DNA from: a virus | Virus record (IMG/VR): IMGVR_UViG_3300027759_000199 | Location: 1 to 38,380 of that record | Reading direction: 5' to 3' (one strand) | Length of the DNA: 38,380 nt | In this document: piece by piece, positions 1 to 38,380 of the stretch | How positions within the stretch are numbered: the first letter of the stretch is position 1 | How the letters are laid out: every line of letters begins with the position of its first letter | Made by a program: the position numbers and the translations under genes | The notes under the pieces: generated by a model | The model's input: only the letters and a program-made list of their open reading frames with translations | Told to the model about the DNA's origin: nothing | Databases searched by the model: none

Positions 1-223
1 CCCTACGGTTCCTCTAGAACTGAGACCACGCTTACAGGAACTCTCAGCGCTAGCAAAACGCTATCGCGCCAAGACTTCTAACGATAGCCCGCTAGCCCAA
101 GCAAATAGGGAACTAACAGAACTATCGCTCACGCTCTATCACAGAGGGGTTCCTGCTGCTGATATTGCAGAAGCGGCTGGAGTTACCTATCGTGCAATGG
201 CTCGGCGGTTGAGTAATGGCTAG
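1..223 (+). CDS. C-terminal part of a small helix-turn-helix protein (5' end outside window)
   Basis: Reading from base 2, the frame is open without a stop until TAG at 221-223, giving about 73 residues with no start inside the window. The last 35 residues read like a helix-turn-helix: a helix (LSLTLYHRG), the segment VPAADIAEAAGVTYRAMARR as turn and recognition helix, then the C-terminus. Small HTH proteins of this kind are common near the terminase/portal region of actinobacteriophages, where they may act as regulators or small terminase-like DNA binders. The gene overlaps the next start by 8 bp (ATGGCTAG), which suggests translational coupling. The HTH is inferred from the residue pattern only, and the function is unknown. 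Confidence 0.6.
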   Translation, partial: PTVPLELRPRLQELSALAKRYRAKTSNDSPLAQANRELTELSLTLYHRGVPAADIAEAAGVTYRAMARRLSNG

Positions 224-563
224 GGTATATAAAACAGCATCTGGAACATACTCTGAATCAGAGTTAGTTGTTGCCGTTTGGATTAATCCAAATCGTAAAA
301 AGGGACGCTCTCAGGCTAGACTTCTTGAAACACTTACAACAGATAATTCAAGTATCCCTATTGCATTTCCTTTAGAAACACTTCAAAAAATTCAGTCGTG
401 GATGTTCTGCCCTGTGGCTCACGACCCATCAGATTTAGACCTCTGGCTAGTTCTAGAAAATGGAGCAACTAGGGAGAAACCTTTGCTAGTCCCGCTGACG
501 ATTGCTAAAAAGGCTCTAGGCTGGCAAGATTTCCATATCCCTTCAGAATATACGGAGAAATAA
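216..563 (+). CDS. hypothetical protein, 115 residues
   Basis: I do not recognise this protein. It starts at an ATG overlapping the stop of the preceding HTH gene and ends in TAA, whose last base is the first base of the next ATG (TAATG). It is a soluble, mixed-charge protein with no signal peptide or membrane segment. A basic stretch (NRKKGRSQAR, residues 26-35) lies near the N-terminus, and the hydrophobic spacing in the rest suggests an alpha/beta fold. Tight overlap on both sides places it in the same operon as the portal gene. It could be a small DNA-packaging accessory protein, but nothing in the sequence proves that. Confidence 0.72.
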   Translation: MARVYKTASGTYSESELVVAVWINPNRKKGRSQARLLETLTTDNSSIPIAFPLETLQKIQSWMFCPVAHDPSDLDLWLVLENGATREKPLLVPLTIAKKALGWQDFHIPSEYTEK

Positions 564-931
564 TGAACGTTAAGGCAGATGTCTTTCCAGCAGTGATTGC
601 TCTTGCCGAACCAGGCTCCTTAGAAAATTATATGGAGTTGACTCCAAAAGGCGCTGCTCCTGAAGGAACTCGACGTCTAGACCGTTGCCGCGTTGTGGTT
701 TTCAACGATATGTTGATGGTTGCTGTTGATTCCCCAGAGGGAGCAAAACTTGTCTTTCGTGAAGCGTGCCACTCCTACATTAAAGATGACCAGAAAATTC
801 ACAGGGTAATTACCGAGAGTGGAAAGATTGTTTCCTTTCGTAAGGACGATAACTGCGGATGTGGCTCTAGACTCAGGACATGGAATCCTTACGGGCACAT
901 ATTGATGGCTATGGATGGCGAAAATGACTGA
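563..931 (+). CDS. conserved phage hypothetical protein with CGCGSRLR motif, 122 residues
   Basis: A GGAG ribosome binding site precedes the ATG at 563, which overlaps the previous stop by one base. The C-terminal third carries CGCGSRLR followed by WNPYG. I associate this pattern with small conserved proteins of unknown function in actinobacteriophages, encoded just before the portal gene. The two close cysteines plus an upstream cysteine (EACHSY) could bind a metal, but this is inference. No membrane segment is seen. The gene overlaps the following membrane protein gene, so the two are probably translated together. Confidence 0.78.
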   Translation: MNVKADVFPAVIALAEPGSLENYMELTPKGAAPEGTRRLDRCRVVVFNDMLMVAVDSPEGAKLVFREACHSYIKDDQKIHRVITESGKIVSFRKDDNCGCGSRLRTWNPYGHILMAMDGEND

Positions 932-1214
932 GCCACTTACCTTTGTAATAGCAGCATTAGCCGTTTATAGAGTCTCTAGATTTATTACGACAGACACCCT
1001 TTTTAACCCAATCCGAGATAGGATATGGAAGAGGTTTCCACCTGAGACTTCAAAGTTTGGATACTGGTTTACTTGCACTTGGTGTACGTCCATTTGGGTC
1101 GCATCACTATCTGAAATATCCCGTATCATTAATCCCAGCATCACATTGGGCATCCAAACAGTGTTCGCACTGTCTGCCCTTGCGGGGCTGTTAACTGCAT
1201 ACGAGGAGAAATAA
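915..1214 (+). CDS. DUF1360-like small membrane protein, 99 residues
   Basis: The protein has an N-terminal hydrophobic helix (residues 6-19) that runs into the pattern AVYRVSRFITTD, then a central CTWCTSIWVA motif (around residues 54-63), and a second hydrophobic segment near the C-terminus (about 76-94). An ALAVYRxxR segment followed by CxWCxxxW is typical of the DUF1360 family of small phage and bacterial membrane proteins. In phages such proteins sit in the inner membrane, and some have been proposed as holin-like. Two starts are possible: ATG at 915, or ATG at 924, which forms an ATGA-type overlap region with the upstream stop (929-931). Neither has a strong ribosome binding site. The role is unproven. 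Confidence 0.72.
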   Translation: MAKMTEPLTFVIAALAVYRVSRFITTDTLFNPIRDRIWKRFPPETSKFGYWFTCTWCTSIWVASLSEISRIINPSITLGIQTVFALSALAGLLTAYEEK

Positions 1215-1252
1215 TGTCCTCAGTATTCCGTAACAAAGACGAGGAGTTTTAA
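1214..1252 (+). other. 12-codon mini-ORF abutting and in frame with the portal gene
   Basis: ATG at 1214 overlaps the upstream TAA and has a GAGGAG ribosome binding site at 1203-1208. It encodes MSSVFRNKDEEF and stops at TAA 1250-1252. The portal GTG start follows at once in the same frame, so the two are separated only by the stop codon. The peptide resembles the portal N-terminus (VFRNKDE against VFKRDE). It may be a leader peptide for coupled translation or a duplicated remnant of the portal start. A sequencing error cannot be excluded. Confidence 0.4.
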
Positions 1253-3001
1253 GTGGGCGTTTTCAAGCGCGATGAACAAGGCGAATCTGCCGAGGTTGTT
1301 TCTACTCCCGTCACCCCTAAAGCAAAGCCACAGAAGCGCACTAATAAATCAAAACAAACAGGTCGCTCTCGTCAAGTAGTTTTAAGTCAGACACCAAAAG
1401 TAACTGGTGCAGCATCAGTATTTTTATCTCAGCCAAACTCAGCACAGGCTGCTAACTATTCAACACCACGAACACTTACTGCCGCAGCAGCCCAAGTAAA
1501 GATTAATGACAAGGGCGAGTTCGAACAGTTTAAGCATCGTCGCACTGCTGCATCGTCAGCATGGCAAGCAGAGGCTTGGGAATATTACGACGCAATTGGT
1601 GAAATCAAATATGCATTTAACTTAGTTGCATCTGTTGTATCTCGTATTCGTATTTACTCTGCCGTTATTGAGAATGCACATGAAACTCCAGTTTCAGTAA
1701 AGTCATCTACACAGATTGACCCAAGATTGGGAGCAGCAGCAGAACGTGCACTTGCTCGTCTTGATTCTGCATATGGTGGACAGGCTGGTCTTCTTAAAGA
1801 TGCAGCACTTAATCTTTCAGTTGCTGGTGAATGTTACTTAGTTCAAATGCCAGAGCGTCCAGGTTCAGGATTACCTGAGTCTTGGGATATTCGTTCCGTT
1901 GATGAAGTTATGGCAGATGCTCGTGGTGGATTTAATATCATTGGTCGCCGTGAGCAATCTTCTGGCGGACAGAATCAGAACAACGCAACAAATCGTCTTT
2001 CAAAGAATGCATTTGTAGGACGCATCTGGCGCTCACACCCACGCTACTCAGACGAAGCAGATTCATCACTTCGCGGTTTGCTTGATATGTGTGCAGAACT
2101 TTTACTTCTTAACCGCACATTCCGTGCAACAGCACGCTCTCGCCTAAATGCTGGCGCACTTTATCTTCCAGATGGTTTATCAGTTGCTGCACAGGGCGAC
2201 CCAGACCAGCCATACGATTCAGATAATGAATTGAATCCAAACTTTACTGCCGAGGAGGCAGAGGATGAGTTTGAAGAGCAATTAATTGATGCTATGACGA
2301 CTCCAATTCGTGATGAAGAGTCAGCATCAGCAGTTGTTCCACTTATTATTCGTGGTCCAGCAGAACTTGGCGACAAGATTAAGCAATTTAAGTTCGAGCG
2401 TTCATTTGACCCATCACTTGCAGAGCGTTCAGACCGTGTTCTAGAAAGAATCCTTCAAGGACTAGACGTTCCAAAGGATGTTGTAACAGGACTTGCAAAC
2501 GTTAAGTATTCAAACGCACTTCAGATTGATGAAGCACTGTATAAGGCACACATTGAGCCAATGATGTTGCTCATCTGCGATGCTCTTACAGTTGTTTATC
2601 TTCGCCCATACCTTATTGCACAGGGATATAGCGTCACCGATGTTGAGAAGATTGTTATTTGGTATGACCCATCAGCAGTTGCAACACGCAATGACCGTGC
2701 AGCAGATGCAGATAGTGGTCTAGACCGTAATGCAATCTCACTTGATGCATGGCGTCGTGCTCACGGTTTCTCAGCAGCAGATGCACCTACTTCAAATGAA
2801 ATGGCGCTTCGTCTTTTGTCTGAGCGTGGAGCAATTACACCTGAACTTACTGAGGCAATGCTTCAAGCACTTGCTCCAGAGATTATGGATGCTGTTAAGC
2901 AAGCACAACAGGCGGCATCAGTTGCACCTATCCCGACAGATATCCAACAAATTCTTGACCAAGCAACTGGTGAACAAGCACCAGCACCAGAAGGAGAATA
3001 A
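1253..3001 (+). CDS. portal protein
   Basis: This 582-residue protein is the likely portal, the dodecameric ring at one capsid vertex through which DNA enters and leaves and to which the terminase and head-tail adaptor bind. Length and pattern match siphovirus portals: a basic disordered N-terminus (1-90), the EAWEYYDAIGEIKYAFNLVAS segment (around 107-127), a hydrophobic central region, and the stem-like region near residues 400-450 with GLDVPKDVVTGL and YSNALQIDEALYKAHIEP. The Gln/Ala-rich C-terminus is probably flexible. The start is GTG at 1253 with GAGGAG six bases upstream; no ATG fits better. The neighbouring head genes support the call. No terminase gene is visible, so it presumably lies upstream of the window. 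Confidence 0.92.
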   Translation: MGVFKRDEQGESAEVVSTPVTPKAKPQKRTNKSKQTGRSRQVVLSQTPKVTGAASVFLSQPNSAQAANYSTPRTLTAAAAQVKINDKGEFEQFKHRRTAASSAWQAEAWEYYDAIGEIKYAFNLVASVVSRIRIYSAVIENAHETPVSVKSSTQIDPRLGAAAERALARLDSAYGGQAGLLKDAALNLSVAGECYLVQMPERPGSGLPESWDIRSVDEVMADARGGFNIIGRREQSSGGQNQNNATNRLSKNAFVGRIWRSHPRYSDEADSSLRGLLDMCAELLLLNRTFRATARSRLNAGALYLPDGLSVAAQGDPDQPYDSDNELNPNFTAEEAEDEFEEQLIDAMTTPIRDEESASAVVPLIIRGPAELGDKIKQFKFERSFDPSLAERSDRVLERILQGLDVPKDVVTGLANVKYSNALQIDEALYKAHIEPMMLLICDALTVVYLRPYLIAQGYSVTDVEKIVIWYDPSAVATRNDRAADADSGLDRNAISLDAWRRAHGFSAADAPTSNEMALRLLSERGAITPELTEAMLQALAPEIMDAVKQAQQAASVAPIPTDIQQILDQATGEQAPAPEGE

Positions 3002-3003
3002 CA

Positions 3004-3477
3004 ATGAACGTAGAGAAGCCAGAAGTAGTAAATAGTCTTGCTAATTCACTTAGCAATGCCGTTGTAATGTATTTCAAGGCTCACGGGCATCACTGGAATG
3101 TTGTTGGTAATGACTTCTCACAGTTCCATGACTTCTTTGCATCAATCTACGAAGATGTTTATGGCTCTCTAGACCCAATTGCAGAAAGTATTCGTAAGAT
3201 GGGCGCTGTTGCTCCATATCGTCTTGTTGAGTTTGCTCGTATGTCTGATATTCAGGATACAGAGGTTGGCCAGAACGCTATGGCAATGTGCAAAGACCTT
3301 TACGATGCTAACGACACAATGCTTACTTCTTTAAATAACGCTTTTGCTGCTGCAAATGATTCTAACGAACAAGGAATTGCAAACCTACTTGCAGAGCGTA
3401 TTGATATGCACCAAAAGTGGCGCTGGCAGTTAAATGCATACCTCACAGCAGAAGATTCAGTAGGACAAGGATTCTAA
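3004..3477 (+). CDS. Dps-like ferritin family protein
   Basis: This 157-residue protein has the length and four-helix pattern of Dps proteins, which bind iron, oxidise it with peroxide at a dimer-interface site and can coat DNA. The signature is HHWNVVGNDFSQFHDFF. By comparison with E. coli Dps (H51, H63, D67, D78, E82), the visible equivalents are H30, H42, D57 and E61. The D67 position is Ala46, with Asp43 nearby, so ferroxidase activity may be weakened or rearranged. The gene starts two bases after the portal stop and is followed one base later by the next gene, so it belongs to the structural operon. It could protect packaged or incoming DNA from Fenton damage, or be a virion component. 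The family call is firm; the phage role is inferred. Confidence 0.88.
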   Translation: MNVEKPEVVNSLANSLSNAVVMYFKAHGHHWNVVGNDFSQFHDFFASIYEDVYGSLDPIAESIRKMGAVAPYRLVEFARMSDIQDTEVGQNAMAMCKDLYDANDTMLTSLNNAFAAANDSNEQGIANLLAERIDMHQKWRWQLNAYLTAEDSVGQGF

Positions 3478-3478
3478 A

Positions 3479-4300
3479 ATGGCACAAAAATGGATTGATG
3501 ATATAGATAACGCAGTAATTACTGCTGCCTCTAACAACGGTCCTTGCTGGGACGGCTATAAGCAAGTTGGAATGAAAGAAAAAGATGGAAAAATGGTTCC
3601 TAACTGCGTTCCTGTTGATGCTTCAGATAATTCAGAGTTTGCTAGTAAAAAAACTATTTCTCAAACATCTGCACCAAAGAAAGACCAGATTAAGGGCTCA
3701 GATAAAAATGAAAAGGGCTCTGCATCTGGTTCTAAGAAAGTTGTATTTAGTAAAGCAACAGAAGCATCTTTGGCAGAAAAAGTTAAGACTCACAATGCAA
3801 AAGCACCTGAAGGCCGCAAAGCAACACTTGGAATGCTTAAGGCTGTATATCGCCGTGGTGCAGGAGCATTTTCTGTATCGCATCGCCCAGGTATGAACCG
3901 TAATCAGTGGGCTATGGGCCGCGTCAATGCATTTCTTAAACTATTAAAGTCTGGCAAGCCATCAAACTCTGCATACAAGACAGATAATGATTTGCTTCCA
4001 GCAGCCCATCCAAAGAGTTCACGAGGTGTAAAGGCTTCTGCTTTGGATTCAGATTACGAAGAAGAATTGTTAGTTACACTAGGAACAAGAGAAGATTATC
4101 AATATCCAGAAGAAGCAATCATTGCTATGGCTGAGTTTTCTGGTTATGGGTATGAAGCAGAGAGCGCCATTCGCGCATCTTGGCTTCGTGCAGTGCGTAA
4201 TGGAGATGACCCATTTATGCGAGCAGGGATGCTTGCATCTTTTGGACAAGACAGTCTTGATGGAAATTTACTTCCAATCCTTGAGGAGGACGGCGAATAA
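3479..4300 (+). CDS. probable virion-associated protein with CWDGYKQVGMK motif
   Basis: This is a 273-residue protein with recognisable phage modules. Residues about 21-45 carry NGPCWDGYKQVGMKEKDGK followed by MVPNC, a motif I know from head-region proteins of several environmental phages. After a basic Lys/Ser-rich linker (50-100), residues about 103-175 carry a small helical module (THNAKAPEGRKATLGMLKAV, then YRRGAGAFS and RNQWAMGRVNAFL), which recurs in actinophage head-region and protease polyproteins. It ends with DLLPAAHPKS, a tag also found near the N-terminus of the next gene's product. The C-terminal region is acidic. Its TAA overlaps the next ATG (TAATG). It probably acts in capsid assembly or as an internal head protein; the exact role is unknown. 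Confidence 0.72.
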   Translation: MAQKWIDDIDNAVITAASNNGPCWDGYKQVGMKEKDGKMVPNCVPVDASDNSEFASKKTISQTSAPKKDQIKGSDKNEKGSASGSKKVVFSKATEASLAEKVKTHNAKAPEGRKATLGMLKAVYRRGAGAFSVSHRPGMNRNQWAMGRVNAFLKLLKSGKPSNSAYKTDNDLLPAAHPKSSRGVKASALDSDYEEELLVTLGTREDYQYPEEAIIAMAEFSGYGYEAESAIRASWLRAVRNGDDPFMRAGMLASFGQDSLDGNLLPILEEDGE

Positions 4301-7300
4301 TGAGTAGAGTAGTGCGTCGCTTTGGTTATGCCATCTCTCCTAATGGAGCACAGGCCAGCACCTTCAAACAGGCTGCCTATTTGCGTGAGAAGGTTATTGA
4401 GTTTATTGACTCAACTAATGCTGAAGCATCTACATCTCGTCGCCTAACTCGTGGTGCTGCGTTTGCAGTTGTCCACCGCTCACTTGTTGCAACAAAAGAT
4501 TTACCATTCTCAATCCGCGAGCACATCGCAATGAAGGACCTTTCACAATATGTGACACTTCTTCAAAACAATAAAGTCGCTGCGATTAAGCCAAGCCATA
4601 CTGACCTTCTCCCTGTAGCGCACCCACGCTCAACAAAGATGAACACACTTACAGCATCTGCTCTTATTTCAGCACGAGCAAACTGGTATGCCGATGATTC
4701 ACGCATCACTAACGAAAAAGTAAAGTCAATTGTTGCCTCTGCATATACAGCAACTCCTGGTTCTGTAGAACACTCTTATTACTCAGCAGTTCTTGCATCT
4801 CTTCCACAGGGCTCAGTTCCACAAGACATTCTTGTATCTCTTACTGCTGATGGAAACTCTTCAGCAGAACGTTCTCTTCGTGCTCGCTTACAGCGTCGTG
4901 ACCGCTTCGGTCAGTTTGCTTTTATGGGTGGCGGTATGCGTGCTCTTATTCGTATGGCTAAAGATGGACAAGTTCGTAGCCTTACAGGTCGTCCTATTGC
5001 AGATGGTCCTGATGGTGATGATGTTCAAGTAGAACTTCCAGATGGTCGTATTGCAAATATCCCTGCATCTAAGGGTGAGTTTATCTCTGCAATTATCAAT
5101 CCTACAAAGGACGGTTTCTCGCCAGTTCCTGCAAAAGTTTCTTCAGAAGACAATGATGTAATTATCAATGAAGCAGATTTAAAGTTTGTTGATTCACCTG
5201 CTGGTTTCAAAAAAGTTGGTGAAAATAAGTGGCAAGGCATTGATGAAAAGAATGCTGGGATTGTTGTTAGAAAAGCCGAAGACGGCTCTTTAAATGTTGA
5301 ATTTGAGTTTATGAGTGGCTCATCGCAAGAGATTGGTAATTTTAGCGATTGGGAAGATGCATTTGATGGAATTAATGCTTGGGATGAAGAACTTGAGGAA
5401 AGTTCTAAAAAAACAGACGCCAAAAGAAAAAAAGAACGAGAAGAAGATGAGCGTCGTGTAAAACTTCCTAACCCTGATGAAAATATTCAAGTAGTAGAGT
5501 TAGATAAAGATGGAAAAGCAAAAGGCCCTGCTAGAGATGCGTTCCCTAAAAAGTTTGCTTTCAACTACCCTGAAGGCGCTTACAAGATTTCTAAAGACCC
5601 TGATGCAGACATTGAAGAGTCATACGAAGACCCAACAGTAATTGCACAGAATGCAGATGAGCGCGACCTTATTGCCGCTATGGAAGAAGGACTTCTTCCT
5701 AAGAAGGAAGGTCAGAACGCTACTGGCTACGGAAACATTGATACTTATGATGGAGAACAATTAGTTCCTGTTGAAAATCTTTACCTTGCACTTCAAGAAA
5801 TGGGCGGAGACCCAGAGTTAGAAGTTGCCCGCATTTACGACAAGCAACTTGGAACATCTGAAAACGAAGATAATCTTATTGCCTCACGCAAGCAAGAAAC
5901 TATCTCGGAGCCAACTCCTGAACTTGATAAAGCATTTATCCGTGAGACAAAAGAACTTGGCCCAGACATTGAGCCAGCAACAGAAGAACCTGCATTTGAT
6001 GCAGAAAAGTTTGATGCTGCTCCACTTCCTGTACTTCTAGAAGGTTTGTCAGAGAGCGAACTTGCTCGCTTTATGGAATCAGAGGACCACACTCCTTACC
6101 TTCCAAAGAATGAACAAGTTGAAATGCCTATTGGCTACGCATCCCTTAGCCCAGAACCATACGCTGCGTGGAAGAAAGTAACAGCAGAAAATCCAGACCC
6201 TAACCTTCCAGAAGGTTTTAGTGACAACCCTGTATTTATTGCACAGAACATTCCTACACCAGAACTAGAAAAAGAATTTACTCGCGCTCTTGAGCCAGGT
6301 AATGACATTCCAGGAACTGCAAAGATTTCACTTAAGACAGACTCTGGTGAAGAGTTTGTTGCAGATGTTCCAGGCGAAGCAGTTCGTGATGCATTGCAAC
6401 TACAAGGCGTAGATACAAACGCTCTTACTAAGAAAATTGCAGATGAAGGCTTTGAAGGACAGAAGCAAGAAGTTGTCGGTCAAGAACAGCCAATTGCAAA
6501 GATTGTCACACCAGAACAAGAAATTGAAGAGAACAAAAAAATTATTGCTGCTCATCGTAAGTGGCAGCGTGAGAGTTATACAAAGAAGCCCGCTGAGAAA
6601 GAGCCTCCACGAGGACCTGCCGACCCTCTTGACCCAGCATACGAAGGTATTTATGACATTGACCAAGTAATCAAAGATGGAACTGTAGTTCCAGAGTTTG
6701 AAGAACTAGTTCGTAAAAATCCTGAAGCATTTGCTCGCTTTTTTGCATGGGCAGATAGCGGAGACTTCTACACAGATATGCAGTCAAGCACTCAATCTGG
6801 AGATGAAAATATTCCTGGAGATTTTTATGATGCCGATGAAGCGCTATATCGCCGTGAGTATGACGGCTACCGATATGCTCCAAGCCCAGGTGACGCAATA
6901 AGCGTTGCTAAGAACCTCTTCTACAACCCTAATCACTATGAGTCATCATCTTCTAAGATGAATGCACCTGTAGATAAATTAGAGACTCTTAAAGATATTC
7001 TTCATGCACTAGAAAATCCTGATATGAGAAATGACGTATCTGATGAAGAGCGTGCAGTTGTTGAATCCATCTCGAAGACAATTGCAGATGAGATTGCAAC
7101 ACTTCAAACTGCACCTGCTGCACCTTCTGCACCTATTGCTGTAGAGACCCCTACTCCACCTAAGAATCCAAATATTAGTGAAGGATTTTTAGACTCTCTT
7201 CTAAGTGCTCTTCGTAAGGGTACAAGCATTAATGGTCAATCTTTCCCTAGAAGCATTATGACTCCAGAAGAGCGTGAGTTTTTTGATAGAGTTACAGATA

Positions 7301-10300
7301 TTGGTGTAAGTAATGCAGAAGGCATCAAACTTGTTGAGGACATGATGGCTCAGCAAGGCTCTACTCCAAAGACCCAGGAAGAGCAGCAATATCTTGATGA
7401 TGAAGATATGGCTCGTTTACAAAAGCAACTTGATGGTTTCTTAGATTCTGACTTTGAAGTCTCATCTGAACAAGAAATCCCAGATGGTATTGAGGCATCC
7501 CCTAAGTCTCCAAACTTAGAGCCAGATAACGTAACTGGTCCTTATCGCATTGTGTCTAAGGTTTCTGATTTACAGCCTGGTGATATTACTGCTGATGACC
7601 ACTTTGTAATTGAATCTGTTGGTGGACCTTTCCCAGGAGACCCAAGCAAGTTAGAGATTGCTGGTTACTATCCAGGACACGTTACACAAAATACAAAGAA
7701 GTGGAACGCTTCTACAGAAATGACTGTTATTCGTGGTGCACAGGCTCCTGAAAAGGGAGACTTGCCAGAACTTAGCAAGCCATTTGCAAAAGACTTTGGT
7801 AAGCCATATAAAAACAAAGATGGCAAATGGGCTATGTCTAAGCCAGAAGACCAAGCAAGACTTGATGCAGCGTGGGAAGAATACAACGCAAGAAAAGCAG
7901 AAGCGATTGCTCGTTTTGAAGACCCAACAAATAAAGACAATACAAAGGCTCCACATCAAGTTCGTGTTAAGGCTGCTGACCTACAACCAGGTGATGTTTC
8001 TGCTAAGCCAGAAAAGGGTCACTTTGTTATTGAGCGCACCTTTACAGACGAGACAACAAAGCCAGGATTTGTTAGCGTTGAAGGTTACTATCCAGGACAC
8101 GTTTCACAGCGTAAGGAATGGAAAGTCGGAACTGACATTGATGTAATTAGAAATGTTGAAGCACCTGCAAAGGGTGAACTTCCAGAAATTCATCAACCAT
8201 CTAAGACAAACGCTAAGGGAAACTGGGTTCCAGATAAAGACCCTGCTAAGCGTGCAGAGTATGAAAAAGAAATTGCTGATGTTGCATCTAAGTGGGAAGT
8301 TCCAAAAGAACTTCCAACTATTGAGCCATCCGCAACTGACTCTGATACAGCCGACGCTACTGCAACTAAAGCAACAGTTGTAAAGAAGCCAAAGTCTCCT
8401 CGCTCACCAACAATGCCAGCGTTCCAAGGCGAGTTTGCTGCTATTGCTCGTGAAGCAGGTGGCGATTGGGATAAGTTCCGTGAACTTATTAAAGACCGAG
8501 AAATTATTTTCTTTGATTATGAAACAACTGGCGTAGATGCTGCTGATGGCAATGAGCCATGGCAACTAGGCGCTGTAAAAGTTGTTAATGGAAAAATTGT
8601 TGACCGATTTAATGTATTTATGAATCCAGGTCGTTCTATTGAAGGAACCTATGCTTCAAGAGATACTGCTGGTAAGCCAAACGCTGTTAATGGCGATGGA
8701 GAAAAACTTACAGACGAGTTCTTAGCCTCTCAGCCTGACCAGAAGAGTGCACACGAGCAGTTCGCTGCTTGGGCTGGAGAGAATCCTCTTCTTGCTGCAC
8801 ACAACATGGTCTTTGATGATGAAGTTGCTCGTCGTATGGCAGATAAGCATGGCACACCATACTCACCTGCTGGTCTTTTAGATACACTGCCTATTGCGCG
8901 AGATGTTCTTAAAGATGATGCATCTGCACCTACTTATGTATACAACGGTGAAAAAGACAATAAACTTACAAGTCTTGCTGCACACTTTGGAATTGATTTA
9001 GAAAGAGCGCACTCTGCTGATTATGATTCTGAAGCAACTGCACAACTCTTTACTAAACTTGCTGACCAAGCAAGTAAGGAAAAGACTGGCGCAGATACAT
9101 TTGATGTAGATGCTCGTCAAGCCGATTGGGAAAATGCTCAAACAGAGTTCCAGACTGCTATGGCTGACTACGAACAAAAGATGGCTGACTTTGCTGCTGC
9201 TAAAGCATTCCAAGATGCACTTGCTGGAAAGAAAGTTGATTTAGATAAAGTTATTGATGATGCAAAGGGTGCTGCAAAGCCAAACCCAGATGGTCAGCAA
9301 GAATCTGAAAAGAGTGAGACATCTACAGAGCCAGCAGTTATTGACTTTGAGGGTGCTGGAACATATCCACAGGGCAAGATGAAGTTGATGCCTCGTGAGT
9401 GGGCAGTAGATGATGCAAATACAACACTACTTCCTCGTGAAGATATTCGTATGAAAGACCTTCTACCAGGTGACTTTATGGCATCTGCTAGCGGAGACCG
9501 TATGTATCAAGTTGTTGCAGTTCGCGCTGGTGAAGACTTTGGATTCCAAGCAGGACGAGTTCGTGCATATCGCGCTGACCTTGAAAACGGCGAGATTCAC
9601 ATGGTTGAATACTGGGCTCCAACAAAGATGGATGGCGTTCGTCGTCCTAAGAATCCAGATGACTTGCTTCTTCCAGAAGATACGACAGATTCTCCAATTA
9701 ATGACAGTGCCACTGACGGTGAGTCATCTAATCAATACGTTCCAGTTTCTACAGGAAGTGCAACTGTTAAGGTTGAGCCATCAGAAGATGGTAGATACAA
9801 GATGGTTGCTACATTCTTTGATGACAACGGGGATGTTGCATATCAGGTAGAAGACTCATATCGCACTCGTGAAGGCGCTGAGGCTGAAGGTAAGGCTCTT
9901 ATTCAAGACCATGTTCGTTCTACAGAGGCACAGAAAGCCAAGGAGCAAGGCGAAGAAGCCACTAAGCAAGAAGATACTCCTGTATCTCGTGGAACAGTTC
10001 CAGCCAACGCTGACAGTGCTCCTCAGCGTGTTGAAATCTCAGATTTGCCTGGTGGATTTACTGGAGACATTCAAATTACTCCATCATCTCCAGATAAAGA
10101 TAAGCCTGAATACACATCAGACTCTGCTCTTATAGATTCAGATGGAGATGTTATTGATGTCCAAAAGACAGTTCACACCTCTCGCTCAGAAGCAGAATCA
10201 AGTGGACGCGAGTTCATTAGTCGTTCAGCAGATGCATATTCTTCAGCAGAAGTTCCTGAAGATTTAGGAAAGAAGTCTTCTAAACCACGCAAGGTTAGTC

Positions 10301-12207
10301 CAGAGCGTCAAGCAGAGTTGGATGCAATTCGTATCAGTAACGATGCTATTCTTGATTCTACAGGTTTGCTCCCTAATACAGATGCAAAAGACCTACAGGT
10401 TGGTGACTTTATTAAGCACAATGTTAATAAAGTTTATGAAGAAATTGTTGAGATTTATCAACATCCAACTGAAAAAGGTAAGTTGCTATTCCGCGTTCGT
10501 GACCCACGAGACGGAAACATTTACGAGCGTAAATTTGACAAAGGCTCTGACATCACAAACCCACGTCGTCCTGGCATTGAAGACCAGACAACAGAGGAAG
10601 CAAACAAGAGAGCAGCCGCGCCAGAAGATGCTGAAAAGAGCAAGAGAAAAGGCCGTGGTTATGGAAAGAGAAGTTCTCGCTACAGTGACCGCGTAATTGT
10701 TGATGCTGCTGTAAAACTTAATCCACAGGCTCGTGCCAATGCTGGTCGTTATGAAGACCGTATGGGTAATCAATTAAAGCCAGCAGATGAAGTTGGATTT
10801 GCAGAGGCTACACGAGTAGTTCACGTTTCTCAGAACTTCCGTGACAAGGTTGGAAACCAGGTTGGAACAGTTATTAACTTCTCTGGCGACCAAAAGCATG
10901 GTGGAGATGTTCGTGATGGTGTTGTATATCTAGACTTTATCTTTGTTCAATTCCCACCTTCAGAAGAGCATCCAAATGGAGTTATTCGTAAGTGGCAAGC
11001 AAACAACGTATTCCCTGTTGGCCCTAATGGAGAGATTCCAAAGGCATTTGAAGGACCTAGAAATCAAAGACCTCCTAAATTAGAATACGAAGAGTCAACC
11101 GAAACTCCTTCTTCATCTGAAGGAACTCGTTTAAACCAGGCTACACCTTCTGAAGAAGATTTGCCAGAGCAAAAAGAAGTCGTAAAGAAAACTAAGTTCT
11201 CTGACGACGACAAGAAAGCATGGAAAGAAAAGAAAGTTGAAGATATAAAGCAACAACTTCTTGATGACATATTTGCTGATATTGAAAATGGCGTTCTTCC
11301 TTGGGAAGCAAAGTGGAAAGCAATGCTTGGCAGCCTTCCATTTAATCCTTTAACAAAGAAGCAATATAACGGCATTAACTTATTCATCTTGGCATATGCT
11401 CAAGACCGCGGTGGCTTCTCAAGCAATCGCTGGTTAGGTAAGAAGCAAGCCTCCGAAATGGGAGGAGTGTTGAAGGATGGCGCTAAGCCAACTGACATTC
11501 TTCTTTATCAGCCAGGTGGGCCAGTATTTAAAAAAGATGCTGCTGGAAAAGATACTACTGAAGTTGCATACTTTAGAAAATCATCTTCTTCATTCCTACA
11601 GGTTTACAACGTAGACCAGTTTGATAATTTAATTCTTCCTGAAATTCCAGAACTAGTTCCAGTTCCTATGTCAGAGGCAGAAGCAGAAATTCTTAAACTC
11701 TACAAGGACCATCCTGAAATTGAGTTTGTCTCGATGGCACCTGGAAGCGCTCCTCATTACAACTGGGAGTCTGATGGAATTACTATGCCTGAGCGTGGTC
11801 AGTATGGAGAAGACCAAGCAGGATATATTAAGACACTTCTTCACGAACTTTCACACAGTTCAGGTCATAAAGACCGCTTAGACCGTTCAGATTTATTTGA
11901 CAGAATTAAAACTGAAACATCTATGGGCAATCCTTCTGGTCCAAATAGAGCAACAGAAGAACTTATGGCAGAAATTGCTGCTGCAATGATTGGTGCTAAA
12001 CTCGGTCTTGACCTTGACACAAAGCACACTGCTGCATATGTTCAATCATGGCTAAAGGCCCTAAGAAATGATAGAGAAATGATTTTCAAGGCTGCTGGCG
12101 GTGCTAGTCAGATTCTTGAATACATTCTTGAAGGCAAGAAACCAGGTTCTGGCGTAGGTAAATACGGCAAAACTGGTAAAGAAATCGCTGACGAGAACAA
12201 GGAATAG
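4300..12207 (+). CDS. giant polyvalent protein: DnaQ-like exonuclease plus ArdC-like antirestriction metallopeptidase
   Basis: The gene encodes 2635 residues from an ATG preceded by GAGGAGG. Domains seen in order: an N-terminal region with DLLPVAHPRS (about 104-113); an RDRFGQF segment and small beta region (196-264); a long acidic linker with repeated PTPELxKxFxR motifs (about 538-675); two DLQPGD modules (about 1082-1160 and 1222-1305); a DEDDh exonuclease (about 1400-1585) with D1406/E1408 in FDYETTG, D1506 in HNMVFD, and H1571/D1576; two more DLxxGD modules (about 1717-1785 and 2028-2092); and an ArdC-like C-terminus (about 2305-2620) with HELSHSSGH (H2515, E2516, H2519) and the distal glutamates of EELMAE (2553-2558). 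ArdC proteins inhibit restriction in incoming DNA. Its place between portal and capsid genes suggests packaging in the head and injection, possibly after cleavage by the phage protease. Domain calls are strong; delivery is inferred. Confidence 0.85.
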   Translation: MSRVVRRFGYAISPNGAQASTFKQAAYLREKVIEFIDSTNAEASTSRRLTRGAAFAVVHRSLVATKDLPFSIREHIAMKDLSQYVTLLQNNKVAAIKPSHTDLLPVAHPRSTKMNTLTASALISARANWYADDSRITNEKVKSIVASAYTATPGSVEHSYYSAVLASLPQGSVPQDILVSLTADGNSSAERSLRARLQRRDRFGQFAFMGGGMRALIRMAKDGQVRSLTGRPIADGPDGDDVQVELPDGRIANIPASKGEFISAIINPTKDGFSPVPAKVSSEDNDVIINEADLKFVDSPAGFKKVGENKWQGIDEKNAGIVVRKAEDGSLNVEFEFMSGSSQEIGNFSDWEDAFDGINAWDEELEESSKKTDAKRKKEREEDERRVKLPNPDENIQVVELDKDGKAKGPARDAFPKKFAFNYPEGAYKISKDPDADIEESYEDPTVIAQNADERDLIAAMEEGLLPKKEGQNATGYGNIDTYDGEQLVPVENLYLALQEMGGDPELEVARIYDKQLGTSENEDNLIASRKQETISEPTPELDKAFIRETKELGPDIEPATEEPAFDAEKFDAAPLPVLLEGLSESELARFMESEDHTPYLPKNEQVEMPIGYASLSPEPYAAWKKVTAENPDPNLPEGFSDNPVFIAQNIPTPELEKEFTRALEPGNDIPGTAKISLKTDSGEEFVADVPGEAVRDALQLQGVDTNALTKKIADEGFEGQKQEVVGQEQPIAKIVTPEQEIEENKKIIAAHRKWQRESYTKKPAEKEPPRGPADPLDPAYEGIYDIDQVIKDGTVVPEFEELVRKNPEAFARFFAWADSGDFYTDMQSSTQSGDENIPGDFYDADEALYRREYDGYRYAPSPGDAISVAKNLFYNPNHYESSSSKMNAPVDKLETLKDILHALENPDMRNDVSDEERAVVESISKTIADEIATLQTAPAAPSAPIAVETPTPPKNPNISEGFLDSLLSALRKGTSINGQSFPRSIMTPEEREFFDRVTDIGVSNAEGIKLVEDMMAQQGSTPKTQEEQQYLDDEDMARLQKQLDGFLDSDFEVSSEQEIPDGIEASPKSPNLEPDNVTGPYRIVSKVSDLQPGDITADDHFVIESVGGPFPGDPSKLEIAGYYPGHVTQNTKKWNASTEMTVIRGAQAPEKGDLPELSKPFAKDFGKPYKNKDGKWAMSKPEDQARLDAAWEEYNARKAEAIARFEDPTNKDNTKAPHQVRVKAADLQPGDVSAKPEKGHFVIERTFTDETTKPGFVSVEGYYPGHVSQRKEWKVGTDIDVIRNVEAPAKGELPEIHQPSKTNAKGNWVPDKDPAKRAEYEKEIADVASKWEVPKELPTIEPSATDSDTADATATKATVVKKPKSPRSPTMPAFQGEFAAIAREAGGDWDKFRELIKDREIIFFDYETTGVDAADGNEPWQLGAVKVVNGKIVDRFNVFMNPGRSIEGTYASRDTAGKPNAVNGDGEKLTDEFLASQPDQKSAHEQFAAWAGENPLLAAHNMVFDDEVARRMADKHGTPYSPAGLLDTLPIARDVLKDDASAPTYVYNGEKDNKLTSLAAHFGIDLERAHSADYDSEATAQLFTKLADQASKEKTGADTFDVDARQADWENAQTEFQTAMADYEQKMADFAAAKAFQDALAGKKVDLDKVIDDAKGAAKPNPDGQQESEKSETSTEPAVIDFEGAGTYPQGKMKLMPREWAVDDANTTLLPREDIRMKDLLPGDFMASASGDRMYQVVAVRAGEDFGFQAGRVRAYRADLENGEIHMVEYWAPTKMDGVRRPKNPDDLLLPEDTTDSPINDSATDGESSNQYVPVSTGSATVKVEPSEDGRYKMVATFFDDNGDVAYQVEDSYRTREGAEAEGKALIQDHVRSTEAQKAKEQGEEATKQEDTPVSRGTVPANADSAPQRVEISDLPGGFTGDIQITPSSPDKDKPEYTSDSALIDSDGDVIDVQKTVHTSRSEAESSGREFISRSADAYSSAEVPEDLGKKSSKPRKVSPERQAELDAIRISNDAILDSTGLLPNTDAKDLQVGDFIKHNVNKVYEEIVEIYQHPTEKGKLLFRVRDPRDGNIYERKFDKGSDITNPRRPGIEDQTTEEANKRAAAPEDAEKSKRKGRGYGKRSSRYSDRVIVDAAVKLNPQARANAGRYEDRMGNQLKPADEVGFAEATRVVHVSQNFRDKVGNQVGTVINFSGDQKHGGDVRDGVVYLDFIFVQFPPSEEHPNGVIRKWQANNVFPVGPNGEIPKAFEGPRNQRPPKLEYEESTETPSSSEGTRLNQATPSEEDLPEQKEVVKKTKFSDDDKKAWKEKKVEDIKQQLLDDIFADIENGVLPWEAKWKAMLGSLPFNPLTKKQYNGINLFILAYAQDRGGFSSNRWLGKKQASEMGGVLKDGAKPTDILLYQPGGPVFKKDAAGKDTTEVAYFRKSSSSFLQVYNVDQFDNLILPEIPELVPVPMSEAEAEILKLYKDHPEIEFVSMAPGSAPHYNWESDGITMPERGQYGEDQAGYIKTLLHELSHSSGHKDRLDRSDLFDRIKTETSMGNPSGPNRATEELMAEIAAAMIGAKLGLDLDTKHTAAYVQSWLKALRNDREMIFKAAGGASQILEYILEGKKPGSGVGKYGKTGKEIADENKE
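7543..8213 (+). repeat. tandem DLQPGD modules inside the giant protein gene
   Basis: Two copies of an approximately 80-residue module sit back to back, separated by a charged linker. Both share DLQPGD, then HFVIE, then GYYPGHV, a predicted strand ending in TxxxVIR, and an APxKGxLPE tail. Copy 1 spans roughly 7543-7780 and copy 2 roughly 7963-8213. More distant relatives with the same DLxxGD opening occur at about 9448-9655 (DLLPGD) and 10381-10575 (DLQVGD). The protein-level match is clear and the DNA has diverged, so the duplication is old. Confidence 0.8.
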
Positions 12208-12217
12208 GAGAGATAAA

Positions 12218-12394
12218 ATGACTATCGAGTTTGAAAAGTTATACACAGATGCAGAACTGACTCCAGAGCGAATTGAATCGCTTAAAGAGGAGTGGGAACC
12301 TGCTTATGGCGCCGATGATGAAGCAGTTGGACAACTTGCTGAAACTGAAGGCGAACCAGAGCCAACTGAAGAAGACCTTAAGGAGATGAAGTAA
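12218..12394 (+). CDS. small acidic hypothetical protein, 58 residues
   Basis: ATG at 12218 follows AGGAGAGATAAA, a good ribosome binding site overlapping the stop of the giant gene, and the frame ends in TAA at 12392-12394. The product begins MTIEFEKLYTDAELTPERIE and is rich in Glu and Asp (tail EPEPTEEDLKEMK) with no cysteine and no membrane segment. The TAATG junction with the next gene and the tight packing support real expression. I do not recognise a family. Small acidic proteins between head genes can be chaperone-like or decoration factors, but that is speculation. Confidence 0.7.
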   Translation: MTIEFEKLYTDAELTPERIESLKEEWEPAYGADDEAVGQLAETEGEPEPTEEDLKEMK

Positions 12395-12684
12395 TGGCGT
12401 TTACACCTGACAAACCACAATATGTAGATTCACTATGGGCTCAGTTGGACCCTGAACTAGATGAAGTTGTCACTATTTTCTATAGGTCTGACGAAGGTCT
12501 TTTTTATCGTGAAGACGGTAACTGGAATGAGATGACAGGACCGACTCCAGAAGAAGATGAAAATGACGAAATTTATTTTATAGATTCAAAGTTTATTTCT
12601 GTTTATGACGAATCGGAAAAGGCTGGAGATGCCATTGGCATTGATGCTTTAAAAGAATACATAAAAGAATATAAGGTAGGTTAA
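12394..12684 (+). CDS. acidic hypothetical protein, 96 residues
   Basis: ATG at 12394 overlaps the stop of the 58-residue gene, and the frame ends at TAA two bases before the next start. The protein is acidic, with aromatic-rich predicted strands: a central IFYRSDEGLFYREDGNWNEM (about 28-47), a PTPEEDENDEIYFID turn, and a C-terminal helix IDALKEYIKEYKVG. A related sequence pattern (GIDRLYKCEPTGEVAVWDDG) appears within the N-terminal third of the next gene product, hinting at a shared small beta-fold. No family is recognised. The operon position between the two polyproteins suggests a head-assembly role. Confidence 0.72.
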   Translation: MAFTPDKPQYVDSLWAQLDPELDEVVTIFYRSDEGLFYREDGNWNEMTGPTPEEDENDEIYFIDSKFISVYDESEKAGDAIGIDALKEYIKEYKVG

Positions 12685-12686
12685 AA

Positions 12687-15600
12687 ATGAAGTTCGTAGG
12701 TCGCAAAGGCGATGAAGTTCTATTTGTAATTGATAACACGGCTGTTTTTGTTAACGAAAAACAGAATCTTGTATCTAACATAAGCACTGCTTCTACAGTG
12801 CTGGCTTCATTCGTTCCAGAAGGGCACCAAGATAAGCCTGACTCAGTGCCTTACGAACTAGCATTATCTGCAACAACAGATTTAGATATTAAAGTCTTCT
12901 CAAGCAATGACCGTATGTATACGATTCCAGATGCTGTTAAGGCTGAAGCACAGCGTGCTTTAGATTGGCATAAAGAACATCACCGCGGTGGCACACCAGT
13001 TGGTATGAATACTGCTCGCACTCTTGCTAAGGGTGGACAGATTGGCATTAAAAAGATTCGTCATATTGCAAAATATTTCCCACGCCACGAAGTGGATAAG
13101 AAAGGCACTGGTTACAAGCCAGGTCAGAAGTCTTATCCATCTAATGGTCGTATTGCCTGGGCTCTTTGGGGCGGGGATGCCGCAAAACGCTGGGCATCAG
13201 CAATTGTTGAACGTGAAAACAAAAAAGCGCAATCAAACTCTATTACTGCTTCATACCGATACATCATGTCCGAGCAGAATGACCCTACAGCAGTAGAATT
13301 AAATGCTTTTGAACTTGCTCGCACTTTACCAGCAGAACTTGCTCCAGAATTTTTTATTCGTATTCGTTTAGATGGTACAGGTATTGACCGTCTTTATAAG
13401 TGTGAACCAACAGGAGAAGTTGCTGTTTGGGATGACGGAATGTGGGAAGACCTTGGAAACCTTAACCATGACTTCCTCACATACGACAAATCATTAGATG
13501 ACGCTTCAGATGTTGTAGAAAAGATGCACGTTCCTGTAGATATTGAATCTGCTATTGCAATCTCTGGAATGTTTGATGTTGACCCATATAAGTATGTTGG
13601 TGTCACTCAAGTAAATCCTGAAGAGTCAGGGCTTGTATCAGAAGCAGTAGATGATATTGACTGGGAAGAAATTTATCGTCTATCTATGGGCGATGACCCA
13701 GAGTATGAAGAGGCTATGTTTGCTGTTGGCGCACCAGTTGCTGCTCCTACACAAGGGGATGCACCTACTGGAGATATTCAAAAAGGCGATGGAAAATATA
13801 CCCCAGCAGAACGCTCACAGAACGCTAGCGGACAGGTTCGCAACAAACTAGGTATGTTTGCTAAGGCTGGTTCACAAGTTGTTATTGGTGGAAAGTCTAA
13901 ATACACAGGCAAGATTGTTGGAATGAATGCTGATACTCAGACTGTCAGAGTTGAATTAGATAATGGCGTAACTGTTGATGTTCCAGGAAACCTTACTCAA
14001 GAAGCCGAAGGATTTGTAGAAGCACCAGAAGCATCTGCTCCAACTCCAGAGCAAGCAAAAGCATTAACTCGTAATATTCTTGGCGAAACAAAACCTCCTG
14101 CCGATAAAGCAGGTGCTCGTCTTCCAGAGCGTATGTCTTCTATGACACCTCAGCAAACATCTACCGTTGTTGCTGACTACCCTAATTTTGTTGGTGGAGA
14201 GCGTGCTGCAAGTCTTAAAGCGGGGACTCAGGCTCCAGCAACTCCTCCTGCACCACTTACTGCAAAAAATGCTTATCAGACACCTAATGCTTATAACAAT
14301 CCATTGCTAAGAAACTTTCTTGAAAAGAAAGTTGTTTCTCCTACAGGTGAAGTAAGTTATCCAAACGCTATCTGGTATCGCCCTGACCTTGCTGGTATTA
14401 ATCCAAATTCAGTTGAGGCATATAAAGATAAGACATCTAGTGTTGGCAATTTTATTAAAAACAAAGAAGCAATGCCTTCTATGACTAGTCCTGCATATCA
14501 GCAACCAGCAAAAGGTTTTTCTAAGCCAACTGCTCAGCCTGCCGCTCCAGCAAAGACTGTATCTACAAGTAAGACACTTCCTAATGGAGTAGTTCAAACT
14601 GGTACACCACAGGCTCCAATTTATACAGCAATGATTAACGGAAATCCTGTTGAAACAGATAAAGAAGGAACCCCTATCAAGGGTGTCTATGTAGAAATTC
14701 CTAAAGAAGGATATAAGTATGCTGGTGCTGTAGTTAAACCAGGAGAGTCTTATGGTGCTCTTAGAGATACTGGTGAACTTGGAACTTCTAAAGAAAAATA
14801 TGACAAAAATTATGACGGAATTAGAGAGTATAAGGCTGCTGATGGAACTGTCTACTATGGACGTAAAGGTGTTGTAGTTCCTGCTGGCAAGATGATGACT
14901 TCTTCTGGAACTATTGTTGATAAGCCAAAGACTGCTTCAGCAATTATTGCATCTGGAGAAAACGTTGAACTTACTCCAGATACTTCTGATGTTCCACCTG
15001 TCTATATGGCTATTGTTGCACCAGATGATGCACAGGCTGTAATGGACCTTATTGCTCTTGTTCCAAAAAATTCTCAATCAGAAGTTCCTACAACTTTTAA
15101 GCGTAAAGAAAGTAAATGGGTTAAGGATGAAGCAATTCTTAATGACCTAAACAGCCCTACACCACCACCAGTTGTTGTTTTAGATAACCCAACTTTGGCA
15201 GATGTTTTGGGACAGATTGATGGTCCAGAAGCAGCAACTGCTTCAGCAATTGTTTCAATGATGGCTGCGGGCGGTATTGATAAGAACCGTGGTAATGCAG
15301 AAGACCTTCGTGACTATTGGCTACACGGAAAAGGTGCAGCAAAGATTCGTTGGAATACTCCAGGAGACTGGACACGCTGCGTTCGTCAACTTTCTAAATA
15401 CATGGGTCCTCGTGCTAAAGGCTATTGTGCTCTTCGTCATCACGAAGCAACAGGTATGTGGACTGGCGATAAAGAACATCGTCAAATTGATAAAGTCACT
15501 GCAAGTGGAAAACGCTTGTATAGCAATGACTTTATCATTTCAAAGGATTCAGTTATTGCATCTGCCGAATGGCGTGCACAGCAGACAGAGTCTGCTCCTA

Positions 15601-18359
15601 CTGGGGAAAAAGGCGCACCATTCTTTATTCCTCTAGTGATTCCAGAAGGAGTTGAGTCTGGAGATGGACGTAAATTTGATAGTGGAGTAATCACAATGCG
15701 TGAACTTCCTCTTCCTTTGATGTGGCAAATTGCTACTGGCGAGGGACATTCTGGGTCAGTTGTTGTGGGCAAGATTACCGAGATGGAAAGAACAGAAAAC
15801 GGTATTGGAAATGCTCGTGGCTGGTTTGATACTGGAGAGCACGGAAAAGAAGCGGAAAGACTAGTTCGCGGTGGGTTTATCCGTGGCGTATCCGCTGATA
15901 TGGATAATTTTGAAGCAGATGAAGAAACAAATGCTTCAGAACCTGGCGCTGACACCAAGGTCGGAGCAGGTAAAATGAAGATAACAAAGGCAAGAGTTAT
16001 GGCTGTAACTATTGTCCCAAAGCCAGCGTTTCAGGAATGCACCATTAAGATTGCTGAAGCAAAGGCCCCAGAGCAGGAGGAAAAAGCAATGCTATCTGAC
16101 GGTGTATATGTCGAAGGTGTAAACCCTCTCGACGCATCAGCACTTGTCGCTTGTGGACTAGTTGCTGGAATGATTCCAGTAACTCCACCAAAAGAGTGGT
16201 TCGACAACCCTAAGTTGACAAAGCCAACTGCTCTGACAGTAACTGATGATGGAAAAGTTTATGGTCACATTGCCGCATGGCACGTTGACCACATTGGAAT
16301 GGCTTTTGGAACAAAGCCACCTCGTAGTCGTAGCAACTACGCCTACTTCCATACAGGAGTTGTAAAGACTGAAGAAGGCGCCGATGTGCCTGTTGGTCAA
16401 CTAACTCTTGCTGGTGGACACGCTTCACTTGAAGCATCAGCATCAGAGGCTGTTCGTCACTATGACGACACTGCTTCAGCAATTGCAGATGTTCATGCAG
16501 GTGAAGACGCATACGGAATTTATGTTTCTGGTGCACTACGCCCAGGGACAACTCCAGAACAGATTCGTTCACTTCGTGCATCAGCACCATCAGGTGATTG
16601 GCGTCCAATTAAGGGTGGTCTTGAACTTGTTGCTGTTTGCCAAGTAAACGTTCCAGGATTCCCAATTGCTCGCGCTCGCGTTGCATCAGGCCAGGTAATG
16701 GCTCTTGTTGCAGCAGGTGCAAGTGTTCTTGCTCAACTAAAGCATGACCCTCTTGCAGATATTCAGGCTCGCCTAGACCGCGTTGAGTCAGTAACAACTG
16801 AACCACTAGTTGCTGCTGCTAATGATGCAAAGGCTCGTATGGAATCAATGACTGCTGCTGTAAAAGCAGGAGAACTTTCAAAGCGTTTTAAAAGTATCAA
16901 GGATGCAGATTCTTTTTACATGACTCAGATGCTGGACGACGACACAACTGAGTTAGCAATAATCCCACGTCGTGAACGTATTAAATTGGCTGAAGAAGGA
17001 AAGGCACTTAAGGATGGCTCTTTCCCTATTCGTAACGAAAGCGATTTGCGTAATGCAATTCACGCTTTTGGCCGCGCTAAGCCAGGAAAGCGTGGACTAG
17101 TTCGTCGCCATATTGTTAAAATGGCTCGCGCTCTAGACCGCAAAGATATTATTCCTGAAGCATGGAAAGAAGCATCAGACACTACTGTAACTGCAAGTTT
17201 GCGTGAAAGAATTGCAATTGTAGAAGCAGTTTTAGCATCAGGAGATGTTAAAGAACTCCCTTTCGTTGAGGGGGGTCAGGCACCAGTATCAGCAGATTCT
17301 GCTGACGCTTGCCCTCCTGCAACGGGAGATATTTCTATCAACTTAGCCAATCGCCAAAAGGCAATTGACAATGGTGGCTATGGTCCTCTTAATCCACAAG
17401 AACCTAATGATAAGTTTTGGCAAGCCAAAGCAACTCGTTGGTCTGTAGATATTCAAGAGGCTAAAAAATCTGTATGTGGAAACTGTGTAATGTTTATCCG
17501 TACACCAAAAATGTTGGACTGTATCTCTGCTGGTTTAGAAGCAGGAGATTCAAGTAAGGCAAATGCTTGGGATGCAATTGATACAGCAGAACTTGGATAC
17601 TGCGAAGCATTTGATTTTAAGTGTGCATCATCTCGCACCTGCGATGCCTGGGTAGTTGGCGGACCAATTACTGCGGCAGCACCAGAAGCAGAAGTTCCTA
17701 CTCAACCAGCAACCCCTGCACCTGTTGGAGTTGAAAAGCCAGTAGTTAAAATTACTGATAAAGATATTAAAGACCTCTCAGATGAAGAACTTAAGGCTCT
17801 AAAACAAGAACTTAAGGCTAAGCGTCAAGTAGAGCGCAAGGTTGGTGGAAAGTATGTTCCTGGAAAGACTCAGCCTAGAGATACTTCAGGAAAATTCCGC
17901 ACTGTGCTGGCAAGACTTAAGGCTGACTTAGGACCAAATGGTTCTGCTGAAGCCCTTGCCAAAATTGAGAAAATAGAACAACTAGGTGACACTGGTGATT
18001 ATCTAGCATCTGCTAAGGCTGCTGGCGAACTTCTTGGCATGGTTGACCGTCTTGACTCTGGGGCACTAAATGCTCAATCTTTAGAAAACGTTCGAATTAC
18101 GGCTGGAATGCTTGGCAAGACCATTGCAAACTTACCTTTTGCCTTTGGAAAAGATGCTCAAAAAATTCGTTTTTCTGATGTCCCACCCGTACTACAAGAC
18201 CTTATGCGAGATATGATTTCCCGTGTAAAAGACAAAATTGGTGATAAGGACGCGGCTGAGGCTACGCAAGGGCTAAAGACTTTTATGTCTGGTGGGGACT
18301 ATTTCAACCAGGGAGAGATTTCTAGCCAGATGTCAAAACTCCTTCGCTTACTTACCTAA
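12687..18359 (+). CDS. capsid maturation protease polyprotein (S78-like) with multiple accessory domains
   Basis: This 1890-residue protein is built around a serine protease typical of actinophage capsid maturation proteases. Modules in order: a helical module with GIKKIRHIAKYFPRHE and GRIAWALWGG (about 79-181); an aromatic beta region (193-335); an SH3/KOW-like segment (382-440); a Pro/Ala linker; a small module with LRDYWLHGKGAAKI and HHEATGMW (851-933); the protease core (about 950-1125) with IPEGVESGDGR, H1021 in GEGHSGS and S1069 in RGVSAD; a second conserved region with VYGHIAAWHVDHIGM and GALRPGTTPEQIR (1135-1350); a DUF6582-like helical module (1433-1494); a seven-cysteine module (about 1540-1660); and a helical C-terminus. 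HK97-type proteases cleave scaffold and capsid precursors inside the prohead. The gene lies directly before the scaffold-capsid gene. Actinophage versions are often shorter; this is an extreme fusion. Confidence 0.85.
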   Translation: MKFVGRKGDEVLFVIDNTAVFVNEKQNLVSNISTASTVLASFVPEGHQDKPDSVPYELALSATTDLDIKVFSSNDRMYTIPDAVKAEAQRALDWHKEHHRGGTPVGMNTARTLAKGGQIGIKKIRHIAKYFPRHEVDKKGTGYKPGQKSYPSNGRIAWALWGGDAAKRWASAIVERENKKAQSNSITASYRYIMSEQNDPTAVELNAFELARTLPAELAPEFFIRIRLDGTGIDRLYKCEPTGEVAVWDDGMWEDLGNLNHDFLTYDKSLDDASDVVEKMHVPVDIESAIAISGMFDVDPYKYVGVTQVNPEESGLVSEAVDDIDWEEIYRLSMGDDPEYEEAMFAVGAPVAAPTQGDAPTGDIQKGDGKYTPAERSQNASGQVRNKLGMFAKAGSQVVIGGKSKYTGKIVGMNADTQTVRVELDNGVTVDVPGNLTQEAEGFVEAPEASAPTPEQAKALTRNILGETKPPADKAGARLPERMSSMTPQQTSTVVADYPNFVGGERAASLKAGTQAPATPPAPLTAKNAYQTPNAYNNPLLRNFLEKKVVSPTGEVSYPNAIWYRPDLAGINPNSVEAYKDKTSSVGNFIKNKEAMPSMTSPAYQQPAKGFSKPTAQPAAPAKTVSTSKTLPNGVVQTGTPQAPIYTAMINGNPVETDKEGTPIKGVYVEIPKEGYKYAGAVVKPGESYGALRDTGELGTSKEKYDKNYDGIREYKAADGTVYYGRKGVVVPAGKMMTSSGTIVDKPKTASAIIASGENVELTPDTSDVPPVYMAIVAPDDAQAVMDLIALVPKNSQSEVPTTFKRKESKWVKDEAILNDLNSPTPPPVVVLDNPTLADVLGQIDGPEAATASAIVSMMAAGGIDKNRGNAEDLRDYWLHGKGAAKIRWNTPGDWTRCVRQLSKYMGPRAKGYCALRHHEATGMWTGDKEHRQIDKVTASGKRLYSNDFIISKDSVIASAEWRAQQTESAPTGEKGAPFFIPLVIPEGVESGDGRKFDSGVITMRELPLPLMWQIATGEGHSGSVVVGKITEMERTENGIGNARGWFDTGEHGKEAERLVRGGFIRGVSADMDNFEADEETNASEPGADTKVGAGKMKITKARVMAVTIVPKPAFQECTIKIAEAKAPEQEEKAMLSDGVYVEGVNPLDASALVACGLVAGMIPVTPPKEWFDNPKLTKPTALTVTDDGKVYGHIAAWHVDHIGMAFGTKPPRSRSNYAYFHTGVVKTEEGADVPVGQLTLAGGHASLEASASEAVRHYDDTASAIADVHAGEDAYGIYVSGALRPGTTPEQIRSLRASAPSGDWRPIKGGLELVAVCQVNVPGFPIARARVASGQVMALVAAGASVLAQLKHDPLADIQARLDRVESVTTEPLVAAANDAKARMESMTAAVKAGELSKRFKSIKDADSFYMTQMLDDDTTELAIIPRRERIKLAEEGKALKDGSFPIRNESDLRNAIHAFGRAKPGKRGLVRRHIVKMARALDRKDIIPEAWKEASDTTVTASLRERIAIVEAVLASGDVKELPFVEGGQAPVSADSADACPPATGDISINLANRQKAIDNGGYGPLNPQEPNDKFWQAKATRWSVDIQEAKKSVCGNCVMFIRTPKMLDCISAGLEAGDSSKANAWDAIDTAELGYCEAFDFKCASSRTCDAWVVGGPITAAAPEAEVPTQPATPAPVGVEKPVVKITDKDIKDLSDEELKALKQELKAKRQVERKVGGKYVPGKTQPRDTSGKFRTVLARLKADLGPNGSAEALAKIEKIEQLGDTGDYLASAKAAGELLGMVDRLDSGALNAQSLENVRITAGMLGKTIANLPFAFGKDAQKIRFSDVPPVLQDLMRDMISRVKDKIGDKDAAEATQGLKTFMSGGDYFNQGEISSQMSKLLRLLT

Positions 18360-18424
18360 GTTCTATAAAAATCGTACAAAACCAAAAATCACACTAATAA
18401 AACTAATGTAATATTCAGTACTAG
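18360..18424 (+). promoter_or_regulatory. A/T-rich non-coding spacer with possible promoter
   Basis: This is the first clear gap in the operon. It is very A/T-rich and contains TAATAT at 18409-18414, which could serve as a -10 box for capsid transcription. No convincing -35 hexamer lies 16-18 bases upstream. A dedicated promoter here would make sense because capsid protein is needed in large amounts, but the call is tentative. Confidence 0.3.
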
Positions 18425-18526
18425 GTGGAGTGCCTCCACGCATTTATTGCGTATTGGAGTCCCTCGGCCTCGACTGACAGCGAGACAGGAATTATTAGCC
18501 TGTCGTGACTGGCCCAGAGGAGGGAC
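18425..18526 (+). promoter_or_regulatory. structured RNA leader predicted to sequester the capsid gene ribosome binding site
   Basis: Three stacked foldbacks precede the capsid start. Hairpin 1 is GTGGAG/CTCCAC (18425-18430 with 18434-18439). Hairpin 2 is ACGCA/TGCGT (18438-18442 with 18448-18452). Element 3 pairs GTCCCTC (18459-18465) with GAGGGAC (18520-18526), continues with GGCC/GGCC (18466-18469 with 18511-18514), and closes on an inner GACAGG/CCTGTC stem (18484-18489 with 18499-18504). The Shine-Dalgarno core GGAGG (18519-18523), six bases before the ATG, lies largely in the outer stem. The pairings are directly visible; a regulatory role is inferred. Hairpins 1 and 2 share two bases, so they may alternate. 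Confidence 0.6.
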
Positions 18527-18529
18527 AGT

Positions 18530-20599
18530 ATGGACCAAATCAAAACAATGATGGACCAACTCTCAGACCTCGATGACTCACAAGTCAGCGAACTACAGAG
18601 TTCAATCATCAAAGAGTTTGAAACGGTTGAGAAAGAAGAACCTTCTCTTGCAACAGTTGACGCGATGACGTCGCTTGCCGATATGCTTGACGGAGTTAGA
18701 AACGAAGTCATGCGCCGCGAAACTGCGGCCAAAGAACTCGCACAGCGAGCAGCCGAGGCCGCTAACCGCGTACACGGACAAGATGGCGAAGCAGCGGATA
18801 AGTCAATGGATGAAGAAAATCCTGATGCCGCACCAGCAGATGCAGAAGCACCTGCTGCTCCAGTAGAAGAAATGCCTAAAGAAGAAGTTGCTGCTGCACC
18901 AATGGAAGAAGAAGCACCTGTTGCTGATGCTCCTGTTGTTGAAGAAGGAACTCCCGAAGAAGAAGCAAAAGAAACTCCTGCTGAAGAAGACACGGAGAAA
19001 AAGGACAAGAAGGAATATTCCATGACCGAATCATCATCAACTAATGCAGAGAAGAACTTAGAGTTCTCGACTGAAAACGCAGAAGCAGCGCCCGTTGCTG
19101 AAGCAACCACTGAAGTAGCAGCAGAAGTTGCCGCTCCAGTAGCAGAAGAAGCACCAGCAGCAGAAGCAACAGCAGAGGAAGCAGCAGCATCAGATGATGC
19201 AGCAGCAGACGCAGCAGTTGCAGACGCAGTTGATGGTTCAGAAGCATCAACCAAATCAGAAGCAAGTGAACCAACTTTGGTTCAAGAAACTATGGAGGCA
19301 CCTGTGACCGCCGCTGCCGAAAATGCAGACAACCTCAACATTGAGGTCCCGGCTGACCGTCGTCTTATCTCCCAGTCTTCTGCCGCACCTGTGGCAATCA
19401 CAGCGGGCGCAGATATTCCTGGATATACAGCCGGCAGCCCAATGAACGACATGAGCGCTGTTGCGGAAGCAATGTCAAAGCGCCTACACGGCCTACGTCG
19501 TGTAAACGGTGGAGATGGAGAGCAGCACATTGTTGCATCTGTCACTACTTCATTCCCAGAATCACGCACCCTTACTCAGGATGCTGAATCTAACTGGGCA
19601 AAAATCCAGGCTGTAACTGGCCCAGAAGCACTTGTTGCTTCAGGTGGTCACGCAGCACCATACACAATCAAGTACGACATCTTTGGTCTTGGTACCACTG
19701 CACGTCCAGTACGCGATTCACTTCCAACATTCCAGGCTGACCGTGGCGGTATCCGCTTCGTAACACCACCAGTTCTTTCATCATATGGAGACGCTGTAGG
19801 AATCTGGACAAACGCTAAGGATATTACTCCTGGCACAGACACCAAGACATCACTTACTGTTTCTGCTGCACAGGAAAACACTGTTGCAACAGATGCTGTA
19901 ACTTTACAGTTGCAGTTTGGTAACTTGATGACTCGTGCTTACCCAGAACTAATCGCTCGTCACAACGAGTTGGGTCTTATCCAGCACGCTCGTGAAGCAG
20001 AGCAGAACCTTCTTTCAAAGATTGGTACTGCTTCAACAGCAGTTACAACTACAAGCCTTATCGGCTTTGGTCGTGACTTCCTCGTCCAGATTGGCCGCGC
20101 TGCTGCTGCTTACCGTTCACGTCACCGTCTAGAGACTGATGCACCACTTCGTGCAATCATCCCTGGCTGGGTTCTTGACGCAATGCAAGCAGACCTTACT
20201 CTCAATATGCCTGGTGACAGCAGTCTTGCTGTTGCTCAGTCAGAAATCAATGGCTACGTTAAGGCTCGCGGAGTTAACCTAACTACCGCTCTTGACGCAA
20301 CAGTCTTTGGTGCACAGAGCACAGGCGCACTTGTCGAGTTCGCAGATTCATTCACATGGTACCTATTCGCAGAAGGTTCATTCTTGTTCCTTGATGGCGG
20401 TACTCTTGACCTCGGAATCATCCGCGATTCATCTCTAGTCGGAACTAACGACTACAAGATGTTCGTTGAAACATTCGAAAACATCGCATTTGTTGGTGTC
20501 GAGTCTCTCGCCATTACATCTACCATCTCTGTTAACGGTGTGGCTGCTGCCCTCCGCGACACAACTGGTGGAGCAACTGCTGCGGCTGTTGAGTACTAA
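18530..20599 (+). CDS. major capsid protein with fused N-terminal scaffold-like domain
   Basis: The 689-residue product has two parts. Residues 1 to about 258 are helical and then very acidic, Ala/Glu/Pro-rich low complexity, like a scaffold or delta domain. From about 259 on it reads as an HK97-fold capsid protein of the actinophage type, with TARPVRDSLPTFQADRGG (about 399-416), GIWTNAKDITPG, the helical RHNELGLIQHAREAEQNLL region and a C-terminal FEDSFTW-like (here FADSFTWYLFAEG) segment. Capsid subunits form the icosahedral shell, and the upstream S78-like protease probably removes the scaffold part. The start at 18530 has GGAGG six bases upstream. Two in-frame internal starts with good ribosome binding sites (19022 and 19304) could give shorter products of 525 and 431 residues. 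Confidence 0.9.
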   Translation: MDQIKTMMDQLSDLDDSQVSELQSSIIKEFETVEKEEPSLATVDAMTSLADMLDGVRNEVMRRETAAKELAQRAAEAANRVHGQDGEAADKSMDEENPDAAPADAEAPAAPVEEMPKEEVAAAPMEEEAPVADAPVVEEGTPEEEAKETPAEEDTEKKDKKEYSMTESSSTNAEKNLEFSTENAEAAPVAEATTEVAAEVAAPVAEEAPAAEATAEEAAASDDAAADAAVADAVDGSEASTKSEASEPTLVQETMEAPVTAAAENADNLNIEVPADRRLISQSSAAPVAITAGADIPGYTAGSPMNDMSAVAEAMSKRLHGLRRVNGGDGEQHIVASVTTSFPESRTLTQDAESNWAKIQAVTGPEALVASGGHAAPYTIKYDIFGLGTTARPVRDSLPTFQADRGGIRFVTPPVLSSYGDAVGIWTNAKDITPGTDTKTSLTVSAAQENTVATDAVTLQLQFGNLMTRAYPELIARHNELGLIQHAREAEQNLLSKIGTASTAVTTTSLIGFGRDFLVQIGRAAAAYRSRHRLETDAPLRAIIPGWVLDAMQADLTLNMPGDSSLAVAQSEINGYVKARGVNLTTALDATVFGAQSTGALVEFADSFTWYLFAEGSFLFLDGGTLDLGIIRDSSLVGTNDYKMFVETFENIAFVGVESLAITSTISVNGVAAALRDTTGGATAAAVEY
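19011..19024 (+). promoter_or_regulatory. candidate internal ribosome binding site and ATG within the scaffold-capsid gene
   Basis: AAGGA lies about eight bases before an in-frame ATG at 19022-19024 (residue 165, start of MTESSSTNAE). Initiation here would give a 525-residue product lacking the first part of the scaffold. The sequence is visible; use in the cell is not shown. Confidence 0.4.
19075..19260 (+). repeat. Ala/Glu low-complexity tract (GCA/GAA-rich) in the scaffold domain
   Basis: The DNA is dominated by GCA, GCT and GAA/GAG codons and encodes an almost uninterrupted Ala/Glu/Asp stretch. The pattern is imperfect and does not form an exact tandem unit. It explains the long open frames seen in other frames and on the opposite strand here. 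Confidence 0.7.
19294..19306 (+). promoter_or_regulatory. candidate internal ribosome binding site and GTG at the scaffold-capsid boundary
   Basis: A perfect GGAGG (19294-19298) sits five bases before an in-frame GTG at 19304-19306 (residue 259, VTAAAENADN). This is where the low-complexity scaffold part ends and the capsid fold begins. Initiation here would make a 431-residue capsid protein without scaffold, a size usual for free HK97-type capsid subunits. Confidence 0.45.
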
Positions 20600-20662
20600 A
20601 CCGTACCCGATAGTTAAAAATTAATTCACTAGGTAACGCTCAAGAGTTGAAGGAGTAGAAAT

Positions 20663-21544
20663 ATGGCATTTGATGGAGTCTTTGAGGCCCCTAAATTAGT
20701 CCCTGCTCCTTGCGGACTCTTGAGCGTTGCCAATGTGACTGAACACGGGGCTCGTGCAAACGACGAGACCTGGGTTCGTGGCTTTTCTCACAAGTTTAAT
20801 TCTCGTGCAACAGTAAGACTATTAACTGAAAATGATGACACCGTTTCTGGTGGAACTTTATTTGATGCTACTAGTTTGGCAATTTACGAAGATTACAACC
20901 CATTCTTTATTGAATCAGAAGTTTCTCGTAGTGCTCTTGGCGTTCTTGGGGAAGACCGTTTTGATGAAGCACTAAAGAAGTTAGAAGCAGCAACTCAAAA
21001 AGCCGTAGAGCGTGAGTTGTGGGCTGGAAGTGCTGCACTAGCGGCAAGTAATACAAATAGATTTTTAAGTAAAACAGGGGCATCAACTATTCCAGTTGCA
21101 GGTGCATATTCAGCATCAGATGCTTTGTTCCATTTGGAGCAATCCATCGCTGATTCACCAACTGGTACATCTGGAGTCATTCACATGACAAGAGATGTTG
21201 CTTCAATTCTTGGAGCAAAACTTGTCTACATTCCAGGAACGGAATCAAAGCCTGGAAGAGTTATGACTCGTCTTGGAACTGATGTAGTAATCGGTTCTGG
21301 ATACACAGGAGCAGGTCCAATAGGTAATGCCAACGCAGCAGCGTCGCTTACAAATCGTTGGATGTTTGCTACAGGAGCATTAGAGGTTCACCTAAGTAAG
21401 TCAGAGATTGTAAATGAGAATCTCGCTCAGGGCATAAATGCTAGAATTAATGACATGATTATCAAGGGCGTCCGTGCTGCTGCGGTCTACTTTGACCCAT
21501 CTATCCATTTTGCAGTGCGGGTAGCAGTACCTGCGCTTGCATAG
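20663..21544 (+). CDS. capsid-related structural protein (putative minor capsid protein)
   Basis: This 293-residue protein starts at ATG 20663 with AAGGAG upstream, directly after the capsid gene. It has PFFIESEVSRSALGVLGEDR (about 75-94) followed by a helix EALKKLEAATQKAVERELW (about 98-116), then a conserved-looking Gly/Ala region and a hydrophobic C-terminal strand. I associate the KAVERELWxG pattern with structural proteins encoded next to actinophage capsid genes, some of which look like distant HK97-fold relatives. It might form pentamers, decorate the capsid or sit at the portal vertex. The neighbouring position supports a head role; the precise function is not clear from sequence. Confidence 0.6.
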   Translation: MAFDGVFEAPKLVPAPCGLLSVANVTEHGARANDETWVRGFSHKFNSRATVRLLTENDDTVSGGTLFDATSLAIYEDYNPFFIESEVSRSALGVLGEDRFDEALKKLEAATQKAVERELWAGSAALAASNTNRFLSKTGASTIPVAGAYSASDALFHLEQSIADSPTGTSGVIHMTRDVASILGAKLVYIPGTESKPGRVMTRLGTDVVIGSGYTGAGPIGNANAAASLTNRWMFATGALEVHLSKSEIVNENLAQGINARINDMIIKGVRAAAVYFDPSIHFAVRVAVPALA

Positions 21545-21569
21545 TAAAAACTAACTAAGGAGATACAGA

Positions 21570-22613
21570 ATGGCCACTCAGGACTACGCGGCTTCCGTCC
21601 AAGGTGTGGCGATTCGAGTCACACGACTCGACGCCTCGGGTAACCTACTCACTAACGATGGTGACAGTTACACAACCTCGGCGTTCCTTCGCGCTTCATT
21701 TACCCCAGAATACGAAGAGGGTGACGAAATTGTTGAGAAGTCAGCCGATGGAACAATTTGCGTTTCATACAAGGCACCAGACACACTCAAGCGCATCACA
21801 ATGGAACTCGCAATTTGCGAACCAGACCCAGAATTAACATCACTTCTTTCAGGTGGCTTGCTACTTCGTAAGAACTTTGGAACACTTGGAACACCTGACA
21901 ATCAGTCAGTCGGCTGGGCCGCACCAGCAGTTGGCGATAATCCAGCAGGAAACGGTGTTGCTCTAGAAGTTTGGTCATTTGCAGTAAAAGATGGAAAGCG
22001 TGCAACAACAAATCCATACTTCTACTGGGTATTCCCATACGTCAAGTTACGCCAGTCAGGTGACCGTGTAATTGAAAACGGAATGCTTGCAAACACATTT
22101 GAAGGTTACGGCCTTGGAAACCAGTTCTTTGGAACAGGTCCAGATGGTCGTTGGGAGTTCCCAGTTGCAGCGCAGCGTCCATACTCATACGCTCGCGGTT
22201 CATGGGCTCCAACAGGTCTCAAGGGCTTCTACGACTGGTTTGACGCTAAGTCAGTATCAGTTAGCAACAAGTCTTTGACTTCTAACGTAGCAACTCTTAC
22301 TACTTCAGCAGCGCATGGCTTTGATATTGGCCAGACCGTTACTGTTGCTGGTGTAGATTCTACATTCAATGGTACTTATCTAATTACTAATAAGACCAAC
22401 AACACATTTACATATGCTAAGACAGCAACAGATGTTGCTTCAGCAGCAGTATCACCAGTTGGAACAGCAGTTCGCCAGCGTGGTTATTTACCTGTAAATA
22501 GTTTTGCTTATCAGTCATCTACAACAGGTTATAACGTTCCTGGTGGAATCACTTATAACGCTGATTCACCTGTTGACTTCATCATTGCTTCATCACAGGA
22601 CCCAACAGTCTAA
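21570..22613 (+). CDS. major tail protein with inserted C-terminal beta module
   Basis: The 347-residue product is the likely tail tube subunit, which polymerises into stacked hexameric rings. It is beta-rich, with an N-terminal domain (1-230) containing GDSYTTSAFLRASFTPEYEE, ELAICEPDPELTSLLSGG and YFYWVFPYVKLR, patterns typical of actinophage major tail proteins. At about residues 232-302 an extra module (VATLTTSAAHGFDIGQ and FNGTYLITNKTNNTFTY) is inserted before the final strands. The same module recurs in two later tail genes, so it is probably a surface decoration on the tail tube. The start has AAGGAG upstream. A strong terminator follows the gene, consistent with a highly expressed virion protein at the end of a transcript. 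Confidence 0.82.
   Translation: MATQDYAASVQGVAIRVTRLDASGNLLTNDGDSYTTSAFLRASFTPEYEEGDEIVEKSADGTICVSYKAPDTLKRITMELAICEPDPELTSLLSGGLLLRKNFGTLGTPDNQSVGWAAPAVGDNPAGNGVALEVWSFAVKDGKRATTNPYFYWVFPYVKLRQSGDRVIENGMLANTFEGYGLGNQFFGTGPDGRWEFPVAAQRPYSYARGSWAPTGLKGFYDWFDAKSVSVSNKSLTSNVATLTTSAAHGFDIGQTVTVAGVDSTFNGTYLITNKTNNTFTYAKTATDVASAAVSPVGTAVRQRGYLPVNSFAYQSSTTGYNVPGGITYNADSPVDFIIASSQDPTV
22264..22475 (+). repeat. dispersed tail beta-module, copy in the major tail protein
   Basis: This is one of about seven copies of a roughly 60-70 residue pattern: VATLTTSAAHG, GQxVxVxxV, a central NGT, and a closing TFTY/TFTF strand followed by a D-V-A-S stretch. Other copies lie in the Dit-like gene (about 29407-29630) and the Tal-like gene. 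Similarity is at the protein level. Confidence 0.75.
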
Positions 22614-22628
22614 TAAGTAAAAAGGAGG

Positions 22629-22679
22629 GCGGACGACATTCCAGTCGTGTATTTTTACACAAGGAAGTCGTCCGCTTTT
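22629..22679 (+). terminator. intrinsic terminator after the major tail protein gene
   Basis: A perfect nine-base stem GCGGACGAC/GTCGTCCGC (22629-22637 with 22667-22675) is followed by TTTT at 22676-22679. Inside it, TTCC/GGAA (22639-22642 with 22663-22666) and GTGTA/TACAC (22647-22651 with 22656-22660) extend the hairpin with small bulges. It separates the capsid/major tail genes from the connector genes. An AGGAGG just upstream (22624-22629) has no suitable start codon. Confidence 0.85.
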
Positions 22680-22699
22680 CTCATTAAAGTAGGAGAGAC

Positions 22700-23839
22700 A
22701 TGAGCCATCTTTGGACTAACGCAGAAGACCTAGGGTCTTATGCTAATTCTGAATACGCCTATGATGCTGTAAAAACAGCCTCTTACTTAATGTGGGCAAT
22801 GTCAGGTCGTAAATACTCTGGAACAACTACAGTTACAGAGCGCTACATATCGTCTTTTTCTCCCTACCTGAGAGTGGGGGCATCAAGCCTTAACTTCTCT
22901 CCGGTACTTGTGCAGGGGCAAGTTCAGAACGTTCAAGTGAACGTTTTTGGTAGATATAACGATAGCGACTTTGCAGGAGATGGTTCATCTGCTGCAACTC
23001 GTGTCCGTTTGCGTGGGCGCAAAGTAATTAAAATCCACACCGTAAGAGATACAAACGGTAATGTGGTGGACCCTAAAGAATATTACTTAGTTGAGCACTC
23101 AACAATGCTTGCAATTCCAGGGGCAAGTTGGACTCCATCTAACGTAGAAATTACATACACATATGGAACAGAGCCACCTACAGCAGGTAAAAATGCTGCT
23201 CGTATGCTTGCTCTTGAACTAGTTAAGTTGTATGAAGGCGACGATACCTGCGCTCTTCCGCAGCGTGTAACTTCAGTGTCCCGTCAAGGTGTTTCTTACA
23301 CAATCCTTGACCAACAAGATTTTATTGACCAAGGCAAAACTGGCTTATATTCAGTTGACTTATTTTTAAAAACTACTAACCCAGACAATGCTCGTGCTCG
23401 TTCACGAGTATTCTCCCCTGACCAGCCTCGTGCTCGTCGTATGACACCTAAGCCATACTTATTTACTGAAACAGCATTTGACCTCAAAGTGCTGCCTACA
23501 GGCGGAGATACAGAAATCTTCCTTGATGAAGTTAGTGGAGATTTCCTACTTCAAGACAACGCTTGGGCAGTGTCTTTAACAGTTTCAGACTATACAAATT
23601 CTAAAACAGTAAGTGTTCCTGGAGCAGCAACTCTCAATCGTGCTACTGGAAAGATTGCCTTATCCGTAGATTACAGCGATATTCTTGCTATTCTTGGACC
23701 TCGTGAGCCAGGAAGTTTTGATATCTACTGTACTCGACCAAGTCTAGGCAACCCTGCCGTTGACGAAGTTATCAACCTTCTTACAGCAAACATCTCTATT
23801 CAACTCGGAACACGAACAGAGACCATCTATACTTTCTAA
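22700..23839 (+). CDS. head-to-tail adaptor (connector) protein
   Basis: This 379-residue protein starts at ATG 22700 with AGGAGAG upstream. The N-terminus has the helical pattern YAYDAVKTASYLMWAMSGRKY (about 19-39), found in head-tail adaptors that bind below the portal, followed by beta strands and EYYLVEHSTMLAIP. A later helix GKNAARMLALELVKLYEGDD (about 162-181) and a VTSVSRQGVSYTILD strand match the connector pattern. The last 120 residues form an extra beta domain, making it longer than the usual adaptor. Its position just before the other connectors supports the role. Confidence 0.72.
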   Translation: MSHLWTNAEDLGSYANSEYAYDAVKTASYLMWAMSGRKYSGTTTVTERYISSFSPYLRVGASSLNFSPVLVQGQVQNVQVNVFGRYNDSDFAGDGSSAATRVRLRGRKVIKIHTVRDTNGNVVDPKEYYLVEHSTMLAIPGASWTPSNVEITYTYGTEPPTAGKNAARMLALELVKLYEGDDTCALPQRVTSVSRQGVSYTILDQQDFIDQGKTGLYSVDLFLKTTNPDNARARSRVFSPDQPRARRMTPKPYLFTETAFDLKVLPTGGDTEIFLDEVSGDFLLQDNAWAVSLTVSDYTNSKTVSVPGAATLNRATGKIALSVDYSDILAILGPREPGSFDIYCTRPSLGNPAVDEVINLLTANISIQLGTRTETIYTF

Positions 23840-23866
23840 GTATAAAAGTTTAAGAAGGAGAGACAT

Positions 23867-24373
23867 ATGAGTGGGTTACCAGACCTTTCACAGGTAGACG
23901 ACGATGCAAAGCATCTTGCTAACTTTTTACAGGCTGTACTTGATAAAGTTGTTTCGACCTACGCTTCTTACGGTATGCCACTTCCAGCCCGACGCTACTG
24001 GACTTTAGGTGAGCCAGTTGTTGATTGCGAACAACTTGTAGTATCTTTCCTTCAGATGTATGTTGGTTCTCCAGGGGATGAAGCAACACAGCCTCGCCGT
24101 TGCGCGGACCCACGAAGTGCAACAATAAATATTTCTGTTTCACGTCAAGTCCCTACAGTAGGACAAAATGGTCGCCCACCCTCAGCCGAAACTATCGAGG
24201 CAGGTTCTCGTCTATCTGCATACGATGCTTGGGTGATGATGGAAGGTGCAGCAAAATTTGATGCATGGGAAGAAACTGGTTTTGGTCTTGGCGTTATCGC
24301 TACAGTTGAGGTAAGAACTGCTGAAGGCGGATTTCAAACTGCTGTCCTTACTATGACTGCTGGTGTCCCATAA
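23867..24373 (+). CDS. head-tail connector, probable tail terminator
   Basis: The 168-residue product has an N-terminal helix (HLANFLQAVLDKVVSTYASY), then PLPARRYWTLGEPVVDCEQL (about 38-57), a hydrophobic strand, a CADPRSATINISVSRQVP strand region and a C-terminal strand pair. I associate this pattern with a connector-type protein in actinophages encoded between adaptor and HK97 gp10-like genes, which probably caps the tail tube or forms the neck. It overlaps the next gene by one base (TAATG). Stopper and terminator cannot be told apart without structural comparison. Confidence 0.55.
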   Translation: MSGLPDLSQVDDDAKHLANFLQAVLDKVVSTYASYGMPLPARRYWTLGEPVVDCEQLVVSFLQMYVGSPGDEATQPRRCADPRSATINISVSRQVPTVGQNGRPPSAETIEAGSRLSAYDAWVMMEGAAKFDAWEETGFGLGVIATVEVRTAEGGFQTAVLTMTAGVP

Positions 24374-24759
24374 TGGCAACAAAAGTAGTTCTTCGTAAAG
24401 CAGAGTATGAATTTTTCTTTAACGAGCCTTCTGGAAAAGTTGGAAGATATTTAGCGCTTAGAGGTAACTTAATTGTTCGTGCCGCTAAAGCGCAAGTTGG
24501 TGTAAGAACTGGTGCCCTAAGAGCATCAATTCATATGCGCCACTCTAGAGATACTAGAGGTCAATACATTAGAATTGGTTCGGCTATGAACTACGCACTC
24601 CTTCATCACGAAGGAAGTAAACCGCACATGATTAAGCCTGATAGGGCTCAAGTCTTGAAGTTTACTAGTCGTGGAAAAGTCATGTATGCCCATGCGGTCA
24701 TGCATCCAGGAACCAAGCCTAACCGTTATTTAACAGATAACTTAGGGTTAATAAAATAA
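24373..24759 (+). CDS. HK97 gp10-like neck/tail-completion protein
   Basis: This 128-residue protein has VGVRTGALRASIHMR (about 42-56), IRIGSAMNYALLHHEGSKPH (about 66-85) and HPGTKPNRYL at the C-terminus. The RTGxLRxSI...YAxxxHEG...HPGTKxNxYL pattern is the signature of the HK97 gp10-like family, which acts at the head-tail joint or in tail completion. Size and position before the tail assembly chaperones are typical. The start overlaps the previous stop (TAATG), suggesting coupled translation. In the short gap that follows, a weak CTGC/GCAG hairpin (24768-24779) is seen but not called. Confidence 0.78.
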   Translation: MATKVVLRKAEYEFFFNEPSGKVGRYLALRGNLIVRAAKAQVGVRTGALRASIHMRHSRDTRGQYIRIGSAMNYALLHHEGSKPHMIKPDRAQVLKFTSRGKVMYAHAVMHPGTKPNRYLTDNLGLIK

Positions 24760-24811
24760 AGCGTTTACTGCAAAAGCAGAAAACAAAAGACACAAGTGAA
24801 GGAAGAAAAAT

Positions 24812-25165
24812 ATGACAACAGGAAGATTTAAAGATTTTGGTTCAGGTGGAGAAAATACTTCTGAACCGCTCTCTTTTAAGATTCATGGAGAAGAGTTTCA
24901 TTGCTATCCAAATATCCAAGGCAAAGTAATGTTGGATATGGTTTCTCAGTCAATGAAAGAAGATTCTTCTATGGCAGTAGATGTTATCAATACTTTTTTT
25001 GCTAACACTCTTCAGCCAGAAAGTAAGAAGAACTTTGATACTTTAATTAATGACCCAGAACGAATTGTCACGGTTGACACCCTTGGCGAGATTGTTACTT
25101 GGTTGGTGGAGCAGTATTCCTCGCGCCCTACACAGGGGTCAGAGGACTTACAGAGTGGGCAGTAG
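24812..25165 (+). CDS. tail assembly chaperone (short, gpG-like form)
   Basis: This is a 117-residue protein from ATG 24812, with AAGGAAG upstream. It is acidic and helical in its second half (residues 45-105), with the VTWLVEQYSSRPT ending that is usual in actinophage tail chaperones just before their frameshift. It lies directly before the tape measure gene, the classical place. Chaperones of this type coat the tape measure protein during tail assembly and are not kept in the virion. The overlapping frame downstream encodes the extension (gpGT-like). Confidence 0.78.
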   Translation: MTTGRFKDFGSGGENTSEPLSFKIHGEEFHCYPNIQGKVMLDMVSQSMKEDSSMAVDVINTFFANTLQPESKKNFDTLINDPERIVTVDTLGEIVTWLVEQYSSRPTQGSEDLQSGQ

Positions 25166-25554
25166 ACCTCTGGCCCTACGTTAACGGTAAGGCACTGATG
25201 AGCGGCCTACAACTCTCTTCTATGGAATCTAGTGAAATGCTTGATGTAATTCACTATCTCTTTGAAGAAGATTTGACCAGTTCATCAAATGCTGAACAAC
25301 TTGAAGCAAAAGATAGAGTTAGAAGTATTATTTATCGGGACTTTTATGACCATAAGTATAAATATGGGTCTGGAAAAAACGATTATAATATGTCTAACGA
25401 GGTTTTACAAGAAGGCCTTGTTGGAGACGAAGAAGACGACTTGCAGCCTTTTGACCCTACAAAGGCTCCTATCAAACCTTACTTTGCTCCAACAAATCCT
25501 GATGAAAAATCTGTTAAACCTTTTGGTATGGATATTGATGCCCCGCTGGGCTAA
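25099..25554 (+). CDS. tail assembly chaperone extension, expressed by -1 frameshift (gpT-like part)
   Basis: This frame is open from about 25078 and ends at TAA 25552-25554. It has only a TTG at 25099 and no ribosome binding site of its own, while it overlaps the short chaperone in the -1 frame. The coding part after the probable slip (from 25138) contains GLTEWAVDLWPYV, a helical EMLDVIHYLFEEDL and a Tyr/Lys-rich segment, then an acidic and proline-rich tail. A slip at GGGG 25135-25138 would join residue 109 of the short form to this frame and give a product of about 247 residues. The extension normally recruits tail tube subunits to the tape measure. Confidence 0.72.
   Translation: MVGGAVFLAPYTGVRGLTEWAVDLWPYVNGKALMSGLQLSSMESSEMLDVIHYLFEEDLTSSSNAEQLEAKDRVRSIIYRDFYDHKYKYGSGKNDYNMSNEVLQEGLVGDEEDDLQPFDPTKAPIKPYFAPTNPDEKSVKPFGMDIDAPLG
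25133..25141 (+). promoter_or_regulatory. probable -1 frameshift site (CAG GGG TCA)
   Basis: In the short chaperone frame the codons here read CAG GGG TCA. The run GGGG (25135-25138) lets the GGG codon re-pair perfectly one base back, after which GTC is read in the new frame. The overlap runs only from 25078 to 25165, and this is the best slippery run in it. A canonical X XXY YYZ heptamer is absent, so the exact site is an inference. Confidence 0.5.
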
Positions 25555-25576
25555 GTAGTAGATTGGTGGTGATGGT

Positions 25577-28500
25577 GTGGCTGTAGTCGGTGACGCATAT
25601 GTCGTTGTCCACGCCATCACTTCTGGTGTCAAAAAAGACATTGAAAATGGTTTTAAAGGTGTTGACCAAGTTGGTGAGCGGGTTGGTTCTCGTTTAGGTA
25701 AAACAATTAGTGCTGGTATGTCAAATGCTATGCCAAAAAATAATAATATGTTTTTTACGTCTGCTCTACAGGCTCAATCGTTGGCAGCAGCAGATGCATT
25801 TTCTAGCCTAACAAGGGCTGGCTATGTTCTTGCTCCAGCAATTACTGCTGTAGTGGGGATAGTTGGTGCTTTAGGCAGCGGTTTAATTTCTTTGGTTAGC
25901 GTAGTTGCAGCAGCAGGACCAGCCCTTGCTGTACTTGCTAATGGTTTTGCTGGCTTAATTGGACTATTAGCAACTGTAAAAATTGCATTTAACGGGGTAA
26001 CCGAAGCAATCGGTGCTGGTTTAAAGAATCAAAAGAAATCTATATCAAATGCAAGAGCAATAGTAAAAGCGCAACTAGCAGTTGACAGAGCCACGGAAGA
26101 CTTAGCACGTTCATATAAAGACGCTGCCAAATCAAATGAAAAGGCTCTTTATGATGAAGAACAGGCTCAGACTGCACTTAACAAGGCTCGTGCAGATGCT
26201 ATGGAGCAACTTCAACAACTTGCTTTTGATTCAGAAGATGCTGCCATCAATGAGCAGAAGGCTGCTCTTGAACTAGAAAAGGCTCGTGAAACTCTTGCTC
26301 GTGTTTCAGACCTTCCACCAAACTCTCGTGCTCGTAAAGAAGCAGAACTTGCATTTTCACAGGCGGACCTTAATTATCGCCGTGCTATTGATAAAAACAA
26401 TGACCTTAAAAAGACAGAAGCAAAAAATGCTCAGATGGGCAGTGGCACAATAGAAGACCAGATTAAAGGTCAAAAGAGTGTTATGGATGCTCAGTATGCT
26501 GCTGAACAAGCATCTGTCAACACAACACAAACACGAGAAGATAATGAAATTAAATTGGCTCGTGCCACTGAAGATTTAAAAATTCAAATGGATGACCTAG
26601 CAAACCTAAAGATGGGTCCAGGTTTTGATGCTTTTCAAGATGCATTGTCCAATCTTCCAGCATCTGCTCAAGAATTTGTTAAATATATTGTTAGTCTTAA
26701 AGGTGCATTTAAAGATTTACAGGCTGCTATTGGTGATGAACTATTTCCTAAACTTGAAGAAGCGATAGATAAACTTGTAACAAAACTTCTTCCACGCTTA
26801 AAACCTCTTTTTGCTGAAACGGGCAGTGTTCTTGGAGATGTAGCAAATAAAATTGCTGATGTCCTTACAAGAGCAGACAACATAGAACGTATTGAAAGAA
26901 TTTGGAAGACCAACAACGAGGCTTTGCTTATTTTTGGTGACACTATTGCCAATCTTATTGATTCTTTCCTTCTTATTGCAGATGCAGCACGACCTCTTGT
27001 TATCGAGTTTGCTACTTGGACTAAAAATATTACTGGTGCTTGGAAGGCAACCCTTGAGGCAGATACTAAGTCTGGAAAACTTAGTAAAACTCTAGAGACA
27101 GCAGCAGAGGTTGTTCGCAGACTTGGAAAACTTTTTCGAGAAACATTTGGCGCAATTGGAACCTTAATCAAGGCAAACGTTGGAGAAGGAAGCGGCGGTT
27201 TCTATCTCCTTGACTACCTCACAAATGCTGCAACTAAATTAAAGAATCTTACAGAAATTGATGGAACACCTCTTAAAGAGTTCTTTCTTCAAGGTGCAAT
27301 TAACGCTGGTAAGGTTTTAGATGTTGTTGGTGGACTTTTAGGAATTATTATAAAAATTGGTGCAAGTACGGGTATGTCAGGATTTCTTGATGCGCTAAAG
27401 GGAGCAATGCCTGATATTGAATCTCTAGGAAAGACACTTGCAGACAGCCTTCCAGCATTTGGAAAGTTTATTGCAGAGTTTATTAGATTTGTTAAAACTG
27501 TCACTGATAGCGGTGCTGTAACTATTTTCTTTAATACTTTAAGAACTGCTTTAAAGTTTATAACTGACTTTTTAAATACAGACTTTGGTCAAGGTCTGCT
27601 CAAAGCAACAGCAGTAATTTTGCCATTTATCTTAGCAATGAAGACTATCGGTCAAGGAGCAGACTTCTTTGGCAAAGTAGTTTATGGAAACTTCTTAAAA
27701 CTTAAAGGTGGAGTTGAGGCAGTTGCTTCTGCCCCGGCAAAACTTTCTCAGGCATGGGCACAACTAACCTATACTTCTGGTATTGCTGGTAGGGCTCAGA
27801 TGGCTCTGGCTCCTATATTTGGCGCTGGCATGGGACCAATTATTGCAATCGTAGCCGCTGTTGCTGCTTTAGTTGCAATATTTGTTTTGATGTATCAAAA
27901 TAGTGAAACTTTAAGAAAAGCAATAAAAGATTTAATAGATGGTGTATTTAAAGAAATTCAAGCATCCTTTAAACAAATTATGGATGCCGTCAAAATGGTT
28001 GCTCCTGAAATTAAGGGGCTAGGTGATATCTTTAAAACAATGGGTGACTTTGTTGGTAAGTACATAGTCCCTCTATTTAAAGTTATTCTTGTTAATGCTA
28101 TAGACACACTTTCAGATATTATTTCAGGAGTAATTAAGGTTGTTGCTGGTCTGTGGTACATATTTACTGACCCAATTAAGGGTGTAAAACTTCTTTTATC
28201 AGGGTTCTTAGATTTCTTTAAAGCATTTTTTATCAATCCAATAACTAGCATAATTAAACAAGTTAATATATTTGGACCGCTTGGCGATGGATTTAAGGCT
28301 GTCATAAATAAAATGATTGGCTGGTGGAATAGTTTTAAACTTGAACTTAACATTCCAGATAATGCTGTAACTAGATTTTTAAATATTGCTGGTAAAGGAT
28401 TTACAATCCAAGCACCATATGTTCAACCTTTTGCTAAAGGTGGAGTAGTTCAACCTTCTATAGGCGGAACTTTGGCTCGTATCGGAGAAGCAGGAAAGCC

Positions 28501-28687
28501 AGAGCGTGTAGAGCCTCTTGACCCAGATGGGCTTTCTAAGCGCGATAAGGCAATGATTGACTATATGGGCGGCACTGGTAGAGGTGTCACTATTGTTGTT
28601 AATCCTTCTGCTGGTATGGATGAACGTGAACTTGCGGCAATCGTTTCTCGTCAACTTTCATATGCAATGCGTAAGGGAGCAGCATAA
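25577..28687 (+). CDS. tape measure protein
   Basis: At 1036 residues it is the longest tail gene and follows the chaperones. It sets tail length; at the usual ~1.5 Angstrom per residue this would mean a tail of about 150 nm. The N-terminus is followed by a strongly hydrophobic region (about 80-150), a Lys/Glu/Ala-rich coiled coil (about 155-285), alternating helical segments, another membrane-like stretch around residues 754-775 (IIAIVAAVAALVAIFVLMY) and a C-terminus with FAKGGVVQPSIGGT and GEAGKPERVEPL, which is typical of tape measure proteins. The start is GTG 25577 because an in-frame stop lies at 25559. Its ribosome binding site is weak, so coupling to the chaperone is likely. No peptidase domain was seen. 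Confidence 0.92.
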   Translation: MAVVGDAYVVVHAITSGVKKDIENGFKGVDQVGERVGSRLGKTISAGMSNAMPKNNNMFFTSALQAQSLAAADAFSSLTRAGYVLAPAITAVVGIVGALGSGLISLVSVVAAAGPALAVLANGFAGLIGLLATVKIAFNGVTEAIGAGLKNQKKSISNARAIVKAQLAVDRATEDLARSYKDAAKSNEKALYDEEQAQTALNKARADAMEQLQQLAFDSEDAAINEQKAALELEKARETLARVSDLPPNSRARKEAELAFSQADLNYRRAIDKNNDLKKTEAKNAQMGSGTIEDQIKGQKSVMDAQYAAEQASVNTTQTREDNEIKLARATEDLKIQMDDLANLKMGPGFDAFQDALSNLPASAQEFVKYIVSLKGAFKDLQAAIGDELFPKLEEAIDKLVTKLLPRLKPLFAETGSVLGDVANKIADVLTRADNIERIERIWKTNNEALLIFGDTIANLIDSFLLIADAARPLVIEFATWTKNITGAWKATLEADTKSGKLSKTLETAAEVVRRLGKLFRETFGAIGTLIKANVGEGSGGFYLLDYLTNAATKLKNLTEIDGTPLKEFFLQGAINAGKVLDVVGGLLGIIIKIGASTGMSGFLDALKGAMPDIESLGKTLADSLPAFGKFIAEFIRFVKTVTDSGAVTIFFNTLRTALKFITDFLNTDFGQGLLKATAVILPFILAMKTIGQGADFFGKVVYGNFLKLKGGVEAVASAPAKLSQAWAQLTYTSGIAGRAQMALAPIFGAGMGPIIAIVAAVAALVAIFVLMYQNSETLRKAIKDLIDGVFKEIQASFKQIMDAVKMVAPEIKGLGDIFKTMGDFVGKYIVPLFKVILVNAIDTLSDIISGVIKVVAGLWYIFTDPIKGVKLLLSGFLDFFKAFFINPITSIIKQVNIFGPLGDGFKAVINKMIGWWNSFKLELNIPDNAVTRFLNIAGKGFTIQAPYVQPFAKGGVVQPSIGGTLARIGEAGKPERVEPLDPDGLSKRDKAMIDYMGGTGRGVTIVVNPSAGMDERELAAIVSRQLSYAMRKGAA

Positions 28688-29832
28688 TGGCACAACTTAA
28701 TCAAGCACAGAAAAATAGGATTACTCAGCAAGCGCTGACTCCACTTCCACAGCCGCACCTGACTGGTATGAAGTTGCAGGAAGACATTATCCTCAATGAT
28801 TTTGTATTAAATACTGTTGATGACTATGGTGTTCTTTGGGTAGTCACCGATATTAAAGGTTGGTGGAGTCCTCCAGCACCTGATATGCCAGATATTAAAC
28901 GTGGATGGGCAGATGGCTCATATGATGTAAAAGGTCGCTACAACGCTCGTGATTTGACCTTAGAAGGTTCTATCCTGTGTACTGACCCGTCATTGATGGC
29001 AGAGGCTCGAAGACGTTTAGTTGCTCAAATTAACTTAGTAAGGCAAGGAGGCTGGTTAAAAACAAATGAAAACCCACTTAAAGCATCTTGGGTTCGCCTT
29101 AGTGGAGAACCAAACTTTGAGACAGTCAGTGCTCGTGGTCGAATTGATTTTTCCATCGGTCTTCGTGCTGCTGACCCTATAAAGTATTCTTGGAATGAAC
29201 TTAATCAAGATGGATATGATGTTGAAGAAATTCTTGCAAAATCAACAACTCCACTAAGAAGCGGTAAATCCGTGTTAACAAATCAAGGTGACTACCCTGT
29301 CAGTGCTTACTTTAGAGTTACAGGTCCAATCACTGGTCCAGCAATTATTCTTAATGAAACAAATGGTGAATCAATAACAATTGTTGAGCCACTAAGAACA
29401 ATAGTATCTGGCTCAATTATCTCTAAATCTATCACTGGTGGCGTTGTTACCCTGACTACATCTGCTGCTCATATCCTGCAAATAGGCGATTCTGTAGAAG
29501 TATTTAGTTTAGGAACGGGTATAGATGGCGACAGATATATCACAGCAAGAACAAGTAATACATTTACTTTTATTGGAACTGCTACTGATACTGTCAACGT
29601 AGTTTCAGTCTCTGGAACATATACTTTTGGTCCAGACATTCTTGAAATTGACACATACAATCGAGAGACTGCTCTTAATGGAGAGTATTACGGCGCTCGT
29701 ATGAAGTTAGAGGTATACAACGACTGGGTGACACTATCTCCAGGAGAAAATGTTATTAGTTTCTACGACAACGGGAGTGCTAACTCGACTGCTAAACTAT
29801 CTGTGGAATACCGCTCTGGCTGGCTAGCGTAA
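28687..29832 (+). CDS. distal tail protein (Dit-like)
   Basis: This 381-residue protein starts at an ATG overlapping the tape measure stop (TAATG). The N-terminal domain (40-180) has GVLWVVTDIKGWWSPPAPDM, followed by GSYDVKGRYNARDLTLEGSI, a pattern of actinophage Dit proteins that form the hexameric hub at the tail end. A C-terminal galectin-like domain carries an inserted beta module (about 241-315: VVTLTTSAAHILQIGD) shared with the major tail and Tal-like proteins. The final strands (WVTLSPGENVISFYDNG) match the usual end of this family. Position after the tape measure gene supports the call. Confidence 0.82.
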   Translation: MAQLNQAQKNRITQQALTPLPQPHLTGMKLQEDIILNDFVLNTVDDYGVLWVVTDIKGWWSPPAPDMPDIKRGWADGSYDVKGRYNARDLTLEGSILCTDPSLMAEARRRLVAQINLVRQGGWLKTNENPLKASWVRLSGEPNFETVSARGRIDFSIGLRAADPIKYSWNELNQDGYDVEEILAKSTTPLRSGKSVLTNQGDYPVSAYFRVTGPITGPAIILNETNGESITIVEPLRTIVSGSIISKSITGGVVTLTTSAAHILQIGDSVEVFSLGTGIDGDRYITARTSNTFTFIGTATDTVNVVSVSGTYTFGPDILEIDTYNRETALNGEYYGARMKLEVYNDWVTLSPGENVISFYDNGSANSTAKLSVEYRSGWLA

Positions 29833-29859
29833 TACTAAACGACACGAGGAAAAGACGAC

Positions 29860-32859
29860 ATGGCAATTGATTATCACTCGATAACTCCCCCTGAGTATCG
29901 CTACTACGTTGCTGATTTGTTGACCAACGAAGTTCTTGCAGAAATTCCTTTTATAGGTGTATCCTATGAACGTGCTTTAAGTAAGGCTGGTTCTTTTTCT
30001 GGAACTATTCCACTTATTGAGGCAACAACACATTTGGAACTTTATGACAACACAATGCCTGGAAAAACTGCCCTTTATGTTCTTAGAGATGGCGTTTGCG
30101 TTTGGGGTGGCATTATCTGGGGACGTCAATATTCTCCAACAAATAAAACTCTTAGTGTTGATGCCAATGAGTTTGTAAGTTATTTATATCATCGTGCATT
30201 GTGGCAGACCCTTTATTACGGCTCAGAGCAATATTATTGCTCACGCTATGAGGCTAACGGCTCAATAGCGACTATATATACAGAGGTAGACCATGGATTT
30301 AAACCAGGAGAAAAAGTAAGAGTTCGTAACTTAAACCCCGCTCTCAACGGAGATAAGACAATTTCTACGGTCCCATCCCCGGCAAGTTTTACTTTTGGTG
30401 TAAGCGGAGTTACTTTAGCCTCTAGTCCATCAACAACTGGTCTTGCACGAACAATTGTTGACACATATGACCTAGCCCGTGACTTAATTGGGTATATGTC
30501 AGATGACTTTTCTAATCTTGCTTTTGCTAACGAAACAATAAAACCAGCAAACGAATTGCTATATTCTCTAACAAATAAAGTGATGGCTACAGGGACTGCA
30601 ACTCTTACTACCGCCCTACCTCACGACCTACTTTTAGGTCAGCAAGTAGAATTAGTTGATGTTGATGCACTACTTAATGGATATCAAGTTATAACAGCAA
30701 TACCAACAACAACAAGTTTTGTAGTCAAACCTGCTGGAGTAACATCAAGTTTTGCTAGCACTGCCCTAACTCCACTAACTACATACAACATTACATCCGC
30801 TGAAATACAGACAACAACACTAAAAATTACAACTAAGCAAGTCTTAAATAACATAGCAACAATGACAACATCATCTGCTCATGGTTTGGCTGTGGGAGAT
30901 GCTGTATCTATTTCAAATATTACTAATACAATCTCTGTAACAAAAACCGCTGCTTCTGGAAGTTCAGGAGCGGTAACAGTTACTATTGTAGGTTCGAATA
31001 GTGGTCTTCTAGTTGGTATGGGTGTGACTGGTGCAGGTATTGGCTCTAACGCAACTATTCAATCTATTAACGGACTTATTCTTACTTTAGGAGTAGAGAA
31101 CGTTGGAACTGTGACTGGAACACTCACCTTCTTCTATGAATCAGTTCTTAATGGTCCTCAGACAGTGATTGCAGTTCCTTCTACTACACAGTTTAGTTTT
31201 GCTAAAACTTCTCGTGATGTTGCCTCTACCGCAGTAACTAAAGTGGGAGAGCAGACTACATACGCCTTCACAAATAGTAATAACCTTGCTTATGCCTCTA
31301 CAATTCAAGGTTCTGCTACAGCAACTAATAATCCTAATTTATATTTTATTCGTGGAAATACATACACTCTTACTATTAATTCCCCTGGTTATAACTTTTG
31401 GATTCAAAGTTCTGGAGGAGGATATGCTGCTGGAAAAGTTTACTCGACTGGAGTAACTAATAACGGAACAGCAAGTGGAACAATTACATTTGTTGTCCCC
31501 TTAAATGCACCTTCAACTTTGTATTATCAGGCTCAACAGACAAACAGCATGGCTGGAGTAATTAACGTAACAGATTATGGCTCTGTCTCATACAAATCTG
31601 GCCTTATCACTACGTCAACTAATCACGGTCTTACACAGGGTAAAAAAGTTGTTATTGAAAATGTAGGCTCTGACTATGATGGCGTCAAAACCGTATCAAC
31701 AATTGTTAACACTAGAACTTTTAAATTTAACTCAACTTCAATAGTCAACGCTCAGGCTGAGGCAGTCTATGGCGGCACAGTTAAATGGGGTGGAAGAGCA
31801 GTTGCTGGAACTTTTGGAGCCTACTCTGGAAATTCAGATATTGGCATAGATGTTACTCAAGACTTGAGCGGTAAGTACATTGGGGTCTCTCAGCAAATAT
31901 TTAGAGGCTCTGATTTAAAATCATTTGGAGAAATTCTTGAAGAATTTTCAAAAGATGTAAATGGTTTTGAGTATCGTATTGACTGTGATTTTGATAAAAA
32001 TATTGGTCAATTTTCTAAAACACTTACCTTTGTTCCCTTTATTCCACCTCCTAATAGAATATCTGTTACCTACAAAACTCTTGTTTCTAATGTAGCAACA
32101 TTGACTACAGCCGCTGCCCACGGGTTAGTTATAGGACAAGAAATTGTAGTTAGTGATGTAGGTACATCTTTTGATGGAACTCAGGTGGTAACGGGAACAC
32201 CAACTACAACAACATTCACATTTAGTGCAATTAAGGCAAATGTTCCTGGAAGCGCATCTACTGGAAATATTGGCTCGGTGCACCCTATTAGTGTTCTTGG
32301 CGCAGACCAGTATGTCTTTGAATATCCAGGGAATGTTCTTGAGTTTGGGATAACAGAGACGGCAGAAAACTCTGCTACTCGTATGTGGGTTGCTGGAAAC
32401 GCTGACAATATTGATGGGGACCCAAGTCAGCCATATGCAGCAGCAGCATCTACAGATTTAATGGATAAAGGATGGCCAGTCCTTGACCAAGTTGAAACAA
32501 AAAATGATACGCAGACAACAGCCTATGGAGAGAGTGCTCTTTATTCATATGCTAAAGATTTTGTTGACGAAGCACGTCCGCCAGAGGGCAATTTTACAAT
32601 TGCAATTAACGGTTCAATTGGGCCGTATGTTGGAGACTTTTTACCTGGAGATTGGTGCTCACTTATTATTGATGATGAGTTTGTTCGTATGCGTCTTGCT
32701 AGTGACTTAGAGCCTAGAGGGGACGTAATTGTGCGTAAAATAGTTGGTTATAAAGTAAATGTTCCAGATGGTGTTGCTTTCCCTGAAAAAGTTGACCTTG
32801 AACTTATTAGTGAATGGAAAGAAGACCGTCGCATCTCTACATTGAAGATTACGGTATAG
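29860..32859 (+). CDS. tail-associated hub protein (Tal-like minor tail protein) with many inserted modules
   Basis: The 999-residue product starts at ATG 29860 with GAGGAAAAG upstream. The core (1-130 and patches up to the C-terminus) has YYVADLLTNEVLAEIPF, ALSKAGSFSGTIPL and GGIIWGRQYS, typical of the actinophage minor tail protein downstream of Dit, which forms the tail hub. The core is interrupted by five copies of a beta module (nt about 30256-30440, 30583-30780, 30826-31255, 31579-31785, 32074-32285), one of them split by a second Gly/Ser/Thr-rich domain, and by a cupredoxin-like domain (about residues 467-577). The family is usually closer to 500-600 residues. The inserts probably protrude from the tail tip and could touch the host surface. 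Confidence 0.78.
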   Translation: MAIDYHSITPPEYRYYVADLLTNEVLAEIPFIGVSYERALSKAGSFSGTIPLIEATTHLELYDNTMPGKTALYVLRDGVCVWGGIIWGRQYSPTNKTLSVDANEFVSYLYHRALWQTLYYGSEQYYCSRYEANGSIATIYTEVDHGFKPGEKVRVRNLNPALNGDKTISTVPSPASFTFGVSGVTLASSPSTTGLARTIVDTYDLARDLIGYMSDDFSNLAFANETIKPANELLYSLTNKVMATGTATLTTALPHDLLLGQQVELVDVDALLNGYQVITAIPTTTSFVVKPAGVTSSFASTALTPLTTYNITSAEIQTTTLKITTKQVLNNIATMTTSSAHGLAVGDAVSISNITNTISVTKTAASGSSGAVTVTIVGSNSGLLVGMGVTGAGIGSNATIQSINGLILTLGVENVGTVTGTLTFFYESVLNGPQTVIAVPSTTQFSFAKTSRDVASTAVTKVGEQTTYAFTNSNNLAYASTIQGSATATNNPNLYFIRGNTYTLTINSPGYNFWIQSSGGGYAAGKVYSTGVTNNGTASGTITFVVPLNAPSTLYYQAQQTNSMAGVINVTDYGSVSYKSGLITTSTNHGLTQGKKVVIENVGSDYDGVKTVSTIVNTRTFKFNSTSIVNAQAEAVYGGTVKWGGRAVAGTFGAYSGNSDIGIDVTQDLSGKYIGVSQQIFRGSDLKSFGEILEEFSKDVNGFEYRIDCDFDKNIGQFSKTLTFVPFIPPPNRISVTYKTLVSNVATLTTAAAHGLVIGQEIVVSDVGTSFDGTQVVTGTPTTTTFTFSAIKANVPGSASTGNIGSVHPISVLGADQYVFEYPGNVLEFGITETAENSATRMWVAGNADNIDGDPSQPYAAAASTDLMDKGWPVLDQVETKNDTQTTAYGESALYSYAKDFVDEARPPEGNFTIAINGSIGPYVGDFLPGDWCSLIIDDEFVRMRLASDLEPRGDVIVRKIVGYKVNVPDGVAFPEKVDLELISEWKEDRRISTLKITV
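30256..32285 (+). repeat. five beta-module copies within the Tal-like gene
   Basis: Copies at about 30256-30440, 30583-30780, 30826-31255 (interrupted), 31579-31785 and 32074-32285 share an opening strand ending in H (AxxH), a G-x-x-V-x-V/I strand, an (N/D)G turn and a closing strand with TFxF or SFxV. Examples are AAAHGLVIGQEIVVSDV and SSAHGLAVGDAVSISNI. The copies have diverged at DNA level, so this is a protein-family repeat, not a recent duplication. Confidence 0.75.
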
Positions 32860-32867
32860 GAGAAATA

Positions 32868-34640
32868 ATGCCAAGTAGACGCCGCAGTGCCAATAAAAAT
32901 CTAGGTAACAACCTTTCTGATGTTCAACGCAGAATACGTTATCTAGAACGTCGTCCTGCTCGAAGCAGACTTGGAGCAAAGTCTGTTACAACTGAAGCAA
33001 TCGGTGCTGAAGTTATCACTCCTGAACAAGTTAACTTTGGAACAGTAGTTGTTGGTTCTCCTGGAGACATTACAGACCCTAAAGACGGTCAATTAGTTGT
33101 TAACCCAAATGACGGCTCAGTATCAGTCTATGACGACAACAACGGAGCATTTATTGATGTTGGTGACCCCGCTGCTTTTGACCTTTCTGTAACAGCCTTT
33201 GCTGCTGCAAATACTGCTATTACAACAGCAAACGGCAAGAATAAAATTACATACTCTCTGGCTGCACCTGGAACAACAGCAAATACTGCTGGAGATATAT
33301 GGTGGCAATACACCAGTGGAAACATTATTAGTGGTCAGTGGACTGGCTTGGGTGGCACATCTTGGCAAGCAAATACTATAGGAAATGCTGTAGTTGCAAA
33401 CTTAGATGCAGGAAAAATTACTACTGGTTTTCTTGATGCCGCTCGTATTAATGCTGGAACTATCACGGCAACAATGATTGCTTCTACAGCACTAGATGCC
33501 AAAACAATTACTGGTTCAACTATTAGAACAAGTGCTGGTCCTAACAGTAGAGTTATTTTTGATACTAGTGGTATTAGAGCAATTAATGCTTCTGGAACAA
33601 CAACAGTAAATATTTCTAGCGATGGGTCAGCATCTTTTACTGGCGCTGTAACTGCATCATCTTTTTCTGGAACTAACGTCATCTCTGGCGGGAGTCTGGT
33701 TGATGGAACTATCACCAATACTCAGATTGGGAGTCTTAGCGCTAGCAAAATTAATGCTGGAACAATCAATGCTGCTGTAATTACAGTTTCAAACTTAAAT
33801 GCGGACAATATAAGTGCTGGAACAATTACCAGCCGTGCTATTGATAATGGCAATGGAACTTTCAAGGTTACGGCTGCTGGTGCATTGACTGCGTCGAGCG
33901 CAACAATTACTGGAACTATCAATGCCACTAGTGGATATGTTGGCTCTGCAACCGATGGTTGGAGATTTTCTTCTGGAGGAACTATCTCGAACGTTGGCTC
34001 TTCAACTATTTTATATCCAAGTAGCGGATTTAGCCCGTACGCAATTATTACGGATAGAACAATTTCAGCCCTGAGAGGTTTCCAAACAAATGGGTATGGA
34101 ATTCAAGGCTCTTCTAACCAAATGTATTCTCAAGGAAACATTGCTCCAGGGTTTTTAAATACAAGTGGAAACCCTACAGCATTTGATACAGCATATGATT
34201 TAGGTAGTTCTAGTTATCGTTGGGGCGTTGCTAGAGCAGGTTCTTTTTTGACAACATCAGATGTTAGAACAAAAAATGACATACAAAATGCAACTTTAGG
34301 ATTAAATTTTATTAAAAAAATTAGACCTGTATCTTTCCTTATCAATAAAGGTAGGGTTGACCTATCAAATATAGAAAAAGACGAAGAAGGGAATATTAAT
34401 CCAGATTCAGTCATAGAAATTCCTGGAAGAAGAAGACACTACGGATTTATTGCTCAGGAAGTCAAAGAAGTTCTAGATGAACTAAGTAACACTCCTGATA
34501 TGGATTTTGCTGGCTGGTCTATTGGAGATATTAATGACCCTGACTCACAGCAAGCCTTGGCATATGACGAATTTATTGCTCCCTTAGTTAAGGCAGTGCA
34601 AGAATTATCCGCTAGACTAGAAGCATTAGAAAACAAATGA
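32868..34640 (+). CDS. tail fibre protein with C-terminal S74 self-cleaving chaperone
   Basis: I choose ATG 32868 (590 residues), because AGGAG overlapping the previous stop lies just before it; an upstream ATG in frame (32814) has no such site and lies inside the preceding gene. The N-terminus is basic (PSRRRSANKN) and probably attaches to the tail tip. The middle part has short repeats (KITTGFLDAARINAGTITA, KINAGTINAAVITVSNLNAD, NISAGTITSRAI) like a trimeric beta-helix. The C-terminal ~127 residues match the S74 intramolecular chaperone: TSDVRTKNDI with the S464/K469 dyad, HYGFIAQEVKEVLDEL, and YDEFIAPLVKAVQELSARLEAL. This domain drives trimerisation, then cuts itself off before the serine. 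It is the best receptor-binding candidate in the window. Confidence 0.87.
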   Translation: MPSRRRSANKNLGNNLSDVQRRIRYLERRPARSRLGAKSVTTEAIGAEVITPEQVNFGTVVVGSPGDITDPKDGQLVVNPNDGSVSVYDDNNGAFIDVGDPAAFDLSVTAFAAANTAITTANGKNKITYSLAAPGTTANTAGDIWWQYTSGNIISGQWTGLGGTSWQANTIGNAVVANLDAGKITTGFLDAARINAGTITATMIASTALDAKTITGSTIRTSAGPNSRVIFDTSGIRAINASGTTTVNISSDGSASFTGAVTASSFSGTNVISGGSLVDGTITNTQIGSLSASKINAGTINAAVITVSNLNADNISAGTITSRAIDNGNGTFKVTAAGALTASSATITGTINATSGYVGSATDGWRFSSGGTISNVGSSTILYPSSGFSPYAIITDRTISALRGFQTNGYGIQGSSNQMYSQGNIAPGFLNTSGNPTAFDTAYDLGSSSYRWGVARAGSFLTTSDVRTKNDIQNATLGLNFIKKIRPVSFLINKGRVDLSNIEKDEEGNINPDSVIEIPGRRRHYGFIAQEVKEVLDELSNTPDMDFAGWSIGDINDPDSQQALAYDEFIAPLVKAVQELSARLEALENK

Positions 34641-34664
34641 CAGTAATGACAGAAGGAGTTCGTA

Positions 34665-35135
34665 ATGTTTGAAGTTAAAGACGGCTCTAGAACCCTTCAA
34701 TTTAAAGGTCGCTTACTAGGTGAGTCTTCTTCTTGGCGTCGCGGCTCTACTCGATGGATTGAGTTTGAACTTTACAGAACAGAGAACGGTTCTTACATTC
34801 TTTCTCGTATTGGTGTATCTTTAGTTTTTCATGGTGCTGCTTGTCCGTTGGTAAAAAGATATGCACTAACTGAAGAAACTTCAGATGTTTTATCTAAGGA
34901 CGCTCTTCCTTGCGAAGAATGTAATCCTATTAGAACTCTTCCAATTGTTTTTCCTGAAAAGTATCGTCACTGGGCTCAGGTAAGTGAAGACCCTCGTCCT
35001 GTTCTAGACGCTCTTTACAAATATGACCAAGGTGGTGCAAGATACCTTACTAACGTTGCTCAGAGGCTACTAGAGCGTGCAGCAACCCTTGATGAGAGGA
35101 TAGACTCGCTTTACCGCATTGAAATGATTCCGTAA
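34665..35135 (+). CDS. conserved hypothetical protein with CxxC-type motif, 156 residues
   Basis: The gene starts at ATG 34665 with AAGGAG upstream. The N-terminal half is beta-rich (LQFKGRLLGESSSWRR, then WIEFELYRTENGSYILSRIG). A central PCEECN (about 86-91) plus an earlier cysteine (GAACPLVKRY) could bind a metal ion. The C-terminal half is helical with YDQGGARYLTNVAQRLLERA. I do not recognise a function. It sits between the tail fibre and the glycosyltransferase, at the border between tail and replication genes, where phages often carry host-interaction genes. Confidence 0.72.
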   Translation: MFEVKDGSRTLQFKGRLLGESSSWRRGSTRWIEFELYRTENGSYILSRIGVSLVFHGAACPLVKRYALTEETSDVLSKDALPCEECNPIRTLPIVFPEKYRHWAQVSEDPRPVLDALYKYDQGGARYLTNVAQRLLERAATLDERIDSLYRIEMIP

Positions 35136-35155
35136 AACCAATAGAAGGAAAATAA

Positions 35156-35989
35156 ATGACAAACGACACTTTTGAAATTACACAAGAAGATTTAGATTAC
35201 CTACAAAAGGTAAAATTACATATAGCAACTCCTTGTTATGGCGGAATGTGCGGTTCTGACTATGCAATGTCAATATTTAAATTTATAAATTTAGCAGCAT
35301 CTCTTAGGTTACAAGTTAGTATTCAACAACTTTCTAATGAAAGTTTAATAACAAGGGCCAGAAACTTACTTGCTGACCATTTTTTAAAAGAAACTGATGG
35401 CACTCATTTAATGTTTATTGATGCTGACATATCTTTTGAGCCTATAGATATTATTAAACTTATTCTTAGAAAAAAAGAAATTGTCGGTGGAGCATATCCA
35501 ATTAAGCAAATTAATTGGGAGACTATTTTAAAGAATAAAGATTCAATAGACTCTGTTGAAGGGCTTATGTATTCTTCTTCTAGTTATGTTGTAAATATTC
35601 CTCAGTATAGTGTTGAAAAATCAGTCACACTTGGAGGAAAAATTGAATTAGACAATGGGCTTTTAGAAGTGACTGGACTTGGCACTGGCTTTGTTCTTAT
35701 TAAAAGAGAAGTTTTTGAAAAAATGCAAAAATATTATGATAACGATTGGTTTTTGTATAAAGATAAAAAAGTTCATTTATTTTTTGATACTGCTATTGAA
35801 GAACAAACTAGGGAGTATTTAAGCGAGGACTACTTCTTTACTAGAAGATGGTTGCACCTAGGAGAATTTACATGGATAGACCCTACCGTATCCCTAATTC
35901 ATACTGGATACTATAGATTTAATGGTGGTCCTCTAGCCTTGGACACTGCCACATTAGAAAAAAATAAAGAGGAGCCTGTAGATGAATGA
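35156..35989 (+). CDS. GT-A-type glycosyltransferase-like protein
   Basis: The 277-residue protein starts at ATG 35156 with AAGGAA upstream. It shows the GT-A pattern: an opening strand KVKLHIATPCYGG, a SLITRARNLLADHFL helix, HLMFIDADISFEP with the DAD (DxD-type) metal-binding motif at about residues 89-91, VGGAYPIK, and GLGTGFVLIKREVFEKM near residues 174-190. Such proteins occur in many environmental phages and may glycosylate virion proteins, DNA or host surface sugars; the substrate cannot be read from the sequence. The gene is clearly more A/T-rich than its neighbours, with many AAA/TTA/ATT codons, which suggests later acquisition. It overlaps the polymerase start by 8 bp. Confidence 0.75.
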   Translation: MTNDTFEITQEDLDYLQKVKLHIATPCYGGMCGSDYAMSIFKFINLAASLRLQVSIQQLSNESLITRARNLLADHFLKETDGTHLMFIDADISFEPIDIIKLILRKKEIVGGAYPIKQINWETILKNKDSIDSVEGLMYSSSSYVVNIPQYSVEKSVTLGGKIELDNGLLEVTGLGTGFVLIKREVFEKMQKYYDNDWFLYKDKKVHLFFDTAIEEQTREYLSEDYFFTRRWLHLGEFTWIDPTVSLIHTGYYRFNGGPLALDTATLEKNKEEPVDE

Positions 35990-37802
35990 AGGTCTTTCAG
36001 GTATTGAAGTAACTCTTGTTGACTCTGTAGAAAAAGCCAATCAATTTATTTCTTGGCTTAGCGAGCGTCGCCCACACAATGCAATTGCTATAGATACAGA
36101 AACTGGCGAACGTCCTGGAATGCCTCGTGACCACGCTTTATCTCCTTGGCATGGCGATTTACGTCTTGTTCAAGTTGGTGATGGTATGCACGGCTGGTCT
36201 ATTCCTTGGGAAGAGTGGAGCGGTGTTTTTTATGAAGCAATGAATAAATTTGATGGACCACTTGTTTGCCATAACATTGCATTTGAAGCACGATGGTTTG
36301 CAGTTAAGTCCCGTTGGGAAATGCCTTGGCAACGTGCACATGACACAATGATTATGGCGCACCTCATTGACCCGCTAGGACCTGGTGGCTTGAAGCCCCT
36401 TTCTGCACTTTTGATTGACCCACAAGCAGCGTATCTACAAGACAAACTTGATATTGACTTAACTAAAAATGGTTGGACTTGGGGAACTGTTCCAACTAAC
36501 TTTGAACCTTACTGGTCTTATGGCGCACTCGACACAATTCTTACAATGCGCCTCTGGGAAAAGTTTTACGAGAAGTGTGGTCCTGGTAAGTCTTATCACA
36601 AGGCGTATGAGATTGAAATGGCTGCTAGAAAAATTGTTACTCGTATGGAAATCAATGGCGCTCGTGTTGACCTTGAATACTCAAAAAAGAAGTATGAAGA
36701 ACTTCTTACCTACACAGAGCAGGTTAAAGAGTGGGCTGCAAAGACCTATAACGGAACAAGCATTACTAGCAATCTTCAACTAGTTCGTTTATTAGAAAAT
36801 CTTGGTGCAGAAATTACCGAGACAACTCCATCTGGTCAAAAGTCTGCATCTAAAGACCAACTTAAAATGCTCACAATTACTGGCAATGAAGAAGTTAAAA
36901 ACCTTGCTGAGACTGTTCTAAAGCAACGTAAAGCAGATAAGTTGGCTAACACATACTTCCTCAACTTCCTCAACAAAAATGTTGACGGCATCCTTCACCC
37001 GTCAGTGAAGACTCTTGGTGCTAGAACTTCTCGTATGTCTATTACCGACCCTGCGCTACAAACTTTGCCAAAGGGTGATGACACAGTGCGTCGTGCATTT
37101 ATCCCTAAAGATAAAGACCACGTCATTATCACCTCGGACTTAGACCAAGTTGAGTTTCGTATGTTTGCATCTCTATCTAAGGACCCGAATCTCATCACGC
37201 TATTCAACCGTGCTGATGCAACTGGCTCTGACCCGTTTACTGAAATTGGTCGTGAGGTTTACCAAGAACCTGATATGACTCGCTCTGATAAGCGCAGAAC
37301 TCTTATCAAGGGAATGGTCTATGGTCGTCTTTACGGGGCTGGTGTTGCCAAGCAAGCACTTACTGCTGGCGTTGCAGAGTCTCAGATGAAGGCTGTATCT
37401 GATGCTTTTGACCAGCGATATCCAGGAATGATTAAGTTCCAGAAAGAAATTGAAAACATTGGTGCTCGTCGTGAACGCGATGAGGGTCAAGGCTACATTC
37501 ACACATGGACTGGTCGTAAGATTCCTTGCGACGAGAACCGTGTCTACACACTTATTAACTACTTAATTCAGGGTGGAGCAGCAGAAGTTTTTAAGAGTAA
37601 CCTGATTAAGTTAGACCAAGCAGACCTTACTGAAAATCTTATTGTTCCTGTTCACGATGAAATTGTTCTACAAGCACCTCGTGACCAAGCAGAAGAAATT
37701 AAACGCATCGTGCAAGAATGTATGACAACGACTGACGGCTGGGATGTTCCACTTACTGCGGGAATTGATGGGCCACTAGAGACTTGGGGCGACAAATATT
37801 GA
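35982..37802 (+). CDS. family A DNA polymerase with 3'-5' exonuclease domain
   Basis: The 606-residue protein combines a proofreading domain (1-200) and a family A polymerase domain; the 5' nuclease of bacterial Pol I is absent. Exonuclease residues: D38/E40 in AIDTETG, CHNIAFEARWF with E102 where most relatives have Asp, and Y180/D184 in YGALD (DEDDy type). Polymerase motif A is SDLDQVEFR (D386, E391), motif B is RTLIKGMVYGRLYG (R439, K443, Y447, Y451), and motif C is HDE at 558-560. Y447 takes the place of E. coli Pol I F762, as in T7 polymerase. It probably replicates the phage genome. The ATG at 35982 follows GAGGAG and lies inside the end of the glycosyltransferase gene. Confidence 0.95.
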   Translation: MNEGLSGIEVTLVDSVEKANQFISWLSERRPHNAIAIDTETGERPGMPRDHALSPWHGDLRLVQVGDGMHGWSIPWEEWSGVFYEAMNKFDGPLVCHNIAFEARWFAVKSRWEMPWQRAHDTMIMAHLIDPLGPGGLKPLSALLIDPQAAYLQDKLDIDLTKNGWTWGTVPTNFEPYWSYGALDTILTMRLWEKFYEKCGPGKSYHKAYEIEMAARKIVTRMEINGARVDLEYSKKKYEELLTYTEQVKEWAAKTYNGTSITSNLQLVRLLENLGAEITETTPSGQKSASKDQLKMLTITGNEEVKNLAETVLKQRKADKLANTYFLNFLNKNVDGILHPSVKTLGARTSRMSITDPALQTLPKGDDTVRRAFIPKDKDHVIITSDLDQVEFRMFASLSKDPNLITLFNRADATGSDPFTEIGREVYQEPDMTRSDKRRTLIKGMVYGRLYGAGVAKQALTAGVAESQMKAVSDAFDQRYPGMIKFQKEIENIGARRERDEGQGYIHTWTGRKIPCDENRVYTLINYLIQGGAAEVFKSNLIKLDQADLTENLIVPVHDEIVLQAPRDQAEEIKRIVQECMTTTDGWDVPLTAGIDGPLETWGDKY

Positions 37803-38266
37803 TAACTGTTCTTGCTGTAGACCCTGGAAAAGCCAGTGGTGTTGCTCTTATCTCTTGGTCTGGTAATCAAGAAGATTTGCCAAAGTTAGAACTTTCTTTT
37901 GAGGCTCAGCCAGAACAGTTTGCTGACAACGTAACAACTTGTCTTACTGCTTGGAGACAATATGAAAAGTTTGCTATCTCTTGCGAGCGATTTACTATCA
38001 ATGCCCAAACTGTTCGTAACTCTCAAGCGCCCTACTCACTAGAGCAGATAGGGGTTCTTAAACACCTATGTCGCATTAACGGATATGTTCCAGAAGACAT
38101 TAGTTTTCAGACTCCTGCCGATGCCAAAGCACTTTTCCCAAACGAAGCACTTCGTAAGGTAGGAACTTGGCATAGGGGCGGAGAAGGTCATGCTCTAGAT
38201 GCCATCCGACACGCCCTTTTAAAACTGACTAAGTTAGGTTGGAAGCCAAGAGTTCTGCTAGAGTAG
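37799..38266 (+). CDS. RuvC-like nuclease / Holliday junction resolvase-like protein
   Basis: The protein has an RNase H-like fold pattern: first strand ITVLAVDPGKASGVAL with D8, CERF with E63, and GHALDAIRHAL with H131 and D134. RuvC-type enzymes cut branched DNA, so it may resolve junctions before packaging or trim replication products. There is no ATG. I prefer TTG 37799, because it overlaps the polymerase stop as TTGA (like the common ATGA overlap) and starts right at the first strand. An in-frame TTG at 37784 would add five residues. The 155-residue length suits small phage resolvases. Its partner gene is the polymerase just upstream. Confidence 0.78.
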   Translation: MITVLAVDPGKASGVALISWSGNQEDLPKLELSFEAQPEQFADNVTTCLTAWRQYEKFAISCERFTINAQTVRNSQAPYSLEQIGVLKHLCRINGYVPEDISFQTPADAKALFPNEALRKVGTWHRGGEGHALDAIRHALLKLTKLGWKPRVLLE

Positions 38267-38339
38267 GTTACTAGCAAGAAAAAACAAAAAACTTAAATAT
38301 TTCTGCTAGTATATATACTTAATGACATTAGGAGTAAAA
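38253..38339 (+). promoter_or_regulatory. possible promoter/operator region with inverted CTAGCA repeats
   Basis: TTCTGCTAG occurs at 38253-38261 and again at 38301-38309, and CTAGCAAGAA lies between them (38271-38280) in inverted orientation. The pair 38270-38281 and 38300-38310 forms an 11-base imperfect palindrome with an A-rich spacer. A TATATA (38310-38315) preceded by TGCTAG resembles an extended -10 box, without a clear -35. GGAG at 38331-38334 is the next gene's ribosome binding site. The first TTCTGCTAG is still within the nuclease gene, so one copy may be chance. Confidence 0.4.
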
Positions 38340-38380
38340 ATGACAGTTTCAGTAGATATTGACTCCGCTGGAGAACATAT
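38340..38380 (+). CDS. start of a further gene (3' end outside window)
   Basis: ATG at 38340 follows GGAG with a spacing of five bases and opens a frame beginning MTVSVDIDSAGEH. Only 13 residues are visible, so no function can be given. It follows the largest gap at this end of the window and may begin a new transcription unit with the replication or early genes. Confidence 0.6.
   Translation, partial: MTVSVDIDSAGEH

What the first reader, a model, noticed from the sequence alone, without database searches (positions are those of the whole stretch)
4300..12207. Giant polyvalent protein joining a DnaQ-like exonuclease to an ArdC-like antirestriction metallopeptidase inside the head gene cluster
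One uninterrupted 2635-codon gene between portal and capsid genes carries a complete DEDDh exonuclease motif set (D1406, E1408, D1506, H1571, D1576) and, 900 residues later, an ArdC-like N-terminal domain with an HExxH metallopeptidase. Polyvalent proteins with ArdC domains are known from phages and conjugative elements as co-delivered counter-defence factors, but a DnaQ domain in the same chain, embedded among four repeated DLxxGD modules, seems unusual. Inference: the protein is packaged and injected, perhaps after processing by the neighbouring S78-like protease, so the exonuclease and antirestriction parts act at the start of infection.
Basis: partly seen in the sequence, partly recalled or inferred. 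Interest (0 to 1): 0.86.

Follow-up and report, generated by a model that had tools for sequence, protein, structure and literature searches.

The report
Giant phage head-cargo protein with exonuclease
A bacterial virus carries a giant protein whose constant front end looks like a loading tag for the virus head and whose interchangeable rear here holds a DNA-trimming enzyme plus an anti-defence protein, probably injected with the viral DNA to help it survive on entry.

Summary
One 2635-codon ORF (4300-12207) carries an intact DEDDh (DnaQ/PolC-type) exonuclease at residues 1403-1584 and a complete ArdC (2315-2599), with four DLxxGD modules, between portal and protease/capsid genes. Related contigs change the reading. 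The first ~260 residues are a constant cassette: M1 (ends in [ILVM]TA[SAG] in 58 of 70 segments) and M2 (RRDRxGxFA plus a small beta-barrel). In 79 of 79 loci with the cassette a portal gene lies 0.9-1.6 kb upstream; what follows it varies: DnaQ, DnaQ+UvrD, DnaQ+ArdC, DnaQ+UvrD+ArdC, or kinase/sigma-like domains. DnaQ in such giants is therefore recurrent (17 of 34 complete frames); DnaQ with ArdC is a minority. In another phage lineage a prohead protease is fused to UvrD-DnaQ-ArdC in one 4740-residue frame. The TA motif is also invariant in 16 of 16 capsid proteins where the variable acidic N-terminus meets the core, so the head protease may remove only an N-terminal ~120-residue pro-region, as in phage P1 DarA, leaving exonuclease and ArdC joined. 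Best reading: a new variant of phage-type polyvalent protein, packaged and injected; packaging, cutting and injection are inferred, not shown.

The parts
1253..3001 (+). portal protein, 582 aa
   Evidence: phrog_776 portal E 3.8e-108; Pfam Phage_portal only 17.6 bits, under cut-off
3004..3477 (+). small head-cluster gene between portal and the DUF5824 gene; homologues in the same slot in several relatives, in some (L052, L053) in one frame with the DUF5824 gene
   Evidence: phrog_3636 'DNA binding protein' E 6.8e-24
3479..4300 (+). DUF5824 gene with a second copy of module M1 (DNDLLPxAHPxS...ASA) and a CWxGYxQxGxKxxxGKxVPNCVP motif
   Evidence: Pfam DUF5824 E 2.3e-7; M1 profile hit
4300..12207 (+). 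giant polyvalent protein, 2635 aa
4513..4686 (+). module M1 (residues 72-129): helix, loop HTDLLPVAHPRSTK, then LTASAL at the start of a helix
   Evidence: profile hits in giants and in the paralogous upstream genes; model, mean pLDDT 71.7
4648..4662 (+). LTASA (residues 117-121), candidate prohead-protease site
   Evidence: motif in 58 of 70 distinct giant M1 segments; cleavage is inference
4849..5076 (+). module M2 (residues 184-259): RRDRFGQFAFMGG helix plus small beta-barrel
   Evidence: helix 188-208 and strands from 212 on in the model; weak SH3/Tudor-like Foldseek matches, none at E <= 0.001
7540..7776 (+). DLxxGD module 1 (residues 1081-1159), predicted beta module
7951..8193 (+). DLxxGD module 2 (residues 1218-1298), also found before DnaQ in L031 and L019
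8506..9051 (+). DEDDh 3'-5' exonuclease (DnaQ/PolC-type), residues 1403-1584; catalytic D1406 E1408 D1506 H1571 D1576
   Evidence: (5 residues conserved in 10 of 10 domains aligned)
9433..9684 (+). DLxxGD module 3 (residues 1712-1795)
10375..10587 (+). DLxxGD module 4 (residues 2026-2096)
   Evidence: Pfam Phage_tudor only at E 0.2
11242..11553 (+). ArdC N-terminal ssDNA-binding-type domain (residues 2315-2418)
   Evidence: Pfam ArdcN E 1.2e-19
11743..12096 (+). ArdC zincin domain (residues 2482-2599), HELSH at 2515
   Evidence: Pfam MPTase-PolyVal E 2.1e-27
12687..18359 (+). 1890-aa head protein: N-terminal part with its own M2-like module, then prohead-protease-like part and long C-terminal part
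   Evidence: phrog_18402 head maturation protease E 3.5e-55 and phrog_3244 E 3.5e-6, though the best PHROG, phrog_859 (E 4.2e-92), is named 'portal protein'; Pfam Peptidase_S78 only E 0.064, under cut-off; M2 profile hit; parts are separate genes annotated capsid maturation protease in DSL-LC01
18530..20599 (+). major capsid protein with about 290-residue acidic N-terminal region and conserved VTAA and ITAG sites at its end
   Evidence: phrog_777 E 6.2e-79, its match starts at residue 180; boundary judged from alignments

Best explanation
The gene encodes a phage-type polyvalent protein: cargo loaded into the phage head and ejected with the DNA. Its first ~260 residues are a constant loading cassette. 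M1 behaves like a propeptide that joins the procapsid and is cut off by the prohead protease at its terminal [LM]TA|S-type site, the cut also predicted for the capsid protein; M2 stays on the mature protein. The rest is interchangeable payload. Here the payload is a PolC/epsilon-like DEDDh 3'-5' exonuclease set among four small beta modules, and a complete ArdC. After entry, ArdC would shield incoming phage DNA from type I restriction, as R388 ArdC does in conjugation (by DNA binding, its authors propose), and the exonuclease would trim 3' ends or single strands at the entering genome or destroy ssDNA/RNA used by a host defence. Exonuclease and ArdC most likely work as one tethered chain. Shown here: domains, conserved active sites, purifying selection, constant cassette with variable payload, gene order. 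Inferred: packaging, cleavage, ejection, substrates.
For: Domains and residues. dN/dS of DnaQ 0.17 against L006 and 0.09 against L014; ArdcN is only 51% identical to L006 with dS 1.68 while residues 2016-2290 before it are 95% identical with dS 0.15, which suggests a swap for a divergent allele. Constant cassette: 79 of 80 loci have a frame with M1+M2 (L017, cut short, has not), 79 of 79 with a portal frame 885-1616 bases upstream on the same strand; of 34 frames complete at the 3' end, 17 have no DnaQ, 15 DnaQ, 2 DnaQ+ArdC. DSL-LC01 keeps slot and cassette with a payload without either domain. Motif [ILVM]TA[SAG]: 58 of 70 giant M1 segments, 56 of 71 paralogous M1 segments; ITAG in 16 of 16 capsid proteins; frames of the DSL-LC01 head region 11 seen against 1.43 expected for the five-letter form, tail 0 against 0.81. 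Prohead protease in one frame with UvrD-DnaQ-ArdC directly after a portal in G004. The 127-kb relative has its own polymerase with a 3'-5' exonuclease domain, and in the large records searched the only RNase_T frame is the giant. P1 DarA, a co-ejected antirestriction protein that loses an N-terminal ~9 kDa to the prohead protease, is a precedent (PMC12810830, passages).
Against: No virion proteomics, no cleavage data. The M1 motif may be a structural element and not a cut site; 12 of 70 giant M1 segments lack it, and the window's own upstream DUF5824 gene has KASA there. The four-letter form is also above shuffles outside the head genes: DSL-LC01 tail 5 against 1.68, other 16 against 8.57; in the window the genes at 32814 (3 against 0.43) and 35982 (2 against 0.15) have it too, both outside the head cluster. 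Related DnaQ giants also sit beside primase/helicase and ribonucleotide reductase genes (L050, L051), so the same domain can serve replication. 31 of 80 DnaQ loci show no portal or S78 frame in the fetched stretch. L014 has an in-frame TAA between DnaQ and ArdC. The window's own prohead-protease part scores only E 0.064 in Pfam.
Confidence: 0.7

Rival explanations
1. Replication or repair enzyme: the DnaQ part proofreads or processes DNA during phage replication, and the gene merely lies in the head cluster.
For: Related DnaQ domains sit in giants beside primase-helicase and ribonucleotide reductase genes (L050/G005) or primase-helicase (L051/G008); head-context L048 and replication-context L034 DnaQ are 64% identical; PHROG name 'DNA polymerase exonuclease subunit'.
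Against: The family A polymerase of the 127-kb relative has its own 3'-5' exonuclease domain (PF01612, 25.7 bits, cut-off 23.6, a narrow pass). Three relatives with the same cassette and no DnaQ in the giant (G015, G019, DSL-LC01) have no RNase_T match at all, though the two contigs may be incomplete. The cassette always has a portal close upstream (79 of 79).
Confidence: 0.12
2. Structural or assembly factor: an internal scaffold-like or DNA-organising head protein whose enzymatic domains are secondary, expressed late and perhaps not ejected.
For: Constant cassette, portal neighbour, M2 also in the protease protein; in P1, DarA and Hdf are both antirestriction and head-morphogenesis factors (PMC12810830, passages).
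Against: Catalytic residues kept in 10 of 10 DnaQ domains aligned and low dN/dS point to selected enzymatic activity; payload differences between relatives are not expected of a purely structural protein.
Confidence: 0.12
3. The head protease or the zincin domain cuts the chain into separate exonuclease and ArdC products.
For: Iyer et al. propose zincin-driven autoprocessing of polyvalent proteins (PMC5512222, section 8); the HExxH motif is intact here; in L014 an in-frame stop separates the two halves.
Against: The candidate head-protease motif is not enriched after M2 in 30 distinct complete giants (13 seen, 15.4 expected); this says nothing on cutting by the zincin. R388 ArdC does its antirestriction work without its protease activity (PMC7213743, passages).
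Confidence: 0.2
4. Annotation artefact: chance open frame, or domains decayed.
For: None found.
Against: E-values of 1e-17 to 1e-27 and solved-structure matches, full-length orthologues in L004 and L006, purifying selection.
Confidence: 0.01

Closest known systems
Phage-type polyvalent proteins (Iyer et al. 2017, PMC5512222; abstract, passages, sections 8 and 33 read)
   Same: Very large multidomain protein among head genes of a portal phage, combining MPTase and ArdC-N with other catalytic domains.
   Different: A DnaQ-type exonuclease: the words DnaQ and DEDD occur 0 times in the main text and 'exonuclease' once, in a reference title (supplements not seen). [quoted passage not shown] Whether the M1-M2 cassette is described there was not searched.
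Phage P1 DarA (PMC12810830, passages read)
   Same: Antirestriction protein in the head, co-ejected with DNA, N-terminal ~9 kDa removed by the prohead protease; the capsid protein's N-terminus acts as scaffold and is cut by the same protease.
   Different: No sequence relation was tested; DarA is 639 residues and the passages read mention no DnaQ or ArdC.
ArdC of plasmid R388 (PMC7213743, passages read; solved ArdC 6i89/6sna)
   Same: Both domains, match over nearly the full length at E 5e-31, HExxH kept.
   Different: There a plasmid protein of about 300 residues needed in the recipient cell; here the C-terminus of a phage giant.
PolC / DnaQ-epsilon exonucleases and S. aureus DinG
   Same: Fold and five catalytic residues; PolC 9qpc_A Z 20.5 (rmsd 2.8, 193 aligned), DinG 9ii8_A Z 19.5 (2.7, 186), epsilon 2gui Z 18.0 (2.2, 165); PolC by sequence.
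   Different: Those are parts of cellular polymerases or a helicase; here the domain is in a head-cluster giant. DnaQ followed by UvrD in relatives recalls the exonuclease-helicase pairing of DinG (that DinG is such a pairing is recalled).
Actinomycetia phage DSL-LC01 (OQ999401; PMC10611076, passages read)
   Same: Same gene order and N-terminal cassette, 3289-residue giant in the same slot.
   Different: No DnaQ or ArdC; annotated 'hypothetical protein'.

Membership tests
phage-type polyvalent protein | two or more domains of disparate biochemical activity in one chain | tested here: met
   RNase_T, ArdcN, MPTase-PolyVal in one frame
phage-type polyvalent protein | encoded among virion genes of a portal/terminase phage | tested here: met
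   portal and capsid genes on either side; portal frame 885-1616 bases upstream in 79 of 79 loci with the cassette
phage-type polyvalent protein | packaged in the virion and injected | not testable with these tools
   needs virion proteomics
ArdC antirestriction protein | ArdC-N ssDNA-binding domain followed by zincin domain with HExxH and glutamate helix | tested here: met
   HELSH and TEELMAE aligned with relatives
ArdC antirestriction protein | protects DNA from type I restriction | not testable with these tools
   needs plating on restricting and non-restricting hosts
DEDDh (DnaQ) exonuclease superfamily | D-E-D-H-D catalytic residues on an RNase H fold | tested here: met
   (10 of 10 domains aligned, window, L006 and L014 being close relatives)
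DEDDh (DnaQ) exonuclease superfamily | 3'-5' exonuclease activity | not testable with these tools
   needs an assay
P1 DarA | N-terminal propeptide cut by the prohead protease | tested here: inconclusive
   shared motif with the capsid protein; no cleavage data
P1 DarA | sequence homology to DarA | not tested
   DarA itself was not compared; Pfam and PHROG tables list no DarA family
polymerase proofreading subunit | acts with a polymerase lacking its own exonuclease | tested here: not met
   PolA of the 127-kb relative G001 has DNA_pol_A_exo1, 25.7 bits over cut-off 23.6; one phage tested

The most novel reading that the evidence does not exclude
M1-M2 is a general head-loading tag of a large, mostly uncultured phage group: a cleavable propeptide plus retained barrel that carries interchangeable, very large payloads (up to at least 6389 residues) into the capsid. 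A frequent payload is a portable DNA-entry kit, an exonuclease with or without a UvrD helicase and an ssDNA-binding ArdC, that works as one tethered machine on the first stretch of incoming DNA or on host nucleic-acid defences.
Probability: 0.4. Interest if true: 0.8.

Novelty: new variant of a known kind. Interest (0 to 1): 0.64.

Why it matters
If right, it gives a sequence rule for which proteins a whole group of phages loads into its heads, and thereby a way to list unknown injected effectors from DNA alone (anything behind M1-M2). It adds 3'-5' exonucleases, often with helicases, to the predicted injected arsenal, and makes the open question of how very large proteins are sorted into and out of phage heads testable with one predicted cut site.

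Tried and rejected
Only one named phage in the phage collection shares the N-terminal third (DSL-LC01; tblastn of residues 1-387 with E up to 5), so no cultured relative can be offered; DSL-LC01 itself is a metagenome assembly. The window's host was not tested; an actinobacterial host is predicted for DSL-LC01 only.

Fold search of the N-terminal model gave no match at E <= 0.001; the SH3/Tudor-like rows concern the M2 barrel and are weak, and no row gives a usable lead for the M1 helices.

Kinase part of the DSL-LC01 giant: suspected by eye from the letters; not confirmed by Pfam or by phmmer with the L023 kinase region. Left as a guess.

Salinibacter phage hits of the DUF5824 gene were looked at once; all 18 genes shown for that record are named 'hypothetical protein', and they were not followed.

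The bare motif TAS is not enriched in the DSL-LC01 head region (4 against 3.52); only the longer forms are. The motif was chosen after looking at the window, so DSL-LC01 and the capsid set are related, not independent, tests. One search used stop-to-stop frames of 120 codons or more and left out bases 120001-129469 of that genome. The second capsid TA site fits the four-letter motif in 14 of 16 and [ILVM]TA in 16 of 16.

Domain counts use profiles built here from window and locus sequences, not Pfam; a Pfam scan of 9 giants counted as lacking DnaQ found RNase_T in 0 of 9.

The idea that L014 shows a natural split between DnaQ and ArdC was not settled: the local alignment is poor around the stop, which may be a sequence error. 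This contig is counted as a complete DnaQ frame (L163).

What is in print: searches in the open-licence library. One search (ArdC, DnaQ, phage) listed 1 paper, seen as a listing only. One search (polyvalent protein, phage, exonuclease) listed 6; I opened passages of three (PMC5512222, PMC7824862, PMC11879866). So absence in print is not shown. A P1 paper asked for is not held and not used.

Full report
Observation. The frame 4300-12207 codes for 2635 residues without a stop. Pfam places RNase_T at 1403-1584, ArdcN at 2315-2418 and MPTase-PolyVal at 2482-2599, all well over the curated cut-offs; PHROGs agree. By sequence, the ArdC part matches solved ArdC over nearly its length (E 5e-31) and the DnaQ part matches PolC exonucleases. 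A predicted model of 1076-1610 (mean pLDDT 75.5, most ten-residue blocks of the DnaQ part at 85-96, some loops at 61-78) aligns with PolC 9qpc_A at Z 20.5 (rmsd 2.8, 193 aligned), S. aureus DinG 9ii8_A at 19.5 (2.7, 186) and E. coli epsilon 2gui at 18.0 (2.2, 165).

Intactness. The five catalytic residues are conserved in 10 of 10 DnaQ domains aligned; window, L006 and L014 among them are close relatives. Against L006 the DnaQ part has dN/dS 0.17 and against L014 0.09. The ArdC end behaves differently: ArdcN is 51% identical to L006 with dS 1.68, and the zincin part 69% with dS 0.60, while residues 2016-2290 just before are 95% identical with dS 0.15. I read that as a payload replaced by a divergent allele. 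Residues 771-1075, with no known domain, are as divergent (42%, dS 1.48).

The constant N-terminus. The only named relative, DSL-LC01, a lake metagenome phage with predicted actinobacterial host (PMC10611076, passages), has a 3289-residue protein in the same slot that shares residues ~28-358 and has no DnaQ or ArdC match. Iterated profiles resolve two modules: M1, residues 72-129, also present in the gene just upstream; and M2, residues 184-259, also present in the prohead-protease protein and, in some relatives, in further head-cluster genes. A scan with the N-terminus, blind to payload, kept the best 80 of 296 loci. 79 of the 80 carry a frame with M1 and M2 (L017 is cut short), and in 79 of 79 a portal frame lies 885-1616 bases upstream on the same strand. 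34 frames are complete at the 3' end: 17 without DnaQ, 15 with DnaQ, 2 with DnaQ and ArdC. These include near-identical contigs, one frame of only 805 residues (L196), and the L014 contig whose ArdC lies past an in-frame stop (L163).

Other payloads. Of 9 giants counted as lacking DnaQ, Pfam finds PI3/PI4-kinase in 3 (the best, L016, at 26.8 bits just under the cut-off of 27.1), sigma-70 region 4 in 2, and RNase_T in 0. An M2-bearing neighbour gene in L023 also has the kinase. Of 12 DnaQ giants chosen by me, all under 5000 residues, 12 match RNase_T, 4 UvrD, 3 PI3/PI4-kinase, 1 ArdC. L157, and L160 as far as its contig goes, have M1-M2-DnaQ-UvrD-ArdC in one frame. In these the longest DnaQ frame has 1000 residues or more in 72; 37 have M1+M2 in it, 2 the S78 protease, 10 a portal or S78 neighbour, and 31 show no portal or S78 frame in the stretch fetched, though five of the 31 (L115, L128, L137, L139, L146) have M1 or M2 in the frame or beside it. 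Of 20 ArdC loci, 13 are solo ArdC frames of 254-311 residues, 5 have DnaQ in the same frame (three of these being one contig type), 1 has UvrD without DnaQ (L064) and 1 is the split contig (L065).

A second lineage. In the 119-kb contig G004 a portal is followed by one 4740-residue frame that begins with a prohead protease (Peptidase_S78 E 2.7e-9; phrog_80 head maturation protease E 1.7e-25) and continues with sigma-70 region 4, KTSC, UvrD, DnaQ, ArdcN and MPTase. A protease expected to work inside the prohead, fused to the same payload, is the best indirect sign of head delivery. Its DnaQ is 64% identical to one that sits beside primase and reductase genes in G005, so the domain seems to have moved between replication and head loci.

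A candidate cut site. M1 ends in [ILVM]TA[SAG] in 58 of 70 distinct giant segments and 56 of 71 paralogous ones. ITAG is invariant in 16 of 16 capsid proteins, from window, DSL-LC01 and 14 further loci (L249 and L250 look the same), where mean column agreement rises from 0.60 before to 0.82 after it, and a second [ILVM]TA site lies within 45 residues before it in 16 of 16. In the DSL-LC01 head region the five-letter form occurs 11 times in 11 frames against 1.43 expected, 0 against 0.81 in tail frames, 6 against 3.87 elsewhere; the four-letter form is above shuffles in all three groups (12 against 2.52, 5 against 1.68, 16 against 8.57). In the window two genes outside the head cluster also have an excess. 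After M2 the giants show none (13 against 15.4). So, if this is the site, the head protease trims the N-terminus and leaves exonuclease and ArdC joined. P1 DarA loses an N-terminal ~9 kDa to its prohead protease and is ejected with the DNA (PMC12810830, passages).

Probably not a proofreader. The 127-kb relative G001 has a family A polymerase with its own 3'-5' exonuclease domain (25.7 bits, cut-off 23.6). In 8 records of 103-138 kb RNase_T is found in 5, each time in one frame, the DnaQ giant, and in none of the 3 others; records may be incomplete. G026 among the five is a portal-S78 contig whose DnaQ frame has no M1-M2.

Mechanism and judgement. I take delivery with the DNA as likely (about 0.75) and N-terminal trimming as fair (about 0.6); both are inferred. 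R388 ArdC does not need its protease for antirestriction, and its authors propose that it works by DNA binding (PMC7213743, passages). What the exonuclease attacks is open: UvrD after DnaQ in several relatives favours DNA ends of the incoming genome; host ssDNA or RNA defence substrates are possible. I file it as a new variant of phage-type polyvalent proteins. In Iyer et al. [quoted passage not shown] the literature searches showed me no description of DnaQ in such proteins, but I opened only some of the papers listed.

Noticed in passing
L014:15718-15720 (contig IMGVR_UViG_3300012000_000018): In-frame TAA between the DnaQ and ArdC halves of a close relative; local alignment is poor around it, so a real split or a sequence error.
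   Followed up: partly
L135:1526-20692: Frame of at least 6389 residues with M1, M2, DnaQ and UvrD, open at the end of the stretch; L098, L100, L101 and L110 exceed 5000 residues and are complete.
   Followed up: no
L128, L139, L146: Two giant frames in a row, each with its own DnaQ: the first (open at its start) with UvrD and ArdC, the second with M2.
   Followed up: no
window 3479-4300: Its CWxGYxQxGxKxxxGKxVPNCVP stretch matches several PHROG families of unknown function, and the gene has tblastn hits in 429 phage records at E up to 0.1, many of them cyanophages and Salinibacter phages; role unknown.
   Followed up: partly
window 12687-18359: One 1890-aa head protein here; its parts are separate genes in DSL-LC01. 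It holds five [ILV]TA[SAG] sites against 0.73 expected.
   Followed up: partly
window 18421-19254, - strand: 277-codon antisense frame over the capsid gene start; an antisense frame also lies over the DSL-LC01 capsid gene; probably composition.
   Followed up: no
window 24812-25554: Overlapping frames 24812-25165 and 25099-25554 just upstream of the 1036-residue frame at 25577, where DSL-LC01 has tail assembly chaperones before its tape measure gene; a programmed frameshift there was not tested.
   Followed up: no
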